Part shown: positions 1-54,402 of the stretch, one piece after another | Layout of the letters: every line of letters begins with the position of its first letter | How positions within the stretch are numbered: the stretch's first letter is position 1 | From: a virus | Virus record (IMG/VR): IMGVR_UViG_3300036766_002274 | Coordinates: 1-54,402 of that record | DNA length: 54,402 nucleotides | Reading direction: 5' to 3' (one strand) | Translations under genes and position numbers: made by a program | The notes under the pieces: model-generated | What the model saw: only the letters and a program-made list of their open reading frames with translations | Database searches by the model: none | Told to the model about the DNA's origin: nothing

Positions 1-948
1 ATGGCCCAGAACGAACACGACACACGCTCACTTGACCGTCTCCTAGAGACGGTGCATCCCGACCTCAAGGCCCAGCTCCTGCCGCTCAGGCGCGGCATGC
101 GTGCTGCCGGTAACGGCGTGCCTCACATCCGCAACACAATGTACTCCCTCATTCAGTTCGACCTGTGGCTGCCCCACCACGACATCAGCATCGCCACCCG
201 AGCTGACATCGAGAACTGGCTGGGCGAGTGCATGGACAAGTACAGCGTGCCCACGGTGACCCGTCACCGTGCTGGGCTACGCATCTACTACAAGCGACTG
301 AAAGACCTTGGCCTGCGAGCGGACACGCCGATGGACGGCGTGCGGCTGGCAGAGGCACCGGAGTCCGACAAGGACATCGTGCCACTCGCGGACATCCAGC
401 GAGTCTTGGCCGGTGAGGACAAGGCGAAGCGCTACGGGCCAGCAGCCATCCTCTCTACGCTGCTGGACACGGGCATGCGCTCTAGCGAGCTTTGCTCCAC
501 GTTACTGACCAACGTGGACTTCGATGAGCAGACCGTCTTCATACCAGCGATGAACTCCAAGACCAAGAAGGACAGGCTGGTCGGCTACACCGACCAGACC
601 GCCGACAGGCTGGACAGGTGGGTCGCCCTACGTAAGGACAAGAGCAGCCCATGGCTGTTCACGGGCCAGCCCGACAACGGCAGGGCCATGCCCTACACGC
701 GGAGCGGCTTGCTCCAGCTCGTCAAGAGGGTCTTTAAACGCTACGGGCTTGAGGGGATAGGCACACACGACCTGCGGCATACGTGGACAACGCACAGCCT
801 GAACCACCCTGATGCCCGTGAGACAGATATCATGGCACAGGGCGGCTGGAGTTCAACGAGAATGCTCGGGGTGTACGGGCGCAAAGGGAAAGAGCAGCGA
901 GCCGCGCGGGCTAACCGCACGACTTCACCGTTGGCCCAACTCCAGTAG
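1..948 (+). CDS. int: Tyrosine recombinase (phage integrase)
   Basis: 315 aa. It would catalyse site-specific integration and excision by the lambda-Int/XerC mechanism. An N-terminal SAM-like core-binding domain (about residues 1-115) is followed by the catalytic domain. Visible catalytic residues are Arg in TGMRSSEL (near 160), Lys in NSKTKKDR (near 188), HDLRH (about 256-260), Trp in GGWSS (near 281, at the usual His/Trp site) and the Tyr nucleophile in GVYGR (near 292). All are present, so the enzyme looks active. The window opens on its ATG, so its promoter is not visible. It is followed 13 nt later by a tRNA-Ala gene, a usual place for attP. The family call is firm; the integration target is unknown. 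Confidence 0.95.
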   Translation: MAQNEHDTRSLDRLLETVHPDLKAQLLPLRRGMRAAGNGVPHIRNTMYSLIQFDLWLPHHDISIATRADIENWLGECMDKYSVPTVTRHRAGLRIYYKRLKDLGLRADTPMDGVRLAEAPESDKDIVPLADIQRVLAGEDKAKRYGPAAILSTLLDTGMRSSELCSTLLTNVDFDEQTVFIPAMNSKTKKDRLVGYTDQTADRLDRWVALRKDKSSPWLFTGQPDNGRAMPYTRSGLLQLVKRVFKRYGLEGIGTHDLRHTWTTHSLNHPDARETDIMAQGGWSSTRMLGVYGRKGKEQRAARANRTTSPLAQLQ

Positions 949-961
949 ACTAAGAGACCGT

Positions 962-1037
962 GGGGCTATAGCTCAGTTGGGAGAGCACCTGCATGGCATG
1001 CAGGGGGTCGTCGGTTCGAGTCCGTCTAGCTCCACCA
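962..1037 (+). tRNA. tRNA-Ala (anticodon GGC)
   Basis: A full cloverleaf can be drawn. The acceptor GGGGCTA pairs with TAGCTCC (one G-T), the D arm is GCTCAGTTGGGAGAGC, the anticodon stem CCTGC/GCAGG encloses the loop ATGGCAT (anticodon GGC, Ala), and the T loop is TTCGAGT. Discriminator A and the CCA end are encoded. It lies just after the integrase gene. It could be a phage-borne tRNA or, if this is an integrated prophage, related to the attachment target. Its last 12 nt (from 1027) are repeated at 1352-1363. Confidence 0.93.
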
Positions 1038-1067
1038 CCTACCCAGTGCGGATGAACGGAGAGACAA

Positions 1068-1307
1068 GTGAACGACAAGCAAAAGGAACTCCTCTTGAAG
1101 GAGTTCAGGGCCATGGCTTTTGACCGCTACACGTTCAACGTGGAGCGTGAGACCATCCAGCCGGGGTTGACGTTCTCCGCCGAGGCTATGGATGAGGTGA
1201 CGGAGCTGCTCCGCATCTTCGTCGGCGCTCGCGTCCTCCATCGATGGGACACATCGAAAGAGCCTCCAACCGCACTGTCGATTACAGTGGAGGTCGAGGC
1301 TCGGTAG
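1068..1307 (+). CDS. Small hypothetical protein
   Basis: 79 aa, not recognised. The GTG start at 1068 is chosen because GGAG lies about 10 nt upstream, after the tRNA. The product is charged and mixed alpha/beta, with no Cys cluster, signal peptide or membrane segment. It lies between the complete tRNA-Ala and the tRNA remnant at 1316-1362, in the integrase-attachment neighbourhood. Excisionase (Xis) genes are often found here, but I see no clear helix-turn-helix or winged-helix pattern, so no function is assigned. Confidence 0.6.
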   Translation: MNDKQKELLLKEFRAMAFDRYTFNVERETIQPGLTFSAEAMDEVTELLRIFVGARVLHRWDTSKEPPTALSITVEVEAR

Positions 1308-1315
1308 ATAGCCGT

Positions 1316-1362
1316 AGCAGGGTAGCGCAGACGGCTAGAGCGCATCGCTCATAGCTCCACCA
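1316..1362 (+). pseudogene. tRNA-Met-like remnant lacking its 3' half
   Basis: The stretch looks like the 5' half of a tRNA: position 8-9 TA, a D arm GCGC...GAGC, then anticodon half-stem CATCG and loop start CTCATA, which would give anticodon CAT. The 3' anticodon strand, variable loop and T arm are absent, and the sequence jumps to GCTCCACCA. The final TAGCTCCACCAC matches the 3' end of the tRNA-Ala gene at 1027-1038. This is most simply a tRNA with an internal deletion. A role in attP recombination is possible but unproven. Confidence 0.5.
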
Positions 1363-1364
1363 CT

Positions 1365-2105
1365 TCATCGCGGCACCCATCTCAATGATGCCTCATCCCA
1401 GTCGAGCGTCACGCCTTGGCCCCAGATAGGTGAGGCATACGTTGACACGGTAGTATAGCCGCTGTATGGCAGGTTCGTCGGCAACGACGGGCTATTGGCA
1501 AAGGGATACGAGTAGCCACTGTACTGAACTGGTAGCGAGATTGGCGTTCTGCTTGTATCAGGCCACGCTGGCCTCTGCTTCTTCGGAGCTACGTGAGCGT
1601 AGCTGTCGATAGGCTTGATGGTGAGACCGGCCAGCTTCTTCTCAGCAATCTCCTGAGCCATCTTCTGGCAGACCGCGTGGTGCCACGCGAGCGTCATGCG
1701 CCAAGCGTCACAGCCGTTGCCGCCAGCGGCGTCACGCAGGTTGATGTCGTCCATGTAGGGGTCTTCCATCCACTGCGTGTCGTGATAGGTCTTGCCGTTG
1801 CTCCAACCGAAGGTGTGGTCACAGCCAGCAGTAAGTAGCTCGCGCTTCAGGCGCGATTCACGTCCTGCCTCCGTGCGAGGCGACAGCGCTGAGTCATCCT
1901 CGTAGGTGATGCCACGCATCATCGCTTCCCTGCCGAACATCGCCTGCGGACTTAGAAGGCGCTCCCTGATAATCCTGTCTGCCTGCTCGTGCATCATCGC
2001 CATAGAGAACTCTTTGTGAGCCTGCTTGCCAGCCCACTGATTGGCGTTAGTGACCGCCTGCTGTAGCAGTTGCTCAACCCAGTCGTATGCTTCGGCGGTT
2101 GTCAT
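1365..2105 (-). CDS. Hypothetical protein, last gene of the late region
   Basis: 246 aa, unrecognised. The N-terminal two thirds are helical and charged, with Met/His-rich stretches and a WSNGKTYHDTQW motif. The C-terminal third is rich in Tyr, Pro and Ser and ends in WDEASLRWVPR. Its ATG overlaps the stop of the upstream gene by four bases (ATGA), so translation is probably coupled. The stop is 3 nt from the tRNA remnant on the opposite strand and no intrinsic terminator is visible. It could be a minor virion or accessory protein; nothing in the sequence decides this. Confidence 0.75.
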   Translation of the reverse strand: MTTAEAYDWVEQLLQQAVTNANQWAGKQAHKEFSMAMMHEQADRIIRERLLSPQAMFGREAMMRGITYEDDSALSPRTEAGRESRLKRELLTAGCDHTFGWSNGKTYHDTQWMEDPYMDDINLRDAAGGNGCDAWRMTLAWHHAVCQKMAQEIAEKKLAGLTIKPIDSYAHVAPKKQRPAWPDTSRTPISLPVQYSGYSYPFANSPSLPTNLPYSGYTTVSTYASPIWGQGVTLDWDEASLRWVPR

Positions 2106-2290
2106 TCACCGCCACCTGTGGGGTCATCTGCCTTCTTGCGCGCTTCCTCGCCGTGCAGTGGGCAGTCCCAGTTCATGACGAACTGGCCGGGCATGCCCAT
2201 GTAGCCGCGACCATAGCCGTTGTCTATCACTGGGCACTCACAGCCAGCGTCGAGCGCCTCGTTGCTGCCGGGCTTAGGTGGTGTGGTCAC
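2102..2290 (-). CDS. Small Cys-containing hypothetical protein
   Basis: 62 aa from GTG at 2290, which overlaps the upstream stop as GTGA. Longer readings would run into the upstream gene. Visible Cys/His residues are CECP near residue 17 and DCPLH near residue 47, enough for a possible small metal-binding fold but not a standard zinc ribbon. Overlaps at both ends place it in a coupled run of small genes. Function unknown. Confidence 0.6.
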   Translation of the reverse strand: MTTPPKPGSNEALDAGCECPVIDNGYGRGYMGMPGQFVMNWDCPLHGEEARKKADDPTGGGE

Positions 2291-2619
2291 GACTTCACCA
2301 CAATCTCTGCCGGATTGATGCTGCCGTCTTCCTCGAAGACGAGCCTCAACACAGGGAGTAGTGCACGAAGCGTCGGGCTTTCCGCACCACCGTTGGCGAT
2401 TGTCCACCGTGTAACGAGCTGTTCGAAGGCGGCTCGTGGCGTGCCGCCAGCACCGAACAGGTCGGCAACGACCTGTTCGTCAGCGACGTAGTAGGCCAGC
2501 CAGATGCCTTCGTCGTAGTCGAAGTGGCACCACCAGTGCGTGCGCTCGATGCCGCCCTTCTCGTGGTACACGTCATCGTATCCCCCTATCTCTGTTCCTG
2601 CCGGGAATGGCTTTGTCAT
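2287..2619 (-). CDS. Hypothetical protein
   Basis: 110 aa, unrecognised. It has an aromatic central part (THWWCHFDYDEGIWLAYYV) and a C-terminal helical half. It starts at ATG 2619, overlapping the upstream stop (ATGA), and ends overlapping the next start (GTGA). Such tight coupling is typical of a phage late-operon tail. No domain or export signal is seen. Confidence 0.7.
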   Translation of the reverse strand: MTKPFPAGTEIGGYDDVYHEKGGIERTHWWCHFDYDEGIWLAYYVADEQVVADLFGAGGTPRAAFEQLVTRWTIANGGAESPTLRALLPVLRLVFEEDGSINPAEIVVKS

Positions 2620-2876
2620 AGCGTGAACATGTCCTCTTCTTTGGCTGGCTCAGGGAACTCGAAGTAGAGCTTCCCGTCTTTTGCTTCATCGCTCTTGCAG
2701 CCGGTGCTTACCCAGCCCCAGAGCTGCCCTGCCTTCTTGGCAGACTCACCGTTTGGATGACGCTTGTCGTAGCTCGCACGCGAACGTGTGCCGATACATC
2801 TAAACGCGTGCTCAATTTTGCAGGAGGGGCACTGCGTGAACAGTACCCCTCCCGGCTTGATGGACTTAGCTGCCAA
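2616..2876 (-). CDS. Small zinc-ribbon-like protein
   Basis: 86 aa if translation begins at TTG 2876, which overlaps the end of the holin-like gene. No ATG or GTG in this frame lies close to the Cys motif, so the start is uncertain. Residues QCPSC...RC near 15-30 suggest a metal-binding knuckle. The remainder is charged and ends acidic (EEDMFTL). Longer readings on this strand would run across most of the upstream holin-like gene and are rejected. Role unknown. Confidence 0.5.
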   Translation of the reverse strand: MAAKSIKPGGVLFTQCPSCKIEHAFRCIGTRSRASYDKRHPNGESAKKAGQLWGWVSTGCKSDEAKDGKLYFEFPEPAKEEDMFTL

Positions 2877-3099
2877 CGGCAGGGTTGGCTGGCTCTTCAG
2901 CCGGGAGCCCGGTCTTCTCGCGGATGTACTTGTCAGCCGCGAGTATGGCAGTAGTAAGGCCACCAGCGAACACAAGGAAGGGCGTGCCTTCGAGTGCAAT
3001 CGGTGTCTGGGCAATGATGCTGGTGACGAGCGCGCTGGCTGTCAGCGCAGCGACAGTGCGGAGTGCGCGGATAAGTGCGCCCTTTGTGGGGTAGTTCAT
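2866..3099 (-). CDS. Putative two-helix holin
   Basis: 77 aa from ATG 3099 (ATGA overlap with the phosphoesterase stop). Two hydrophobic segments are evident, roughly residues 12-32 (TVAALTASALVTSIIAQ) and 38-58 (TPFLVFAGGLTTAILAA), followed by a short charged tail. This matches the layout of class II holins: small, two membrane helices, in the lysis block. It follows the lysozyme and phosphoesterase genes. A second membrane protein at 5030-5287 competes for the holin role; the two may act together. Confidence 0.6.
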   Translation of the reverse strand: MNYPTKGALIRALRTVAALTASALVTSIIAQTPIALEGTPFLVFAGGLTTAILAADKYIREKTGLPAEEPANPAVGS

Positions 3100-4124
3100 G
3101 AGCCGTACTTCTCTTTCAGATAGTTCATGGAAACTTCCATGATGTCGTAGTTGCCACCGGCAACCTCGTGCTTGACAATCAAGCCCCGCCATTCGCCGCT
3201 TGCCTGCGGCCCTCGGTAGGTCTCGTTGTGCTGGTAGAAGGAGCCGACGACCAAGCCGCGCTGGGTCTGTCCATTGCCAAGCTCGCGGCTCCCGATACGC
3301 TTGCCCTGCTGGTGCCCCATTGTGAACGTGTAGCCGATATTTCTGAGCATGTTGTCCACGCTTCCGGCATAGGCACGTCCGGTGTTGGGGTGGTAGAAGT
3401 AGTGACAGTACGCCACGCCATCGATGGTGACCGGGGTCAGGTAGTCGATAACTTCCCAGCCCAATTCTTTGTCGATGAAGTCCTCGAACCCGATGACACC
3501 TTCGAGCTTCGGGTCGGCGTTGACGGCACGCGTGATGCGGTCTTCGTGGTTGCCGCGAAGCAATACCTTGCGCTTCGGCTTCCAGCCCCCCAGTCCGAAC
3601 TCGAACCGAAGCAAGCCGTCGTTGCCTGCGACAATGTCGTCCTTGTAGCGCTTGCCCTCGAAGTACTTGCTGCCCGGCTTCTCATAGGACGAAAGGCTGG
3701 GCATGTCCCAGTGGTCACCGAGATGAACGATGACATCGGGCTTGCGCTCCGCCGCGTACCGGCCAGCCCAGTACATGTGCTCAAGGTCAACACCGGGCTT
3801 GCACTGGGTGTCGGGGATGATGAGGTGGCTGACGGGGGTCGCCGTCACCGGCTGCCCAATATGCTTGGCAGCGTTCTCGAAGACGCGCCCCCACGCCTCG
3901 GACTTGGCGGTCTGAGATGCGACCTTGGCCGCGTCTTCTGCCTTCATGGCTTCAACCTGAGCGTTGTACCACCGGGCGTTCTCTCCGTGCTTGACCTTGG
4001 CATCAGACGCCATACGGCGCACTGAGTGAGGGTTCACCCCGTAGTAGTCAGCGATGTGCTTGGTGGGCAAGCCAGCCGCGTAGTCAACGAGGATGGAGTC
4101 GAGGTGCGTGTTGTTCAATCCCAT
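3096..4124 (-). CDS. Calcineurin-like metallophosphoesterase with N-terminal HTH
   Basis: 342 aa. Residues about 20-40 (HIADYYGVNPHSVRRMA) resemble a helix-turn-helix. From about residue 100 the metallophosphoesterase signatures appear in order: PDTQ, GDHWD (near 136), GNHED (near 190) and GHQQG (near 272), giving the metal-binding Asp, His and Asn residues of the calcineurin fold. Members of this fold cleave phosphoesters in DNA, RNA, nucleotides or proteins; the substrate here is unknown. It sits in the lysis block between the lysozyme and a holin candidate, which is unusual. A DNA-end or nucleotide role is more likely than lysis. Confidence 0.82.
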   Translation of the reverse strand: MGLNNTHLDSILVDYAAGLPTKHIADYYGVNPHSVRRMASDAKVKHGENARWYNAQVEAMKAEDAAKVASQTAKSEAWGRVFENAAKHIGQPVTATPVSHLIIPDTQCKPGVDLEHMYWAGRYAAERKPDVIVHLGDHWDMPSLSSYEKPGSKYFEGKRYKDDIVAGNDGLLRFEFGLGGWKPKRKVLLRGNHEDRITRAVNADPKLEGVIGFEDFIDKELGWEVIDYLTPVTIDGVAYCHYFYHPNTGRAYAGSVDNMLRNIGYTFTMGHQQGKRIGSRELGNGQTQRGLVVGSFYQHNETYRGPQASGEWRGLIVKHEVAGGNYDIMEVSMNYLKEKYGS

Positions 4125-4151
4125 AGTGAGATTGTAACTCTCACATGCAGG

Positions 4152-5030
4152 CTAAACTAGAGCCTTCGTCAGTGCGTCACGCACGGCCTTCACACACTCC
4201 CCGGAGTGGTCAATGGCATTGATGGTCGCGTCCTGTAGCCACGGCTTATAAGGGAAGTCCATGCCGATGTCCGGCCTGTCCCCGAACGCGCCTTCCACGT
4301 TCTCGAAGGCGTCCTTCAGGAAGAGCGGGAGCCAGCGGCTCATCGCGTCGGTGAAGAGGTTGTCGAATTGTTCCTGCGTGAGTGCCATGTCTGTCTCCGT
4401 GCCAAGGTTCTTGGCGTAGTTGAGGTCAACCGATTGCCCGGCGACCGTTGTTGTTCCGTTGTACTGCTCAATGGCCGAGTGTTCCCAGCCGCCGTAGTTA
4501 ATGCCGTCTTCATCTGGGTCGCCGTCGTAGTAGCTGTTCCAGAGGGGAAGGTGGCTGAAGCCGGTGTAGCCGGGGAGGTAGCTCCTCCACCACCAGCCAC
4601 CGCTGTACATGCCGGTGACGAGATTGAGCGCGTAGCACGCGTCTTCGCACTGCTGCAAGAAGCGCGTCCTGCCACTGGGCGACATAGCCTGACACGCCGG
4701 GTCTACGTCCTCGGCGTCGAGCCACCACATCCTGATGGGCAGCCCCTTTAAAGCGTCTACGCCTTGGCGTACCTGCACAGAAGCTTCGCCAGCAAAGTAA
4801 AGGTAGATGTACGCATCCGCCGTTCCGCCACGCGTGGCGTTCACCTCGAACCACATCGCCGCCTGCTGCCGTGCCCAGAGGCCAGCGCCACCGGGGTTCC
4901 CGGTGCCGACGATGATGTGCCTGATGCCGAGAGCCCACATCTCTTCCGCTTCAGACCGTGTGAGTTCGCCACCCCACCTCGACATGTCAACGCAGTTGAG
5001 AGACGGGAAGCCTGCTCCGAGCCCTGCCAT
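4152..5030 (-). CDS. GH25-like lysozyme (endolysin)
   Basis: 292 aa from ATG 5030, which overlaps the preceding stop as TAATG. The catalytic fold looks like a GH25/GH25-related muramidase: an N-terminal Asp strand (NCVDMSRWGG, Asp near 15), a central WWLDAEDVDP with the expected Asp-x-Glu pair near 103-105, TGMYSGGWWW, and WEHSAIEQYNG. It would cut peptidoglycan glycan strands at lysis. The last 70 residues form a separate helical tail that may bind the wall. There is no signal peptide, so release through a holin is expected, and holin candidates lie on both sides. Confidence 0.75.
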   Translation of the reverse strand: MAGLGAGFPSLNCVDMSRWGGELTRSEAEEMWALGIRHIIVGTGNPGGAGLWARQQAAMWFEVNATRGGTADAYIYLYFAGEASVQVRQGVDALKGLPIRMWWLDAEDVDPACQAMSPSGRTRFLQQCEDACYALNLVTGMYSGGWWWRSYLPGYTGFSHLPLWNSYYDGDPDEDGINYGGWEHSAIEQYNGTTTVAGQSVDLNYAKNLGTETDMALTQEQFDNLFTDAMSRWLPLFLKDAFENVEGAFGDRPDIGMDFPYKPWLQDATINAIDHSGECVKAVRDALTKALV

Positions 5031-5287
5031 TACTTCATCAACCCGAGGAGGGCGAGCGCCAGCCCCGGAGGGAGCGCTCCTATGAGCGCCCACACGGCTC
5101 GCTGGCCTGCGCTGTAGCCAGAGCTGGTATCGCTCTTGGTCTTGAGTAGGTCAACTTCTTTCCAGAGTTCGCCGAACTTCACGTCTGCCTCCCGCTTGTA
5201 GTCCTTGTGTTGGTCGATGTAGATGTCCAGCTTGGTTTCAATCTTCGCAATTGCTACGAGCACTGGTGTGATGGAATCGTCGGTCAT
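5030..5287 (-). CDS. XhlA-like coiled-coil membrane protein (holin candidate)
   Basis: 85 aa. An N-terminal amphipathic/coiled-coil helix (about residues 8-50) is followed by one hydrophobic segment near the C terminus (AVWALIGALPPGLALALLGL). Short proteins with this layout next to an endolysin resemble the XhlA/haemolysin family that helps lysozyme reach the wall. Its stop overlaps the lysozyme start (TAATG), so expression is coupled. It may be the true holin or an accessory to the two-helix protein at 2866-3099. Confidence 0.6.
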   Translation of the reverse strand: MTDDSITPVLVAIAKIETKLDIYIDQHKDYKREADVKFGELWKEVDLLKTKSDTSSGYSAGQRAVWALIGALPPGLALALLGLMK

Positions 5288-5311
5288 GGTGTCTGCCTTG
5301 TTCTTGATTGT

Positions 5312-6595
5312 TTACGGGTTGTAGTAAGGGATGTAGCGGAGGTTGCCGCCGACGTACCACGGGATGCGCCCTGCGTAGGTGCCAAGCGCAGTAGCGTCAG
5401 CATCCGGCGACGTGAACGCGCCGTTTGACGTGACCGAGAACTGTACCTGCGATGCGTTGTCCAGTACCTGAAACGAGTTAGACCCGGCCGCGTCGTTGAG
5501 GTTGATGGACAGGACAGTGCCTGTGCATTGGATCGAGTTGGTTTGGTTGCCTATGTTTGTTGAGTAGCCGGGGAAGAACTTTCCGTAGGCCGAGACGCCC
5601 AGTGAGTCACAGACGACACTCCCGCCGTTACCCCCGCGACCATACAGGGTGGCATCTTTCCCAGAAGGGGCCCCGAAGAAAATCCCAGTGGAAGTGGCCC
5701 AAATAGACCCTACATCGACGCCGCCCACCTTCCACTTGATGCTGTCTCCGAACGACCCCGCGCTAACAAGCGTGATGCCAGTGCTGTCCCAAAAACTGCC
5801 GTCAGCGTCGATAATCTTCCCACCAGCCCCGAGTGTAATTGTTCCAGAGACAGTAAGCGCACCCAAGTTCATCGTGCCGCCAGAGTTACCGAGTGTGCCA
5901 GAAATGGAAGCGCCATTAACTGTGCCAGCAGCCGAAAATGTAAGCGCGCCAGTAGTTATCGAAGAAGCGGAGAAGTTCGACACAGTGATACTTGCACAGT
6001 TCAGTGTGCCCGACGTGATACTAGCAGCACTAAGCGTGCCAGCGAAGGTTCCCGTCGCAGCACTCAGTGAACCTGCGAATGTACCAGAGGCAGCAGACAG
6101 TGCGCCACTGAAGGTGCCGCCACCGTTGACGCTGAGTGCAGCGCCACCGGCTGCGCTTGCAGCCGCGTAGGGGATACCCGCCGTCGTCGGGTTACTGATG
6201 GTCACACTGCCCTTGATGGTCAGTGTCGTGCCGTCCCACGTCAGGCCAGACGTACTGCCCGCGTTGCCAATCCTGAACTTCGGCGTGCCACTGTCGTTGC
6301 CCAGCCAGAAGCCATCGTGGGCCACGTCCGCGAAGGTGGTCATACCCTCTTTGATGTTGCCGCCTGTACCGATGGTGATGCCCGACGTGACACTCATGGC
6401 TCCGGTCACGGTCAGGGCACCAGTGTTGGCCGAGACAGCCGCCAGCTCGCTCACGTCAATCATGGATGACGTGATGCTCTTCGCCTTTAACAGTGCAGGG
6501 GAGATAGTCCCCGGCCCGAGCGCGCTCCTCTGGGGGAACGCGCCGTCGAGGAAGTCGTTCTTGAAGTCGATGAGTTCCTGAAGAATCCTGTCCAT
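5312..6595 (-). CDS. Tail fibre/appendage protein with beta-repeats
   Basis: 427 aa from ATG 6595, just after the upstream stop. A short helical N terminus (RILQELIDFKNDF) is followed by a long Gly/Ser/Thr/Ala-rich region with near-repeats such as TFAGSLSAATG and TFAGTLSAAS, then GTLNCAS, GTVNGAS and similar. A more ordinary C-terminal domain starts near residue 270 (DADGSFWDSTG) and ends PYYNP. This is the pattern of a trimeric beta-structured fibre with a C-terminal tip. It follows the connector and nozzle genes and precedes lysis. A receptor-binding role is inferred from layout only. Confidence 0.7.
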   Translation of the reverse strand: MDRILQELIDFKNDFLDGAFPQRSALGPGTISPALLKAKSITSSMIDVSELAAVSANTGALTVTGAMSVTSGITIGTGGNIKEGMTTFADVAHDGFWLGNDSGTPKFRIGNAGSTSGLTWDGTTLTIKGSVTISNPTTAGIPYAAASAAGGAALSVNGGGTFSGALSAASGTFAGSLSAATGTFAGTLSAASITSGTLNCASITVSNFSASSITTGALTFSAAGTVNGASISGTLGNSGGTMNLGALTVSGTITLGAGGKIIDADGSFWDSTGITLVSAGSFGDSIKWKVGGVDVGSIWATSTGIFFGAPSGKDATLYGRGGNGGSVVCDSLGVSAYGKFFPGYSTNIGNQTNSIQCTGTVLSINLNDAAGSNSFQVLDNASQVQFSVTSNGAFTSPDADATALGTYAGRIPWYVGGNLRYIPYYNP

Positions 6596-6599
6596 TGTT

Positions 6600-8606
6600 T
6601 TAGGCTCCCGAGTCCGCTCTGTCGAAGACCACGCTGGCTTCCATCTCTGCACCGCCAGCCACGACACCGGGCCGCTCATGCCGCGTCGGCCTGTACTTGA
6701 GTGTGCTCATCGAGACGTAGAAGCTGTTGCCCAAGAAGTCCTCGTAGAGCATCTGGCCCTCTTCGCTGCGCATGTTTTCGAGCTGCGTCTTGATGACAGG
6801 AGCTTTAAACGCAGACGGCTTGCCAGCGTTGTTCTCAACGTGGTCAGCCACGCGGATGCCAGCCCCGATGGTCGGAAGATACTTGAACCGCACACGCTGA
6901 TGATGGTCGAACACGCGCAGTACGGGCGTGCTCGCGCCGGTACTGGTCAGCCGCCAGCGCAGCACGATGCTGCGCGACGACACGTTGGCGTAGTCGAGCT
7001 TGGACAAAAGCACACCTGAGCCACCGGAGCCGGTGTCTCCCAGCGCAGTGAACGTCGCGCCGTTATCAAGGGAGTACGCGACCGCGACCTTGAAGGACGC
7101 ACCTGTCGTGCCTTCGGTCTGGAACGCCACCCAGAGGTGCCTCTTGCTCAGGCCGGGGAAGGCGGCGCGCGTGATGGAGGTGTATAGGTCGCCAGTCGTT
7201 GCGAAGCTTGTGCCGGTAGACTCATTGAAGTCGGCGGGAATCTCCATGATGTACGTGCTGGTGACACTGGAGATGGTCGTGCCCCAGTAGAGGCGTGTGC
7301 CCACGCCGTTCGGCGCTGCGGTGAGGCCGTAGTAGGTGCGACTGTTAGCGATGTATGTGTTGTCTTCCCATAGGCACTCGAACGCATATCGAGCCCCGGA
7401 GAGCTTGGTGCCCCGGAGAAGAACCACAGAGGCCACGGTGCGGAGGGTGGGGACACGTACCTGAGCAAGTACATAGACATACTGGTTGTCTGCTCCCAGT
7501 CCAAGGATGGACTGCACTGAGAACCCTGACTGCTTGGAGAGCTTCAGAGCCGGGTTGGCACCGGTGCCGGGGTCATAGGCGTAGACCTCGGGGCCGACCG
7601 AGTAGTAGAGGAGGTCGCCACCAGAGGTGACGAACTTGAAGTTCTCTGGGCTGGGCTTGTCCTTCCACTGCCAGAACGTCTCGGTGACGTTCTGCTGGGA
7701 ATCGATGGCGTAGCCCGCGCTCTGTTTAAAGGCGTAGAGGTAGTCGTTTGCGGCGAAGAGCTTCGTAAACGGGTAGGTACTGTCGCCCACCTCGGGGGCC
7801 GTGATGCTACCCACTGTTGCCGTGATGGGGCCAGCAGCGCCGTCAGTGGTCTGGTCAACCGTGTAGAAAATCTTCTGGGTATCCACTGCCGTGAAGAGCG
7901 TGCCACGCACGGGCACGGCAAACTTCGGCCTGCCGAGTGCATCCGAGTACGGAGAGTGGTCACGCTTCGTCGGTGACCACGTCGCGCCTGCCGTCACGTC
8001 AGCCTGCGTCCAGAAGTCCACCACGTTGGCGGCGACCTCGGTCGGCGTGCATATCACACCGATGCCATTGAAGACACAGAAGTCCGTGATTGGCTTCGCG
8101 TTCGGCTCAGTCCAGACCAGCACCCATGCCGTGGTACTGTCCGTGGTGATGCGCCTGTAGAGGTAGACGCTCGACCAGCAGAAGTCGTAGCGCGTCAGCG
8201 TGGCGTAGTTATAGTAGGTGTAGAACCCGACGATGGCCGTGCCTGCCGAGCTGGGCAGTGCTAGTGGCGTCAGCGCCGGTGGCGCAAGGTACGCGTGGCC
8301 GTCGATGTGTGTGACCACGCCTGAGCCCCACCAATAGCCAGAGCCGTTCTTGTAGTCGTACTCAAGCTGGCCGAGACCGGCAGTCCAGTCGCCCTGAGCG
8401 AATGGTGTGTCCTTCTCGACCTCGAACTCCTGATGAGACTGGAACTCATCAGAGCCGTCACGCCCACCGTAGAGCCGTGGCCCGCCGACCTCATCAATGG
8501 TGAGCTGCTTGGACTGCCCCTCTGGCGAGACCAGCATGAAGCCGTACGTGCCCGCATTGGCACCAGAAGCGATGGTGACCTGAACGTCCCAAGGGAATGC
8601 CGCCAC
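6600..8606 (-). CDS. Putative tail nozzle-like (beta-propeller-like) virion protein
   Basis: 668 aa starting with GTG at 8606, directly after the upstream stop. Almost entirely beta-rich, with repeated aromatic/Gly motifs (LYGGRDGSDEF, YAFKQSAGYAIDS, LLYYSVGPEVYAYDPGTG) spaced like propeller blades, and a C-terminal part resembling a jelly roll. Size, order after the connector gene and before the fibre gene, and fold character fit a podovirus nozzle (gp12/TTPB analogue). I do not see a diagnostic sequence motif, so this is inferred from context. Confidence 0.55.
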   Translation of the reverse strand: MAAFPWDVQVTIASGANAGTYGFMLVSPEGQSKQLTIDEVGGPRLYGGRDGSDEFQSHQEFEVEKDTPFAQGDWTAGLGQLEYDYKNGSGYWWGSGVVTHIDGHAYLAPPALTPLALPSSAGTAIVGFYTYYNYATLTRYDFCWSSVYLYRRITTDSTTAWVLVWTEPNAKPITDFCVFNGIGVICTPTEVAANVVDFWTQADVTAGATWSPTKRDHSPYSDALGRPKFAVPVRGTLFTAVDTQKIFYTVDQTTDGAAGPITATVGSITAPEVGDSTYPFTKLFAANDYLYAFKQSAGYAIDSQQNVTETFWQWKDKPSPENFKFVTSGGDLLYYSVGPEVYAYDPGTGANPALKLSKQSGFSVQSILGLGADNQYVYVLAQVRVPTLRTVASVVLLRGTKLSGARYAFECLWEDNTYIANSRTYYGLTAAPNGVGTRLYWGTTISSVTSTYIMEIPADFNESTGTSFATTGDLYTSITRAAFPGLSKRHLWVAFQTEGTTGASFKVAVAYSLDNGATFTALGDTGSGGSGVLLSKLDYANVSSRSIVLRWRLTSTGASTPVLRVFDHHQRVRFKYLPTIGAGIRVADHVENNAGKPSAFKAPVIKTQLENMRSEEGQMLYEDFLGNSFYVSMSTLKYRPTRHERPGVVAGGAEMEASVVFDRADSGA

Positions 8607-9779
8607 TTAGCGTGCGCCCCGGCCCCAGCGTGCTGGCTGCTGCCACATCCGCCGAGCTGGCCGTCCCGAGGAGAACGTGCCCTTGTAGTTCTCGAACATG
8701 CTCATATAGAACTTGGCCTGCTTCTCGTAGAACTCCCTGTCGGTCGAGGCAGCACGCGCAGGCATGCGCGCGTAGAGGTACTGAGCGGCCATGAAGATGA
8801 TGAGTTCGACCTGTGGGTCGAGCACCTCGACGCTGTCGCTGTCGTTGTAGAGCTGACTGAGCATCCCTGTGCCGCGAATCCTGATGCGGCGCACCGGCAG
8901 TGTCACCGGCGTGGTCGTGGTTGTAGCCGCCACGTAGGGGAGCTGGCGCTTGAACTCGATGGTGTGCTGGAGGCCATCTTTGATAGGCTCGAAGGCGACC
9001 TCGCGCCACGGCTGGCCCAGCCTGTCCGGGTACGTGGCCCGGTCTGCCGACTCCATCTCCACCTTGTCCACGGCTTTGATGTCGTTGGGCACGGCATAGC
9101 TGAAGATGTCTTCAGCGCTCAGGAAGCCCGTGTTGACGATGCTCTTGGAGAGCCTCGGGTAGCACGCTGCGATTGCCCAGTTGATAGCCTCGCGGTACTC
9201 GCCCGGTGTCCAGCGCTGTGTGACCTCGAAGGCCACGCCGCTGCCGACAGACGTGATAGCCGGGAAGAGCGTGAACACGCCACCAGCCTTGACGAATGCA
9301 GTGACCTCGGTCACCTCACCCAGTGCTGTGGAGTTGAAGTACTGGCCGACGAAGTAGCTGGTCGGGTTCTTGTAGATGTCAATCTGGTTGCAGTTAGCCG
9401 TGACGGTGTTCCCGGCAGAGGTCGTAGTCCCAGAGACAAGGTCGTTCGTCAGCTTGCCCAGCTTCTGACGAAGCGTGGCAAGTGTCGTGCCGCCACCGAA
9501 GTGGAACGGGGACGCGTCATTTAAAGCTGAGTAGGTGCTGCCGTTGTACGCACGAATCTTGCCCCACTGCCCGGCGTTGCCAGCAGCGTAGGAGAACGTA
9601 AAGCTGTAGACGGCTGTGCTGAGCGAGAGCGCCAGCGTAGTCGGAGACGAAGCCACGGCACTGTTGGCGTACACGCCGTCAGGAGTGTTGGACACCCAGA
9701 GCGTGACACTCGTGTAGCCCTGAGCTACGAGGTCTGTGACTTGAAGTTGGTCGATTGGGACGCGAACTGTGACTGACAC
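8607..9779 (-). CDS. Putative head-tail adaptor/tail tubular protein
   Basis: 390 aa from GTG 9779 (TAGTG overlap with the upstream stop). Residues 1-80 form a beta domain (a small Ig-like fold is possible). From about residue 95 it turns helical, with EYREAINWAIAACYPRLSKS, a beta insertion, then a long helix (VELIIFMAAQYLYARMP, EFYEKQAKFYMSMFENY) and an Arg-rich end (RPARRMWQQPARWGRGAR). This helical-bundle-plus-insertion plan resembles gp4/gp11 (TTPA) connectors. Its neighbour is the nozzle candidate. The call rests on topology and order. Confidence 0.55.
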   Translation of the reverse strand: MSVTVRVPIDQLQVTDLVAQGYTSVTLWVSNTPDGVYANSAVASSPTTLALSLSTAVYSFTFSYAAGNAGQWGKIRAYNGSTYSALNDASPFHFGGGTTLATLRQKLGKLTNDLVSGTTTSAGNTVTANCNQIDIYKNPTSYFVGQYFNSTALGEVTEVTAFVKAGGVFTLFPAITSVGSGVAFEVTQRWTPGEYREAINWAIAACYPRLSKSIVNTGFLSAEDIFSYAVPNDIKAVDKVEMESADRATYPDRLGQPWREVAFEPIKDGLQHTIEFKRQLPYVAATTTTTPVTLPVRRIRIRGTGMLSQLYNDSDSVEVLDPQVELIIFMAAQYLYARMPARAASTDREFYEKQAKFYMSMFENYKGTFSSGRPARRMWQQPARWGRGAR

Positions 9780-10846
9780 TAAGAAGCACTACCTGCATTC
9801 ATTCTATCACGAATGACGCTTCCTACGATTGGCTTCGACGGCGTTACCGTCGCACCTTGAGTGCGCGTAAACGTCGCTGACCCAGCCACCGGACGTGTGG
9901 ATGTCGCGCTAGCACCGCGTGTCATAGTGAACGTCACAGCACCACCGTGCAGGATTGCACGGAGATAGAGGATGGCGAGTTCGGTAATCTGCGCCGTGCT
10001 CATGCCTGAAGCATTTAAAGCGAGGAATGTCGGTGACGCGACCCTAATGGAGGTGGTGGCGATACCGCTCGCGCTCACCGTGAGCAAGCTCGGTGCGCCG
10101 ACTATTGCTGACGCAAGCCCCACGCCTGCCACACTGGACGGCACAAGGAACGCACGCGCTGGAGCCGTGAGCGTGGCTGCTGCCGTTGCCACACCGGTTG
10201 CGCTGATGGTCAGGAAGCCAAGCGCAGGAGACCAGACCACAACTGATGCCGTGGCTGTGCCATCAGCATTGAGCGTCAAGAGCGCTGGAGAGCGCACCGA
10301 GACTGAAGCTGTCGAGATGCCAGCGGCTGCGTTGGGAACAAGGAAGCCAGCCGTGCTCACCGCGAGAGCACCGGTGGCTACACCACCAGATGCCAGCGAG
10401 AGCAGTGCTGGGGCATTCACGCCAAGCGTAGCCGTGGCTGAGCCAGCCACGCCTTGCAGGGTGAGGATGCCGCCGACAGCGGTAACCGTGGCGGTAGCAG
10501 TCGCCACGCCTGCGGCAGTCATCGAGAGCAGGGCACGAGCGATGACAGTCGCGGCTGCCGTGGAAAGCCCGGCAGCCGTCATGTTGAGTAGGGCTGGTGA
10601 CCTCACGAGAGCACTTGCTGTCGCCGCGCCAGCGGGCGCACTGAGCGTGAGGAAGCCCTGAGACCGCACAAGCGCTGCTGCCGTGGCTACGCCAGCCGCT
10701 GTACCGGGAACAACAAGTGCTTTACTTGCGACGACAGCGGTTGCTGTCGCCACTCCTGCCGACACGCCAAACACAAGCGATGCTGGTGCTCTACCGGGTC
10801 GCCAAGTGTTCCGCCTGCTCGGGAAGCCACGTCCTGCGCGTGCCAT
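9779..10846 (-). CDS. Ala/Val-rich protein of about 13 tandem 21-aa repeats
   Basis: 355 aa. After a basic N terminus come about 13 degenerate repeats of 20-22 residues of the form LLxxxAxGVATAxAxVxSPA (for example LLSMTAAGVATATATVTA and FLTISATGVATAAATLTA), covering about residues 20-290. A Thr/Arg-rich tail follows (TFTMTRGASATSTRP, TFTRTQGATVTPSKP, itself a repeat). It is very poor in charged residues. It could be a solenoid or fibre-like virion part; no homologue is recognised. It lies between the Fn3-like decoration genes and the adaptor. Regular repeats of this kind can change copy number by recombination. Confidence 0.7.
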   Translation of the reverse strand: MARAGRGFPSRRNTWRPGRAPASLVFGVSAGVATATAVVASKALVVPGTAAGVATAAALVRSQGFLTLSAPAGAATASALVRSPALLNMTAAGLSTAAATVIARALLSMTAAGVATATATVTAVGGILTLQGVAGSATATLGVNAPALLSLASGGVATGALAVSTAGFLVPNAAAGISTASVSVRSPALLTLNADGTATASVVVWSPALGFLTISATGVATAAATLTAPARAFLVPSSVAGVGLASAIVGAPSLLTVSASGIATTSIRVASPTFLALNASGMSTAQITELAILYLRAILHGGAVTFTMTRGASATSTRPVAGSATFTRTQGATVTPSKPIVGSVIRDRMNAGSAS

Positions 10847-10852
10847 CTGGCC

Positions 10853-11176
10853 TTACCAGTTCGCCGCGCGCATAGCGGCCACAACTGAACGCCTACGGAC
10901 GAACATCCCCGACAGGGTGTACGTGGCCGTAAAACTCGTGTCCGTCCAGTTGGCCGCACCGTCGCGCGTCCTCACATAGCGAGTGTTCGCGCCGCTCGCC
11001 AGCCCAGCATCGTTGAATGTCGCTGTGGTAACCGGTGTGCCGCTTGTGCAGGTACCGCTCGTGAGCAGCGTCCCGCCGCCACTCGCAGCCGTGCGAATCT
11101 CGTAGCCCATCTCTGACGCGCCAGTTGAAGCCGCGTCGTTCGGGGTGAAGGTGACTGAGTAATCCTTGGTAGCCAC
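10853..11176 (-). CDS. Small Fn3/Ig-like domain protein
   Basis: 107 aa. Nearly all of it is one beta domain: GYEIRTAASGGGTLLTSG, then ATFNDAGLASG and TRYVRTRDGAANW. The same pattern forms the C-terminal domain of the next upstream gene (QYEVRTAPSGGGTLVASG ... YNASGLVDG ... LYVRCAN), so the two arose by duplication. It ends in a short basic tail. Virion surface decoration or tail attachment is likely from family habit. The gene abuts its paralogue. Confidence 0.65.
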   Translation of the reverse strand: MATKDYSVTFTPNDAASTGASEMGYEIRTAASGGGTLLTSGTCTSGTPVTTATFNDAGLASGANTRYVRTRDGAANWTDTSFTATYTLSGMFVRRRSVVAAMRAANW

Positions 11177-12076
11177 TTAGACCACCGGGCTCGGCGTCGT
11201 GCTGATGGTGGTTGACGCGGTAGGCGCGGTGTCGTCGCGCAGCAACGTAAACGATACATCGGAGCCCCACACTGGCGTTGCATTCGCGCAACGCACGTAG
11301 AGTGTCTGGGTACCGTCAACGAGACCTGATGCGTTGTAGGCTATCGTCTTTGCATTTGCACCACTTGCAGCGGCACCGGATGCAACGAGCGTACCGCCGC
11401 CGCTTGGCGCGGTACGCACCTCATATTGTGTGACATCTGCGCCTCCGGTAAAGTTCGCAGTCCATGGCGTGTTATTCACGCTTGTGCGCGTGAAACTACC
11501 ATAGCTGACAGAAACCCCGGATACACCATTGAGTAGTGGTTTGAGAGCAACAGACCAAGCGCCTACCGGGCCAGAAGTAGAGCCCCATGTCTTTGTGCCA
11601 GTTGCTCCAGTGGAGGGAAGGGCTAACTCGGCGATATAGGTCTGTGAAACAACCGACCTTTTGGTCATGCCGGATGGCGTGGTAGCAGACGTGACATTTG
11701 TGTCTGCATATGCGCACACCATCAGCGTATTGACTACGGTGGTGGTAAGTGACGGAGCAATCGCGCTAGCGTCCGTGCCGTCTGCGGAAACATTTATCGG
11801 ACTACTTGGGTTGCATCCGCTGTAAGTGACGGTATCTACGTAGTTCCCGGTGCTCCATGTATACGACGGCGCAGATGCCCCTCTCACAATGTACCAAAAA
11901 CTAGCCCACCACACGAACGTGTGCGTGGTGCCAACCTGCGTCCAGCCTGCTGGCCCGGTAGGCGCAGAGGCGATGGACATGATGCAGGCAACCACAACGT
12001 CGCCCTCTACGGTTCCGGCAGGCTCTGCGCCGATGTTGGAAGAACGGGAATCGGCACTCCGAAATGCAATCGCCAT
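11177..12076 (-). CDS. Virion protein: beta domain plus Fn3-like domain
   Basis: 299 aa. An N-terminal domain of about 185 residues has a jelly-roll look (VEGDVVVACIMSIASAP, GWTQVGTTHTF, VGAWSVALKPL), a type common in phage surface proteins. A C-terminal Fn3-like domain is shared with the 107-aa neighbour. It is Ser/Thr/Ala-rich with few charges. The first domain may bind carbohydrate, but no binding residues can be assigned. It lies in the row of small structural genes between capsid and connector. Confidence 0.6.
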   Translation of the reverse strand: MAIAFRSADSRSSNIGAEPAGTVEGDVVVACIMSIASAPTGPAGWTQVGTTHTFVWWASFWYIVRGASAPSYTWSTGNYVDTVTYSGCNPSSPINVSADGTDASAIAPSLTTTVVNTLMVCAYADTNVTSATTPSGMTKRSVVSQTYIAELALPSTGATGTKTWGSTSGPVGAWSVALKPLLNGVSGVSVSYGSFTRTSVNNTPWTANFTGGADVTQYEVRTAPSGGGTLVASGAAASGANAKTIAYNASGLVDGTQTLYVRCANATPVWGSDVSFTLLRDDTAPTASTTISTTPSPVV

Positions 12077-12080
12077 CTAG

Positions 12081-12374
12081 TTAGACCTTCGCGGGATAAC
12101 GCATCCCGACGAGCGCTGTCGTAAGCGGTGCAATGTCCGCGTCGCCAGCCGTGGCCTTATCGATGTCCAGCTTGAAGTGGTCAAGCAACTGCTGCCGTAG
12201 CGCGAGCCGACGTACGACAGGGGCCTGCACTGGGTCGAAGTCGATTCCGAGGTTGCCCGTTGAAACGACAGTGATAGTCGCAGGCTCAGTCGCGTCGTCA
12301 CGTAGCTCGTAGGCGACGTTCATCAGCCCCGGACTCATCCGTGTGACTGCGGTTATCTGGCAGTAGTAGGCCAC
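12081..12374 (-). CDS. Hypothetical structural-region protein
   Basis: 97 aa from GTG 12374, two bases after the upstream stop. The N-terminal half is beta (QITAVTRMSPGLMNVAYEL) and the C-terminal half helical (RRLALRQQLLDHFKLDIDKA). A copy of the TTTAAA word (12376-12381) covers the stop of the gene before it. The product is unrecognised; position suggests a minor virion or tail component. Confidence 0.6.
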   Translation of the reverse strand: MAYYCQITAVTRMSPGLMNVAYELRDDATEPATITVVSTGNLGIDFDPVQAPVVRRLALRQQLLDHFKLDIDKATAGDADIAPLTTALVGMRYPAKV

Positions 12375-12376
12375 CT

Positions 12377-12886
12377 TTAAACCTCGACCAGCATGTAGGC
12401 GATGGCATTCACCGCCGCAGCAGCCTTCACACGGATGCGCGCAAAGTCGCCGGGCTTCAGGTAGGGGCGTGTGCCCAGTGGGAACTGGAGCACATAGTTC
12501 GCAGCCGGGTCGATGAGCTGGCAGTCGAACATGCGGACTGCCGTGATAGTGCCCTCTGCACTGGCTGTGTAGCCCGTGGTGGCAGTTCCTACCTGAATCA
12601 GGTTGGTGGTAGGGTCGCCGCCCTGCACCGCCGCCTCGTCAAACTTGGTGATGCCAGCAAGAACATGAGCGGTCACAGTTGCGGCCACGTCTGTTGCCAG
12701 CAGCTCGCACTCGATGCCAGCAGCCATCGCTGCACCATCGAAGGAGATGCCCCACTCAACGATGTGGATGCCAAGCGTGGCGCTCGGCACCACCTGAAGT
12801 AGCGTCTTGATGCCAGTGCCTGTGGTGACTGCGACCTGCGATGCCGTGGTCGGCATCGGGCCGTTGTAAATCTTGTACTGGGCCAT
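12377..12886 (-). CDS. Putative virion structural protein
   Basis: 169 aa, almost wholly beta, beginning MAQYKIYNG and containing TLGIHIVEWGISFDG and YVLQFPLGTRPYLKPGDF. Short beta-sandwich proteins of this type are common next to capsid genes as decoration or fibre-head proteins. The start overlaps the upstream stop (TAATG). The stop TAA lies inside a TTTAAA word. Specific function not known. Confidence 0.6.
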   Translation of the reverse strand: MAQYKIYNGPMPTTASQVAVTTGTGIKTLLQVVPSATLGIHIVEWGISFDGAAMAAGIECELLATDVAATVTAHVLAGITKFDEAAVQGGDPTTNLIQVGTATTGYTASAEGTITAVRMFDCQLIDPAANYVLQFPLGTRPYLKPGDFARIRVKAAAAVNAIAYMLVEV

Positions 12887-13227
12887 TACACGCTCTCAGT
12901 GAGAGCTGTGGCATAGATGTTCAGGACGTAGTCAGCCGGGTACACGTACTCGTAGCACTCCGGGTTGAGCTGCGACGTGAGGCCCGAGACATTGGCCCAC
13001 TTGGCCGCAATCGTGTACGGGACTTTGTCCCACTTGCCGTCATTGCGCGTGAAGCGCAAGAAGCCCGAGCCCCTGAGTGCGGGTACCCACTTGTCCCGTG
13101 GCGTGCCCGCCTTTGAGCGGACAAAGCTGCCGTCTTCCTGTGGCTCGTAGCCGTACTCGGCCAGTGCGGAACTGGCGAGGACAAAGTCGTTCTGTGTGGT
13201 AGGCGTTGCTGGTTCTTCTGTGGTCAT
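12886..13227 (-). CDS. Hypothetical structural-region protein
   Basis: 113 aa. The N terminus is disordered (TTEEPATPTTQND). The middle is basic and aromatic (GSFVRSKAGTPRDKW, GFLRFTRNDGKWDKVPYT) and the end is beta (YEYVYPADYVLNIYAT). It is the start partner of a TAATG overlap with the next gene. No family is recognised. Genes on both sides look structural. Confidence 0.6.
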   Translation of the reverse strand: MTTEEPATPTTQNDFVLASSALAEYGYEPQEDGSFVRSKAGTPRDKWVPALRGSGFLRFTRNDGKWDKVPYTIAAKWANVSGLTSQLNPECYEYVYPADYVLNIYATALTESV

Positions 13228-13230
13228 GGG

Positions 13231-13641
13231 TTAGTCCTCGGTTACGACGAGCGCACCGATTGCCACGGTCGCCGGAGTGTTGGATGTGTCGATGACCTTG
13301 CTCGTGACAGTGCCCCAGTAGAGGATGTTGCCGCCGCCAGTCGTGATGAGGTCGCAGATAGCGAAGCCGATGACGGTACTGGTGCCGCCAGAGCAACCTG
13401 CAAAGGTGATAGCATTGCTGTTGGTCTTGGAACCAGCCGCAGCGGCAGATAGGTCAGCAGCGTTGATGATGATGCGGGCGTAACCGGTGTAGGTTGCCTC
13501 AGTGAGGGTGGCACCGGTGCTGGCGTCAGTCGGCACAGCCGTGCAGAGCGCGAGGTAGATGTTCGTCGGCATCGTGAACGCGCCGTCGCTCAGGCAGTGG
13601 TCGAGAACCTTGAGTTCGAGATAGTCGCTCTTCGAGGCCAT
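13231..13641 (-). CDS. Phage structural protein of the small tail-fibre-associated type
   Basis: 136 aa beginning MASKSDYLELKVLDHCLSDG and continuing PTNIYLALCTAVPTDAS and EATYTGYARI. This opening (YLELKVLDH...YLALCTAVPTDASTG) recurs in many tailed-phage proteins of 130-150 aa encoded among structural genes. I recognise the pattern but no exact function is established. The ATG shares its A with a TTTAAA word at 13641-13646. The 5' leader contains an 11-bp hairpin at 13668-13701. Confidence 0.68.
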   Translation of the reverse strand: MASKSDYLELKVLDHCLSDGAFTMPTNIYLALCTAVPTDASTGATLTEATYTGYARIIINAADLSAAAAGSKTNSNAITFAGCSGGTSTVIGFAICDLITTGGGNILYWGTVTSKVIDTSNTPATVAIGALVVTED

Positions 13642-13667
13642 TTAAAGGTGGGCTTTCTGTGTGTGGC

Positions 13668-13701
13668 GCAGTGGGGGACGAGTTCCGTCATCCCCCACTG
13701 C
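13668..13701 (-). other. Perfect 11-bp hairpin between structural genes
   Basis: GCAGTGGGGGA (13668-13678) and TCCCCCACTGC (13691-13701) pair perfectly around a 12-nt loop. The hairpin lies between the stop of the 165-aa gene and the start of the 136-aa gene. No T-run follows on the minus strand, so it is not a textbook terminator. mRNA processing, stability control or partial termination are the likely options. Confidence 0.7.
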
Positions 13702-13733
13702 GTGGGCGGGGTGGACGCCTTCTGTAGAAAGGC

Positions 13734-14231
13734 TTAGGTGACCGTTAGAACGGCATAGCCGATGTTGGACAGGTACCACTTCGCGCCATCGCAGATGACG
13801 CGGGCCGAGGCTCCAATCTTGTGCGATGCCGTGCTGAACGTACCGGTCGTGCCAGCGACAGTGGCCGTGGTGCCATCGTTGGAGACGAGTGTTCCAGCCG
13901 GGGCGGTGATTGCCATGTTGGCGTCAACGCCGTTGATGAACTCGAACCAGACGCCGTTGCTCGTCGCAACAGCCGGAAGGGTGAACGTCACCGCGCCGGT
14001 GTTCGTGGTGTAGAGCGCACCACACTCAGCCACAGGGCAGGTATAAGACGCAGCCTTGGCAATGGTGGGGCGCAGGAACGACGGGGACTGAGCGGCACCA
14101 TTCTTGGTGTAACTCACCTGACCGTTGCTGTTCGGCACGAACTGGGTGACGACGCCAGTGGCGTCTGTCAGTTCGAGATAGGACGCCGTATTCGCAATAC
14201 GGTTCGGGAGGACGCTGTCAACAGACGCCAT
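13734..14231 (-). CDS. Putative virion structural protein
   Basis: 165 aa. An N-terminal strand region (SYLELTDATGVVTQFVP) leads into a beta-rich domain (TGAVTFTLPAVATSNGVWFEF, NMAITAPAGTLVSNDG, ARVICDGAKWYLSNIGYA). The segment from AVTFTLP to KWYLSNIG resembles a short beta domain often found at ends of phage fibre or baseplate proteins. It is a free-standing gene here. Exact role unknown. Confidence 0.6.
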   Translation of the reverse strand: MASVDSVLPNRIANTASYLELTDATGVVTQFVPNSNGQVSYTKNGAAQSPSFLRPTIAKAASYTCPVAECGALYTTNTGAVTFTLPAVATSNGVWFEFINGVDANMAITAPAGTLVSNDGTTATVAGTTGTFSTASHKIGASARVICDGAKWYLSNIGYAVLTVT

Positions 14232-14247
14232 TTACTTCTTCGCTTTC

Positions 14248-14520
14248 TTATCCGTGCTCTTCTGGAGCCACGGCGGGAGTGTTTTGGTTCCGGGCTTTCC
14301 CGGTGCTGGCTTTGACTTGTTCGTCTTCGCGAACGGGTTCACCCGTTGGGGTGGCTTCGATGCCGCCATGGAGTTCCTCGATTGCCGCTTCGAGGCGGCG
14401 GATGTATTCACGAAGCTGGATGTTCTCGCTCACGAGATGAACCAGCGTGTTGTGTTCCTTGACGAGTGCTTCGAGCGTCATGTTCGCTGTCGGCTGCGAG
14501 CTGCCTTCTGAGCTACTCAC
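14248..14520 (-). CDS. Small coiled-coil protein
   Basis: 90 aa from GTG 14520, overlapping the upstream stop by 8 nt; ATG 14481 (77 aa) is an alternative and neither has a strong Shine-Dalgarno. A heptad-like helix is clear (LEALVKEHNTLVHLVSENIQ then LREYIRRLEAAIEELHGG), followed by a disordered, charged Pro/Glu/Lys tail. It could be a small scaffold or virion helper. No family is recognised. Confidence 0.55.
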   Translation of the reverse strand: MSSSEGSSQPTANMTLEALVKEHNTLVHLVSENIQLREYIRRLEAAIEELHGGIEATPTGEPVREDEQVKASTGKARNQNTPAVAPEEHG

Positions 14521-14812
14521 TGTCTTCGTCACCCTCGTCATCGCTGTCGCCGTCTTCGTAGCCGACCTCGACACCGTGGACAATGCTGTTGCCCTGTGCG
14601 AGCTTCCACACGTTGTAGCCCTTGGGGAGCTGCACCTCGTAGCCGAACTCTTCATCGAAGCGCTTGGCGCGCTCCGGGTACTGGGTCTTGCCGACACCGT
14701 TGATGAACTCAACACCCATGAACTTCCGCGTCAGCGGGATGGGCGTGCGGACAATGAACAGCGGTTTGCCGTCGAGGCGTGTGCGGTCGTGGCGGGTCTT
14801 TGCGATGGACAT
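14513..14812 (-). CDS. Small protein with acidic tail, capsid neighbourhood
   Basis: 99 aa. The N terminus is basic (SIAKTRHDRTRLDGK) and the centre is mixed alpha/beta (FMGVEFINGVGKTQYPERAK). The last 20 residues are almost all Asp/Glu/Gly/Ser (YEDGDSDDEGDEDSE). GAGGT lies about 9 nt before the ATG, and a TTTAAA word (14827-14832) lies just upstream. Capsid completion or decoration is plausible from position only. Confidence 0.6.
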   Translation of the reverse strand: MSIAKTRHDRTRLDGKPLFIVRTPIPLTRKFMGVEFINGVGKTQYPERAKRFDEEFGYEVQLPKGYNVWKLAQGNSIVHGVEVGYEDGDSDDEGDEDSE

Positions 14813-14840
14813 GGGAGCGGAACCTCTTTAAAGGACTTGC

Positions 14841-14872
14841 GCGGGGAGGACACGTTGGTGCGCCCTCCCCGC
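14841..14872 (-). other. Perfect 9-bp GC-rich hairpin upstream of a start site
   Basis: GCGGGGAGG (14841-14849) pairs with CCTCCCCGC (14864-14872) around a 14-nt loop. It falls between the 158-aa gene's stop at 14880 and the start at 14812. There is no U-run on the minus strand. It matches in style the hairpins at 13668-13701 and 16401-16428, each in the gap between late genes near the capsid, suggesting a shared mRNA-processing or dosage role. Confidence 0.65.
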
Positions 14873-14879
14873 TAGGGAG

Positions 14880-15356
14880 TTAACTCAGCACGCCGGTGTT
14901 GAAGGCTTCGGTGCCGTCAGAAATCCAGCCGTACAGGTTGATGGTCGCTGTGCCCTCAAGGTCACCCGAGGTGCAGACGATGCGGGCGTAGGGCTGGATG
15001 GTGCGGAGGCGACCACGCAGCTTGGAGCGGACAAGCGTGTGGGTTGCCCCAGCGACGGTGCCGTCCTTTGTCCACAGACCGGCAGCGGAGAACGCCATCG
15101 TTCCGATGGTGTCGCCGTCAGTCCAGTTCGTCCCGTCGGGGCTGACCTGAAACTTCCAGACGAGCGTCGCGCCGTCAGCGTCGGTGCCGATGACGAGGTT
15201 CTTCGCCATCAGCTCGACACCAAAGCCGTAGAGGCTGGTGCCGTACTTCCGGTCGCCCACATAGTCCGCAAGCAGACTGATGGTCGGGCCGGTGACGGTG
15301 CCCCCGACCGCAATGGCCGAGGGGTTGGTGAATACGGTTACACGGGAGTCGCGCAT
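14880..15356 (-). CDS. Putative capsid-associated/decoration protein
   Basis: 158 aa from ATG 15356, one base after the capsid stop. Longer readings would run inside the capsid gene. A beta-rich product: SRVTVFTNPSAIAVGG, GVELMAKNLVIG, TLVWKFQVSPDGTNW, RIVCTSGDLEGTATINLYGW. The position directly behind the major capsid gene, the size and the beta content all fit a head decoration or stabilising protein. No specific family is seen. Confidence 0.6.
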   Translation of the reverse strand: MRDSRVTVFTNPSAIAVGGTVTGPTISLLADYVGDRKYGTSLYGFGVELMAKNLVIGTDADGATLVWKFQVSPDGTNWTDGDTIGTMAFSAAGLWTKDGTVAGATHTLVRSKLRGRLRTIQPYARIVCTSGDLEGTATINLYGWISDGTEAFNTGVLS

Positions 15357-15357
15357 G

Positions 15358-16368
15358 TTAGGAAACCTTGATTCCGCGCAGCGCCACGCCGAACTTGGGA
15401 TGAACGTGGCGGAGGCCAATGGGCCAGTCGATGACTGTGCGGTACGTGACGCCGTCATCGAGGAGGAACGGCTTGCCGACCTCCATCGAATACTGCTGGA
15501 TGCCGTGGATGTACGGCTCGCCAAGCTTCAGGAAGTACACCGGGAGGCAGGCCACCGAGTTGATGGTCTCGGTCGCAACGATGGCGGTGGACTGGTCGGC
15601 CTTGAAGCCCATGTCGTAGAAGTCCACGCCGTTGTAGTTCCAGATGGGCTTCTGGTTCGGGATGGCTGTGGAGCGGCGCATGTTGTCCGCCGTGATGCTC
15701 GGCTCCATCGCCGGGGTGTCCTTGTAGAGGTTCAAGCGCCGCAGGCAGCTCTTGAGCGTCCGCACGAACTGGGCATCCGTGAGCGCAACGTCAGCCGTGT
15801 GGCCGTCGCAGGCGTAGATGGCTTCATCGATTTTGTCGAGGAAGGTCTGCATGGTTGCAGTCGTGTTCGCGGCAACAGCCGCAGCCACGTCGAGCTTGGT
15901 CGAGGCGTCAACGCCGTAGACCATTTGTGCAGCCGGGGCATTCGCAAGGCGAACCTTGATGCCCTCAAAGCTGTCTTCGTCAACGCCGTGGTCACCGTTG
16001 ATGAACGCATCGTTGAACGTCCACGCAGCACCCTTGACGGCCTGCCGTGTACGTTCGGTCATGATGTCCACAACCGGGGACTTGTCCCGCATGTCGGTCT
16101 TGTCGATGTCGATGGTTGCGCCCATCGAGAACACCGCATCCGAGACAACGTCGGTGCCGCCACCCTTTACGGTGCCGTGCATCTCACCACGTCGGCGGAA
16201 GCCGATGGTGGGAATGGAGTTGGTGCGGCGTGTGCTGATTTCCAGCGTGCCGATGGTAGTCAGCGGAAGCTTCCGAGAGATGTCGCATTCGATTGCGAAC
16301 GTCTCTACGACAGCCGCCTCGAACTCATCTTTCTTGGCGCGCATAACGTCGAGGAGTGTGAGGGCCAT
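15358..16368 (-). CDS. Major capsid protein, HK97 fold
   Basis: 336 aa. The pattern is that of HK97-type capsids of podoviruses and siphoviruses: an N-terminal helix, an extended arm (TIGTLEISTRRTNSIPTIGF), spine-helix material, then NDAFINGDHGVDEDSFEGI, the usual (A/F)..GDG....F.GI signature. A typical beta-rich P-domain end follows (YFLKLGEPYIHGI, LRHVHPKFGVALRGIKV). It has the usual length for an unprocessed subunit. It follows a scaffold-like gene and precedes a decoration-like gene. An intercistronic hairpin (16401-16428) separates it from the scaffold gene. Confidence 0.9.
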   Translation of the reverse strand: MALTLLDVMRAKKDEFEAAVVETFAIECDISRKLPLTTIGTLEISTRRTNSIPTIGFRRRGEMHGTVKGGGTDVVSDAVFSMGATIDIDKTDMRDKSPVVDIMTERTRQAVKGAAWTFNDAFINGDHGVDEDSFEGIKVRLANAPAAQMVYGVDASTKLDVAAAVAANTTATMQTFLDKIDEAIYACDGHTADVALTDAQFVRTLKSCLRRLNLYKDTPAMEPSITADNMRRSTAIPNQKPIWNYNGVDFYDMGFKADQSTAIVATETINSVACLPVYFLKLGEPYIHGIQQYSMEVGKPFLLDDGVTYRTVIDWPIGLRHVHPKFGVALRGIKVS

Positions 16369-16400
16369 GTTGGTCTTTCTGTCTTACACAGTGCTTGTAA

Positions 16401-16428
16401 AGCGCAGTAAACTATGTATAACTGCGCT
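16401..16428 (-). other. Intercistronic hairpin between scaffold and capsid genes
   Basis: AGCGCAGT (16401-16408) pairs perfectly with ACTGCGCT (16421-16428) around a 12-nt AT-rich loop. On the minus strand it begins 8 nt after the scaffold stop and is followed by TTTAC, giving a weak terminator look. Many phages keep a processing or partial termination signal here to raise capsid over scaffold; that role is inferred. Confidence 0.6.
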
Positions 16429-16435
16429 CGGTTGT

Positions 16436-17296
16436 TTATCTGCCGAACGAGCCGCCACGGATTGCCTTAAGGCGTTCCTGACTGGCAAGTTCAAGGCGGG
16501 ACTTCCCGCTATTGTTGGCTACGGCTGGTACGCCGCCGCCAGACGAACGGGTGCCGACTGGTTCAGTGCGCTTACGCACACCTTCAATCCGCTGGTCATC
16601 ACCTTTGGCGAGGAGTTTCACGAGCGATTCATCGAACTTGTCCAGTCGCTCTACTAGGCCATCCTCATCGGTGCCGTAGTCGAGGTCTGGGTCATCGGCT
16701 TTCACGCCAGCTCTCACAGCCGCTGCTTGGCGACCTGTGACGAACTTGGCAATGCGCTCAGTGACCCAAGCTGGTTGTTCGGTGCTCTGTGATTCTTGTC
16801 GCTTCTCGGGAGCCGGGGCAGATGTCTTCTTCTCTAGCTGAGTGGTACGCAGCTTGACGCGCCGCTCCTGCAAAGCTAGTTTTGCAGACTTCTGGTCATC
16901 CTCGGGCAGGGCACCTAGAAGGGTTTCGCTAGACCAGTTAAGGCCCTCAACGATGTCTTCCATGTTGCCCTCGTAGCGGTCGAACCGGTCGAGTGCCTCT
17001 CGAAGCTGTCCCCTGAGGTCGTCAATCTCCCTGTCCTTCTTACCGATGGACTTCTGGAGACCCTTGTAGACACCATTCTTGGTGTCGCCAGACTCGATGG
17101 CTGCCGCAAGTTCTACCTCGCGGGCCTCCATGAGCTTCTGGAGTTTGGCGATGAGCTTCGGGTCAAGCTCTTCACCGTCTGAGTCACTGTCAGACCCTTT
17201 TTCGTTGCCAGTACCTTCGTCGTCTACGTTGTCGAGGTTGTCTTCCTCGTCTTCGTAGTTCCAAACCGAATCACTGACTTCGCGGGTTTCCGCCAA
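16436..17296 (-). CDS. Scaffold-like protein
   Basis: 286 aa starting with TTG at 17296, chosen because AGAGGT lies about 8 nt upstream. The N terminus is very acidic (NYEDEEDNLDNVDDEG, DSDSDGEELDPKL). The middle is helical and coiled-coil-like (SIGKKDREIDDLRGQLREAL), and the C terminus is basic and Gly/Ser-containing, ending RGGSFGR. This acid-coil-basic layout immediately before the capsid gene is typical of scaffolding proteins. An extended -10 promoter lies about 35 nt upstream. Confidence 0.78.
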   Translation of the reverse strand: MAETREVSDSVWNYEDEEDNLDNVDDEGTGNEKGSDSDSDGEELDPKLIAKLQKLMEAREVELAAAIESGDTKNGVYKGLQKSIGKKDREIDDLRGQLREALDRFDRYEGNMEDIVEGLNWSSETLLGALPEDDQKSAKLALQERRVKLRTTQLEKKTSAPAPEKRQESQSTEQPAWVTERIAKFVTGRQAAAVRAGVKADDPDLDYGTDEDGLVERLDKFDESLVKLLAKGDDQRIEGVRKRTEPVGTRSSGGGVPAVANNSGKSRLELASQERLKAIRGGSFGR

Positions 17297-17327
17297 TTAG
17301 ACGACCTCTTAGTTTCAAGTTGTAAAA

Positions 17328-17336
17328 AGTATAGCA
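17328..17336 (-). promoter_or_regulatory. Extended -10 promoter for the scaffold-capsid genes
   Basis: Read on the minus strand the bases are TGC TATACT, an extended -10 (TGn plus a near-consensus hexamer). It lies between the 2432-aa gene's upstream edge of the gap and the scaffold start, about 32 nt before the TTG. No good -35 is present, which is normal for extended -10 promoters. It would give separate, strong expression of the head genes. The ejection-protein gene lies upstream on this strand. Confidence 0.55.
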
Positions 17337-17365
17337 CATTTCGTGCGCGCCACTCTCAGCACGCA

Positions 17366-20300
17366 TTAACGTGTCTTGCTGGAGGAGTAGTCGAACAGTG
17401 GCTCAGAAGCCATCTGCAACTTGTTGTACTTGTTCTCGTAGTAGGCCATCGTTCCCTTGACAGGAGCCTTGTTGTAGAACTTTTGCAGGCTGCTGTCCAT
17501 GGCTGGGTTGTCGAGGCGCAGAAGCGTACGTTGCCCACTGAGCAGTTTCTGGAATGCCTTCATAGCCGGGTCACTAGAGAGTGAGTCCAGCATGTTTTGC
17601 ACAGGAATCCCGCGCTGCTGTGCCGCGTCCCGCACTGCTGTCTCGAACTCGCTGTATGTATTGAATCCATCGAAGACGCCAAGTCCCTTTACGTACTCAA
17701 AGGCAGTATCTGCCGCATCGTAGTAGGGCTTCGTCGCAGCCTTGGCTGCGTCGTAGTCCCTGCCGAACTGGGTGTCCTTGGGCTTGTCAAACGAGGCAAG
17801 GCGCTCGTCAAGGTACTTCGCGTACTCGGGTGCCGTCTTTGCTTTAAACGCGGTCTGGAGCGCGTCGAGCTTGTTGAAGTCCAGCTTGCCATCCTTGCCC
17901 GTGGCTTGGTCGAACAGCGCGTACCAGTCGTTGACAACCTTGTCCTCGGGCTTCATGTAGCGGCCAAGGTAGTCGAGCACGGTCTCATCAGTGCCCTTGC
18001 GCTGGGCGGCGAGCTTGCCGAGGTCTGTCTGGGCGTCGGTGATTTCCTGACGCCGCTGCCCCGCAAGGAACTGGTACTCAGCCTTCGCATCGAAGGCGCT
18101 CGTCTTGCCAGACTTGTAGCGCGTGTCCAAGTCCTGCATCTTTGTGGTGTAGCCCTTGTTGATGCCGTCGAGCCGGTTGAAGTAGGACTGCACCGGGCTG
18201 TCCTGCCCGGTGGCATTGTCTGCCAGCGTCTTCTTCAGTTCGGCGTAGCGTGTGTTCTTGTCGAGTGCGCCACGGATACCTGTCTGCTCACCAGAGTTCA
18301 GGTCGTTGTAGTCAACGACGCCGTCCTTGTTACCGTTGACGTTGGCCCGGTCTTGCAGGCCGGGGAACTGCTTGCTCACTTCTTCAGCTTTGATGCGCGT
18401 CATCTCGCGCCCAAGCGTCTCAGGGTTGTGGTTCAGGCCAACGAAGTTGCTGAACAGGCCAGCCGCACGCTCGCGTGGATTGCTGTAGTTCGGGTCTTCC
18501 TTGAGCCCCACGTTGTCAGTGAGTGGCTTGATAAACTTACCGATAGCCGTGTGGTTCTGGATGACGCCAGTATTGAACGCAGCCTTGGCCGTGAGGGGAA
18601 GCGGCGGCTGGAAGAGCCCGTTGTTGAAGCCGGTACTGTTGCCCGGTGCGCCGATGCCTGCATCGCTGAGGTGTGACTGAAGGCCGTTACCAATCTCTGT
18701 GGCGAGAGGGCGCGTGGCCGCTCCGATGACATCAGGTGTACGCGAGGAGTACCAGTCAGCCAGCCCCACCATCGGCACCCAGTCTTGCATGCGCCACTTG
18801 CGGACACCGTCAGGACTGTCGGTACGCATGAGCGCCTTCACAAGGCCAATGACAGGATTGGACGCAGAGAGCGTCCCGGTTGCCCCGCCCTGTGCCTTGA
18901 GGAAGTTCTGGCTCTTCGGGTTGAGGATGCTGTCCTCATCCATCGGGTTCATGCTGGGCATCGAACCGGTAGCGAGGTACTGCATGGCAGCCATGCCAGC
19001 ACCCATCAAGACTGCTGTCTTCACGAGGTAGTAGCGCGCCATCGCGCCCTCTGGGCCGAAGTCCGTGCTGGCCTTCTTGGCGAGGATGAACGTGTTCCTG
19101 AGCAACGCCGGTGAGCGCGCCCCGATGGTACGCTCCCACTGGGACTGCTGCGCGCTGATGCCGTAAAGCTGCCGGTTGAGTGTCCCAGAGGTGCGGTTAA
19201 TCTGCTTCGCCGCCTGCACGCTGGACTTGATATTCTCAGCCTTACTGAGCTTCTCACCCGCGTAGCGCGCCTCCGCTTTAAATGCAGCGCGCGTGCCGAC
19301 GTTCGTCGCCAGCCCCAGAGCCAGAGCGAACCCGGCCTCGTACTGGTCATCAACGCCGGGGATGTCTACGCCTGATGCTGCGATACCAGCGCCTGCGAGG
19401 AGTGGCCCGTTCTTGAGGAACTCAGCAGCAAGCCGCCCGCCGACTGGGAACTTACCCTTGGCTGGGCCAAAGCCCTTGATAAAGTTCTCCGTCTGGCGCT
19501 GCAAGTCCCACTGGAGCGCGCGGTGGATAGGCAGGTATGCCTCGAAGCCGTGCTGCTCAATCTGCTTGACACCGGGCATGTTGGAGAGTGAGAGCTTCCC
19601 CTCCTTCTCAATGCCTTCGTGCTCAAGACCGCCAATGCCGCCAGCCTTGGTGTATGCATTCCAGAGGTCTTGGTTCTTCGATACCCAGTGGTCGAAGTAG
19701 CGCTTGCCACCGAAGGACGCGCCGACGAGCGGGATAAAGTTACGCACCGCACCCATGGGGTCGTTGATTGCCAGCATGGCACCCTGCATCGTCCAAGCGC
19801 TGAGGTCACCGGTGAACATCGCCTGCCGCAGGATGTTCGTGATGCCGTCAGCCACAGCCAGTGGGCCAGTCTCATTCCCACGGGTGGGGATGAGCAGGCT
19901 ATCCACTGCCTTGACCATCTCGGGGTGAAAGAGGTGGTCATCGATACCGGGGAGCTGACGCCAGCCCCGCTGCTCCATGCCCTTCTGTTTCACCTTCAGG
20001 TCGAGCCTGTCCTGCTTGCTGAGCGCCTGACGCTCAGCATCACTGGGAATCTTCCACGCCCCGCCTGACTCCTTCAGGTTCTGCACCAGCATCGCGTTAG
20101 CGCGAATCTGGTCGTGCCGCTTCACTTCGAGCCTGAGCAGGGCCATCGGGTCTTTGATGATGTCGAGGCCGGGCTGTGCCCGCAGCGCCGACTCATAAGT
20201 CGGGCCGAGGTCACGGAGCATCTGTGGTGAGCGCAGCCGGTCGAAGCCCGGTGTCTGCATCCTGAACGCCTTTGCAGCGTCTTCGCCAAAGACGCGCCGC

Positions 20301-23300
20301 ACGCTGTCCTCGGTGAAGAACTGCAAGATGCCGTGCTGCTCAAGGAATGGGATGGTATCGGAACCAGATGCCTGCAACGCCGCATTAGTCTGGCGCACCA
20401 TCTCATTGTGCGCGGACTGGTACGCCTCGACAGCCGTGGACTGAGCAGCGCTCAGGTCGTAGCGCTCAGGGTTCTGGAGGATGTCGTAGAGCTTCCCCGG
20501 CCCAGAGCGAAGCTGCTCAGGGAGTCGCCGGTCATCAGCGAGGCCGTGGTAGCGGATGTTTTCCCAAGGGCGGTTGGCCCACTTCGCCTTGGCTTGGAAG
20601 CCGGATGTCGCGCCCAGTGCGCCAGCCCCAGCGATGATGCCAAGCTCCTTCAGCCTGTCGTCCCCGGTGAGTTCGCCGCCTACCCAGCCAGCGGCAACTG
20701 GCGTGGCACCGGCGGCAATCTGCTTGGCTGCATTCTGGAGATGGTTCTCTTTGCCCACGATTGGCGCGAGTTCATCGAGCAACTTACTCGCACGAATCGA
20801 CTGCGTACCCGCCGCCGAGCGCAAGTAGTCGGCGGACGCCATGGTGGCGGCGGCTACCTTCTTCGCCATGAAGGTGACCTTGTTCGAGCTGGGGTCGATG
20901 ATGCTGTTCACGGCATGGATGACCGGGGCGAGGCCCGGCACTTGCTGGAGCAACTGGTTCATGTAGTGCGGGTCTTCCATCGCGGACTCAGCGTGCGCGA
21001 GGTAGTCGCTGCTCTGGGCCTTAACGGCAGTCACCTGTTCCGGTGTCGCCATAGCCTCGACCTTGCGAGCGCTGACGGCAGCCATGCGCTTGTCGTTGAC
21101 CTTCTTCATGCGGTCAGCGGCTTCGGCCTTCGTGTCCTTTACAGGCTCCAGCATGGCCGAGAGCTTCTCAGCGCTCTGCTGGCTCTCTTTAAACGCATCA
21201 GCCAGCCCCGCTTCGCGGCTGGCCTGCGGCGGCTCGATACCGAACGCCTTACCTAGCTCAGCATCGCTACTGGCCGGGTCAGCGATGTACTTGCCTGTAG
21301 CGGCAACCTTGCCAGAGACGTGCTCCAGCAGGCGTGCGCCTGCGCCTGACCGGAGGCCAGAGGCAAGACCGTACTCAGCCGCCTGCTTGAGCTTGTCGCT
21401 CTGGTCGCCATCTGCCGTGGCATACCCATAGACAGCAGCGCCACCGGCCTGCAAAGCAGCCCGTGTCGCTGGGTCTTGTAGCTGCGAACCAGTGCCCTCT
21501 GTTAGCCCCGCAGCAACAGGTGTGGTGCCGCCAGTCCTTGCATCTCTTAAGCCGACTAGATAGTCATCAAACCCAGTGCTTGCACCCGGCGGAATCTCCA
21601 CAAGCGTTACCTTGCGGCCGGTGGCGTCGGTAAAGACGTTCTTCGTAATCTTGCTCGACGTAGACCCCATATGCAGGTAGGGCACCGCAGTCCCAGATGG
21701 AACATCTTGGCCGTTGCTGATAGTGCGGAGCAGCTTATCGCGCAGCTCGCGCGGCAAAGCACTGAGCAGCACTTGCCGGTGGCGCGAGGTATCTAGGAGC
21801 GCAGACACGCTGTATCCCGATACCTGTGGCTCTGGGATTAGCCCTGTGGCTGGCCCCCGCTGTCGCATCCGCGCTTCGGTGTACCTGAGGTCATCCCTTG
21901 CATTCGCAAGTGCCTCACGTAGCGCGCGAGTCTTCGGCCCCGAGTTCTGGGCATCTTCCCAGTCTATATCGAAGCCAAGCTCTTTTGCGGTGGAACTTTC
22001 AGGATAGCTGACTGCCTCTTGCAGTTTTCTAATCCTGTCTTGCAGGAACTGCCAATTCACATCTAGCTGGTCGATGCCGGAGGCTGCTTGCCCTTGGGGG
22101 ATTGATGTTCCCTCCACTCGTGGTGGCAAGTCTGGCGAACGACCAAACGCAACCTCGTCTGGGCTTACATCCCAGCCATTGTTGGTGGGTGCGTCGTGCC
22201 CCAATCCTCGTCCGGGGTTGTCAACCCCGATGCTTCCGCCCTCAGCCATTCGTTGTCCAGTGAGGTCTGGCGCTGGGTCACCCAGTCCTGTCCGTGCTCC
22301 GCCACCAACTCCTGTATCATGTGGGCTTTCTCTAGTGAGCTGCTTAGCTGCGTCCCAGTCGGTTGTGTATTTTCCGGGGTGTTCATATGGTGCAAAGGTT
22401 CCTATTCGCTCATGCAGTGTAGCGGGGTCGCCGCCTTCGTAACGCATGAAGATAATATCAGGTCGGCCATCGGCGGTGTAGTCCCAGCCAGCCGGGGCAT
22501 ACTCATCAGCGAACTTCATCGCCTCGGTTGGCTTGAAGCCGAACTTCGCGTACAGCTTTGGCAGAAAGTTGCCGTCGCCAGCGTAGGCATCGAGCGTCTT
22601 CCCGCCATTCTCAATCGCGTGCAGGAAAGCAGCCTGCCCAGCCTTGGGCGGGCCACCGTTATTGAACAAGTTCTGGATGTCACCTTCTGGCGACAGCATG
22701 TAGCCGGTCTTGCCGTCCGGTGACAGGAACGCCTTCGAGGCAGCGAACTCCTCGGCAGAGTGGGGCGAAAGGTTCCACGCACGCGAGTTCGCGGACTTTG
22801 CCGCCTCGAACACCTTCGGGTCTGTAACCGGGTGGAACTCTACGCTGGGGATGCCACGCTCTGCCGCGCCTCGCTCAGGTAGGTTCTCCACCATGCCAAG
22901 CCGTGCGCCGACTGCGCCTGTTGCGTCCTTGGCGAACCGGCCAACGCCGGTTGCCGCCGCCGCCGTCGCTGCCGCCCTGAGAGCTTCCTCATTATCGTGT
23001 CCGGTTGCGCGGGCTGCCGCATAAGTAGCAGAGCCAGCGAGTCCGGCCTGAACCACTGCGCGCCCACCGGGGACTTTTGCAGCAGCGTCACCGGCAGTGC
23101 GAAGCCCTTCGCTGAACCTCCCCACGCCAGCGCCAAGCGCTGGCTGCACAAGAGATGCAGCACCGGCAAACTTCGCCGTTTCGATGGCGGACTTTAAAGC
23201 CTCGTCGTGGCTTGCGCCTGAGACCCTCGCGCTCGTGTACGAGATGGCAACAGCAGAACCAGCATTGAGCGCAACTGTTTCAACCATCTTCGCGAACGGC

Positions 23301-24664
23301 TTGATGGCCTCACCCAGTGCAGCGCGTACAACAGGGCTGGCTGCGTCCATCCCGAGGCGCTCAGCAACCGGAAGTGTAAGTCGCATGACGCCATTGCCTA
23401 GTGCTTCTCCGGGGAGGAACAGCGCGGCAACGCCGATGCCAGTGTTGACTGCGTACCGCGCGGCCTCGCCTGCGCTCTGGAAGTGCGCAGCGTTGCCAGA
23501 CTCAGAGTCGAGCTTGTTGGCTGCGGCAGTGGCCGCGTCCCGCTGGTCATGGTTGAACCTGCCGACCGTGGCGGCTTGCAGCCGAAGCGGAATAGCAGCG
23601 GCGGCGGCGGCAGTGGACTCAACCGGCTGGGCAATGCCCTCAGCCAAACCGCCGAGCATGTTGCCAACCGCACCGGGGACTGCGCCACGCGCCATGTCAC
23701 CCAGCTTGTCCGAGAAGAACCCGCTCTGGTTCTGGCCGACAGCGGCACGCACTGCCTTCTCCTGATGGAAGAAGGCGTTCTTGTCTTCATACGTGGCATC
23801 TGCGGCTGGAGCCTGAAGGCCGCGCGCCTGCGCGATAAGCGCCTTCGTCGCTGGCGTCTGGATGGACTCGTGCCACTGCATTGGCCCCGTCGTGCCGATA
23901 CCCAGCGTCTCGTTGTCGAGGCTGGAGATACGTGGGTCAGCAGCGAACACACTGAGCGGGTCAGTGTCGAGCTTCTTCAGCACTGCGCGCCAGTCCGAGA
24001 ACTCCTGCCCACGGCCCGTGAGGTGCGCGAGTTCGCGGGCATAGCCCTGCTTCACGTCATCCGGCGTGCCACGCACTTGCGTCTTCAATAGCTGGATTGG
24101 GTCATAGCGCGCCGAAGCATCTCGCCGTACGCTGTCGGTCAAGCTCTGGCCGACAGCGTCAAAGTCCCACCCATCCTTGTTGGCCGCAACACGCATCGCC
24201 GCATTCACCGGTCGCAACAGCCGGTTCGAGCCCCCCGTCTTGAGGCCCTCGGCGCTCTGTGAGTAGCGCAGTACGCCAGCCTGACCACGGCTCTTTATTG
24301 AGGAGTTGCCAAAGTTTTGCCCCTCGGCATCATCGATGTACTTCTTGCGCTCATCAGCGCTGCGCTGCTCGTCAACAAGAACGCGGCTGCGTTGTGTGGC
24401 GGCGCGGTCATCTTCACGGCGAGTGAAGTCAGCACGCTGGTTGTCAGCCTGAGCCTGAGCGCGCTGGCGCTGGTCTTCCTCTTCACGCCTGCGCCGCTCT
24501 TCTTCATCGAGCTGGCGCTGGCGAGCCGCCGCCTCGTACTGGTCGAGACTGTTCCGTGTCCAGTCTTGGCTGCTATCTGCGGGCGCGGCGAAGAGCCCCG
24601 AGCCGGGGTTCACACGGTTGATGCGCGAGTCAACAATGTCACCGAGGTCGTCAAGCACTGCCAT
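17366..24664 (-). CDS. Giant internal-virion/ejection protein, 2432 aa
   Basis: 2432 aa from ATG 24664 (TAATG overlap with the previous stop). Residues about 30-95 are an Arg/Glu/Gln-rich coiled coil. About 605-745 contain a compact domain with GYMLSPEGDIQNLFNNGG, GGKTLDAYAGDGNFLPKLYA and KFGFKP, close in style to GNAT-like or effector domains in large phage polyvalent proteins. Long helical stretches with Ala/Gly-rich hydrophobic segments follow, for example YYLVKTAVLMGAGMAAMQYL near 1880. The order (portal, 662-aa helical protein, this protein) matches podovirus internal core proteins that enter the host with DNA. An enzymatic role for 605-745 is inferred, not shown. Confidence 0.8.
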   Translation of the reverse strand: MAVLDDLGDIVDSRINRVNPGSGLFAAPADSSQDWTRNSLDQYEAAARQRQLDEEERRRREEEDQRQRAQAQADNQRADFTRREDDRAATQRSRVLVDEQRSADERKKYIDDAEGQNFGNSSIKSRGQAGVLRYSQSAEGLKTGGSNRLLRPVNAAMRVAANKDGWDFDAVGQSLTDSVRRDASARYDPIQLLKTQVRGTPDDVKQGYARELAHLTGRGQEFSDWRAVLKKLDTDPLSVFAADPRISSLDNETLGIGTTGPMQWHESIQTPATKALIAQARGLQAPAADATYEDKNAFFHQEKAVRAAVGQNQSGFFSDKLGDMARGAVPGAVGNMLGGLAEGIAQPVESTAAAAAAIPLRLQAATVGRFNHDQRDAATAAANKLDSESGNAAHFQSAGEAARYAVNTGIGVAALFLPGEALGNGVMRLTLPVAERLGMDAASPVVRAALGEAIKPFAKMVETVALNAGSAVAISYTSARVSGASHDEALKSAIETAKFAGAASLVQPALGAGVGRFSEGLRTAGDAAAKVPGGRAVVQAGLAGSATYAAARATGHDNEEALRAAATAAAATGVGRFAKDATGAVGARLGMVENLPERGAAERGIPSVEFHPVTDPKVFEAAKSANSRAWNLSPHSAEEFAASKAFLSPDGKTGYMLSPEGDIQNLFNNGGPPKAGQAAFLHAIENGGKTLDAYAGDGNFLPKLYAKFGFKPTEAMKFADEYAPAGWDYTADGRPDIIFMRYEGGDPATLHERIGTFAPYEHPGKYTTDWDAAKQLTRESPHDTGVGGGARTGLGDPAPDLTGQRMAEGGSIGVDNPGRGLGHDAPTNNGWDVSPDEVAFGRSPDLPPRVEGTSIPQGQAASGIDQLDVNWQFLQDRIRKLQEAVSYPESSTAKELGFDIDWEDAQNSGPKTRALREALANARDDLRYTEARMRQRGPATGLIPEPQVSGYSVSALLDTSRHRQVLLSALPRELRDKLLRTISNGQDVPSGTAVPYLHMGSTSSKITKNVFTDATGRKVTLVEIPPGASTGFDDYLVGLRDARTGGTTPVAAGLTEGTGSQLQDPATRAALQAGGAAVYGYATADGDQSDKLKQAAEYGLASGLRSGAGARLLEHVSGKVAATGKYIADPASSDAELGKAFGIEPPQASREAGLADAFKESQQSAEKLSAMLEPVKDTKAEAADRMKKVNDKRMAAVSARKVEAMATPEQVTAVKAQSSDYLAHAESAMEDPHYMNQLLQQVPGLAPVIHAVNSIIDPSSNKVTFMAKKVAAATMASADYLRSAAGTQSIRASKLLDELAPIVGKENHLQNAAKQIAAGATPVAAGWVGGELTGDDRLKELGIIAGAGALGATSGFQAKAKWANRPWENIRYHGLADDRRLPEQLRSGPGKLYDILQNPERYDLSAAQSTAVEAYQSAHNEMVRQTNAALQASGSDTIPFLEQHGILQFFTEDSVRRVFGEDAAKAFRMQTPGFDRLRSPQMLRDLGPTYESALRAQPGLDIIKDPMALLRLEVKRHDQIRANAMLVQNLKESGGAWKIPSDAERQALSKQDRLDLKVKQKGMEQRGWRQLPGIDDHLFHPEMVKAVDSLLIPTRGNETGPLAVADGITNILRQAMFTGDLSAWTMQGAMLAINDPMGAVRNFIPLVGASFGGKRYFDHWVSKNQDLWNAYTKAGGIGGLEHEGIEKEGKLSLSNMPGVKQIEQHGFEAYLPIHRALQWDLQRQTENFIKGFGPAKGKFPVGGRLAAEFLKNGPLLAGAGIAASGVDIPGVDDQYEAGFALALGLATNVGTRAAFKAEARYAGEKLSKAENIKSSVQAAKQINRTSGTLNRQLYGISAQQSQWERTIGARSPALLRNTFILAKKASTDFGPEGAMARYYLVKTAVLMGAGMAAMQYLATGSMPSMNPMDEDSILNPKSQNFLKAQGGATGTLSASNPVIGLVKALMRTDSPDGVRKWRMQDWVPMVGLADWYSSRTPDVIGAATRPLATEIGNGLQSHLSDAGIGAPGNSTGFNNGLFQPPLPLTAKAAFNTGVIQNHTAIGKFIKPLTDNVGLKEDPNYSNPRERAAGLFSNFVGLNHNPETLGREMTRIKAEEVSKQFPGLQDRANVNGNKDGVVDYNDLNSGEQTGIRGALDKNTRYAELKKTLADNATGQDSPVQSYFNRLDGINKGYTTKMQDLDTRYKSGKTSAFDAKAEYQFLAGQRRQEITDAQTDLGKLAAQRKGTDETVLDYLGRYMKPEDKVVNDWYALFDQATGKDGKLDFNKLDALQTAFKAKTAPEYAKYLDERLASFDKPKDTQFGRDYDAAKAATKPYYDAADTAFEYVKGLGVFDGFNTYSEFETAVRDAAQQRGIPVQNMLDSLSSDPAMKAFQKLLSGQRTLLRLDNPAMDSSLQKFYNKAPVKGTMAYYENKYNKLQMASEPLFDYSSSKTR

Positions 24665-26652
24665 TAGGCAGCAGCCGAGCGCTGTGCGCCCTTCAGGAAC
24701 TCGGTCGGCTTCTGGAGCCAGTCCACATAGTCGGCCCACGGGATGCCGTTGTTGCCTTCAACAAAGCCACGATACAGCTCAGTCTCACCCTTGGTCTGGT
24801 TCCTCAGCGTCTGGAGTGATGCCGCCACACCGCCGCCTTTTTGCTGAAGCCCGCTGCCCATGTTGAGCGTCGGCGCGATGTCGCCGGTGGCGTTGGCTGC
24901 GAGCGACGGAGGGATAGGCGCACCATAGTCAATAAGGTTCTGGAGCCGCGTCGGCATCTCACCAGAGATGTGCTGATTCGTGGAGCTGGGCATGTAGTCA
25001 CTGCCCATGCCGTTTGCCTCGTAGTCACCCTGAGTGCCGAGCGCAAAGCGGTGGTACGCCTGCGGGAACTGCATGAGCGGGCGGGGCTGCATGACCTGAC
25101 CCTGAGCGTTACCCTGCCACTTCCATGGCTCAGCACGGAGCACGCTGGGGTCAACGCGATGGCCCCAGTCGGCCATCCGCTGCATCTGGTAGCGGCTGTC
25201 GCCCTGTGCCCAGTTGCGGCCAGCCGCTTGGTCGAGACGCTGGTTGTACATGTACGGCTGGTTTAAAGGCCGCGCCTCTTGGTTCACGGGGCGTTGCGGC
25301 ATCTGGAACATCGGCTGTGCGCCACCCCCTATGGGGGTGTTGTCAGGGTGGGGCGTGATAGCCAGCGGGGCATTGGTCGGATTAAAGATACCCTCAGGCT
25401 TCGCCCCGCCAGCACTCGGGTCGGGAGCGTTGGCGTCGCCAGCCATGATGTTCGTGGCGGTCGTGAAGCCGCCCGCAGCCATGCGGTTCTGGGTCGGGTC
25501 ACTGAGCGCTGCGTTGGTTGGCGTCCAGCCTTTGCTTGCCGGGACTTGCGGCGGAAGCGCGTTCCAGCTATTGCCGCCACCAGACATGTCGAAGTTCCGC
25601 ATGTCATCACCGATGGGAATCTGTGCCTGCTGCGGCACGGGAGGCGGAGGCGCGATGCTGCTCTGGCCGGGGTTGAATGTGGCGACAGAAGGCGGTGCGA
25701 ACGCCGGTGCCTGAGCCGGAGCCGAGAGCGGAGCCTGCGCGGGAGCCGGGCTGCCCGAGGACTGAGTGCCGAATACCGGCGCTGCCGTGGTAGGGTCATA
25801 CGCGTGCAAAACGCTGGTTGCCGAGAGCGGCGTCATCGAAGCGGGCGTGCCGCCCTTTGCCATCGTATCCCAGTCAGGCGTGATGCCGCGCTGCATGAAG
25901 TACAAAGAGAAAAGGTCACGCGGTGACCTTGCCTGTTCAGCGATGAACTTGTTGTTGTCGAGTGCGAGCTGCCCCATGCCGACAGCGCGGCTTGTCTCCG
26001 CGCTGAACTGCCCGGTCTGGTTAGACTGCTCACCAAGCAGCCGCTTGGTTGCGTCGTCCATGCGGGCGATGACAGCCTGCTCTTGGTTCCAGCGCTCAGT
26101 GACCCGGTTGCGCTCAGCGTCGTTGGCCGCGCCTGCCATGCCCACCTTGTAGTTGTTGTCCGAAGCGTAGCGTGACGCAGCAGCAGCCTCCGCAGATGCC
26201 TGCGCCTGAGCCTGCCGGTCAGCCGACTGAGAAGCGAGCTGGTCACGCCGGTAGGCGTCGTTGGCGGTATCACGCGTGGCGTTGTACGCGTCAGTGTGTG
26301 TGTCCCGCCCAGCTTGGTAGTCGAAATTGCGCTGGTCTTGTGCAATCTTCGCAGCATCGTTCGTAGTGTTACGCGCGTCATTCGCCGCATTCCTGTCCAT
26401 GTTGTACTGGTCAGTAGGCGAGACATCGAAGAAGTGGTCTGGGCCAGCATTGGAAGGCTGGCGTACACCGGGAGCAAGCCCAGCCGCGATAAGAGCCGCT
26501 TGGTGTGCTTGGTCAAGCGTTAGACCCGGATACTGAAGCATCAACATCCGGTCGGCTGTGGTCATATCGCCTGACGCAGTTGTAGGCATAACATTCGGCA
26601 CATACTCCGTGCCGTTCCAGTGCGTATTCGGGGGCTGGTCGTTGTAGGCCAT
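24664..26652 (-). CDS. Putative internal virion protein, helical and Gln/Pro-rich
   Basis: 662 aa. Residues about 75-240 are a long polar helix rich in Asn, Asp, Ala, Gln and Arg (NDARNTTNDAAKIAQDQRNF, AYNATRDTANDAYRRDQLAS). The second half is Pro/Gly/Gln-rich and probably flexible (PAQAPLSAPAQAPAFAPPS). It has no enzyme motif or membrane segment. Low-complexity helical proteins at this position in podoviruses form part of the ejected core or portal-associated structure. Its stop overlaps the giant protein's ATG, so the two are probably made in fixed ratio. Confidence 0.65.
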   Translation of the reverse strand: MAYNDQPPNTHWNGTEYVPNVMPTTASGDMTTADRMLMLQYPGLTLDQAHQAALIAAGLAPGVRQPSNAGPDHFFDVSPTDQYNMDRNAANDARNTTNDAAKIAQDQRNFDYQAGRDTHTDAYNATRDTANDAYRRDQLASQSADRQAQAQASAEAAAASRYASDNNYKVGMAGAANDAERNRVTERWNQEQAVIARMDDATKRLLGEQSNQTGQFSAETSRAVGMGQLALDNNKFIAEQARSPRDLFSLYFMQRGITPDWDTMAKGGTPASMTPLSATSVLHAYDPTTAAPVFGTQSSGSPAPAQAPLSAPAQAPAFAPPSVATFNPGQSSIAPPPPVPQQAQIPIGDDMRNFDMSGGGNSWNALPPQVPASKGWTPTNAALSDPTQNRMAAGGFTTATNIMAGDANAPDPSAGGAKPEGIFNPTNAPLAITPHPDNTPIGGGAQPMFQMPQRPVNQEARPLNQPYMYNQRLDQAAGRNWAQGDSRYQMQRMADWGHRVDPSVLRAEPWKWQGNAQGQVMQPRPLMQFPQAYHRFALGTQGDYEANGMGSDYMPSSTNQHISGEMPTRLQNLIDYGAPIPPSLAANATGDIAPTLNMGSGLQQKGGGVAASLQTLRNQTKGETELYRGFVEGNNGIPWADYVDWLQKPTEFLKGAQRSAAA

Positions 26653-26942
26653 TACTTGCTAACCATTTCCTGTGCTTTAGACCCGAGATAACGGCAAAGC
26701 TCGCACATCTTCTGCTCACCATCTTGGTGCCCAGCACGCTCTGCCATTGCAACCATCATTGACTGGCGCTCTTCACGAGGAAGCGCACTAATGCGATTGA
26801 ATATCGCATTCTGTTCACGCTTGCCACGCTGACGCGTACCGGGCGTGTCACCCTGTAGGCTCGCCATTGCGCCGACTGTGCGGTTCATCTGTTCCTGTAG
26901 GTGCTTCGCTGTACCAGCGATAACCGAACGCTGGTCAGGCAT
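26652..26942 (-). CDS. Small helical protein between portal and core genes
   Basis: 96 aa, basic, helical (GTAKHLQEQMNRTVGAMASL), with a CELC pair near residue 80. Both ends overlap neighbours by one or more bases. It follows the portal gene directly. It could be a small internal virion or assembly protein. No family is recognised. Confidence 0.6.
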   Translation of the reverse strand: MPDQRSVIAGTAKHLQEQMNRTVGAMASLQGDTPGTRQRGKREQNAIFNRISALPREERQSMMVAMAERAGHQDGEQKMCELCRYLGSKAQEMVSK

Positions 26943-28918
26943 TACGCGTGCCCCAGCGACCGAATGTCGCGCATCATTCCAGCAACGGGAGCCTGCTGTG
27001 CCGCAGCCGGTGCGCCACCCGGCATGGCAAACATGCCCTGTCCGCCGTCGCCACCGCTCGGTGCGCCACCCGGTGCCCCCATCGGGGAAGGAGGCATGCC
27101 ACCAGCAGGAGGAGGTGGTGCGCCGCCGCCAAGCGCGGGAGGAACGCCATTGGCGTTCGCCGGGTCACCGTTCTGTGACATCGGGTCGCCGCCCGCTGGC
27201 GTGCCGACCTGCATCTGCTGGGCGACCTGCGATAGCGCCTGCTGGAGCTTGGCTTCTTCTATGCGCTCTTCGAGTTCGAGCTGGTCAGCGTCCTCACCCC
27301 ACGCCTTGAGTGCGCGCTTAGCCAGCGCGCGCTTAATCATGGGTTCCTGCATGAGGTCGTCAGCGTTCTTGCGCTCGATGAGTTCCCACGGGTTCTCGAA
27401 GCCAGCGAAGGTGTAGGCATCCCAGCGAGACAGGCCACCCTTGGCAATGGCGTCGTTCGCCAGAACGAGCTTGCGCTCCTTGATGGCATCCTCGTTGGGC
27501 TGGAACTGAATCGAGATGCCGTAGCGGCCACGGATGTTGGACGGGCCAATCCTGTAGCTGTCAGCGAGTTCCTCGCCGACGAAGACCGAGAGGTCTGCTT
27601 TAAAGACGAGGTCTGTGTACTTGAGCGCCAGCTCAGTCACGGTGCTCATCGCCTCTTCGCAAGCCTGCTTGGCCGACTCGATGCGGAGCTTCGCCTGTGC
27701 GCCAATCATTCCGTACTGGGCGGCGGAGTCCGTCCCCGGTACACCAGCACCACGCAGTGCGCGCTGGACGGTGCCGCGCTCAATCTGATTGCCAATCATC
27801 TGGAGCGAGCTGAGGTACTCAGCGTCGGGCAGCTTGGGCTTAATCCAGATTTTGTCAGTGACCGCCATGACATCGTCGCTCACGAAGTTCACGGCACCCG
27901 GAGAAAAGTCGATGTGCTCTTGGTCTACGGAGTCAGGCAGGAAGGCCACAGAGAACGCCGACTGCTGCATAATGGCGTCGAACTGCGTGTGACGCCGCAT
28001 CTCCGCGAGGAACATGCTCTTGTTCTGGCGAGTGTAGAAGCCAACGGCTTTAAACTCGGGACGGCCCTCGTAGGCTTCGCGCCCAAAGCCGCTGTACTTG
28101 ATGACGTAGGGCAACTCGTCGTAGGGGTTCTCCTCGTCGCGGACAACCTCCCAGTTGACAAACACCATGTGCTTGCCCTTCACGAGGTTGCCGTTCCAGT
28201 CGATGTACGTCGCCGTCCACACTTCGTGGATGGGAAACGTGCCGCTGTAGTAATCCCGCAACTCAGGCATGTCGATGGCGTAGGTGTTGCGAACCTCGGC
28301 AATAGAGCTGTGGTAGCGCTCAATAACCCAGAGCTTACGCACGCCTACAGTCGGGTCTTCCATGATGCAAGAAGGGCTAATGCTGCGGCAGAAGATAGGG
28401 AGGTTCTCGGAACGGATGCGCTCGATAGTCTTGACACGCTCAAGAACTTCCTCCTTGCCGCCCTTCTCCATCAGGGCTTGCTCGACCTTCTCATCTAGCT
28501 GCGGCCACAGATACCAGTCAGGGGCGACCTTGAAGCACGCCTTGCCAGACATGAACAGGTTCTTCAGGAAGTCACGGACGATGTCAATATCATTACCGCG
28601 CTTGCGCCAGTGCTTCCACAGTCCACGCGACCATCGGCGGATGGTGTCTGCATCTGTAGCTGCGGTCTGCGTCTTGTTGCGCGCCGGGTAGAAGACAATC
28701 ACGTCGGCAGGGTTGACGTTGTCAACCGCCTCATCCACCACCGCGCGTGCAGTGGTCGGGATGGTTACCTCGAAGCCCTCTGGCACCTCAATAAACTCGT
28801 CCAAAGTTCCCTCGTAAAAGGCAACATCTTCATCGAATCCAGCGAAGGCCGCAGAATAGTAGCCCTCCATGACCATAATTAGCTCATATGCGTCATCGGT
28901 ATCCTTAGGCGGCAACAT
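26942..28918 (-). CDS. Portal (head-tail connector) protein
   Basis: 658 aa. The order of secondary structure and several motifs fit podovirus-type portals: an N-terminal helical wing (YELIMVMEGYYSAAFAGFDED), a basic segment (RRWSRGLWKHWRKRGNDIDI), a beta clip region (EVWTATYIDWNGNLVKGKH, VFVNWEVVRDEENPYDELPY), then a long helical crown (AQAKLRIESAKQACEEAMST). It ends in a Gly/Pro/Met-rich, Gln-rich tail (residues 570-658), perhaps disordered inside the head. It follows the terminase genes with endonuclease VII inserted between, as in many tailed phages. Confidence 0.85.
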   Translation of the reverse strand: MLPPKDTDDAYELIMVMEGYYSAAFAGFDEDVAFYEGTLDEFIEVPEGFEVTIPTTARAVVDEAVDNVNPADVIVFYPARNKTQTAATDADTIRRWSRGLWKHWRKRGNDIDIVRDFLKNLFMSGKACFKVAPDWYLWPQLDEKVEQALMEKGGKEEVLERVKTIERIRSENLPIFCRSISPSCIMEDPTVGVRKLWVIERYHSSIAEVRNTYAIDMPELRDYYSGTFPIHEVWTATYIDWNGNLVKGKHMVFVNWEVVRDEENPYDELPYVIKYSGFGREAYEGRPEFKAVGFYTRQNKSMFLAEMRRHTQFDAIMQQSAFSVAFLPDSVDQEHIDFSPGAVNFVSDDVMAVTDKIWIKPKLPDAEYLSSLQMIGNQIERGTVQRALRGAGVPGTDSAAQYGMIGAQAKLRIESAKQACEEAMSTVTELALKYTDLVFKADLSVFVGEELADSYRIGPSNIRGRYGISIQFQPNEDAIKERKLVLANDAIAKGGLSRWDAYTFAGFENPWELIERKNADDLMQEPMIKRALAKRALKAWGEDADQLELEERIEEAKLQQALSQVAQQMQVGTPAGGDPMSQNGDPANANGVPPALGGGAPPPPAGGMPPSPMGAPGGAPSGGDGGQGMFAMPGGAPAAAQQAPVAGMMRDIRSLGHA

Positions 28919-29340
28919 TAGTTGTCACCCAAGTATGTGATAGCTGCATACAGCAGGTCTGGGTTGTCCTTGGCGTTGCCTAGCATCATGTTGCAGTAAT
29001 GGCACAGTAGCCCGCGAACCTCTCCGGTGACGTGGTCATGGTCTACGAACAACGGAGTCCCCACTCGGTTAGTCATCTCGGCCTTGCGGCAAATTGCACA
29101 CACCCCGTCTTGTGCCAGAAGCATCTCATCATAATCGGAAACGCTTATTCCATATCGTTTGAGCAGATTGGCAGAGCGCGCATAGAGCAACCGGTCGGGA
29201 CGATATCTCGTGTCACTTTCTGCTTGGGCGCTCTTTACACACGCGCGACAACGCGGCATAACCCCGGCCTTGTAACGCTTGGCGCGAGGAAACTCTGATA
29301 GCGCCTTGGTTGCCCCACACTTGGTGCAGTCTTTAGTCAT
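28918..29340 (-). CDS. Recombination endonuclease VII
   Basis: 140 aa. An N-terminal zinc ribbon (CTKCGATKALSEFPR...CRAC) precedes the endonuclease VII core: YGISVSDYDEMLLAQ, CAICRK, VDHDHVTGEVRGLLCHYCN and NDNPDLLYAAITYL-like ending. The DHDH metal motif is intact. T4 endo VII resolves branched DNA before packaging; smaller relatives act as HNH endonucleases or spread as selfish genes. The gene sits between large terminase and portal, where a packaging debranching role makes sense, but an intron-less homing insertion would look the same. A GTCTG/CAGAC palindrome (29367-29377) lies upstream. Confidence 0.88.
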   Translation of the reverse strand: MTKDCTKCGATKALSEFPRAKRYKAGVMPRCRACVKSAQAESDTRYRPDRLLYARSANLLKRYGISVSDYDEMLLAQDGVCAICRKAEMTNRVGTPLFVDHDHVTGEVRGLLCHYCNMMLGNAKDNPDLLYAAITYLGDN

Positions 29341-29383
29341 ACGTATGCCTCAGTGTAACATATTCTGTCTGTCAGACTCTTGA

Positions 29384-30901
29384 CTAGTGAAGGAAGCGCC
29401 GACTGGTCTTTCCTAGCACTCTGCCCAGTGGTGCTTTCTTCTTCAGCCGGTTAATGTTCGTCGGTTTCCTCAGGTGCTCTACCTGCCCGAGGTGGTGCAG
29501 CAACCCGTAACCCAGCGCCTTCGCACTGTGGTTCCACTTATCGATTGGCTTCTCGCCAGCGATAGTGCCATCTCGCGTGAGCAGGTACTTCCACGGGTGC
29601 ATGTTGTCGAACACCGGCTCTCCCAGTCCTGCCTCAGCAATGAGGCCGACACACTTGGGGTCAATCGTGATGCGGTTCTGCTTGGCGCTGGAGCGGATGC
29701 GCTCGATAAGCGGGTCTTCGCGCCAATACTTCATGTTCCAGTTCAGGCTGGTCTTCTTCTTCCAGATTTCCAGCGCCGACTCACCAGCATCGCGGTGCCC
29801 CTTGCCCGCGATGTCGATGATGCCCTGCTTGACGCGGGGCCAGTAGCGGTTCTTCTTGCAGAGACTGATGATGTCGTTCGTGGTCAAGCCCTGCTCGTAC
29901 AGCTCATCGAAGACATGGAAGTGCTTACCGAGCAGCTCAGGCTTCCAGTCATCACCAGCGCCTCGCGGCTTCTTCGTGAACTCATCCCAGATAGCCACGA
30001 ACAACACGGCGTAGGCAGACTGGTAGCCGGGGTCAATCCAGACCTCTACAGCCATCTCAGGCGTCACCTTCATGGTCTGGATGTGTTCCTTACCAAGCTC
30101 CTTGAGGACACGCGACCTCGGTGGTCGCGGCTCAGCCAGTACGCGCATGGCGAAGATGTCATCCGGGTAGATGCCTTCGAGCCGCAGAATCTCCGGGTCA
30201 TTACGCCCGCCGGGAAACTCGTGCAGGTTCGAGAACGTGGGCAACGAGTACGAGACGATGCCAAGGTGGTTCTCCCGCTGGCCCATGAGCATCCAGTCCT
30301 GATACCACTGCTGACTGTCTTCCATCGTGCCCGAGTAGATGATGAAGCCCTTCTTCGCCGAGACACGCCCTTGGACGCGCTCGACACCCGAATACTGGCA
30401 GCGCCCCGCTTCGCAGATGGCAGCTCCCTCAAGGTCGAGTGAGCGCACAGAACCGGGGTCTTCCATCGACCACGTCTGGAGCACCACACCCGACTTGGTC
30501 ACGAGCCGCCATGCCCCCTCGGCTGGCTTGCTGGGCTTGTTGATGCCGCCCGCGAGCTGCCCGATGGAGCGCAGGAAGTCCTCGATGTACTTGAACTCCC
30601 AACGCGGCTCAGCGTACGTGGGGCCGAACAGCACGAAGTGCGCGTTGCGCGGCTTGTCGTTCACCTCATCGAACAGCAGCTCGCCGGTCTTCGTGAAGAA
30701 CACGTCGGGCCGGATACGTGGCAGCATGTAAATGTGGGCAGCCATCTCGACGGCTGTCCACCATGACTTGCCACCGCGCTCGCCGCCACCGATGACCGGG
30801 AAACGGTCATCGTGCGAGCTGGCCTCCTCCTGCTCAGCGGAGAGCTTGATGCCAACGGCGTTGAAGAAGATTTTCCGGGCAGCGTAGGGGAGTCTGTTCA
30901 T
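29384..30901 (-). CDS. terL: Terminase large subunit
   Basis: 505 aa. The N-terminal ATPase has a Walker A of the form GGGERGGKS (about residues 38-46) and a Walker B-like LEGAAICEAG near 155-165. A coupling region (GFIIYSGTMEDSQQWYQDWM) follows. The C-terminal RNase H-like nuclease begins AVEVWIDPGYQSAYA and includes GIIDIAGKGHRDAG with acidic residues. It drives ATP-dependent packaging and cuts concatemers. The start overlaps the small-subunit stop by one base. A T4- or P22-like headful mode cannot be read from this alone. Confidence 0.9.
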   Translation of the reverse strand: MNRLPYAARKIFFNAVGIKLSAEQEEASSHDDRFPVIGGGERGGKSWWTAVEMAAHIYMLPRIRPDVFFTKTGELLFDEVNDKPRNAHFVLFGPTYAEPRWEFKYIEDFLRSIGQLAGGINKPSKPAEGAWRLVTKSGVVLQTWSMEDPGSVRSLDLEGAAICEAGRCQYSGVERVQGRVSAKKGFIIYSGTMEDSQQWYQDWMLMGQRENHLGIVSYSLPTFSNLHEFPGGRNDPEILRLEGIYPDDIFAMRVLAEPRPPRSRVLKELGKEHIQTMKVTPEMAVEVWIDPGYQSAYAVLFVAIWDEFTKKPRGAGDDWKPELLGKHFHVFDELYEQGLTTNDIISLCKKNRYWPRVKQGIIDIAGKGHRDAGESALEIWKKKTSLNWNMKYWREDPLIERIRSSAKQNRITIDPKCVGLIAEAGLGEPVFDNMHPWKYLLTRDGTIAGEKPIDKWNHSAKALGYGLLHHLGQVEHLRKPTNINRLKKKAPLGRVLGKTSRRFLH

Positions 30902-31401
30902 TAGGCCGAGATTTCTCGGAACTCCCCCTCGACCACTGGCTCGTTTAAAGCCTTCGCCATGTTCTTCGCGAGCTGGGCATGCAGGTCAGACAGGTCGGTG
31001 GATGAGTCTTCCTTGACTCCCCACTCGCCACGCTCGACAGCGATGGCCTGACACAGCTTCCTGTGCATGTCCATGAGCTTAATAAGCTCCTCGGATGGAA
31101 TGTCTGAGCCGTTCTGGATACGAAGCTGCAACTGCTGCGAGTTGACCTCCATCTCCGTGAGCCGTCGCTGTTTGTCCATCATTGAAACCTTCCTGAGTTT
31201 GGAAACACACATTGCGCGTTCGAGTTGGATAGCCGCGCGATGACGGTTCACCCAGTTGTGGAGATAGCGTCGGCTGTAGAGCTTCCAGCCAAGCTGCGTT
31301 GCGTAGGCAACGTACTTCTCGTAGTTCTCACCGTTCAACGCCACGTACGCTATGAGAGCTTGCTTCGCCTGTGGTGTGAGGTATGCGCGTATGCGTGACA
31401 C
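30901..31401 (-). CDS. terS: Terminase small subunit (putative)
   Basis: 166 aa from GTG 31401. The N-terminal 55 residues contain a helix-turn-helix-like pattern (LTPQAKQALIAYVALNG, YATQLGWKLYSRRYLHNWV). A coiled region follows (KLRKVSMMDKQRRLTEM), then an acidic C terminus. It has the position, size and layout of small terminases: DNA binding, oligomerising coil, large-subunit contact. It overlaps terL by one base. A TATACT box lies only 4 nt upstream of the GTG, which may be chance. Confidence 0.72.
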   Translation of the reverse strand: MSRIRAYLTPQAKQALIAYVALNGENYEKYVAYATQLGWKLYSRRYLHNWVNRHRAAIQLERAMCVSKLRKVSMMDKQRRLTEMEVNSQQLQLRIQNGSDIPSEELIKLMDMHRKLCQAIAVERGEWGVKEDSSTDLSDLHAQLAKNMAKALNEPVVEGEFREISA

Positions 31402-31410
31402 AAGTATACC

Positions 31411-31662
31411 CTACAGCCGTATCCCAACCGTGTAGGACTCCGGTGGAGCAACCTTGTTCAGGAACGGGTGGTCTTCCTCGAAGACCACAATGAAGTCCGT
31501 ATTGGGGTAGATGCACCGGTCTTCTTCGAGCATGGCCTGCTGGTGGTGAGCAGTGCAGTCGAAGCAGAAGTTCGGAACTGGCTCATCGAGTCGCACAGAC
31601 TCGATTGCTGCATGCCGGAAACGGGCATAGGACTCGGACGTAAAACAAGGGGGGAATGACAC
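31411..31662 (-). CDS. Small Cys-rich protein with a structured start site
   Basis: 83 aa from GTG 31662. The Cys pattern FCFDCTAHHQQAMLEEDRC followed by YPNTDFIV resembles a family of short phage proteins with one CxxC knuckle and a distal Cys. The start codon and its GGAG lie inside a long hairpin (31647-31687) that also looks like an intrinsic terminator. Folding should hide or expose the ribosome site. The function is unknown, but the Cys spacing argues against a random reading frame. Confidence 0.68.
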   Translation of the reverse strand: MSFPPCFTSESYARFRHAAIESVRLDEPVPNFCFDCTAHHQQAMLEEDRCIYPNTDFIVVFEEDHPFLNKVAPPESYTVGIRL

Positions 31663-31687
31663 GCAGACTCCTGCGGCATCCCCCCTT
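31647..31687 (-). terminator. Terminator-like hairpin overlapping a start codon
   Basis: On the minus strand AAGGGGGG (31687-31680) pairs with CCCCCCTT (31654-31647). Inside are ATG/CAT and CGCAG/CTGCG helices, and GTTTTA follows at 31646-31641. This has the form of an intrinsic terminator at the end of the helicase gene. The GTG start (31662-31660) and GGAG (31671-31668) of the next gene lie inside it, so it may control read-through into the terminase genes, translation, or both. Confidence 0.65.
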
Positions 31688-31710
31688 CAATTTCTCTTCT
31701 GTTGAAAAGC

Positions 31711-33222
31711 TTACTCTACTTCTGCGTCATGTTCCACTTCCTTCTCGTCGTGTACGCCGGTGCTCTCGTAGTCAGCTAATACTGGTGCAGTAATTGGCAA
31801 CTGGGCCTGCACCATTGTCCCGCCTCTGGTAAGCGGGCGCATCCGCCCGCCGTTTGTGAGGGAGATAACGAACGGCAGTTCGCCAATCTCGCCGTGCCTG
31901 TTCTTGGTGAACACGACCAGCACTGTCATCTGGCCGTCCTCGTGAATACGCTTCGCAATCTCCTCACGCAGCAGTCCGCGCCAGCCACCCGTCTCATGGT
32001 TGGGGGCGACGGGCATCAGTGAGATAGCGCAGTCAACATCCTGATACTTGGACGAGCTGCCCTTCATGTCCTCAACGTCCAGTGAGGACTTCTTATTCAT
32101 CGACTTCTCACCCTTGCTGACGTGCGTGATGAGAATGATGTGAACGTCACTGTTCTTGGCGATGCTCTTCATCGCCCGCATGATGGCTGACTGCTGAGCA
32201 ATCGTGTCGTCCTTGTACTTCTCGGTGCCGAGCATGTCCACGAGGTCAACGATGACGTACTTGATGTCATGCCACTTCTTGTACCGGGTGACCGCAGCAC
32301 GGAAAGCGCCCACGTCCACCTCGGACTTGTCCGAGATGTAGATGGGGAGGTCGCGCAGCTTCTCGATGCTGCGCTGAATCTCGTCCCGGTAGTGGTGGAT
32401 GGTGTGGTCGCGGCGCAGCCAACGGAAGTTCTTGGCGATGTCGAGCTGGACGATGCGCTCCTGCACTTGGAGCTTGGGCATCTCCGTCGTGTACCAGAGG
32501 CCACGGTGCCCACGGAGCGCCAGCCTGTAGCCGATGTTCGTGGCGAACATCGATTTAAAGCGGCTGGACGGCGCATAGATGATGGTCACGTTCCCCGGCT
32601 GGAACCCATCAAGGTAGCGGTCGAACAGCGTCCAGCCAGTCTCGATGCCAGTGATGGCATCAGGGTCATCGATGTACCGGTCGAAGCGCGCCTGCAAGGC
32701 GTCGAGGTCGTCACCCATCTTGGTGACATCCTTGCTGGCCGCGCCGGTCGTCTCGGTCTGGAGCGTACTCAGCCGCTCCTCAATCTGGGCGCGCACGGCA
32801 GCCAAGTCAGTCGGGGCTGAGCCAGCGAGCTTGCGTGCCCAGTCGGCAAAGCCGATGAGGTCGCGCTCGCCGCGCTTCTTCGTGACCACCGCCGTCCAGT
32901 AGGTCGTGTCCTGCGGCAGGACACCCTCCATGGAGCCCATCACGATGGAGCCGCCGCCCATCTCGCTCAGGATGTTGCCGCCGTCAGCGGTCTTCGTGTC
33001 GCTCAGCTTCCGCATCACGGTCTGGGCGTTCACCGGCTGGTTGGTGGCGACCATCTCACAGATGGCCGCGAAGGCGTTCCGGTACGGCTTGCAGTAGAAG
33101 TCATCCGGGGCGAGTGCTGTCATCGCCTCGGTGACACTGCTCCCCGAGAGCAGCATCCCGCCAATCACTTGGCGTTCAGCCTCGATGTCTGATGGCAGCT
33201 CGTCAACGTCAAGTGGTGGCAT
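31711..33222 (-). CDS. Replicative DNA helicase, DnaB-like
   Basis: 503 aa. The N-terminal helical domain (SDIEAERQVIGGMLLSG, PDDFYCKPYRNAFAAI) and C-terminal RecA-like domain are arranged as in DnaB. Walker B is IKYVIVDLVDM near 322 and the sensor strand is HIILITHVSKGEK near 365. The Walker A site is unusual: YAPSSRFKSMF (about 215-225) has Phe instead of Gly before the Lys, and the first Gly is also missing. The F-K codons there form a TTTAAA word. It would unwind the replication fork, with the prim-pol at 44.5 kb as a likely partner. Start overlaps the upstream gene by 14 nt. Confidence 0.88.
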   Translation of the reverse strand: MPPLDVDELPSDIEAERQVIGGMLLSGSSVTEAMTALAPDDFYCKPYRNAFAAICEMVATNQPVNAQTVMRKLSDTKTADGGNILSEMGGGSIVMGSMEGVLPQDTTYWTAVVTKKRGERDLIGFADWARKLAGSAPTDLAAVRAQIEERLSTLQTETTGAASKDVTKMGDDLDALQARFDRYIDDPDAITGIETGWTLFDRYLDGFQPGNVTIIYAPSSRFKSMFATNIGYRLALRGHRGLWYTTEMPKLQVQERIVQLDIAKNFRWLRRDHTIHHYRDEIQRSIEKLRDLPIYISDKSEVDVGAFRAAVTRYKKWHDIKYVIVDLVDMLGTEKYKDDTIAQQSAIMRAMKSIAKNSDVHIILITHVSKGEKSMNKKSSLDVEDMKGSSSKYQDVDCAISLMPVAPNHETGGWRGLLREEIAKRIHEDGQMTVLVVFTKNRHGEIGELPFVISLTNGGRMRPLTRGGTMVQAQLPITAPVLADYESTGVHDEKEVEHDAEVE

Positions 33223-33490
33223 TCAGGAACTCCTCAATCTCACCCAGTAGCTCGGCATGCTCAGTGGCCCGCTCAATGCGCTGGGCACGCGTCTTGAACT
33301 TCTTGTGCGGCGTCTTGTTCGAGATAGCGAACGCGTCATCCGTGACGGACTGGAGCAGCCGCACGCACCAGCGGCAGACCGAGAACGACGGGAAGTGCTT
33401 GCCGTCCTCGCCGTATTCAGCCACGTACTCCGGGTTCTTCGTCAGGCAGAACCAGCACGACTTGGAGTCCCACACAGTCTTGCGTGACAC
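33209..33490 (-). CDS. Small zinc-ribbon protein upstream of the helicase
   Basis: 93 aa from GTG 33490 with a strong GAGGAGG about 7 nt upstream. Cys pairs CWFC (near 12) and CRWC (near 39) form a probable zinc ribbon. The rest is basic helix (NKTPHKKFKTRAQRIERATE). It overlaps the helicase start by 14 nt, so the two are coupled. A nucleic-acid-binding helper of the helicase is a reasonable guess; no family is recognised. Confidence 0.7.
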   Translation of the reverse strand: MSRKTVWDSKSCWFCLTKNPEYVAEYGEDGKHFPSFSVCRWCVRLLQSVTDDAFAISNKTPHKKFKTRAQRIERATEHAELLGEIEEFLNATT

Positions 33491-33521
33491 GGCTGCCTCC
33501 TCATGTTCAGGGGAAAGAGAG

Positions 33522-33578
33522 CCCCGGCAGAGCGTGCGTCACTCGTCTCAACGAGTGCCAATAGCACGAGTACCGGGG
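33522..33578 (-). ncRNA. Three-tier nested hairpin between early minus-strand genes
   Basis: CCCCGG (33522-33527) pairs with CCGGGG (33573-33578), CGTGC (33533-33537) with GCACG (33564-33568), and CACTCG (33540-33545) with CGAGTG (33552-33557). The three helices are stacked with small internal loops. On the minus strand CTCTCTTT follows, so partial termination is possible. It lies in the 106-nt gap between the 176-aa and 93-aa genes. A processed small RNA or a 5' element of the helicase operon are alternatives. Confidence 0.55.
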
Positions 33579-33596
33579 TGTGGATTGCGCCGGTCT

Positions 33597-34127
33597 TTAA
33601 ACCGGCAGGAGCGGGATGTAGTCCTTCAGCTCCCCGATGAAGGCAGCCAGCTCGGACTGGCTCTCGATACACAGGCTGGCCGCGAGGCTCCTGCCGTTCG
33701 CGTCGAATCCCTCGATGCTGACGCTGTCTTGGGTGAGGGCATCACCGAAGACGAACTCCCAGCTTGAGCCGTTCGGCACATCAATCACTGTGCGCCGTTC
33801 GCCACTGGAATAGTTGACCGTCTCGGACGAGACAGCCTTGGGCTGTTCGGCGAAGTCGCAGTCGCCGTCGCCGCAGTCCGGGGAGGATGAGGGGTCTGCG
33901 CAGGAATCCTCTGCCGTGTACCACTCCTCACTGAAGTCGTCGGGGGTGTTCTTGTTGCTCGGAACGTAGACATCCTCGGCGGTCTCGCCGAAGTCTTTGA
34001 AGTCGGCCGCGATACTGATGCCGAGCTTCTTCTCCTGCTTCAAGACGAACTTGTCGAAGCGCCGGGCGAGGATGTTGGCGCGCTCTTTGTAGGACGGGAG
34101 CGCATTGGGGTTGTTGGGCTTACTCAT
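33597..34127 (-). CDS. Acidic hypothetical protein, early minus operon
   Basis: 176 aa from ATG 34127, overlapping the upstream stop by 8 nt. The N terminus is basic and helical (YKERANILARRFDKFVLKQE). The middle is acidic with scattered Cys (AEDSCADPSSSPDCGDGDC). The last 70 residues look like a beta domain (TVIDVPNGSSWEFVF, SVSIEGFDANGRSLA). Its stop TAA falls in a TTTAAA word flanked by GCCGGT/ACCGGC. Unrecognised. Confidence 0.65.
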   Translation of the reverse strand: MSKPNNPNALPSYKERANILARRFDKFVLKQEKKLGISIAADFKDFGETAEDVYVPSNKNTPDDFSEEWYTAEDSCADPSSSPDCGDGDCDFAEQPKAVSSETVNYSSGERRTVIDVPNGSSWEFVFGDALTQDSVSIEGFDANGRSLAASLCIESQSELAAFIGELKDYIPLLPV

Positions 34128-34599
34128 CGTTGAACTCTTCCTCTTCTTCTGTTTCGTCTGGCTCTTGGTTGGCAGAGAACTGCCATGGGTCAGTTGTATC
34201 GAACGCCGGGTTGTCTTCTGCCGCAGTGTCGCCAGCGAAAGGCTCTTCCCCGGCAGCGTCGAGGTCAGCATCGACCTCGGCCTGCATCTCGGCGATGGCC
34301 CGGTCGAACACCGCCGTGAGGTCGCTGAGTACAGCCTCGAAATGCTGGACAGGAATGGCGACGAAGCCTACCTGCCGGTCATCCACGTACTGCGCCATGA
34401 TGACCTGACCCTTGTGGAAGCCAGCGAGGATGCCTGAGTAGTCCTCGTCAGGGCTGAAAGCGGGCTCATTGGCTCGCAACTCCTTGAGGCCCACGTTGCT
34501 CGTCTTGCGCCACGCGCAAGCGATGCAGACATTGCCAACACTGCTGGATGCCGCAGTTCCGTTGACGAGCTGCCTGCGGGGTGGTGGTCGCTTGGACAT
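34120..34599 (-). CDS. Hypothetical protein, first gene of the minus-strand region
   Basis: 159 aa with GAGGAG about 8 nt before the ATG. It begins with a basic, Pro-rich N terminus (MSKRPPPRRQLVNG) and a CIAC pair (near 25), continues with a mixed alpha/beta middle (GFHKGQVIMAQYVDDRQVGF), and ends very acidic (DETEEEEEFNDE). It is the gene nearest the control region on this strand, so it is probably early. The acidic tail could mimic DNA, as in some anti-restriction proteins; this is speculation. Confidence 0.65.
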   Translation of the reverse strand: MSKRPPPRRQLVNGTAASSSVGNVCIACAWRKTSNVGLKELRANEPAFSPDEDYSGILAGFHKGQVIMAQYVDDRQVGFVAIPVQHFEAVLSDLTAVFDRAIAEMQAEVDADLDAAGEEPFAGDTAAEDNPAFDTTDPWQFSANQEPDETEEEEEFNDE

Positions 34600-34824
34600 C
34601 GGCGTCTCCTCACACGGCCTATGCCGTGATGGACGAAGCGGCTGGGGTAGTTAGAAGAACTTGGACTTGGGAATGCCGGTTCCCCAGCCACCTCGCGTGA
34701 TGTGTTTGCACCTCACACTCTTAGAGTAACCGTCTCATGCAACGCAGTCTATGTCCTTCGCGCGCACCGGGCGGCGCGGCGCAAAGACGAAGCGCCCAGT
34801 GGTGTGTGGGGTTTTTGTGCCCGC

Positions 34825-34854
34825 TGGACACGAAGTGTGGAAATAGTGTATACT
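34825..34854 (+). promoter_or_regulatory. Sigma70-like promoter into the structured region
   Basis: TGGACA (34825-34830) and TATACT (34849-34854) are separated by 18 bp; five of six and five of six bases match consensus. It points into the non-coding region and the plus-strand genes. The next 110 nt contain the attenuator-like hairpins, so a transcript from here would meet them at once. Confidence 0.7.
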
Positions 34855-34871
34855 AGTTAAACAGAAGCTTT

Positions 34872-34964
34872 AAGCCTTGCCGAACTGCCAAGTGAGGCAA
34901 GGCTTGGCATAGATAGAACAGCACTAAAGGCCAAAGCCGACAAGGCTTTGGCCTTGTCGGCTTT
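34872..34964 (+). promoter_or_regulatory. Attenuator-like mutually exclusive hairpins
   Basis: First, AAGCCTTGCC (34872-34881) pairs with GGCAAGGCTT (34896-34905). Then two perfect hairpins overlap: AAGGCCAAAGCC (34927-34938) with GGCTTTGGCCTT (34944-34955), and AAAGCCGACAAGG (34933-34945) with CCTTGTCGGCTTT (34952-34964). Only one of the last two can form at a time. The second ends in a short T-run, like an intrinsic terminator. With a promoter just upstream, this is the layout of a transcription attenuator. No riboswitch ligand core is recognised. Confidence 0.65.
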
Positions 34965-34979
34965 AAACAGCCAAGCTCC

Positions 34980-35047
34980 AGTCTTACCCTAAAAGCCAAA
35001 GCCAGCTCTTCGAGCCTTGTTTTGGCTTTGTCTTTTAGGCTAAGACT
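34980..35047 (+). repeat. 24-bp near-perfect long hairpin
   Basis: Arms 34980-35003 and 35024-35047 pair at 22 of 24 positions. The 20-nt loop holds a small GCTC-TTC-GAGC hairpin. The stem uses the same words (CCAAAGCC, GGCTTTG) as the attenuator upstream, so the elements can also pair with each other. It could be an RNase III-type processing site, a terminator-like barrier or part of an origin. Confidence 0.7.
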
Positions 35048-35086
35048 TACGCTTGGCTTTTAGCTTGGCTTTCTTGGTCGGGGAAG

Positions 35087-35257
35087 ACGATGCCACACCC
35101 GCAGGTGGGGCATCGTGTAAGCCCCCGTGCCAAATACTCGTTTCACTCGTATGGTCGTCCATGGCGGAACAGAGTGGAGCCATGGCTTGCTTGAAGCTAA
35201 GCGAAGAAGCGAGATGTCCCCCTACGGGGCCATCTCGCGGTATGAAAGAGCTTAGCT
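35087..35257 (+). repeat. Cluster of further hairpins
   Basis: ACGATGCC-A-CACC and GGTG-G-GGCATCGT pair at 35087-35116 with one mismatch. CCATGGC (35159-35165) pairs with GCCATGG (35179-35185). A two-layer hairpin follows: AGCTAAGC (35195-35202) with GCTTAGCT (35250-35257), enclosing GCGAGATG-T-CCCC (35209-35221) with GGGG-C-CATCTCGC (35226-35238) around CTAC. No reading frame with coding character spans this part. Confidence 0.65.
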
Positions 35258-35310
35258 GGCACAGCCAGCGTCCCCCCAGAAGTGGTCACCACGTGTCGTC
35301 TTTCCGCCGC

Positions 35311-35480
35311 AGGCATATTAGATAAGTATCTATAACATACCTGTTGTGTGTAGCCTTTAAAGCTCAGTTTGTATGTAATATAAACATCCACTTAGTTCAC
35401 ATAGGTTCATTAAGCGGGATTTAAAAATCGGAGGGGGTTCAAGGCAAACCCCATGACCCCTCAGATTCAAAGTGTTAAAT
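35311..35480. other. AT-rich patch, possible origin or promoter site
   Basis: This is the most AT-rich stretch of the window. It has the near-palindrome AGATAAGTATCT (35320-35331), two TTTAAA words (35356, 35420), and TTTAAA spaced 17 bp from TATAAA (35379-35384), a possible weak plus-strand promoter. It sits where transcription diverges, between the helicase side and the prim-pol side. Easy melting and central position would suit an origin, but no iterons are visible. Confidence 0.35.
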
Positions 35481-35513
35481 AGACGACGTGTTTTTACCCT
35501 TCAAGCCGGGTGG

Positions 35514-36534
35514 GGTAGTACTACCGTGCCTAGGCCGACCGCGACCGGCGATACCCCCACCCCCACCCCTGCCCAGCATCGCCTGCACGTCTGCGCCGTG
35601 CTCGCGGCTCGTCCTCGCTTGCTGGCATGCAAGCGCACTGCGCCGCCACGGGCGGACGACTAATCAGCACCGGCCTGACTACGTTCTCACTGAGAAGCAC
35701 GGCAACGGCACGGCACGGTTCCCTATACCCCTCCGGGGTATCACATCGGCGAGGTACACCACGCCACAAACCGCCGTGCTCACGGCCCGGCAGCGTGAGA
35801 CTTGCCAGCGCACGCCGAGACTGGCACGTCGAGGTTGTCACATGTAAATGTCCCAACCGCATACGCATGTGTTGTATGACACAGCACAGACTGTACCCCT
35901 GTATGTCGCATATCTGGCCCAAAATGTGCTTGACAGTCTCGCTCGGCAGGTTCAATCTGAGCACATCGAAGCCGAGACGCCCACCGCAAGGTGGTGCTCC
36001 ACTTCAGACATCGCCAGAGTTCACCCGCCAGCCGGAAACGAAAGAGCCGCCTATCAAGTGACACACCACCGGCAACCCAGCCGCACCGGAGAGGCCCAGA
36101 CAAGGCCCGGTGTGTAGAAGGGGAGCCGCAACGGTCAAGCCGCAACAATGCCGCCCCGATGTGCCTAGCACGCCTAACTCGACTAGATGGTATCAGTCGA
36201 GTGCTCCCCTTCTACCGGCGGTCGCGTAACCTGAGCGATTAGCAGAACAGGGAGCATGGACGCCAATCGGTACAATCCCGATGTGCGCTCCGCCGAACGT
36301 CAACGGTTAGGTTGACGTGCATCAGCGAGCGTAGTCGCTGACTAACCCGTGCCATTAACGCAGTATGGGCACATCTCTTACCCCGGAGCCTAGCAAGCCC
36401 CGGCCATCTACCGGAGCGCTCGATTCACAGTAGCGCAACCGGCAAACACATCTCTTAGGTGACTGGCGAGCATGGCAAGTAATCAAGCATGCGCCAGTCA
36501 CGTTGCAGTCACGTCGCACGGGTTGGCACCCGTG
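35514..36534 (+). ncRNA. Candidate large structured RNA(s), about 1 kb
   Basis: No convincing gene lies in 35.5-36.55 kb on either strand; readable frames lack ribosome sites and family features. Inverted repeats are dense: CGCTTGC/GCAAGCG (35616/35629), ATACCCC/GGGGTAT (35725/35735), CCACC-GCAA-GGTGG (35981-35994, a GNRA loop), ACACACC/GGTGTGT (36061/36109) directly abutting AGAAGGGGAGC/GCTCCCCTTCT (36116/36203), which encloses GTGC-CTA-GCAC and ACTCGACT/AGTCGAGT (36177/36195). Next come ACGTCAA/TTGACGT (36297/36312), TCAGCGA/TCGCTGA (36322/36335), GTGACTGGCG/CGCCAGTCAC (36459/36492) and CACGGGT/ACCCGTG (36517/36528). The loop GGTTAG (36305-36310) can pair with CTAACC (36342-36347), a pseudoknot. 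Comparable in style to large ornate phage RNAs, but not matched to a known class. Confidence 0.55.
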
Positions 36535-36557
36535 ACATGAATTAGGAGCTTCGAAAC

Positions 36558-36617
36558 GTGAAGACCTTTATTGAGGATTCCATCTACGAAATCGACGCCA
36601 GCGACTACGCTTCGTGA
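36558..36617 (+). CDS. 19-aa micro-gene
   Basis: GTG 36558, with AGGAG about 10 nt upstream, opens a 19-codon frame (KTFIEDSIYEIDASDYA) whose stop overlaps the next gene's GTG. It is acidic. It may be a real small peptide or a translated leader that couples ribosomes into the next gene. The evidence is the ribosome site and the overlap only. Confidence 0.4.
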   Translation: MKTFIEDSIYEIDASDYAS

Positions 36618-36757
36618 ATATCGACCGCAGCGAAGTATCGCGCCTACTGGCGAAAGCCATCGCATACAAGGAGTGCGGCAATCGCGCGAAAGCTGACGAC
36701 TACGCTCGCCAGCTTGTCTACGCCTTGCAGTGCGCCAATATCCTCAACAACTCTTAG
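36614..36757 (+). CDS. Small helical protein
   Basis: 47 aa from GTG 36614, overlapping the previous stop as GTGA. One long amphipathic helix is likely (SEVSRLLAKAIAYKECG, ADDYARQLVYALQCANIL). The LAKAIA segment and its codons recur in the 38-aa protein at 37202-37318, so the two are probably related. Function unknown. Confidence 0.55.
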   Translation: MNIDRSEVSRLLAKAIAYKECGNRAKADDYARQLVYALQCANILNNS

Positions 36758-36790
36758 TGCATCCCGCCGCAGGCGGGTGGAGATTCTGTC

Positions 36791-36895
36791 ATGAGTGACC
36801 CGATTCTTGGCATCACCGAACGATGGGACACAGACGCTCTTATCGAGTTGTCACACGCCATCCTCACGCTCGTCGTCGTGAGGGATGCATCGTGA
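36791..36895 (+). CDS. Truncated paralogue of the 240-aa protein
   Basis: 34 aa. Its first 26 codons match the N terminus of the gene at 37475 (SDPILGITERWDTDALIE then variants), about 78% identical at DNA level, after which it ends VVVRDAS. It looks like a partial duplication that kept a start and stop. The GTG of the next gene overlaps its stop (GTGA). It may be a relic or a translation-coupling leader. Confidence 0.5.
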   Translation: MSDPILGITERWDTDALIELSHAILTLVVVRDAS

Positions 36896-36984
36896 AGTGT
36901 GAGCGTTGCGGCCGTCCCGTCGTCGTCCTCACGGATATTGACCTTGCATGGTGCAAGGTCTGCCAGCATGGAAGCACATCATGA
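36892..36984 (+). CDS. 30-aa zinc-knuckle peptide
   Basis: Starts at GTG 36892 and overlaps both neighbours by four bases. CERC near the N terminus and CKVC near residue 21 give a complete CxxC...CxxC set within 30 residues, enough for a mini zinc ribbon. It is one of several tiny metal-binding genes in a row here. Function unknown. Confidence 0.55.
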   Translation: MKCERCGRPVVVLTDIDLAWCKVCQHGSTS

Positions 36985-37205
36985 CATGCGAAGCGTGCGT
37001 GCAGCCGTCTAATCTTGTCGAGTTCACAGATGAGCAAACCTACGTGACCCATCTGTTCGATGGGAGCCAGACGTACAATACCAGCCCATTACGCGCCATT
37101 TGTGGCGCGTCCTTCCGTGATGCCGAGTATCTCAATCTCGGCATCGTCGATAGCGGCGGATACTGTTTCGCGTGTCTCTCCGCAGAAGAGGAAGCTATCT
37201 CATGA
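36981..37205 (+). CDS. Small zinc-binding protein
   Basis: 74 aa from ATG 36981 (ATGA overlap). CEAC near the start and CFAC near residue 64 flank a beta-rich middle (VTHLFDGSQTYNTSP, ICGASFRDAEYLNLG). It ends with an acidic tail. A split zinc ribbon is likely. Starting further upstream would overlap the previous gene without a ribosome site. Function unknown. Confidence 0.65.
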   Translation: MTCEACVQPSNLVEFTDEQTYVTHLFDGSQTYNTSPLRAICGASFRDAEYLNLGIVDSGGYCFACLSAEEEAIS

Positions 37206-37318
37206 CTCGTATTCACACGCTTTTGTTGGGAGCACTGGCGAAAGCCATCGCCAATGGCGATACCACCCGTGTGCGGTTCATCGTCGCCGAACTCTGCGAG
37301 GTTGCACGTCATGCATGA
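37202..37318 (+). CDS. Small helical protein
   Basis: 38 aa from ATG 37202 (ATGA overlap). TRIHTLLLGALAKAIANGD resembles the 47-aa protein upstream at LAKAIA. It is followed by RFIVAELCEVARHA. Probably one or two helices. Its stop overlaps the next start by 8 bases. Confidence 0.5.
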   Translation: MTRIHTLLLGALAKAIANGDTTRVRFIVAELCEVARHA

Positions 37319-37478
37319 CGTGCTTCTCCGCTTCGCTATCAAGAACGGCCTTAGTCCATGCAAACGGTGCAGCGTCGTTTACGGCGACGCTGACGATTGC
37401 GGCCCGTTCACTTGCGGTAACTGTCTGCGTGGCAGCAAGGCCCGCGACCGTGCCAATTTCACGGGAGGAACACTGTGA
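37311..37478 (+). CDS. Small zinc-ribbon protein
   Basis: 55 aa from ATG 37311. CKRC (near 17) and CGNC (near 35) with the spacing of a zinc ribbon, followed by a basic tail (LRGSKARDRANF). Its stop overlaps the GTG of the 240-aa gene (GTGA). GTG 36892 to here is one chain of overlapping metal-binding genes. Possible nucleic-acid binding. Confidence 0.62.
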   Translation: MHDVLLRFAIKNGLSPCKRCSVVYGDADDCGPFTCGNCLRGSKARDRANFTGGTL

Positions 37479-38197
37479 GCGACCCGATTCTAGGCATCAC
37501 CGAACGATGGGACACGGACGCGTTGATTGAGATATCCCATACCATCCTCGCCCCTGCCCAGTGCCCCGCACTGCCCAGCCCGTTGCGTATCCGCACCGGT
37601 GCTGTACCCGGCACAAAGGGCACGAGCCAGAAGGTGCTGGGCTACTACGTTGCGCCTGACAAGGCAGAGGACAAGGTGCCCAGCTTCTACATCTCGCCGC
37701 TTGTCGGCGACACGGTAGGCGCGCTCACTATCATGACGTGGCTTGCTACGTTTGCCGCCTACCCCGACGACGATTGGAAGAAACGCAGCAACCGGAGTCA
37801 CCTTGCCGAACGTCTCGGTTTTGCCGCTCCCTATAGCACGCCGGTGGCAGGCTCGAACTTGCGCGTGCTCCTCGATGAGGTTGCGCTCTCGCTCGTGAAA
37901 GAGCGCCCACACTCGTGCATCGACGTGTCTAAGAATCCCATTATCCGCACACAGGCCACGAGCCTGTTGACCGGCGAGTGCCAGCTTTGCCATGGCAAGC
38001 ACAGGCCCACGCTCGCCACACTGGCATCGGGCTGGCCCGAGTGCAGCGGCAACGGTGGACACCGCCGCGTGCTCATTAACTGCTGGTCTGGCACACGCAC
38101 GGCTGGCCTCACGCCAGTCTCGCCGCTTGGCTTGAACATTCCTTGCCGCCCGTACGCCACCGGTTCCGGTGGCGTGCCCATCTTTGAGCCCATCTAA
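37475..38197 (+). CDS. Hypothetical protein, 240 aa
   Basis: Begins at GTG 37475. The N-terminal 26 residues are duplicated in the 34-aa gene at 36791. The middle is mixed alpha/beta (VLGYYVAPDKAEDKVPSFYI, ALTIMTWLATFAAYPDD). A CQLC pair (near 166) with later Cys may bind metal. It directly precedes the AAA+/VWA pair, with an AGGAG before that start, so it may be part of their system. No family is recognised. Confidence 0.7.
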   Translation: MSDPILGITERWDTDALIEISHTILAPAQCPALPSPLRIRTGAVPGTKGTSQKVLGYYVAPDKAEDKVPSFYISPLVGDTVGALTIMTWLATFAAYPDDDWKKRSNRSHLAERLGFAAPYSTPVAGSNLRVLLDEVALSLVKERPHSCIDVSKNPIIRTQATSLLTGECQLCHGKHRPTLATLASGWPECSGNGGHRRVLINCWSGTRTAGLTPVSPLGLNIPCRPYATGSGGVPIFEPI

Positions 38198-38219
38198 CGA
38201 GCTAGGACAGGAGAGAGAC

Positions 38220-39365
38220 ATGCACCCGACCATTAACCCCGACATCTTAGACAAGAGCGAACTTATCGAGCACCTTGTGCGCTTGACCGGCAAGTCTGGC
38301 GCATTCTTTGAAGCGGACAGCGTGCGCACACTGCGCGTGATGCTCGTCACCGCCATCGAAGCAAACCCTGACGGCGGAGTGGCGCGCAACCCTACCGCAG
38401 TAGGCGGTGGTGCGACGCTCACGCCCGAGGACATCGAGCGCCTCATCGAACAGGCTGCGACACGCGCTGAGCAGCGCGTTGTTCAGCGTATCCGGCAGGC
38501 CAGCATCAGCACCACCGAAGGTGCTGCACCAGCCAGCGATGGCGAGCCCGCCATCTCCGTCTCGTTCGGCGCTGACTCGCAGGGTATTCACGTCCCTGCC
38601 ATTCTCGCGGAATATCGCAACCCGTTTAAAGCGTTCTGCTCACGCATCGAAGCCGAGTCACGCGACACTGGCGTGCCCATCCACATCGGGCTCGTCGGCC
38701 CAACCGGCTCAGGCAAGACGACGTTCGCGGTGCAGTTCGCAGCCCAGACCAACCGACCCTGCTACATCCTGAACGTAGGCGCAGTGAGTGAGGCAGAGCA
38801 GCTTCTCTACACGTGGGAAGCGAAGGACGGCACGACATACCAGACACCGAGCGAACTCTCGCGTGCCATCCAAGTGGAGAACGCCGTCATCGTCTTGGAT
38901 GAACTCACACGTGGCGCCAACGCCAAGGTCACGAACGGCATCCTCGACATGCTCGACCACCGCGCGGTGCTTGGCAACGTGCCTGTCGCACCGGGCGTCG
39001 TGTTCTTCGCGACACTCAACGAGGGCGTCGGCTACACCGGCACCGACCTCATCGATGAGGCACTAGAGAACAGGCTCGCCTATTTCCTGCACATCCCGTA
39101 CTCCACCGAAGAAGAAGAGATTCTCATCGAGAAGTACGGCTGTGACCCGGTGCTCGCCAAGCACCTCGTCCTCCTCGCCCGCAACCTGCGCGGCGAGTAC
39201 GACCGCATCTCACTCCGCACACTGGGCGCGGCAGTGCGTCAAGTGAAGTACGGTGCGAGCATCGGCGAAGCGCTGTTCTGCACCTTCGCTCGCATCGTAC
39301 CGCCTGACGTGCTGGTATCGGCGGCAGCGTCAACCATTCCCAACATCACGTTCCCGAACTACTAA
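38220..39365 (+). CDS. MoxR/CobS-like AAA+ ATPase
   Basis: 381 aa from ATG 38220 with AGGAGA upstream. Residues 1-130 are a variable helical region. The AAA+ core follows: Walker A GPTGSGKTTF (near 158), Walker B NAVIVLDELTRGANAK (near 220-235), sensor 1 FFATLNEG (near 262), and an Arg-rich ALENRLAYF stretch. MoxR/CobS/NorQ ATPases work as ring chaperones that insert metals or remodel proteins together with a VWA partner, and that partner is the next gene. Cobalamin synthesis itself is unlikely because no other cob gene is visible. Confidence 0.87.
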   Translation: MHPTINPDILDKSELIEHLVRLTGKSGAFFEADSVRTLRVMLVTAIEANPDGGVARNPTAVGGGATLTPEDIERLIEQAATRAEQRVVQRIRQASISTTEGAAPASDGEPAISVSFGADSQGIHVPAILAEYRNPFKAFCSRIEAESRDTGVPIHIGLVGPTGSGKTTFAVQFAAQTNRPCYILNVGAVSEAEQLLYTWEAKDGTTYQTPSELSRAIQVENAVIVLDELTRGANAKVTNGILDMLDHRAVLGNVPVAPGVVFFATLNEGVGYTGTDLIDEALENRLAYFLHIPYSTEEEEILIEKYGCDPVLAKHLVLLARNLRGEYDRISLRTLGAAVRQVKYGASIGEALFCTFARIVPPDVLVSAAASTIPNITFPNY

Positions 39366-39388
39366 CCCCGGAAGGGTGGAGGTCAGTC

Positions 39389-41404
39389 ATGACTAGCTTC
39401 ACAGAAGGCACGTTCAACTACACAGTGCAGCGACCCAGTGTGCCGGGTCTGTCCCGGTTTGCTGGCCGTGCGCTTGACACGGCGGAAGCGATGAAACTTC
39501 AACGCAACTTCGGGCTTCTCGCCAAGGGTCTGAACAAAAAGACCGTCACGCTTTGGGGGGTCGGCTCGATTGGGACAGACCACTCGTATCAGGATAAGCA
39601 CGGTAGGCACATCATCGTCGCTGACCCGCGCCGCCTGTCCCAGCCCGACCGTAACAGTGCGCCGCAGACCGGCCTGCCGAGACTCACTAACGCCAACGTG
39701 GCGAGTGTGACCGGCGCGGTTATCCACGAGGTAGCGCACACGCTCTACACTCCGAAGCTCGCACGCCTGTCAGGCAAAGAACTCGCAGTGTTCCGTGTCT
39801 ACGAGGATGCGTACATCAACGCTCTTATCCTCAACGAGCGCCTGCCCGGTGCCACGCCACTCATCCAGTACGCGTTCAATTGGAGCAACCCGCGACCGCA
39901 ACTGCTCCGTTCCATGGAGCAGGCAGTCACAGCGTGGGAAGAGCAGCCGACGTTTAAAGCTGCCATCGCAGTGCTTGGCAGCGCGGACTTCGTCGCTCGC
40001 CTGCTGAACGTCAACGCCAGCGTCAAGGTGCCGAACACCAGCCTTGTCGCGCTGCTCAACAAGGTGCAGCCCATCAGTGACACGCTCAGCGCAGGCGTTG
40101 TCATCGAGTGGGACGACCGGCTCAAGCTGTACCGCAAGATTGCCAAGGCAATCGACGCCTGCATCTCGCCGGATGCAGCGACCGAGCCGAGCCAGCCCGA
40201 GCCCAAGTCTGACAGCAACCTTCCGCAACCAGCCCAGCCTGACCCCTCAGGTGAGGACGACGGCGACGACACCGGCGACGACGACACACAGGACGAGGGC
40301 CAGCCATCACCCGAGTACGGTGACCCTGACCCCGACCAAGACGATAGCGACTGGGATGACGACGGCAACGCCGCACCCGGCGAAGAAGAAGAAGAGGACG
40401 AGGAGGGCACAGAAGAACACAGCCAGTACACAGCCAGTACGCAGCGGGGTAACCAGCCACCCCAACCAGACCAGACGCCAGAGCCTGAGGATGCTGGCGA
40501 TGACCTCACTGACACCTACGGCGACGATGCCGCCGACGTGCTCCTCACGTGTGAGGACACGACGCCCGAGCGGGGGCAGACCGGCGCCGCACTGAGCGAT
40601 GCACTGGCCCGCGCCAATCATGCCACTGTCGCCACCGAAGAGGACGGCGTGGTGCTTGGCGATGGCCTCTACGAGAAGGCCCAGCCGGGGCAGTACACGG
40701 TGAAGGGCATCGACCAGAAGCGCATCGACTCTCTCGCTAAGGTCTTCAAGGCGAAGAGCAACGTCCGCCGCGCGGTTGTGCATGGCTTGGACGAGGGCCG
40801 CATCAGCGGTCGCCGCCTTGGCAGGCTCGTCTCGGGTACCAGCAAGAACGTCTTCAAAGCACGGCCCAACTTCCGGCAGGAAAGCGCCGCTGTCCTCTTG
40901 CTCGTAGACGGCTCAGGCTCCATGGCCGGTGCCAACTACGACGGGGCCGCGCTCGCAGCCTATGAACTGTTTGCCAGCCTCAACGGCAACAACGATTACG
41001 CGGTCTACGCGTGGGTTTATACCGGCAGCACGACCCTCAACATCGTGGGCGCATCGCTCGATGGCAAAGTCCTGTCATGGCCCCGTGGCGGTGGCGGGTC
41101 AACGCCATCACACGAAGCCATGGTCGAAGCTGCCGCCTTTCTCAAGAAGCGGCACGGCGACGCTACGCGCCTCATCGTCCACTTCACCGACCTAGGCTAC
41201 ACCGACCGGCCCACGCCAGAGTTCAACGCCCTCGACCGGGAGCGCGGCCTTGCTTACATCTCCGTAAGCGTGGTCGAGAACCCGGACAACTTCGTCTATG
41301 CACTCGCTCAATCGCAGCGAGTGTCGCCACTCATGAAGGTCAGTGGCTACACCAGCACGCACCTCGTTCAGGCCGTGCAGGAACTGGTAGCCCGAACCTT
41401 CTAA
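39389..41404 (+). CDS. CobT-like VWA protein with N-terminal HExxH motif
   Basis: 671 aa; GGAGG lies before the ATG. Residues about 105-135 contain IHEVAHTLYT (an HExxH metal site) followed by RVYEDAYIN, the Glu expected of a gluzincin-like motif. Residues about 285-360 are nearly all Asp/Glu/Gly/Pro/Gln and should be disordered. The C-terminal 170 residues are a VWA domain with MIDAS DGSGSMAG (near 505-512), GGSTPSHEAM and HFTDLGYTD. This is the usual partner of a MoxR/CobS ATPase. The two genes are 23 nt apart and surely form a pair. Target protein unknown. Confidence 0.85.
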   Translation: MTSFTEGTFNYTVQRPSVPGLSRFAGRALDTAEAMKLQRNFGLLAKGLNKKTVTLWGVGSIGTDHSYQDKHGRHIIVADPRRLSQPDRNSAPQTGLPRLTNANVASVTGAVIHEVAHTLYTPKLARLSGKELAVFRVYEDAYINALILNERLPGATPLIQYAFNWSNPRPQLLRSMEQAVTAWEEQPTFKAAIAVLGSADFVARLLNVNASVKVPNTSLVALLNKVQPISDTLSAGVVIEWDDRLKLYRKIAKAIDACISPDAATEPSQPEPKSDSNLPQPAQPDPSGEDDGDDTGDDDTQDEGQPSPEYGDPDPDQDDSDWDDDGNAAPGEEEEEDEEGTEEHSQYTASTQRGNQPPQPDQTPEPEDAGDDLTDTYGDDAADVLLTCEDTTPERGQTGAALSDALARANHATVATEEDGVVLGDGLYEKAQPGQYTVKGIDQKRIDSLAKVFKAKSNVRRAVVHGLDEGRISGRRLGRLVSGTSKNVFKARPNFRQESAAVLLLVDGSGSMAGANYDGAALAAYELFASLNGNNDYAVYAWVYTGSTTLNIVGASLDGKVLSWPRGGGGSTPSHEAMVEAAAFLKKRHGDATRLIVHFTDLGYTDRPTPEFNALDRERGLAYISVSVVENPDNFVYALAQSQRVSPLMKVSGYTSTHLVQAVQELVARTF

Positions 41405-41488
41405 GCCATCCTTCGAGTGTCAGGGGTAAACCTCAGGAGGTGTTGCCGTGACGGCGATAGCGGGCACATGCCAGCCCGTAGCGAACAG

Positions 41489-41519
41489 GCCGGGAGGGCG
41501 CTTAGTGCGTGCTCCCGGC
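41489..41519 (+). other. Hairpin after the AAA+/VWA genes
   Basis: GCCGGGAG (41489-41496) pairs perfectly with CTCCCGGC (41512-41519). It lies in the 137-nt gap after the VWA gene. Only TCCACTTT follows, so termination would be weak. It may protect or process the AAA+/VWA mRNA end. Confidence 0.5.
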
Positions 41520-41541
41520 TCCACTTTACAGGAGTCGTCTC

Positions 41542-41700
41542 TTGAACATCCAGCTCTTCCCCTGTTTCCATTGCTCGCGCGAAGCGAACCAGCACGATAT
41601 CAAATGGTGCGCCGTGTGCGAGCGTGCCTACTGCTCGACTTGCTGGCCGAAGGAAAGCCACCGTGTCAGCACACACAGCCACACCGTGGCAGTCAAGTGA
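41542..41700 (+). CDS. Small multi-CxxC zinc protein
   Basis: 52 aa from TTG 41542 with GGAG at a good distance. Three CxxC pairs, CFHC, CAVC and CSTC, lie within 35 residues, followed by HRVSTHSH. This is a clear treble or RING-like metal cluster. Another frame open from GTG 41448 to 41891 with AGGAGG upstream overlaps it; the Cys pattern favours the frame given here. Its stop overlaps the next GTG. Confidence 0.65.
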   Translation: MNIQLFPCFHCSREANQHDIKWCAVCERAYCSTCWPKESHRVSTHSHTVAVK

Positions 41701-41891
41701 GCGCAACGCGTGGCCGCATCATCAACGTGTCGAACCACGGCACCATCATCACTGTCACACTCGCCACCGGGGGTGGCGAGTTGCGTGATGTCCACTTCGA
41801 CCACCGCTCTTTCAGCCACATGCTCGACGCCGAGGTCGAGGATGGCGGTACAATCCTCGGGCACACCATTACCGTTCAGGAGGGATACTAG
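41697..41891 (+). CDS. Small beta-rich protein
   Basis: 64 aa from GTG 41697 (GTGA overlap). Beta pattern GRIINVSNHGTIITVTLATG, then DVHFDHRSFSHML and GTILGHTITVQEG. The frame is open further upstream to GTG 41448, which has a strong AGGAGG, giving a 147-aa alternative. Comparative data would settle it. Function unknown. Confidence 0.55.
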   Translation: MSATRGRIINVSNHGTIITVTLATGGGELRDVHFDHRSFSHMLDAEVEDGGTILGHTITVQEGY

Positions 41892-41893
41892 CC

Positions 41894-42103
41894 ATGAAGC
41901 TGACATTTTCGCATCACGGTGCCACCATAGCAGTGCGACACACACCGGGCATTACCTGCACGCCTTATGGCCCACAAGGGGCAGACGTGGCCCTGCGTAA
42001 CTCACGCACTCGTCGCCTCATTGCATATAGCCACAATAGTTGGTGGCTAATCACGGGCACGAACTACGCTGTCGATAACCTCACCATCGAAGAGGGGCAC
42101 TGA
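41894..42103 (+). CDS. Small protein, paralogue of 42606-42815
   Basis: 69 aa. KLTFSHHGATIAVRHTPGI and RRLIAYSHNSWWLITGTNYAV align throughout with the 69-aa protein 500 nt downstream (about half the residues identical), so this is a tandem duplication with two genes in between. The fold is probably all beta. Function unknown. Confidence 0.65.
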   Translation: MKLTFSHHGATIAVRHTPGITCTPYGPQGADVALRNSRTRRLIAYSHNSWWLITGTNYAVDNLTIEEGH

Positions 42104-42104
42104 C

Positions 42105-42446
42105 ATGCACGACTGGACGAAGCTGCCAAAGTGGGCACAGGATGAGATTTACACCTGCCAGCAACGCGTCGCGGACTTAGAGGACGCGCTCAGCTCTCGC
42201 GAGTATGCTTCGCAATACGAAGGCGATGAGCCACGCGTGTTCTTGCGTCAGCCAGTCGGCAATGAATCGCATGAGAAAGCGATTGGCGGCAGCTACACCA
42301 CAGTCGTTTTCCGCACCCCAACTGACTGTGTAGAAGTCAGCATGACAAGCTCGGGCGGTTTGTTTCATATCAGGGCGAGTGGTGGTGACATTGCTATCCA
42401 CCCGGTTGCGAGTAACGCAGTCTTCCTGACTGGCAAGGAGTGGTGA
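42105..42446 (+). CDS. Hypothetical protein
   Basis: 113 aa. It begins MHDWTKLPKWAQDEIYTCQQ, a Trp/Leu-Pro start with a following helix seen in many short phage proteins, and continues to a beta-rich C terminus (CVEVSMTSSGGLFHIRAS). No Cys cluster. It lies between the two paralogous 69-aa genes. Function unknown. Confidence 0.65.
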   Translation: MHDWTKLPKWAQDEIYTCQQRVADLEDALSSREYASQYEGDEPRVFLRQPVGNESHEKAIGGSYTTVVFRTPTDCVEVSMTSSGGLFHIRASGGDIAIHPVASNAVFLTGKEW

Positions 42447-42447
42447 C

Positions 42448-42609
42448 ATGGAAGGGCCAGAAGAGGCAGCGGAGCGCAAGCTCGCTGCTAAGCTGGCGGA
42501 AGCCAAGCTCTTTAAAGTGAGCCTCGACTTCAGTCAGACCGAAGAAGAGTACCGGGCATTCGTGCCACGGGACAACACCCAAGAGGGACAAGGGGAGCCA
42601 GAACCATGA
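42448..42609 (+). CDS. Small charged helical protein
   Basis: 53 aa from ATG 42448. EEAAERKLAAKLAEAKLFK is a strong helix. The tail is polar and acidic. Its F-K codons form a TTTAAA word (42511). It overlaps the next ATG as ATGA. Function unknown. Confidence 0.5.
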   Translation: MEGPEEAAERKLAAKLAEAKLFKVSLDFSQTEEEYRAFVPRDNTQEGQGEPEP

Positions 42610-42815
42610 AGCTTGTATTCTCACACGATGGCGTCATTGTTGCCACGCGACACGTACCGGGCATCTTCGTTACTTATGACAAGCTCGGCGATGTCGAGCT
42701 TCGTAATCTCAAGACGAAGCGATTAATCGCGCGCAACCACAACCAGTGGTGGTTCGTCATGGGAACGCGCTATTCTGTCAGCGACCTAGTGGTTGAGACT
42801 GAGGCGGGCAAGTGA
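42606..42815 (+). CDS. Small protein, paralogue of 41894-42103
   Basis: 69 aa. KLVFSHDGVIVATRHVPGI and KRLIARNHNQWWFVMGTRYSV match the upstream copy over the whole length. Both ends overlap neighbours (ATGA, GTGA). Divergence of the pair suggests separate functions or an arms-race origin. Function unknown. Confidence 0.65.
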   Translation: MKLVFSHDGVIVATRHVPGIFVTYDKLGDVELRNLKTKRLIARNHNQWWFVMGTRYSVSDLVVETEAGK

Positions 42816-43441
42816 CCACGGCGGCAAGTTACGCGAAGTACGTCAAGCGTCCGGTGCCCGTGACGTGCGACCTCGAAACCATCACGCTCTACTACAACGC
42901 CAACATGGGGACAGGCGTGAAGTTCACCGAGGAGGACATCAAGGCTGAGCCCATGCTCGTGCTCGACGCACTGCGCTACCTTGAGAGCTACCGGGGAAAG
43001 TTCATCTACCTCGTGAACATGCGCGACCAACTCGTCAGTCCTCACGCCTTTCATCCGACCAAGGCGCAGCTCGTCAGTATCCTCAACTGCTGGATGGCTG
43101 ACCACGAAATGAAGACCGGAACACGCGGCACGTCAGGCACCGGGCCGGTCTTTAAACACATCAAGAAGCTGGGCATGGGGCCACGCAAGGGCATCGCGGC
43201 TACTATCCCCTTCCCGGTCAAGGTTCACCCGGCTGGTGCAGCCAGCACCAACCCCGGTTGCTACTACGTCACCGATGGCGGCGACTTCGGCAACAACCAG
43301 TACTACGGGCGCATCACCCCGAACGGTGAGTTCGTCACGAGTAAAGACTTCGAGCACCTACCATCTCCGCATGCCGCAGCCATCCTGAAATGGCTGGAGG
43401 AACTCAACTACGCAGGCGAGCGCATCTTCGCCACAGCCTAG
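42812..43441 (+). CDS. Hypothetical protein, 209 aa
   Basis: Starts at GTG 42812. N-terminal half helical (EDIKAEPMLVLDALRYLESY, FHPTKAQLVSILNCWMADHE), C-terminal half Gly/Pro-rich and beta (GCYYVTDGGDFGNNQYYGRI). The middle KLGMGPRKGIAATIP is basic. The last part resembles a small nucleic-acid or single-strand-binding-like surface, but no family is recognised. Upstream of the next gene is a near-perfect CACACG-type inverted repeat. Confidence 0.65.
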   Translation: MTTAASYAKYVKRPVPVTCDLETITLYYNANMGTGVKFTEEDIKAEPMLVLDALRYLESYRGKFIYLVNMRDQLVSPHAFHPTKAQLVSILNCWMADHEMKTGTRGTSGTGPVFKHIKKLGMGPRKGIAATIPFPVKVHPAGAASTNPGCYYVTDGGDFGNNQYYGRITPNGEFVTSKDFEHLPSPHAAAILKWLEELNYAGERIFATA

Positions 43442-43556
43442 CTTTGCCCACCAGTGTGCGGTACACTCTCATCCTACGCATCACACGCACACGAGTACGT
43501 GTGTGGTGTGGAGCCAGAAGCGACACGGATATCCACCCACGAAAGGAACACCAGAC

Positions 43557-43817
43557 ATGGCACTTCCACTCTTGAACCACACCCAGCTTGAGCGCATCAG
43601 CTTCCGCCTCTCCGAGAGCGCGCCGCCACCGGTGAAGCGCGAGAAGCGCATCGGTCAGCCGGGGGAGAAGTCAACCAAGGGCACATGGCTGGGCCGTGTC
43701 AACAAGACCGCCCAAGACCGCATCAAGCTGGTGAGCGACCGTCCGCGCTTTCAGGCGTGGGCCTCACGCATCGACACCGCGAAGGCCAGCCCCACCGGGG
43801 CGAGAAAGGCAGCGTAA
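43557..43817 (+). CDS. Small basic protein
   Basis: 86 aa from ATG 43557 with AAAGGA upstream. Strongly basic (PPPVKREKRIGQPGEK, KTAQDRIKLVSDRPR), with few acids, ending in a Lys/Ala tail. DNA or RNA binding is plausible. It follows a 115-nt gap holding an inverted repeat around 43484-43512 and begins a prim-pol-containing operon. Confidence 0.6.
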   Translation: MALPLLNHTQLERISFRLSESAPPPVKREKRIGQPGEKSTKGTWLGRVNKTAQDRIKLVSDRPRFQAWASRIDTAKASPTGARKAA

Positions 43818-43818
43818 C

Positions 43819-44007
43819 ATGAGGCAGTGCGCCCGGTGCGGGGCCAGTGCCCCGCTCCACCGCTACCCTGTCGGCGACATCGCGCAAGAAATATGCACGA
43901 ACTGCTGGCAGGTCGTCACGCAACGCGGCTGGCACCACCAGCCGCCCATCAATCCAGCACAGAAGTTCATACCGGGCCTGCCCGGAGTCCAGCCGAGGTT
44001 GATTTAA
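43819..44007 (+). CDS. Small zinc-ribbon protein
   Basis: 62 aa. CARC (near 4) and CTNC (near 27) form a classic zinc ribbon. The C-terminal half is Pro-rich (PPINPAQKFIPGLPGVQP). Its stop TAA lies inside a TTTAAA word that also abuts the GTG of the next gene. Function unknown. Confidence 0.65.
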   Translation: MRQCARCGASAPLHRYPVGDIAQEICTNCWQVVTQRGWHHQPPINPAQKFIPGLPGVQPRLI

Positions 44008-44008
44008 A

Positions 44009-44563
44009 GTGACCAAACTCTCCGAAGACCTTGAGTCCAACCTCTACATCATCGCTGACCTGAAAGGGCCGGGTGTCTCAGCCGAGCGCCTCGTCCTCGA
44101 AGAAGGCGGGCGGTGTGACACGCGGCCCTTCTCTAGGCACGAGCATGAGGTCATGCTCGACCTGTTCCGCGCAGCACGCACGCGCTTCCCCATTAAGCAG
44201 TGCTACAGGAACAGTCAACTCCTCCTCATCGCGTCACAATGCGTCCCTTACAGCGAGTGCTTCTACTATGCCGAGGGCTTCGCTTCCTACCCCGGCCTTG
44301 GCCTGCCGATTGAGCACGCAATCCTCACGCTCAACGGCAAGGCCGTTGACGTGACGTGGCGTGACTCTGCCGAGCGTGATGTCTGGAAGCCCGAGAAGCT
44401 GCTCGCACGCGTCATCAAGAACCAAGCCGAGAACCAGTATTGGATGCTGGAGTGGGCACACGCGGACTTCGTCGCCGGTAAGCGGCGCAACGGCATGTCA
44501 CTGCTCGACTGTCTCGTCAGGGACAGAATCATCACCGAGCGTGAGGAGAAGACTGGTGAATAA
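44009..44563 (+). CDS. Protein with possible Cys-His-Asp catalytic triad
   Basis: 184 aa from GTG 44009. The order KQCYRNSQLLLIA (Cys near 65), YYAEGFASYPGLGLPIEHAI (His near 103) and GKAVDVTWR (Asp near 114) recurs in a family of bacterial and phage proteins, and the Cys-His-Asp order is that of papain/transglutaminase-like folds. A hydrolase or amidase role is possible but untested. It overlaps the prim-pol start by 8 nt. Confidence 0.6.
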   Translation: MTKLSEDLESNLYIIADLKGPGVSAERLVLEEGGRCDTRPFSRHEHEVMLDLFRAARTRFPIKQCYRNSQLLLIASQCVPYSECFYYAEGFASYPGLGLPIEHAILTLNGKAVDVTWRDSAERDVWKPEKLLARVIKNQAENQYWMLEWAHADFVAGKRRNGMSLLDCLVRDRIITEREEKTGE

Positions 44564-45422
44564 GCACCTCGCTCTCTACGAGCGCCTCAAGTTCAACCTT
44601 ATCCCGCTCAAGCCCCGAGACAAGCGCCCGGCGCTTACGAGCTGGGCCGCGTACCAGCAGCGCATGAGTACCACGGAAGAGCGCTCCATGTGGTTCGAGT
44701 GGTGTGCCTGCACGCACCCGCTCGTCACTCACCCGCGCGGTATGTGTGATTATGCCGACCACGAAATGGGCCGGTGTTCATGCTCGGAGTATCGCCCACG
44801 GAACGTCGGTGTCGTCACCGGCGCGGTCTCGCACAACCTCGTTGTGCTGGACTTCGATGATGCTGTCGCCTACGACACAGCCTGCGACAAGCTCCCGTGG
44901 CTGGCCGAGACGCTCCACGTCTCAACTGGCCGAGGGCATCATGTCTACTTGAACTCCCAGCAAGACCCCGGCCCGACCTTCTCGATGAAGCTCGACGGTG
45001 CCGAGGGCGTCCACCACATCAAGGCCAACGGCGGCTACGTTGTCGCACCACCGAGCATCCACCCGAGCGGGGCGGTCTACAAGTGGGACAATCTCTACGA
45101 CCCCGAGATGGACGAACTACTGACCATCGACCTCAAGGAGTTAGTTCCAGCGCTGATGGCTGCTGGCTTTAAACGCAGCCAGCCCGAGGCAAGAGAAATC
45201 CCCGAGGGTTTCTGGGACGCGTTCGTCTCAGCCACACACGGGGAGGGCGAGCGCGCCAATGCGCTCGTCAAGCTGGTTGGGATTCTCCGTGCTGCTGTTG
45301 GCTCGCAGGCCATTGCCTACGAACTGGCTCGCGGCTGGAACCAACAGCACCTCGTGCCGCCGCTCACTGACGAAGAAGTACGCGGCTCCATACGTTCGTA
45401 CTGGAGCCGGTACAAGAACTAG
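44556..45422 (+). CDS. Prim-pol (bifunctional primase-polymerase)
   Basis: 288 aa from GTG 44556 with GAGGAG upstream. The AEP core is clear: N-terminal FNLIPLKPRDKRPALTSW, catalytic DFDD (near 98), STGRGHHVYL (near 125) and GGYVVAPPSIHPSG (near 165). Between the first strands lies a Cys/His insert, WCACTHPLVTHPRG to MGRCSCSEY (about 48-82), likely a zinc finger. The C terminus (residues 220-288) has the small helical domain that follows prim-pol in phages. It should prime, and may extend, DNA at the fork with the DnaB helicase. No other polymerase is visible. Confidence 0.9.
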   Translation: MNKHLALYERLKFNLIPLKPRDKRPALTSWAAYQQRMSTTEERSMWFEWCACTHPLVTHPRGMCDYADHEMGRCSCSEYRPRNVGVVTGAVSHNLVVLDFDDAVAYDTACDKLPWLAETLHVSTGRGHHVYLNSQQDPGPTFSMKLDGAEGVHHIKANGGYVVAPPSIHPSGAVYKWDNLYDPEMDELLTIDLKELVPALMAAGFKRSQPEAREIPEGFWDAFVSATHGEGERANALVKLVGILRAAVGSQAIAYELARGWNQQHLVPPLTDEEVRGSIRSYWSRYKN

Positions 45423-45781
45423 CTGGCGACTGCCGTCGAGAACCGGAACGTGGCTTTGATAATCGCCGCCACGCCTTCCTGCTGCTCCGGCGTCAGCGCA
45501 CGTATCAGCGTGATGAGGCCGTCGTTGATGTCAGCCTCGTGTGCGTCCGTGGTGTAGCCCTCAGCTTCGAGTATCTCGAAGCCGGGGAAACGGTAGGCCC
45601 GCCGCAGGGCGTTAAACACTCCCGGATAGAGAACCTGAATCCGCCCAAGCTCGATAGACGAGATGTATTCACGTTTCACACCGCTCACGCGAGCGGCGTC
45701 TGTCTGTGTGAGCCCAGCCTTGACCCGGTAGTGCCGGAGCTTGTCGGCGAGGCGCGAGTTGTCATTGGTGATGCTTGGCAT
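45419..45781 (-). CDS. XRE-family transcription regulator (repressor candidate)
   Basis: 120 aa from ATG 45781. HTH residues about 10-65: LADKLRHYRVKAGLTQTDA, then ARVSGVKREYISSIELGRI, the Cro/CI fold. The C-terminal half is helical and may dimerise. It is the only minus-strand gene in the plus-strand right half and its stop overlaps that of the prim-pol. Its promoter (45831-45860) has an inverted repeat in the spacer, so self-repression is likely. It is the best lysogeny repressor candidate. Confidence 0.85.
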   Translation of the reverse strand: MPSITNDNSRLADKLRHYRVKAGLTQTDAARVSGVKREYISSIELGRIQVLYPGVFNALRRAYRFPGFEILEAEGYTTDAHEADINDGLITLIRALTPEQQEGVAAIIKATFRFSTAVAS

Positions 45782-45830
45782 AGTGGTCTTCTTTCTTCCC
45801 TCTGGCAGTGGGATGTGTGCGCTCAATCCC

Positions 45831-45860
45831 ATAATGGCGTGTCCCACACGCGCATGTCAA
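45831..45860 (-). promoter_or_regulatory. Promoter of the XRE gene with operator-like repeat
   Basis: On the minus strand TTGACA (45860-45855) is 18 bp from CATTAT (45836-45831). The spacer contains GCGTGT-CCC-ACACGC (45837-45851, a perfect 6-bp repeat). The gene starts 50 nt downstream. A repressor bound there would block RNA polymerase. Confidence 0.6.
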
Positions 45861-45910
45861 GCCTTTCTACGGCATTCTCCGATATTACCCATCCAAGTGA
45901 CACAGATGAC

Positions 45911-45940
45911 TTGCGTCACGACAATTACCTGTCGTATTGT
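45911..45940 (+). promoter_or_regulatory. Putative plus-strand promoter with operator-like repeat
   Basis: TTGCGT (45911-45916), 18 bp, TATTGT (45935-45940), before the 57-aa gene. ACGACA-ATTACC-TGTCGT (45918-45935) forms a perfect repeat inside the spacer. With 45831-45860 it makes a divergent regulatory region, typical of a repressor switch. The two repeats differ in sequence, so one regulator for both is not shown. Confidence 0.45.
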
Positions 45941-45998
45941 ACGCCAGCGGACACAAGGGTTAACCCTTGGAACCAGCGAGATTGAGAGGCACACCTTA

Positions 45999-46172
45999 AT
46001 GATTCAGTCCCTTGAGTCGGCAGTCCTGCGCGGTCTCGTCTTCAGCGCCACGGTCGTGGTGACCACTACCAGCAACGGCTGGCACATAGCTTCAACGTGT
46101 GGCGAGTTTCAGGCGAACATCCTGAAGCCTCACGCCAGCCGCATCGCCAACCCGGCAAAGTTTGCCGTGTGA
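45999..46172 (+). CDS. Small hypothetical protein divergent from the XRE gene
   Basis: 57 aa from ATG 45999 with GAGAGG upstream. LRGLVFSATVVVTTTSNGWHI then NILKPHASRIANPAKFAV; no HTH is seen. Cro- or excisionase-like genes often occupy this position, but the sequence does not show such a fold. A strong promoter follows it at 46193. Confidence 0.5.
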   Translation: MIQSLESAVLRGLVFSATVVVTTTSNGWHIASTCGEFQANILKPHASRIANPAKFAV

Positions 46173-46192
46173 GTGGTGGTCTTTCTAGTTAA

Positions 46193-46221
46193 TTGACAGG
46201 GTGTCTGTTAGACGCTATATT
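46193..46221 (+). promoter_or_regulatory. Strong sigma70 promoter with flanking inverted repeat
   Basis: TTGACA (46193-46198), 17-bp spacer, TATATT (46216-46221); full -35, five of six at -10. TGTCTG (46202-46207) and CAGACA (46229-46234) lie on each side of the -10 as an inverted repeat, a possible operator. It precedes the Fe-S nuclease gene by about 30 nt. It is the best promoter in the window. Confidence 0.8.
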
Positions 46222-46249
46222 AGTATCTCAGACAGAGGGAGTAAGCAGC

Positions 46250-47191
46250 ATGTACGGACACGGTCTTTCACGCCAGATGGAAGAGTGGCACAAGGAGTTC
46301 AACGGCGCCGCCGGGGAACCGGCATGGGATGCCTTCCTCGATGACTTCCAGACACTCCTCGCCAGCAAGGCTCGGGAGTTGTCTGAGGAGCACGACAACG
46401 ACGGCAAGTTCGGCATGAGCAAGGCTGGCGGCTGCACGCGAGCGGCTGGTTTAAAGCTTCTCGGCGCAGAAGGCTCGCCGTTCTCTGGCTCCACGCGGGT
46501 CACCTTCTTCATCGGCCACCTCGCTGAGTGCATAGGCATCGCCTCACTCAGGGCGCTGGGTTATGAGGTCGGGGGCTCGCAGCAGGCCGTCACGATTGGC
46601 GAGTTCATGCACTCGTACTCAGACGGCATCATTGCCGACTTCGACGGCGAGGAGACCATCCTCTCCGTTAAGAGCGCGGCCTACAAGAAGTCCGGGCAGG
46701 AACGGCGCGGTGCCAACCGCATCTGGGTGCGCCGTGGCTTCCCTGAGCTTCCCTTCATGGGAGTCAAGGCCAGCCAACCCGGTCACTGGGTGCAGGCACA
46801 GGCCGAGATGTTCGGAGCGAACATCAACCAAGCCCTCTACCTCGTGGTTGCGAAAGACATCATCAAGGCCATGGAGGAAGACCCCTATCTCGGGGATGGC
46901 GACGGCGAGGGTAACGGCTCGCTCACCTTCTACTCCGAACTCATCAAGTACGACGACCAGTTCTGCCAGAACACGTTGCTCCCAGTTTGGGAGCAACAGT
47001 GGGCAGACGTTCAGGCCGGACGCCCCGGCGCACCAATGTTCTACAACAAGGCAGGCGAGTTCGTTCGCCTGACCGCATCCAGCCAGTCATGGAAGCCCAA
47101 CGCGGACAAGACCGGCACCTACAACCCCTGCAACTACTGCGACTTTGTCGGTGCGTGTAAGACAGACCTTGTGTCTGGATTCCGCAAGTAG
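46250..47191 (+). CDS. Cas4/RecB-like PD-(D/E)XK nuclease with Fe-S Cys set
   Basis: 313 aa from ATG 46250 with GGGAG upstream. GGCTRAAGLKLLG (first Cys near 62), HSYSDGIIADFDGEETILSVKSA (Asp near 124-128 and the E/S-x-K strand near 140), WVQAQAEMFGA (the QxxxY-like motif) and NPCNYCDFVGACK (three Cys near 294-303). One N-terminal and three C-terminal Cys is the Fe-S layout of Cas4 and AddB. It should be a DNA exonuclease acting in recombination or replication. There is no CRISPR array or cas1 nearby, so it is a replication/recombination enzyme here. Confidence 0.82.
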   Translation: MYGHGLSRQMEEWHKEFNGAAGEPAWDAFLDDFQTLLASKARELSEEHDNDGKFGMSKAGGCTRAAGLKLLGAEGSPFSGSTRVTFFIGHLAECIGIASLRALGYEVGGSQQAVTIGEFMHSYSDGIIADFDGEETILSVKSAAYKKSGQERRGANRIWVRRGFPELPFMGVKASQPGHWVQAQAEMFGANINQALYLVVAKDIIKAMEEDPYLGDGDGEGNGSLTFYSELIKYDDQFCQNTLLPVWEQQWADVQAGRPGAPMFYNKAGEFVRLTASSQSWKPNADKTGTYNPCNYCDFVGACKTDLVSGFRK

Positions 47192-47226
47192 TGGCAGGCC
47201 ACCTCACTCAACTCATGGAGGAACTC

Positions 47227-47625
47227 ATGACTCAGGACACCCTCGAACTCATCGGCAGTATCGGTAACTTCCCGGCGAAGCTCACGCTTCCCCTCTCACC
47301 GGAAGCCTTCAACGTCGATGGCGACTTCATCGCTGGCTTGCTCGCCAGCCTCGAAGTCCTCAACTTCCAGCCACCGCTTCCGGGGCAGGTTGCCACCAGT
47401 GCGCCGCAGGCGCAGGTTGCTGGCCCAGCACGCTACGCATCCGCACCCGGAGGCAGCACTGGCGGCGGTTGCCCGACGCACGGCACGACCAAGCAGAAGA
47501 CCGGCTTCCGTGGCGCTGGCTTCGAGTGCGGCGCGTGGTCGGAGAACAAAGAGCCGTGGTCGAAGGACGGCAAGCTGATGCAGGACGGTCGCACCGTCTA
47601 CTACTGCGCGAGCAAGTGGGGCTAA
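47227..47625 (+). CDS. Zinc-binding, probably DNA-associated small protein
   Basis: 132 aa from ATG 47227, with GGAGGA 5 nt upstream. N-terminal 55 residues are helical/beta (LELIGSIGNFPAKLTLPLSP). A Gln/Ala/Pro-rich linker (near 60-80) is followed by GGGCPTHGTTKQKTGF ... CGAW ... YYCASKWG, a Cys-His-Cys-Cys cluster seen at the ends of some phage proteins next to recombination nucleases. Probable nuclease helper. Confidence 0.65.
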   Translation: MTQDTLELIGSIGNFPAKLTLPLSPEAFNVDGDFIAGLLASLEVLNFQPPLPGQVATSAPQAQVAGPARYASAPGGSTGGGCPTHGTTKQKTGFRGAGFECGAWSENKEPWSKDGKLMQDGRTVYYCASKWG

Positions 47626-47648
47626 CCCACACGCTCGCGTGACGCAAT

Positions 47649-47722
47649 GCCGGTGTCGTACAACGGTAGTACGCCTGTTTTGTAAACAGGAAGTGTAGGT
47701 TCAACTCCTGCCACCGGCTCCA
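47649..47722 (+). tRNA. tRNA-Thr (anticodon TGT)
   Basis: Acceptor GCCGGTG/CACCGGC is perfect. Anticodon stem CCTGT/ACAGG with loop TTTGTAA gives TGT (Thr, ACA). T arm GTAGG-TTCAACT-CCTGC with one G-T. Discriminator T and CCA encoded. ACA is probably rare in a high-GC host, so codon supplementation is a reasonable purpose. It is 4 nt before the next tRNA-like gene. Confidence 0.92.
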
Positions 47723-47726
47723 CATG

Positions 47727-47799
47727 CCGCGCGTCGTCTAAGTAGGACACTCACCCTCGATGGTGAGAGATGAGGGTTCAATCCCCTCCGTTCGGCCCA
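47727..47799 (+). tRNA. Unusual tRNA-like gene with 8-nt anticodon loop
   Basis: Acceptor CCGCGCG/CGTTCGG has one C-T mismatch and one G-T. D arm GTCT-AAGTA-GGAC, T arm GAGGG-TTCAATC-CCCTC perfect, encoded CCA. The anticodon stem CTCAC/GTGAG encloses eight bases (CCTCGATG) instead of seven, so the decoded amino acid cannot be assigned (CGA, if T is position 33). D-arm sequence resembles Glu/Asp tRNAs. It may be a decoy, a frameshift-type tRNA, or a decayed gene. The TTTAAA word at 47800 starts right after its CCA. Confidence 0.7.
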
Positions 47800-47824
47800 T
47801 TTAAAGCAAGACAGGAACACATCT

Positions 47825-48250
47825 ATGGCTGGAGCCTCACAACGCTGGAAAGAAGTCGAGCGCCAGCTCGCAAAGTGGATTGGTGGCGATGCCCACCGCA
47901 TCGCGTCGCGTGGTGTCGCAGAAGCTGATGTCCTCAGTGAGGACTACACCTTTGAGTCGAAGTCACGCGCAGTCGCTGGCTTCCCCAACTGGCTGCTCGG
48001 AGCGTTCGACCAGAGTGAAGTCCAGCACCGCATCTACCCGGACAAGGAGAACTTCGTCTTCCTCGCCGTCCACTATGGACGCGGGAATCCGATGCGGTTC
48101 TTCATAGCCCGTGAAGTTGATTTCAAAACCGACGAGGCCCCGAAGTTTTTGGGTTTAGTCCTAGAAGCCTCGGCCTTCGCGGCAAACGACCTCACACGTA
48201 TTGCAGCACTCGCTCAAGCGAGTGAGCCTGCGGAAAGTGAAGCAGCATGA
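47825..48250 (+). CDS. PD-(D/E)XK nuclease, Holliday-junction-resolvase-like
   Basis: 141 aa. RWKEVERQLAKWIGG, EADVLSEDYTFESKSR (Asp near 37, E-x-K near 46) and FPNWLLGAFDQSEV reproduce the start, active strand and following helix of Hjc/resolvase-like nucleases. The E-S-K site is intact. It would cut branched DNA or act as a restriction-like nuclease. The phage also carries endonuclease VII, so the two may act at different steps. It overlaps the next gene by 4 nt. Confidence 0.7.
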   Translation: MAGASQRWKEVERQLAKWIGGDAHRIASRGVAEADVLSEDYTFESKSRAVAGFPNWLLGAFDQSEVQHRIYPDKENFVFLAVHYGRGNPMRFFIAREVDFKTDEAPKFLGLVLEASAFAANDLTRIAALAQASEPAESEAA

Positions 48251-48375
48251 CACTCACAGAAGCCGAAACAGAAGTCGGTAAGAGCATCCTTTACGGGGTG
48301 CTTATCCTACTCAGCGGCTGGGCGTGCTTCGGCACCCTGCTCGCCATCGACATCACCCGGTGGGTGGTGTCGTGA
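48247..48375 (+). CDS. Small membrane protein
   Basis: 42 aa from ATG 48247 (ATGA overlap). One hydrophobic helix (SILYGVLILLSGWACFGTLL) with an acidic N terminus. It overlaps the next gene (GTGA). Single-span phage proteins of this kind can be superinfection or membrane-defence factors; no family is seen. Confidence 0.55.
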   Translation: MTLTEAETEVGKSILYGVLILLSGWACFGTLLAIDITRWVVS

Positions 48376-48548
48376 GCCTCCCCAATCGCGGAGCCTACCG
48401 TACCAATAGCCGCACAAGCTACGAGCGCGACCTCGCCGATGCCAAAGCAACACTAGCCATTGGCTGCGGCACCATTATCGCCATGATGGCCTTCTGGCTG
48501 GCACTCGCAGCCGGTATCGCCTTCATCATCAAGGCGGTGCTCCTGTGA
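48372..48548 (+). CDS. Small membrane protein
   Basis: 58 aa from GTG 48372. A polar N terminus (RGAYRTNSRTSYERDLADAK) is followed by a hydrophobic helix (IIAMMAFWLALAAGIAFIIK). It is coupled to the genes on both sides by GTGA overlaps. Role unknown; perhaps a partner of the 42-aa membrane protein. Confidence 0.55.
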   Translation: MSLPNRGAYRTNSRTSYERDLADAKATLAIGCGTIIAMMAFWLALAAGIAFIIKAVLL

Positions 48549-48871
48549 GCTACACGCAGGAGTTCAGTGCCGTGAACCTTGACGACGACAATGGCAATCC
48601 TGCCGGTGGCGTTGTCGCCGGTACCGGCCTGAGTATCCGGTGGCAGGATGGCCCACTCGGGAAGGGCGATGACAGGCAGGAGCCGAACGGCGTGTTCGTG
48701 GAGACCGTCCTTTCCGCCGCGCTCCAGCGGCTGAACTACTACCAGTCCGGCAAGTTTCAGTGCTGGCAGAATCACGACGCCATTCTGCACATCTCCCGCG
48801 CCATCGCTTGCTTGCGTGACCGCACGCAGCGCCGTGCGGCGCGTGGTGTAGAGGGGACACACACACCGTGA
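48545..48871 (+). CDS. Acb2/Tad1 hairpin-domain protein (anti-CBASS/Thoeris candidate)
   Basis: 108 aa from GTG 48545. Residues 28-106 follow the Acb2/Tad1 hairpin pattern I know from phage proteins: IRWQDGPLG, NGVFVETVLSAALQRLNYYQ, FQCWQNHDAILHISRA, CLRDRTQRRAARGVEGTH. The end RxxRGVEGTH is especially typical. Family members sequester cyclic nucleotides or gcADPR signals of CBASS and Thoeris. The first 27 residues are a separate, variable part. Recognised from pattern memory, so binding specificity cannot be predicted. It lies in a coupled gene row with two membrane peptides and the RNA repair genes. Confidence 0.72.
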   Translation: MSYTQEFSAVNLDDDNGNPAGGVVAGTGLSIRWQDGPLGKGDDRQEPNGVFVETVLSAALQRLNYYQSGKFQCWQNHDAILHISRAIACLRDRTQRRAARGVEGTHTP

Positions 48872-49047
48872 CCGCCACTTCTAAGTGGGTGCAGTTCATC
48901 ATTGAGTACCCCGTCAATGCTGCCGATGCCGCCATCCTAGAGGTACTTGAAATTGCACGCAGCACGGGCTATGCCCGCGTTGTCAGTGTCGCTGCTCCGG
49001 TGGCATCGCCGGATGACGACAAAGAATGGACAATCGACGATGACTAG
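48868..49047 (+). CDS. Small hypothetical protein
   Basis: 59 aa from GTG 48868 (overlaps the upstream stop). SKWVQFIIEYPVNAADAAIL and ILEVLEIARSTGYARVVSV form an alpha/beta pattern. It ends acidic (DDDKEWTIDDD). Its stop lies 8 nt inside the RNA ligase gene. Function unknown. Confidence 0.55.
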   Translation: MTATSKWVQFIIEYPVNAADAAILEVLEIARSTGYARVVSVAAPVASPDDDKEWTIDDD

Positions 49048-49969
49048 TTGGCACAGTTACCCAAGCATCTTCAACTTCGGCCACAAGGCCGTACGCGACA
49101 TCTTCTCCAAGCCGGTCATCGTAGAGGAGAAGGTAGACGGCAGTCAGTTCAGCTTCGGCCTCATCAATGGCGAGCTTCGGCTCAAGTCCAAGAAGCAGGA
49201 GTTCACCGTCGATACGGCACCGACCCTGTTCAGGCTCGCTGCCCAGACCGTCAAGAAGCTCAGTGATGACCTCGTCCCCGAGTACACGTACCGTGGCGAA
49301 TACCTGTCCAAGCCGCAGCACAACACGCTGGCCTACGACCGTGTGCCGGGGCAGCACATCATCATCTTCGACATCAACGATGCCGAGGAGTCCTACCTCA
49401 CTGTCAACGAGAAGCGGTTCGAGGCACTCCGCCTCGGGCTTGAGTGCGTGCCGATGTTCCTCGCTGGCGACAGCGTCACCTACCAAGACATCCTTGGTTT
49501 CCTCGAAACCACGAGTGTTCTCGGTGGTCAGAAAGTAGAAGGCGTGGTCGTCAAGTCCCTCTCTCTCTATGGAGAGGACAAGAAGCTCCTTATCGCCAAG
49601 CACGTCAGTGAGGCGTTTAAAGAGATTCACGGCGGCGAGTGGCGCAAGAACAACCCTGCGAAAAGTGACATCATCGCCGGGCTTATCGCTCGCTACGGTG
49701 GCCCTGCTCGCTACGCCAAGGCAGTCCAGCACCTTCGTGACGAAGGCGTCCTCGAAGACAGCCCGCGTGACATCGGCAAGCTCATCCCAGAACTCAAGCA
49801 AGACTGGGCGAAGGAGTGCGAAGACGACGTGAAGGCCATTCTCTGGACGCACTTCCGAGACCAGATTGAACGCGGCGTTCTTGCCGGGTTCCCGACGTGG
49901 TACAAGTCCGAGCTGCTCAAGCAGCAGTTCGGTGAGCCAGAACTTGAAGAGGAGCTGATAGCAGCATGA
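49040..49969 (+). CDS. RNA ligase (Rnl2-like nucleotidyltransferase)
   Basis: 309 aa from ATG 49040. Motif I EEKVDGSQF places the AMP-accepting Lys near 31. Then RGEYL (near 95), IIIFDIND (motif IIIa, near 116), EGVVVKS (motif IV, near 167) and LLIAKHVSEAF (motif V, near 184) follow in order. The C-terminal 110 residues are helical. It would seal nicks in RNA with ATP. A polynucleotide kinase-phosphatase gene lies 390 nt further on, forming an RNA repair pair as in T4, and tRNAs are encoded nearby. Substrate preference (tRNA or mRNA) is not visible. Confidence 0.87.
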   Translation: MTSWHSYPSIFNFGHKAVRDIFSKPVIVEEKVDGSQFSFGLINGELRLKSKKQEFTVDTAPTLFRLAAQTVKKLSDDLVPEYTYRGEYLSKPQHNTLAYDRVPGQHIIIFDINDAEESYLTVNEKRFEALRLGLECVPMFLAGDSVTYQDILGFLETTSVLGGQKVEGVVVKSLSLYGEDKKLLIAKHVSEAFKEIHGGEWRKNNPAKSDIIAGLIARYGGPARYAKAVQHLRDEGVLEDSPRDIGKLIPELKQDWAKECEDDVKAILWTHFRDQIERGVLAGFPTWYKSELLKQQFGEPELEEELIAA

Positions 49970-50208
49970 CCGCACCATACGCAGTCCGTGACCTCCCGCT
50001 CCGTAAGCAGCGGGTCAACGACAGCCCGCAGGCATACGTGGCACCGACAGGTGTCGTCCTCTGCGACCAGTCCAACAAGGTCTGCCATCTCACACAGGCC
50101 GAGGCCACTATGGTCATCACGAAGCTGGGGCGACCCAGTCTTCGCGCCTACCAACACACCGCCCCGAAGGGGTGTGGCTACTGGCATATCGGGCACGTTA
50201 TCTCATGA
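49966..50208 (+). CDS. Small hypothetical protein between ligase and kinase
   Basis: 80 aa from ATG 49966. Polar with two Cys (VLCDQSNKVCHLTQAEA) and a GYWHIGHV end. It overlaps the next gene by 4 nt. Position inside the RNA repair row suggests a link, but nothing in the sequence shows a role. Confidence 0.6.
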   Translation: MTAPYAVRDLPLRKQRVNDSPQAYVAPTGVVLCDQSNKVCHLTQAEATMVITKLGRPSLRAYQHTAPKGCGYWHIGHVIS

Positions 50209-50363
50209 GCACAACACTCACGAGCTTCTGTGTCGGTATGTCGCTGGGCATGTCGCTGATTGGCCTTGGTGCCATCCTCACATCGCCAATCACCGGCATC
50301 ATCTGCATGCTTGGTGGCGTCTGCTGGGGCATCATCGCCGCCGACCTCGGAGGTGGAAAGTGA
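50205..50363 (+). CDS. Small two-helix membrane protein
   Basis: 52 aa from ATG 50205 (ATGA overlap). Hydrophobic helices FCVGMSLGMSLIGLGAILT and IICMLGGVCWGIIAA joined by SPITG. Overlaps the kinase GTG as GTGA. Third small membrane protein in this 2-kb row; function unknown. Confidence 0.6.
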   Translation: MSTTLTSFCVGMSLGMSLIGLGAILTSPITGIICMLGGVCWGIIAADLGGGK

Positions 50364-51220
50364 CCGCTCTCGACATCACCTACACGCGTGGTTTGCCGGG
50401 CTCCGGCAAGACCACGTGGGCACGGGAGTTCCTCAAGAACAACCCCGGTTACAAGCGCGTCAACAATGACGAGCTGCGCCTGCTGCTCGATGGCGAACAG
50501 TTCAACCCGAAGAACGAGGGCTTTGTTCGCATTGCCCGCAAGGCACTTATCGCCGTTGCCCTCGGTGACCGCAAGAACGTCCTCGTGGACAACTGCAACC
50601 TGTCCCCGAAGGCCGTCGCTGAGCTGGAGAACATCGCCGCTGCGCACGGTGCCACCACCACCGTCAAGGACTTCACTGACGTGCCGTTCAGTGAGTGCAT
50701 CAGGCGTGATGCCCTCCGGCAGTGCCCCGTTGGCCGCAAGGTCATCAAGCGCATGCGCGATGACTTCCTCCGTGACCAGAAGGTCGTGTATGAGCACGAC
50801 AACAGCCTGCCCAAGTGCATCCTCGTAGATATGGATGGCACGCTCGCTATCCATGGTACGCGTGGAGTCTACGACTTCGAGCACGCTGGCGAAGACGCTT
50901 TAAACGAAGCGGTCGCTTGGCAGGTAGCACTCTGCCACGAAGCTGGCATGAGCGTCATCATCGTTACCGCTCGCGAGGCGAAGTACCGAGAAGTCACACG
51001 CGACTGGCTCAATAAGCACGAGGTGCCCTACAACGCCATCCACATGCGTGGCACCTTCGATGACCGCGAGGACAGTATTGTCAAGCGCGAGCTGTACGAG
51101 AACCACATCGATGGCAAGTACAACGTGCAGGCTGTCTTCGATGACCGCAACCGCGTCGTCAACATGTGGCGCGACCAGCTCGGCCTGACAGTCTTCCAAG
51201 TCGCTGAAGGCGACTTCTAG
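50360..51220 (+). CDS. Polynucleotide kinase-phosphatase (T4 Pnkp-like)
   Basis: 286 aa from GTG 50360 with GGAGG upstream. The N-terminal kinase has P-loop GLPGSGKTTWA (residues 11-21) and a lid-type basic region. The C-terminal HAD phosphatase has DMDGTLA (near 157) and VTAREAKYREVTRDWL, then FDDRNRVV. Together they turn 2',3'-cyclic phosphate and 5'-OH ends into ends that RNA ligase can join, as in T4 repair of cleaved tRNA-Lys. The ligase is in the same operon. Domain order is the T4 order. Confidence 0.92.
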   Translation: MTALDITYTRGLPGSGKTTWAREFLKNNPGYKRVNNDELRLLLDGEQFNPKNEGFVRIARKALIAVALGDRKNVLVDNCNLSPKAVAELENIAAAHGATTTVKDFTDVPFSECIRRDALRQCPVGRKVIKRMRDDFLRDQKVVYEHDNSLPKCILVDMDGTLAIHGTRGVYDFEHAGEDALNEAVAWQVALCHEAGMSVIIVTAREAKYREVTRDWLNKHEVPYNAIHMRGTFDDREDSIVKRELYENHIDGKYNVQAVFDDRNRVVNMWRDQLGLTVFQVAEGDF

Positions 51221-51222
51221 GG

Positions 51223-51555
51223 GTGACACGCAAGCCACCCGCGCAGAAGCGCGTGGTATCTCCTGCCCGTCTCGCGTACCTCAAGATGAGGCGCGAGAAG
51301 GCTCAGGCAAGGCTGGTGAACTGCGAGGTCAACGACTTCAAGCTCAGCCAGTGGGTGCCTATCCTCAAGCAGTTCGACTACACCTGTGTCTACTGCCTGA
51401 AGCGCACGGGACGCCTCACTAAAGACCACGTCGTGCCCCTCCACCGGGGCGGCAATCATACGAGTAGCAACCTTGTCCCGGCCTGCCGTTCCTGCAACAG
51501 CAGCAAGGGCAAGCTCAGTCTAGAGGAATGGTTTGGTCTTGCGGCGTGTGCTTGA
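51223..51555 (+). CDS. HNH endonuclease
   Basis: 110 aa from GTG 51223. CVYCLKRTGRLTKDHVVPLH and RGGNHTSSNLVPACRSCNSS form the HNH ββα-metal core with two CxxC pairs. The N terminus is basic. Free-standing HNH genes are frequent selfish or packaging-related elements. It is 3 nt after the kinase gene. A homing role would need an intronless neighbour comparison. Confidence 0.9.
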   Translation: MTRKPPAQKRVVSPARLAYLKMRREKAQARLVNCEVNDFKLSQWVPILKQFDYTCVYCLKRTGRLTKDHVVPLHRGGNHTSSNLVPACRSCNSSKGKLSLEEWFGLAACA

Positions 51556-51581
51556 CACGCACGGTATACGTAAGCTAAGCT
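51552..51581 (+). promoter_or_regulatory. Possible weak promoter
   Basis: A perfect TTGACA (51552-51557) is followed 18 bp later by TAAGCT (51576-51581), a poor -10. It overlaps the end of the HNH gene and lies 25 nt before the next start. The tandem TAAGCTAAGCT may be an alternative signal. Low confidence. Confidence 0.35.
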
Positions 51582-51605
51582 AACGGCAGTGAAAGAGAGA
51601 ATGCA

Positions 51606-52637
51606 GTGACAGGCTTTTTTGGGAGCATCCATACGGTGTATCTGGCTGGCCCGATGACGGGCTTCCCGGATTTCAACTACCCCAAGTTCCACGAACTCGC
51701 GGACAAGATTCGCGAGCATGGCTTCATCGTCCGTAACCCGGCCGAGAGCTTCAACGGTGACCAAGCGCAGTCACGCGCCACCTATGCGGTGCATGACGCC
51801 GAACTCGTCGCGACATGCGACGCCGTTGCCGTCATGGATGGCTGGGAGAACAGTGCTGGCTCACGCTTCGAGACGCACGAAGCCGCACTCATCGGCATCC
51901 CCGTCATCGACGCGGACATCCTCGCGCTGAGCGGTGTTGTCGTCGGTATTCCCGTTGACAAGCACGGAGGCCCGCTGCCAAGCGGTGTACCTGTGACACC
52001 GCCCGGCTGGTGGGATACCAAGCGCAACAACAAGCGTGAAGAGCGCGTCAAAAACACGCCATTCTCCATGTCGCTGGTGCCGGGAACGTCGGAGATTCTG
52101 GGCATCTCCCCGCAGGTCGGCACCACGAATGCGAACGGCACCTCGTTTAAAGCCGTCAATCTGGTTGACGAAGACGGCGACATCACGCCGCTCGTCTTCC
52201 GCGAGCGCGTCAAGTCCAAGGTACACGACTACCTCGGTGAGGTAGACGGCGGCGGGTACAAGTCCAGCATGGACAACCCGGAGAAGCTGCCGCTCTGGCT
52301 CATCCCCAACGCACTCGGGCAGGCCGCAGCACGCGCGCTCCAGCACGGTGCTGCCAAGTACGCACCGAACAACTGGCGGCGCGGCATGCCGTACAGCGAG
52401 GTCTACAGCGCACTCCAGCGCCACCTCACGGCGTGGCTCGAAGGCGAGAACTACGACGGCGAGTCCAGCCTCAACCATCTCGACCATGCGGCGGCATGCC
52501 TGTCGTTCCTCTGCGAGTACACGGCACAGCCGCACTACGCCAAGTTCGATGACCGCTTCAAGCGGAACACACCGCGCGTGCCAACCCCGCCGTCGCTGCC
52601 ATTTTCCAGCATCGGCACAGTTGAGTGTGCATCTTGA
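51606..52637 (+). CDS. Fusion: DUF4406 and dATP/dGTP diphosphohydrolase-like domain
   Basis: 343 aa from GTG 51606. Residues 8-105 are a nucleoside 2-deoxyribosyltransferase-like domain (VYLAGPMTGFPDFNYPKFHE, then VAVMDGWENSAGSRFETHEA). Residues 200-320 match dATP/dGTP diphosphohydrolase-like (DUF5664) proteins (ALGQAAARALQHGAAKYAPNNWRRG, HLTAWLEGENYDGESSLNHLDHAAACLSFL, split for length). Both domains are often separate phage genes. Together they could edit the dNTP pool or a nucleotide signal. The linker holds a TTTAAA word (52146). Confidence 0.82.
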   Translation: MTGFFGSIHTVYLAGPMTGFPDFNYPKFHELADKIREHGFIVRNPAESFNGDQAQSRATYAVHDAELVATCDAVAVMDGWENSAGSRFETHEAALIGIPVIDADILALSGVVVGIPVDKHGGPLPSGVPVTPPGWWDTKRNNKREERVKNTPFSMSLVPGTSEILGISPQVGTTNANGTSFKAVNLVDEDGDITPLVFRERVKSKVHDYLGEVDGGGYKSSMDNPEKLPLWLIPNALGQAAARALQHGAAKYAPNNWRRGMPYSEVYSALQRHLTAWLEGENYDGESSLNHLDHAAACLSFLCEYTAQPHYAKFDDRFKRNTPRVPTPPSLPFSSIGTVECAS

Positions 52638-52888
52638 GCCTCCAAGCCAAGGGCAACCTCATCGCCCTCGCTGTGTGGATAGCAGCCCTCCTCATACTCT
52701 GCGAAGTCCTGATGGGGCAGTGCGTCACACCGGCAAGGGCCGACGTGTCATCGCAGGATGACCCGGCCAACGTCATCGCCTTGACACCGCCGTCCGGCGC
52801 GTGTCCACTCAGCCCCGGCTGGAACCTCGTCACCCTTGAAGGCAACGCCACACTCACTGGCTGTGGCGTGGTTTGGATACTCAAGTGA
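52634..52888 (+). CDS. Exported or membrane-anchored small protein
   Basis: 84 aa from TTG 52634 (TTGA overlap with the upstream stop); GTG 52625 is an alternative. The N terminus has a hydrophobic core (NLIALAVWIAALLILCEVLM) with possible AxA-type cleavage at PARA. The mature part has three Cys (CVT, ACPL, TGCG) and ends VVWILK. A secreted Cys-bonded protein is likely. Unusual for an early-type phage gene. Confidence 0.6.
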   Translation: MSLQAKGNLIALAVWIAALLILCEVLMGQCVTPARADVSSQDDPANVIALTPPSGACPLSPGWNLVTLEGNATLTGCGVVWILK

Positions 52889-53040
52889 GAGCCAAAGACG
52901 AATACGTGCTCACCAAGGCCGACCTCAACACGCCAGTCGAGCACTGGTGTGGGCAGGGGCTACTCGTTGGCAAGCTCCACCGCCTGTTCATCATGTGCCC
53001 GTCCTACCCGCTATGCCAGCATATCGGTGGCGCGCTGTGA
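52885..53040 (+). CDS. Small Cys-containing protein
   Basis: 51 aa from GTG 52885 (GTGA). HWCGQG, MCPSYPLC and QHIGG give a C...CxxxxxC arrangement. It overlaps the next gene by 4 nt. Function unknown. Confidence 0.5.
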   Translation: MRAKDEYVLTKADLNTPVEHWCGQGLLVGKLHRLFIMCPSYPLCQHIGGAL

Positions 53041-53426
53041 CGCAAGGAACGGCAGACCAAGTGCCCGGTACGTGCTTCTTCTGCGATGCCGTAGCAACCG
53101 TCAACGTCTACTACGTGCAGCGCTCGCACGTAGGCGTGCGCACCTGTGCACCCTGCATCGGCAAAATCAACATTCTGGCCCACCACTTCGGCAACGAGCT
53201 GCGCTTCTGGGTAGCCATGGAAGACGAAGGCGTACCAGAGGCATTAGAGCCATCCACCATCACTGACAGCGATGTTGGTGATGCAGTCCTCGCCGCCATG
53301 GAGCTGCTCAAGCAGCGCTACGAAAACAAGGGAGCAGACAATGACATCACCGCTACCGCAGAACCCACCCCGGACACGCAAGCCAAGGACGCCCCGGACA
53401 TCGGCGGTGGCCCCGTCATCTTCTGA
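53037..53426 (+). CDS. Zinc-ribbon protein with acidic tail
   Basis: 129 aa from GTG 53037. CFFC (near 12) and CAPC (near 36) form a zinc ribbon, followed by a helical region (ILAHHFGNELRFWVAMEDEG, AVLAAMELLKQRYENKGA) and a disordered end. The next gene starts 86 nt inside it in another frame, so the C-terminal tail overlaps that gene. Confidence 0.65.
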   Translation: MTQGTADQVPGTCFFCDAVATVNVYYVQRSHVGVRTCAPCIGKINILAHHFGNELRFWVAMEDEGVPEALEPSTITDSDVGDAVLAAMELLKQRYENKGADNDITATAEPTPDTQAKDAPDIGGGPVIF

Positions 53427-53556
53427 TGCCCTACCAGAGGTAGAGACGCGCACGCCATGCCGGGACTGCAACGCAACCGGCATCTACTGGGCGGACTTTA
53501 AATACTACAAGACGTGCAAGACCTGCCACGGGAACCGCTGGGAGCCAGCCGCATGA
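53341..53556 (+). CDS. DnaJ-type CxxC zinc protein
   Basis: 71 aa from ATG 53341, GGAG 7 nt upstream; GTG 53407 is an alternative. The first 35 residues are Pro/Arg/Ser-rich. Then CRDCNATGIYW and CKTCHGNRW, two CxxC(x)G repeats like the DnaJ zinc domain. The 86-nt overlap with the upstream gene is unusual. F-K codons form a TTTAAA word (53497). Confidence 0.6.
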   Translation: MTSPLPQNPPRTRKPRTPRTSAVAPSSSDALPEVETRTPCRDCNATGIYWADFKYYKTCKTCHGNRWEPAA

Positions 53557-53747
53557 AGTGGTGGAGCTTACTTAAGCTCCAGACCAAGTGGTTGGCTTGC
53601 CCCAACTGTAACAAGAGGATGCTCACCATCAGTGGTGGGCGTACCGCCAACTGTGGAGGATGCGGTCATAGCCACTCAAGCACGCAGCATTTTCAGGATA
53701 GTCGAAACAATCTACCCACGCCGGTACCGTTCGGCAACGGACGGTAA
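53553..53747 (+). CDS. Small zinc-ribbon protein
   Basis: 64 aa from ATG 53553 (ATGA overlap). CPNC (near 16) and CGGC (near 34) form the ribbon; HSHSSTQH follows. Its second half overlaps the next gene in another frame. Function unknown. Confidence 0.6.
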   Translation: MKWWSLLKLQTKWLACPNCNKRMLTISGGRTANCGGCGHSHSSTQHFQDSRNNLPTPVPFGNGR

Positions 53748-54048
53748 CGGCCAAGGCGGCAGCAGGGCACTTGGGCCTGACGGCTTCTTTGATGACAACT
53801 TCATACCCATGTACGCAGACGCAGGCTGCGTCCTGCACGATGCGTGCCTGACGTGCCCGCTCACGTCCTGCCTGCAAGACGTGAAATCAGAGCCATCCGG
53901 CATGAACCACCGGTGGTCAGTGAACACGGCGCTGGAGCGCCACGTTGAGGCTGGCGGCATCGTCACCGCCTGCATGGCGTCCCACTACACCGGCAAGCAG
54001 GACATCGTGACGACATACGAGGAGGAACTCGAATGTGCAGCAGCGTAA
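53632..54048 (+). CDS. Cys-cluster protein, start uncertain
   Basis: Up to 138 aa. The segment GCVLHDACLTCPLTSCLQD (near 65-83) carries four Cys in the HDxCLxCPLxxC pattern of short phage/bacterial regulatory proteins. A GTG at 53632 or 53653 may start it; both lie inside the upstream gene. The N-terminal part (IFRIVETIYPRRYRS) is helical and basic. Start unresolved. Confidence 0.55.
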   Translation: MVGVPPTVEDAVIATQARSIFRIVETIYPRRYRSATDGNGQGGSRALGPDGFFDDNFIPMYADAGCVLHDACLTCPLTSCLQDVKSEPSGMNHRWSVNTALERHVEAGGIVTACMASHYTGKQDIVTTYEEELECAAA

Positions 54049-54095
54049 CTGACATCCCAGAGGCCCACGAGCATAGGTGGATGTGTACGTGCTAG
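54033..54095 (+). CDS. 20-aa Cys/His micro-gene
   Basis: ATG 54033 with GAGGA upstream opens 20 codons, MCSSVTDIPEAHEHRWMCTC. One early Cys, His-x-His and a final CxC suggest metal binding. It overlaps the end of the previous gene. Only the ribosome site and the Cys/His set support it. Confidence 0.35.
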   Translation: MCSSVTDIPEAHEHRWMCTC

Positions 54096-54105
54096 GAGAG
54101 CAACC

Positions 54106-54402
54106 ATGACCGTTGACTACACCGAGCTAGAGGCGCTGGCACAGGCGGCAGTGAAGGCAACACACGCACTCTTTTTGTGGGAGTGCTGCGACGTGTACCA
54201 AACCGATGAGGCACGAGACCTACAGCAGACAGTCATCAATGCGCGGCTTGCGTTGGGGACTCAGGCCGCTGCTATCCTCGCCCTGCTCGCCGAGCTGGAA
54301 GCGGCAGAAGCCAAACTAGCACGCGTGGGTAAGCACCTCTGTACAGGCGAGTGCTTCGACAAGCAGGGCATTGCCCTGCACTCAGCCTTTAAAGAGGCAT
54401 GA
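54106..54402 (+). CDS. Small helical protein at the window end
   Basis: 98 aa from ATG 54106 with AGGAG upstream. Mostly helical (ELEALAQAAVKATHALFLW, ILALLAELEAAEAKLARVG) with two Cys near CTGEC. A TTTAAA word (54388) lies in its last codons. The window ends at its stop. Function unknown; coiled-coil phage early proteins are common. Confidence 0.65.
   Translation: MTVDYTELEALAQAAVKATHALFLWECCDVYQTDEARDLQQTVINARLALGTQAAAILALLAELEAAEAKLARVGKHLCTGECFDKQGIALHSAFKEA

Follow-up and report, generated by a model that had tools for sequence, protein, structure and literature searches.

Described phage RNAs and the genomic setting of the locus

GOLLD RNA self-assembles into an RNA-only multimer, and its proximity to tRNA genes is usual but not obligatory. 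Leader-peptide attenuators and translationally coupled leaders combine a short ORF that has its own ribosome-binding site with mutually exclusive RNA pairings. The put RNA of lambdoid phage HK022 acts in cis, downstream of an early promoter, and makes RNA polymerase ignore terminators. This RNA of ~70 nt folds into two stem-loops and is bound to the RNA polymerase of E. coli (PMC9378689). GOLLD and ROOL are large ornate RNAs that recur across many phages and prophages and are often encoded near tRNA genes (PMC12286853).

The locus analyzed here lies in a virus record of 54,402 bases (GC content, 60%), the whole of which is referred to below as the window. Like GOLLD and ROOL (PMC12286853), the stretch from 35514 to 36534 is noncoding, has many helices and a possible pseudoknot, and is located in a phage genome. 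Unlike the usual position of GOLLD, it is at least 11 kb from the tRNA genes, which are at 962 to 1037 and 47649 to 47796. It also differs from both GOLLD and ROOL in that its structure continues into an mRNA start rather than ending and in that it is known here from a single sequence. A cmscan search of the whole window at gathering thresholds, and of 34600 to 36700 at an E value of ≤5, found no match to GOLLD or ROOL, and Rfam does not explain the stretch, which the initial annotation had also been unable to place among known phage RNAs. Long-hairpin microRNA matches in Rfam were far under their gathering scores and were discarded. The likeness to HK022 put is a comparison of role only, in that a structured RNA leads into rightward, probably early, phage genes; compared with put by description, the folded part here is longer (>400 nt) and reaches a ribosome-binding site.

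An integrase gene is located at the left end of the window, beside a tRNA-Ala gene. The leftward unit contains head/tail, terminase, and DnaB-like helicase genes, and the rightward unit contains small ORFs and genes encoding AAA and VWA proteins, Prim-Pol, Cas4-type exonuclease, RNA ligase, and polynucleotide kinase. These two divergent units are separated by a noncoding gap of 1,958 nt (34600 to 36557; no strand assigned), defined by six-frame codon scoring and the gap list, which is the largest gap in the window. The host is likely actinobacterial, because the terminase shares ~22% identity with terminases from phages of Microbacterium, Mycobacterium, and Arthrobacter and the polynucleotide kinase is ~40% identical to actinophage kinases. 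In the region 962 to 1363, the tRNA-Ala(GGC) gene is complete and directly follows the integrase gene, and its 3' end, TAGCTCCACCAC (1027 to 1038), is repeated at 1352 to 1363, possibly as an att-site remnant. In the DnaB-like helicase (31711 to 33222), the usual Walker A region reads APSSRFKSMF, with FKS replacing GKS.

Between 34600 and 36540, almost every frame on either strand has a codon-usage score that is below or close to zero. The sole weakly positive frame, on the + strand at ~36400 to 36540 (scoring window at 36400), is interrupted by four stops, and the score becomes clearly positive only in the ORF starting at 36614. Based on these six-frame scores, we take the stretch to be noncoding, as the initial annotation had proposed, and we dropped a coding explanation of it.

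Predicted structure of the folded blocks

Dense structure had been reported over ~1 kb, and this description holds for the 3' part of the stretch but not for the 5' part. On the + strand, positions 36050 to 36545 (496 nt) fold at -195.9 kcal/mol, compared with -167.3 kcal/mol (standard deviation, 5.9) for shuffled sequences, which is a z score of -4.83, and 0 of 100 shuffles fold as well. Perfect helices of ≥8 bp number 7 in this segment, while 1.5 are expected in shuffles (P = 0.001, 1 in 1,000; this and the other shuffle P values were calculated after the region was chosen), and its count of long helices is equaled by just 2 of 207 gene windows elsewhere in the phage. Its count of simple hairpins, which 53 of 207 such windows equal, is not unusual. 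Gene windows, too, fold better than their own shuffles (mean z score, about -0.7 to -1), and the excess stability of the 400-nt window at 36101 is above that of all 52 gene windows. In contrast, positions 35514 to 36050 have 5 helices of ≥8 bp versus 2.2 in shuffles (P = 0.07) and a z score of about -2, which is near background. This noncoding 5' half, whose + strand structure is not beyond chance, does contain the single GCAA loop that had been noted, in the hairpin CCACC-GCAA-GGTGG at about 35981 to 35994. We conclude that a structured noncoding segment at ~36110 to 36540 is well supported, and that the presence of a functional RNA here is a well-founded prediction based on single-sequence statistics for a region picked post hoc.

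All of the elements of this segment are described on the + strand. The first is a domain at 36114 to 36215 that is closed by a 13-bp perfect helix (36114 to 36126 with 36203 to 36215) with a pair probability of about 1 (like all pairing probabilities given here, an equilibrium prediction from energy models without pseudoknots, kinetics, or proteins). Both fold prediction and helix search identify an inner hairpin at 36177 to 36202, which meets the closing strand at 36203 with zero bases between them, exactly the junction previously described. A second abutting junction, previously placed at 36115/36116, is also present, but its boundary in the minimum free energy fold is at 36113/36114, 2 nt away. 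The adjacent domain, 36216 to 36296, has the closing helix CGGCGG/CCGCCG and the inner hairpin ATCGG/CCGAT; its closing helix appears in some predicted states only, and alternatives are possible. It is followed by the perfect 8-bp hairpin ACGTCAAC-GGTTAG-GTTGACGT, with a 6-nt loop (36297 to 36318; pair probability, 0.92 to 1.0), and by the hairpin TCAGCGA-GCGTAG-TCGCTGA (36322 to 36341). Farther 3', two copies of CACATCTCTTA (36370 to 36380 and 36447 to 36457) are predicted to be mostly unpaired, and a hairpin GTGACTGGCG...CGCCAGTCAC at 36459 to 36501 is found by fold, helix search, and pair probability. The last element is the hairpin CACGGGT-TGGC-ACCCGTG (36517 to 36534), which lies 9 nt 5' of an AGGAG sequence and has no T run after it.

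The sense of 36110 to 36540 is probably rightward, because the 400-nt window at 36101 has a z score of -5.0 on the + strand versus -3.4 on the - strand and because, among the four bases, A is predicted to be unpaired most frequently. No terminator-like site is predicted at or after 36050, including after 36534, and therefore a rightward transcript should run into the ORFs. Among promoter-like sites in the region, the best is TGGACA-18-TATACT at 34825 to 34854 on the + strand, a prediction only; just 3 sites in the whole window, counting both strands, score as high, and a start there would imply a 1.7-kb leader. The best candidate near 36110 is at 35930 (TTGACA-17-CAATCT) and has a poor -10 element, and no convincing promoter was found just 5' of 36110 among the predicted sites.

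Directly 3' of the site at 34825, and outside the coordinates of the initial annotation, is another strongly structured block, 34856 to 35345, which is listed on the + strand but folds on both strands (z scores of -9.23 on + and -9.50 on -). It consists of three long hairpins followed by smaller ones and has 16 perfect helices of ≥8 bp, compared with 1.7 in shuffles. Within it, a 14-bp hairpin (34933 to 34964) and a 12-bp hairpin (34927 to 34955) are mutually exclusive, and positions 34969 to 35058 form a single near-perfect 90-nt hairpin of -47 kcal/mol.

Predicted alternative pairings and a leader model

The pseudoknot that had been proposed can form: the GGTTAG loop (36305 to 36310) and CTAACC (36342 to 36347), which lies 3' of the hairpin 36322 to 36341, are both present, and their duplex would contribute -5.7 kcal/mol. 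A pseudoknot of this type arises in 1.3% of shuffles. As sole evidence it is weak, because pseudoknot-type motifs number 7 per strand across the 54-kb window. A proposed switch, in which AACCCGTGC (36344 to 36352) pairs over 9 bp with GCACGGGTT (36516 to 36524) in competition with both the pseudoknot and the 3' hairpin, stands as a perfect complementarity between two sequences, each of which occurs once on the window's + strand. However, its predicted occupancy is just ~20% in the partition function, versus ~68% for the competing 3' hairpin.

The strongest long-range feature is a different one, which was absent from the initial annotation. Downstream of the folded segment, a Shine-Dalgarno-like AGGAG (about 36544 to 36548) precedes a short + strand ORF of 18 codons (GTG at 36558 to TGA at 36617), a candidate leader peptide with a codon score near zero and no known homologue. 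The end of this ORF, CAGCGACTACGCT (36599 to 36611), is a perfect 13-nt complement of 36328 to 36340 and ends 2 nt before the next start, that of ORF 2 (36614 to 36757, + strand, 47 amino acids). The GTG of ORF 2 shares bases with the stop codon of the short ORF, and no Shine-Dalgarno sequence is seen upstream of it. Complementarity of 13 nt between the leader and 36541 to 36760 is reached in 0.1% of leader shuffles (1 in 1,000). The pairing excludes the hairpin 36322 to 36341, whose 3' part it takes up. At equilibrium in free RNA, the 13-bp pairing has a partition-function probability of 0.98. When 36590 to 36625 are held open computationally, as by a ribosome, it falls to 0 and the hairpin rises to 0.75; when the RNA is lengthened stepwise, the hairpin is favored (0.6 to 0.96) until 36611 is made and then falls to 0. 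This computed exchange is the behavior that would be expected of a translation-sensing leader, and the pairing of 36328 to 36340 with 36599 to 36611 appears to be better supported than that of AACCCGTGC with GCACGGGTT as the alternative pairing.

We tentatively favor, as a possible rather than a probable reading, the model that ~36110 to 36557 is a structured untranslated leader that acts in cis on the mRNA of the rightward gene cluster. A cis-acting leader is preferred to a free-standing RNA because the structure, with no terminator predicted, extends as far as the candidate ribosome-binding site that precedes the first rightward ORF. The leader is contiguous with this site and with two overlapping small ORFs, and its sequence allows two pairings that exclude each other. 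In one predicted state, the hairpin 36322 to 36341 would be formed and the loop of 36297 to 36318 would be free for the CTAACC pseudoknot, which may be stabilized by a ligand, protein, or RNA. In the other, 36328 to 36340 would be paired over 13 bp with the final codons of this ORF, the short one, just before the ORF 2 start. The hairpin/pseudoknot state would come first during transcription. If the short ORF is untranslated, the 13-bp pairing would close and the overlapping ORF 2 start would be shut; if ribosomes are on the short ORF, the pairing would be kept open and ORF 2 would be translated by coupling. In this way, the leader could govern how much of the rightward products is made, or when.

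The model resembles leader-peptide and translationally coupled leaders in having a short ORF with its own candidate ribosome-binding site and exclusive predicted pairings, with one of them located within the ORF and beside the next start. Unlike attenuators, the locus has no terminator hairpin with a T run at or after 36050, and therefore control would be translational. Also unlike leader-peptide attenuators, the short-ORF peptide, MKTFIEDSIYEIDASDYAS, has no run of regulatory codons. On this reading, the locus would be a structured phage leader of a likely new variety. If this is true, a protein-free, translation-sensed switch stands at the head of the rightward genes in a temperate-looking phage that has no detectable close relatives, and a large structured leader is added to the few cis-acting RNAs listed for phages. 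It is a concrete prediction, in which a single 13-bp pairing competes with a single hairpin; should it prove wrong, the case shows how far single-sequence structure can mislead when there are no relatives. The ORFs that follow have a feature of their own: the small-ORF block from 36614 to 37550 appears to be duplicated, with MSDPILGITERWDTDALIE at 36791 and 37475 (84% identity over 74 nt); each copy is preceded by LAKAIA-type ORFs.

Competing readings and the search for relatives

The initial annotation had proposed a candidate new phage RNA and had named GOLLD and ROOL as large ornate RNAs known in phages. The structured noncoding segment that it identified is retained, but a separate large RNA of the GOLLD or ROOL kind is not borne out: there is no Rfam match to either, the tRNA genes are distant, no terminator or other 3' boundary is predicted after 36534, and the structure runs into the adjoining AGGAG and ORF. 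A free-standing, trans-acting phage RNA of a new class, similar in kind to GOLLD and ROOL and comprising either ~36110 to 36534 or, with the upstream block, 34861 to 36534, is in our judgment unlikely. It would account for the two structured noncoding blocks in a 2-kb gap, for the position of the strongest promoter-like site immediately 5' of the upstream block, and for the pseudoknot and GNRA-type loop, and Rfam offers no other explanation. However, the middle part, 35514 to 36050, is at the chance level of structure, and no homologue is present in the scanned collections, whereas GOLLD and ROOL recur widely (PMC12286853). A broader version, in which the whole gap from 34861 to 36557 would be a new large phage RNA class with two folded blocks and a linker, exerting cis control of the rightward genes and maybe also existing as a separate RNA, we regard as very unlikely.

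The inverted repeats might instead act as DNA, bound by protein or extruded, in a replication origin, an operator cluster, or a packaging or recombination site. The divergent regulatory gap adjoins the DnaB-like helicase gene, perfect inverted repeats are numerous, and the fold of the upstream block is as good on one strand as on the other, all of which would suit such an element. Yet the repeat arms have no common sequence, unlike sites for one protein; there is no DnaA box in the region (TTWTNCACA occurs once in 54 kb, at 17595) and no tandem iteron array was found; and the helices nest, abut, and compete, with long-range pairings spanning ~100 to 280 nt, which better suits single-stranded RNA. 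We therefore consider a DNA-level element quite unlikely. A doubtful reading, too, is that this is ordinary spacer of a GC-rich genome, in which some hairpins are functional (terminators or ribosome-binding-site hairpins) and others are due to chance. The background of simple hairpins, of stable folding, and of pseudoknot-type motifs in this phage is what such a spacer would be expected to show, but long perfect helices are rare elsewhere, the z scores over 36050 to 36545 and in the upstream block are far from that background, and phages seldom retain 2 kb without genes.

The virus has no detectable close relative in the collections searched. A blastn search of 34600 to 36600 against phages and plasmids gave no match, and no relative with this region or with common gene order was found in the viral collections, the genome collections, or by phage and plasmid blastn. 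Because the collection scans depend on exact identity over short peptide or DNA stretches, and records closely similar to that of the window may be missing from them, this result does not amount to nonexistence of relatives. A covariance model of 36216 to 36352 found only itself at a meaningful E value among 97 sources and nothing in 32 virus records. The 44-nt 3' half of the tRNA-Ala has no exact match in GTDB genomes. Alignment of the terminase detected 80 loci in the viral collection, at ≤28% identity and none with common gene order, and one match in GTDB genomes, at 23%, in an actinobacterium. In 396 genomes of the phylum of that actinobacterium, there were short weak matches only, three of them clustered in GC-rich sequence at ~35557 to 35619 and taken as chance.

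Pattern searches were similarly unproductive. The terminase Walker-motif pattern had 12 matches, none in a terminase-like frame, which we attribute to chance, as we do the 2 matches to the small-ORF motif pattern; the 2 matches to the CACATCTCTTA repeat pattern were unrelated. The DnaB variant-motif pattern had no match, and single-protein scans of the viral collection with the AAA protein and DnaB returned nothing. PNKP alignment detected at least 80 loci, with ≤45% identity among the matches listed. One of these, contig L112, also has the RNA ligase in common (43%) but has neither a matching AAA gene nor the noncoding DNA. In the window, the RNA ligase and polynucleotide kinase genes are adjacent (48947 to 51220) and make up a tRNA- or RNA-repair pair; many other viral contigs, L112 among them, carry relatives of both genes together. 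An unrelated viral contig (L197, positions 5700 to 6020) contains several intergenic inverted repeats of the form TGTCACAACAC...GTGTTGTGAC, with CACATCTCTTAATTAAAAGAG between some of them.

Follow-up and report, generated by a model that had tools for sequence, protein, structure and literature searches.

A divergent phage MoxR-VWA pair with a probable zinc peptidase domain on the VWA partner

The locus and its genomic setting

The window analysed here is the whole of the IMG/VR virus record IMGVR_UViG_3300036766_002274 (54,402 nucleotides), a 54-kb phage record that bears an integrase and is probably temperate. On its + strand, at 38-41 kb, lies the gene of a MoxR-type AAA+ ATPase (381 aa; 38220..39365), and 23 bases downstream begins the gene of a 671-aa protein that joins a metallopeptidase-like domain, a linker and a VWA domain (39389..41404, + strand). 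The pair stands among early-type genes, which include a Cas4-like exonuclease, an RNA ligase, a kinase and a MazG-like gene; in the left part, the - strand carries the terminase, the endolysin and the majority of the other large genes. A gene of 240 aa precedes the pair (37475..38197, + strand). The genes at the loci of the relatives are predictions of a simple purpose-made caller; in the window it chose a shadow frame on the - strand over the 240-aa gene, and the latter was checked by hand.

Among the scanned genes of the window none was identified as a sliding clamp or a recombinase, and gp46 and gp45 were not recognised in the window. The usual client genes of such pairs had been noted as absent, and the phage record itself indeed has no match to the glycyl radical domain PF01228 or to CobN. 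The record has no terminal repeat of at least 12 bases, and no stretch of at least 14 bases of its tRNA-Ala is duplicated elsewhere in it, in a step that left out rows below 500 aa. The scan for promoters and terminators gave nothing above expectation.

The MoxR ATPase

The ATPase matches AAA_5 (2e-16) and PHROG 249 (4.4e-21), the label of which is 'porphyrin biosynthesis'. Its Walker A motif GPTGSGKT (residues 160-167; 38697..38720, + strand) and Walker B motif VIVLDE (residues 223-228; 38886..38903, + strand) are conserved in the alignment. In 13/13 aligned MoxR proteins, the window counted, there is no variation in the Walker A motif (starting at residue 160), in LDE (starting at 226) or in N267, R285 and R333, and all the ATPase motifs that were tested for MoxR AAA+ membership are intact. 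The start codon has two candidates: GTG at 38169 opens a longer frame, and ATG at 38220 has AGGAGAG just upstream.

The nearest cellular MoxR shares 39% identity (119 bits) with that of the window, and the best viral MoxR reaches 87 bits. The closest cellular MoxR proteins occur with VWA partners, many of them near glycyl-radical enzymes (7/9 neighbour proteins tested). In a tree of 80 rows the window joins the glycyl-radical-linked MoxR with an SH-aLRT of 92, apart from CobS, and its end branch has a length of 3.15. The AU test did not reject two other placements of the window, one with a second phage set (p 0.657) and one with CobS and the first phage set together (p 0.543), and so allows a grouping with CobS and the cyanophage-type MoxR. 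The free tree search overlooked better trees. For these two reasons no claim is made on the phylogenetic place of the window MoxR.

The VWA protein

The 671-aa protein matches PHROG 1576 (6.6e-11), and its Pfam VWA match (1.4e-4, 22.5 bits) falls just below the cut-off of 23.8. CobT_C scores 11.9 bits (E 0.17) against a cut-off of 21, and the CobT N-domain PF06213 has no match within the record. The VWA domain (40664..41404, + strand) carries the MIDAS motif DGSGSM (residues 507-512; 40907..40924, + strand) and D601 as the second MIDAS aspartate (41189-41191, + strand). The MIDAS is complete, with D507, S509, S511, M512 and D601 identical in 52/52 sequences. The top matches of the predicted VWA fold are the Rea1/MDN1 MIDAS (Z 14.9) and the NorD VWA (Z 13.8), each of which serves a MoxR-clade AAA+ ring as its VWA partner. 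The complete MIDAS and the intact ATPase motifs bear out the earlier note, which had recognised a MoxR-VWA pair.

The disordered acidic linker that it had pointed out is also present (residues 263-425; 40175..40663, + strand), with 32% D/E, 2% K/R and, in the AF2 model, pLDDT below 50 over residues 267-293 and 299-424.

The N-terminal domain (residues 1-262; 39389..40174, + strand) is predicted to be zincin-like. It contains HEVAH (residues 113-117; 39725..39739, + strand) and Glu-Asp 139-140 (39803..39808, + strand), a candidate third zinc ligand. Both are invariant in 14/14 sequences; the 51 relatives in two of the alignments were chosen for HExxH and ED, and these columns are invariant there by choice. 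An HExxH arises in 1.2% of shuffled versions of the 671-aa protein, and hence the motif alone is modest evidence; it is taken as real because it is conserved at 13-22% identity (14/14; 54/59 in the wider viral set below). The AF2 model of residues 1-270 has a mean pLDDT of 69.5 and a pTM of 0.72, and with VIA-align the first 19 rows are all zinc metallopeptidases, at Z 6.0 to 3.8, values (Z <=6) that could reflect a common arrangement. Foldseek against the PDB gave nothing at E <= 0.001, and a PDB profile search with the domain gave no matches. In a profile comparison with the HExxH domains of cellular VWA partners, the domain aligned at prob 90 (E 1.7e-6), and both HExxH and ED fell in register. 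The N-terminal domain is a probable zinc peptidase of a putative gluzincin-like kind, with modest confidence in the predicted fold, in keeping with the metallopeptidase-like domain first suggested from HEVAH and a downstream Glu.

Viral relatives

The pair belongs to a kind already described in viruses, of which it is a highly divergent example. A tblastn search of 50,697 phage records with the VWA protein and a megablast of 24 kb gave no hits, and no close relatives came from scanning genomes with the VWA protein or viral contigs with MoxR or the VWA protein singly; L003 alone had no Pfam or PDB hits. The available part of PMC7824862 describes, in group 2.2 jumbo phages, a MoxR likewise adjoining a vWA protein with an N-terminal metallopeptidase domain; the window differs in being a 54-kb record with an integrase, in its divergence and in the SprT-like pseudo-peptidase upstream. 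According to the accessible text of PMC8651126, tailed viruses often carry cobST-like pairs. The cobS/'peptidase' pair of T4-like cyanophages (PHROG 249 with 459 and 1576) has an AAA+ protein next to an HExxH-MIDAS protein in which HExxH and ED align with the window, but identity is 14-18% and the cyanophage pair sits between gp46 and gp45.

In a less biased count, HExxH and ED are kept in 54/59 viral VWA proteins with a length of 440 aa or more, among hits of a profile founded on 14 HExxH-bearing sequences (13 relatives and the window), which favours full-length members. Of the five exceptions, four are without the entire domain and one is truncated at a contig end. Linkage of the two genes is also evident. 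Where a viral locus had a MoxR scoring over 100 bits (77 loci), the fetched stretch usually included a VWA partner as well (62 loci), on the same strand in 60/62 and adjacent in 40/62. The homologue in an Ochrobactrum phage matches 463 records, and none in the plasmid collection.

Cellular relatives and CobT

BssE-BssF-like pairs, which serve a glycyl-radical enzyme operon, give the best cellular BLAST matches of both window proteins, and their N-domain is homologous. The cellular VWA partners are split, with HExxH in about a third (19/56, rows below 440 aa and the viral-like L159 and L161 left out), mostly near glycyl-radical enzymes. The CobS-CobT pair of the aerobic cobaltochelatase shares the AAA+ ring, the VWA partner and the acidic linker; however, HExxH is absent from the N-domain of 10/10 parsed CobT proteins (10 of 13 loci, with L168, L169 and L170 unparsed and two further matches lacking a locus). 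Loss of the catalytic residues, which the earlier note had listed as a point against its reading, is thus not a feature of the viral members that have the domain but does occur in cellular relatives.

By profile, the family resembles solved CobT in its linker and VWA region (E 1e-15). For the N-domains the signal is weaker: CobT against the viral domain gave prob 7 and P 0.005 by hhalign, with ED on EQ and PG on PG, and a comparison of this type between CobT and the glycyl-radical set gave no signal. With 26.6 and 26.1 bits, the N-domains of L014 and L066 reach the cut-off of PF06213, which is 26.1, and since the argument rests on these two, common descent of the viral N-domain and CobT is likely. 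Among the papers listed in literature searches, no title or abstract described HExxH in glycyl-radical-linked VWA proteins or CobT as a dead peptidase. New here are the count of HExxH/ED retention, the predicted fold, the cellular split, the neighbour survey and the SprT-like identity of the 240-aa gene.

Genomic neighbours and the upstream SprT-like gene

At the loci of the relatives, most neighbour families belong to replication and recombination. Among 150 near neighbours there are eight sliding clamps, four SbcC and four clamp loaders, and the head-maturation protease families have two each; the 25 commonest neighbour families, in both the near and the far set, include none for cobalamin. 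For example, the pair lies beside gp46/47 and gp45/44 in T4-like cyanophages and beside ssb-bet-exo in a genomic island. More distant genes at these loci are likewise replication genes, the context being whole early modules, and many of the loci are of T4-like phages.

SprT-like proteins such as SPRTN cleave DNA-protein crosslinks. The 240-aa protein is a divergent SprT-like homologue that has lost the HExxH: it aligns with three SprT-like phage proteins (hhalign prob 97.7, E 1.4e-12), and HELIH of the Bacteriophage 4A protein falls on its WLATF. The Smith-Waterman score with the 4A protein is 138, against 33 +- 5 for shuffles (0/1000 reach it). In L057 and L066, the gene directly upstream of MoxR is SprT-like and has kept its HExxH. 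The co-occurrence survey that had been suggested for this gene did not make it a general companion, as HExxH occurs in 7/197 near and 5/467 far proteins of 100-350 aa, and the SprT-like kind was recognised in L057 and L066 only among the seven near ones.

Proposed function and alternatives

The pair is read here, with moderate confidence, as an ATP-driven protein remodeller the VWA adaptor of which bears its own zinc peptidase. MoxR would assemble as a hexameric ring, and the VWA protein would dock onto it via its VWA/MIDAS domain, which would also recognise the client. The charged linker may relay ATP-driven movement, and the client would then be presented to the N-terminal gluzincin-like domain, with its putative zinc, and be cut once or at a few sites. 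A plausible client is a component of the complexes that replicate or recombine phage DNA, or else a host protein that acts on these complexes. The structure prediction of the VWA protein, part of what the earlier note had called for, fits this arrangement, with a zinc-metallopeptidase-like N-domain (at low Z) and a Rea1/NorD-like VWA fold; of its two suggested functions, remodelling fits the homology, and host takeover found no direct evidence. Against the remodeller-peptidase stand the blank Foldseek search and low fold Z, the extension of the replication context to far genes at many T4-like loci, and the lack of a recognised sliding clamp or recombinase among the scanned window genes. In addition, the four viral partners without the domain remain paired with MoxR and cellular relatives without HExxH exist, so that not every such pair needs peptidase activity. 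Rea1/midasin, NorQ-NorD and p618-p892 of Acidianus two-tailed virus are likewise MoxR-clade ATPases with a MIDAS partner that remodel a client. Rea1 and NorD are not known to have a peptidase domain.

Structural proteins of phages are often cleaved in maturation, and a chaperone-protease of virion assembly or maturation is one alternative. Such a virion role was explicitly proposed for the same architecture in group 2.2 jumbo phages, by analogy with the Acidianus virus pair, which is 'without the peptidase domain' (PMC7824862, available part). It is unlikely here, as the pair shares the + strand with early-type genes apart from the terminase and endolysin, replication genes are the commonest neighbour families and head-maturation proteases are few. 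An activase of a redox or metal enzyme, of the BssE/BssF or NorQ/NorD kind, would have an HExxH domain that binds metal and does not cut. The nearest cellular MoxR and the NorD-like VWA fold favour it; yet the window has no glycyl radical enzyme or other candidate client, and the tree, in which the branch of the window is very long, does not decide; this reading is quite improbable.

It is common to interpret cobS/cobT pairs of viruses as auxiliary genes for vitamin B12, and the accessible text of PMC8651126 proposes a cobaltochelatase role for CobS/CobT of archaeal and bacterial tailed viruses, in which they would join the CobN of the host. The PHROG 249 label, the profile match to solved CobT and the PF06213 scores of L014 and L066 agree with this. 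However, the VWA protein of the window does not clearly qualify as a CobT, the window is without CobN, the common neighbour families include none for cobalamin, and the MoxR is not placed with CobS, though the AU test permits it. Moreover, the viral members retain a metallopeptidase site that is missing from true CobT and shared with part of the glycyl-radical-linked cellular family, and the cobalamin role is considered highly improbable. The link to conflict systems in the earlier note found no support. MoxR-vWA couples are known from ternary systems (PMC7159879, in the part available), but the VWA protein matches no PADLOC family, the MoxR has weak P-loop matches (E 6e-4 and above), and the pair spans whole phage groups (463 records), unlike patchy defence genes. 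PADLOC gave no hit for the neighbours scanned, and no third component of such systems (VMAP, iSTAND, FtsH or beta-propeller) was recognised in that scan. A phage-borne conflict or superinfection-exclusion system is hence scarcely credible.

A bolder form of the remodeller-peptidase, itself rather unlikely, would be a so far unrecognised type of AAA+ protease, in which the VWA adaptor, and not the ring, carries the peptidase. It would strip or trim proteins from replicating or recombining phage DNA, and CobT and BssF would descend from it, having lost the peptidase but not the remodeller. The SprT-like neighbour, SbcC/gp46, the sliding clamp and Bet-Exo-SSB would then share one theme. If the viral pair cuts protein, the annotation used in many virome studies would be wrong, and live and dead peptidase versions of one machine could be compared.

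Identity of the gene pair

The two genes truly belong to an already known kind of viral gene pair, of which they are a divergent example, and the mechanism that we infer for them comes from homology. Two aspects are new, namely the split between live and dead peptidase sites across the viral, glycyl-radical-linked and CobT branches, and a SprT-like pseudo-peptidase upstream of the pair. The MoxR ATPase claimed by the earlier note (38220-39365, + strand, 381 aa) is borne out by AAA_5 (2e-16), PHROG 249 (4.4e-21) and the ATPase motifs, with Walker A, LDE, N267, R285 and R333 invariant in 13/13 aligned sequences. The same holds for its VWA protein with HExxH and a downstream Glu (39389-41404, + strand, 671 aa), which matches PHROG 1576 (6.6e-11) and, slightly under the cut-off, Pfam VWA (22.5 bits). 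When aligned with 13 relatives (12 phage and one genomic island; identity 13-22%), the residues H113, E114, H117, E139, D140 and I143, as well as D507, S509, S511, M512 and D601, are invariant in all 14 sequences. Each gene is preceded by a good ribosome-binding sequence, and 23 bases separate the two.

An AlphaFold2 model of residues 1-270 of the VWA protein, from an alignment that included 51 relatives, reached pTM 0.72 and mean pLDDT 69.5. Zinc metallopeptidases fill rows 1-19 of its VIA-align matches, the first non-member being row 20; these include ZMPSTE24 (Z 6.0, rmsd 3.7, 138 aligned), ArdC (Z 4.7, rmsd 4.2, 129 aligned), selecase, abylysin, a Zn-dependent peptidase, BlaR1 and LTA4H. 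Foldseek gave no PDB match to this model at E <= 0.001; among viral models the best matches are phage proteins annotated as VWA/CobT or peptidase (top E 2.2e-3). Modelled at full length, the protein gave a poor prediction (pTM 0.49), whose VWA part best matches the Rea1/MDN1 MIDAS (Z 14.9, rmsd 3.4, 198 aligned), with the NorD VWA also among the best (Z 13.8, rmsd 5.2, 210 aligned).

Viral relatives

By tblastn against 50,697 phage records, the window MoxR matches only 5 (28-36% identity) and the window VWA protein none. With the homologue of Ochrobactrum phage vB_OspM_OC as query, 463 records match; nearly all are cyanophages, and most of the matches listed are annotated as ‘peptidase’. A viral-contig search with the MoxR alignment gave at least 80 loci, which are a sample. 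A VWA partner is present, within the stretch examined, in 62 of 77 sampled loci with MoxR above 100 bits; in most of the other 15, the contig stops within about 3 kb. Adjacency is not required, as the two genes of Microcystis phage Mel-JY01 lie about 13 kb apart. HExxH and the following ED are found in 54/59 viral VWA matches of at least 440 aa (window counted). The exceptions are a protein starting near a contig edge (L064) and four short VWA proteins that lack the peptidase domain (one each in L027 and L052, two in L059). This conservation in viral members argues that ‘peptidase’ would be the closer name for the viral VWA protein.

Locus L059 (6935-12226) carries two tandem MoxR-VWA pairs, neither VWA protein having a peptidase domain. 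In L057 (10777-12508), the metallopeptidase-VWA protein is broken into two frames.

Published reports describe related genes. For example, a MoxR and metallopeptidase-vWA pair is described in group 2.2 jumbo phages, with a proposed role in virion assembly (PMC7824862), neighbouring AAA and vWA-MIDAS genes are reported in haloviruses (PMC7911831), and cobS is listed within the cyanophage core (PMC3037559).

Cellular and CobT branches

A genome search that used the window's MoxR together with those of seven viral relatives found 66 cellular loci, chiefly in Desulfobacterales, Smithella, Geobacter relatives, Aromatoleum and Dehalococcoidia, usually with MoxR followed by the VWA protein. Nine neighbour proteins were tested: seven proved to be glycyl-radical enzymes (PFL-like plus Gly_radical), one gyrase A and one a transporter. 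HExxH occurs in 21/58 cellular VWA matches of at least 440 aa, or 19/56 once the viral-like L159 and L161 are excluded. The viral and cellular HExxH domains align in register (profile comparison, prob 90, E 1.7e-6). Cellular sets with and without HExxH match each other at E 1.5e-70, and plainly form one family.

The presence of the motif was compared with enzyme length for 54 VWA proteins of at least 500 aa, the glycyl-radical enzyme being sought within 10 genes, where it was not found for 20. With HExxH present, the enzyme is under 855 aa in 10 cases and longer in one; with HExxH absent, it is 855 aa or more in 17 and shorter in six. Across loci L101-L156, HExxH-GED stands mainly beside an enzyme of about 833 aa and is mainly absent beside those of at least 855 aa. 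Naming by organism, we tentatively take the longer enzyme to be benzylsuccinate synthase and the shorter one to be alkylsuccinate-synthase-like. BssE and BssF are described as an AAA+ and a von Willebrand protein whose function is uncertain (PMC7285207).

HExxH is missing in all ten parsed CobT proteins (nine from the class of a Hyphomicrobiales genome, one from an Aromatoleum genome). Two HExxH proteins of the viral family (L014, L066) reach the cut-off of Pfam's CobT N-domain, with a match that spans all or most of that domain, so the CobT N-domain is likely a dead relative of the HExxH domain; direct hhalign with it is weak.

Genomic context

S-PM2, P-HM2 and P-TIM40 carry the pair between gp46 and gp45. 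In a Salmonella genomic island, a probably SXT/R391-like module, ssb, bet and an exonuclease-like gene have a CobS-like AAA gene on one side and the HExxH-VWA gene on the other. PHROG was searched with 150 of the 190 near neighbours in 53 loci, which gave sliding clamp (8), SbcC (4), clamp loader (4) and ribonucleotide reductase (3), and with 150 of the 278 far genes, which gave helicase (5), clamp loader (5) and DNA polymerase (3), T4-like phages weighing heavily in the neighbour counts. Since replication families are found both near and far, the pair lives in replication regions, and no single neighbour marks it.

Directly upstream, the 240-aa protein (37475-38197, + strand) finds a match in an unannotated Bacteriophage 4A protein (tblastn 6e-6), which carries HELIH and is SprT-like at E 2.7e-3, under Pfam's cut-off; no MoxR-VWA pair was found in the part of Bacteriophage 4A examined. 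Proteins of the same SprT-like kind directly precede MoxR in L057 and L066. The 240-aa protein matches the SprT-like phage proteins by profile comparison (prob 97.7, E 1.4e-12) and has lost HExxH; two other phages have an intact version in its place.

The pair sits within a right-hand + strand region of the 54,402-base virus record, which also holds a Cas4-like exonuclease among small genes, an RNA ligase with a polynucleotide kinase, and a MazG-like/deoxyribosyltransferase gene. Terminase and a DnaB-like helicase are on the - strand. An integrase gene stands at the first base, with tRNA-Ala just downstream (1-1037 region). Both ends of the record are exact gene ends, as if a provirus had been excised by software. 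The RNA ligase adjoins the kinase-like gene at 48947-51220, possibly an RNA repair pair, and tRNA-Thr lies at 47649. Two small paralogous genes (41894-42103 and 42606-42815; 54.5% identity over 66 residues) lie 3' of the pair. A 2457-aa open frame (17366-24739, - strand) has a single weak PHROG match, phrog_2563 (8.5e-6).
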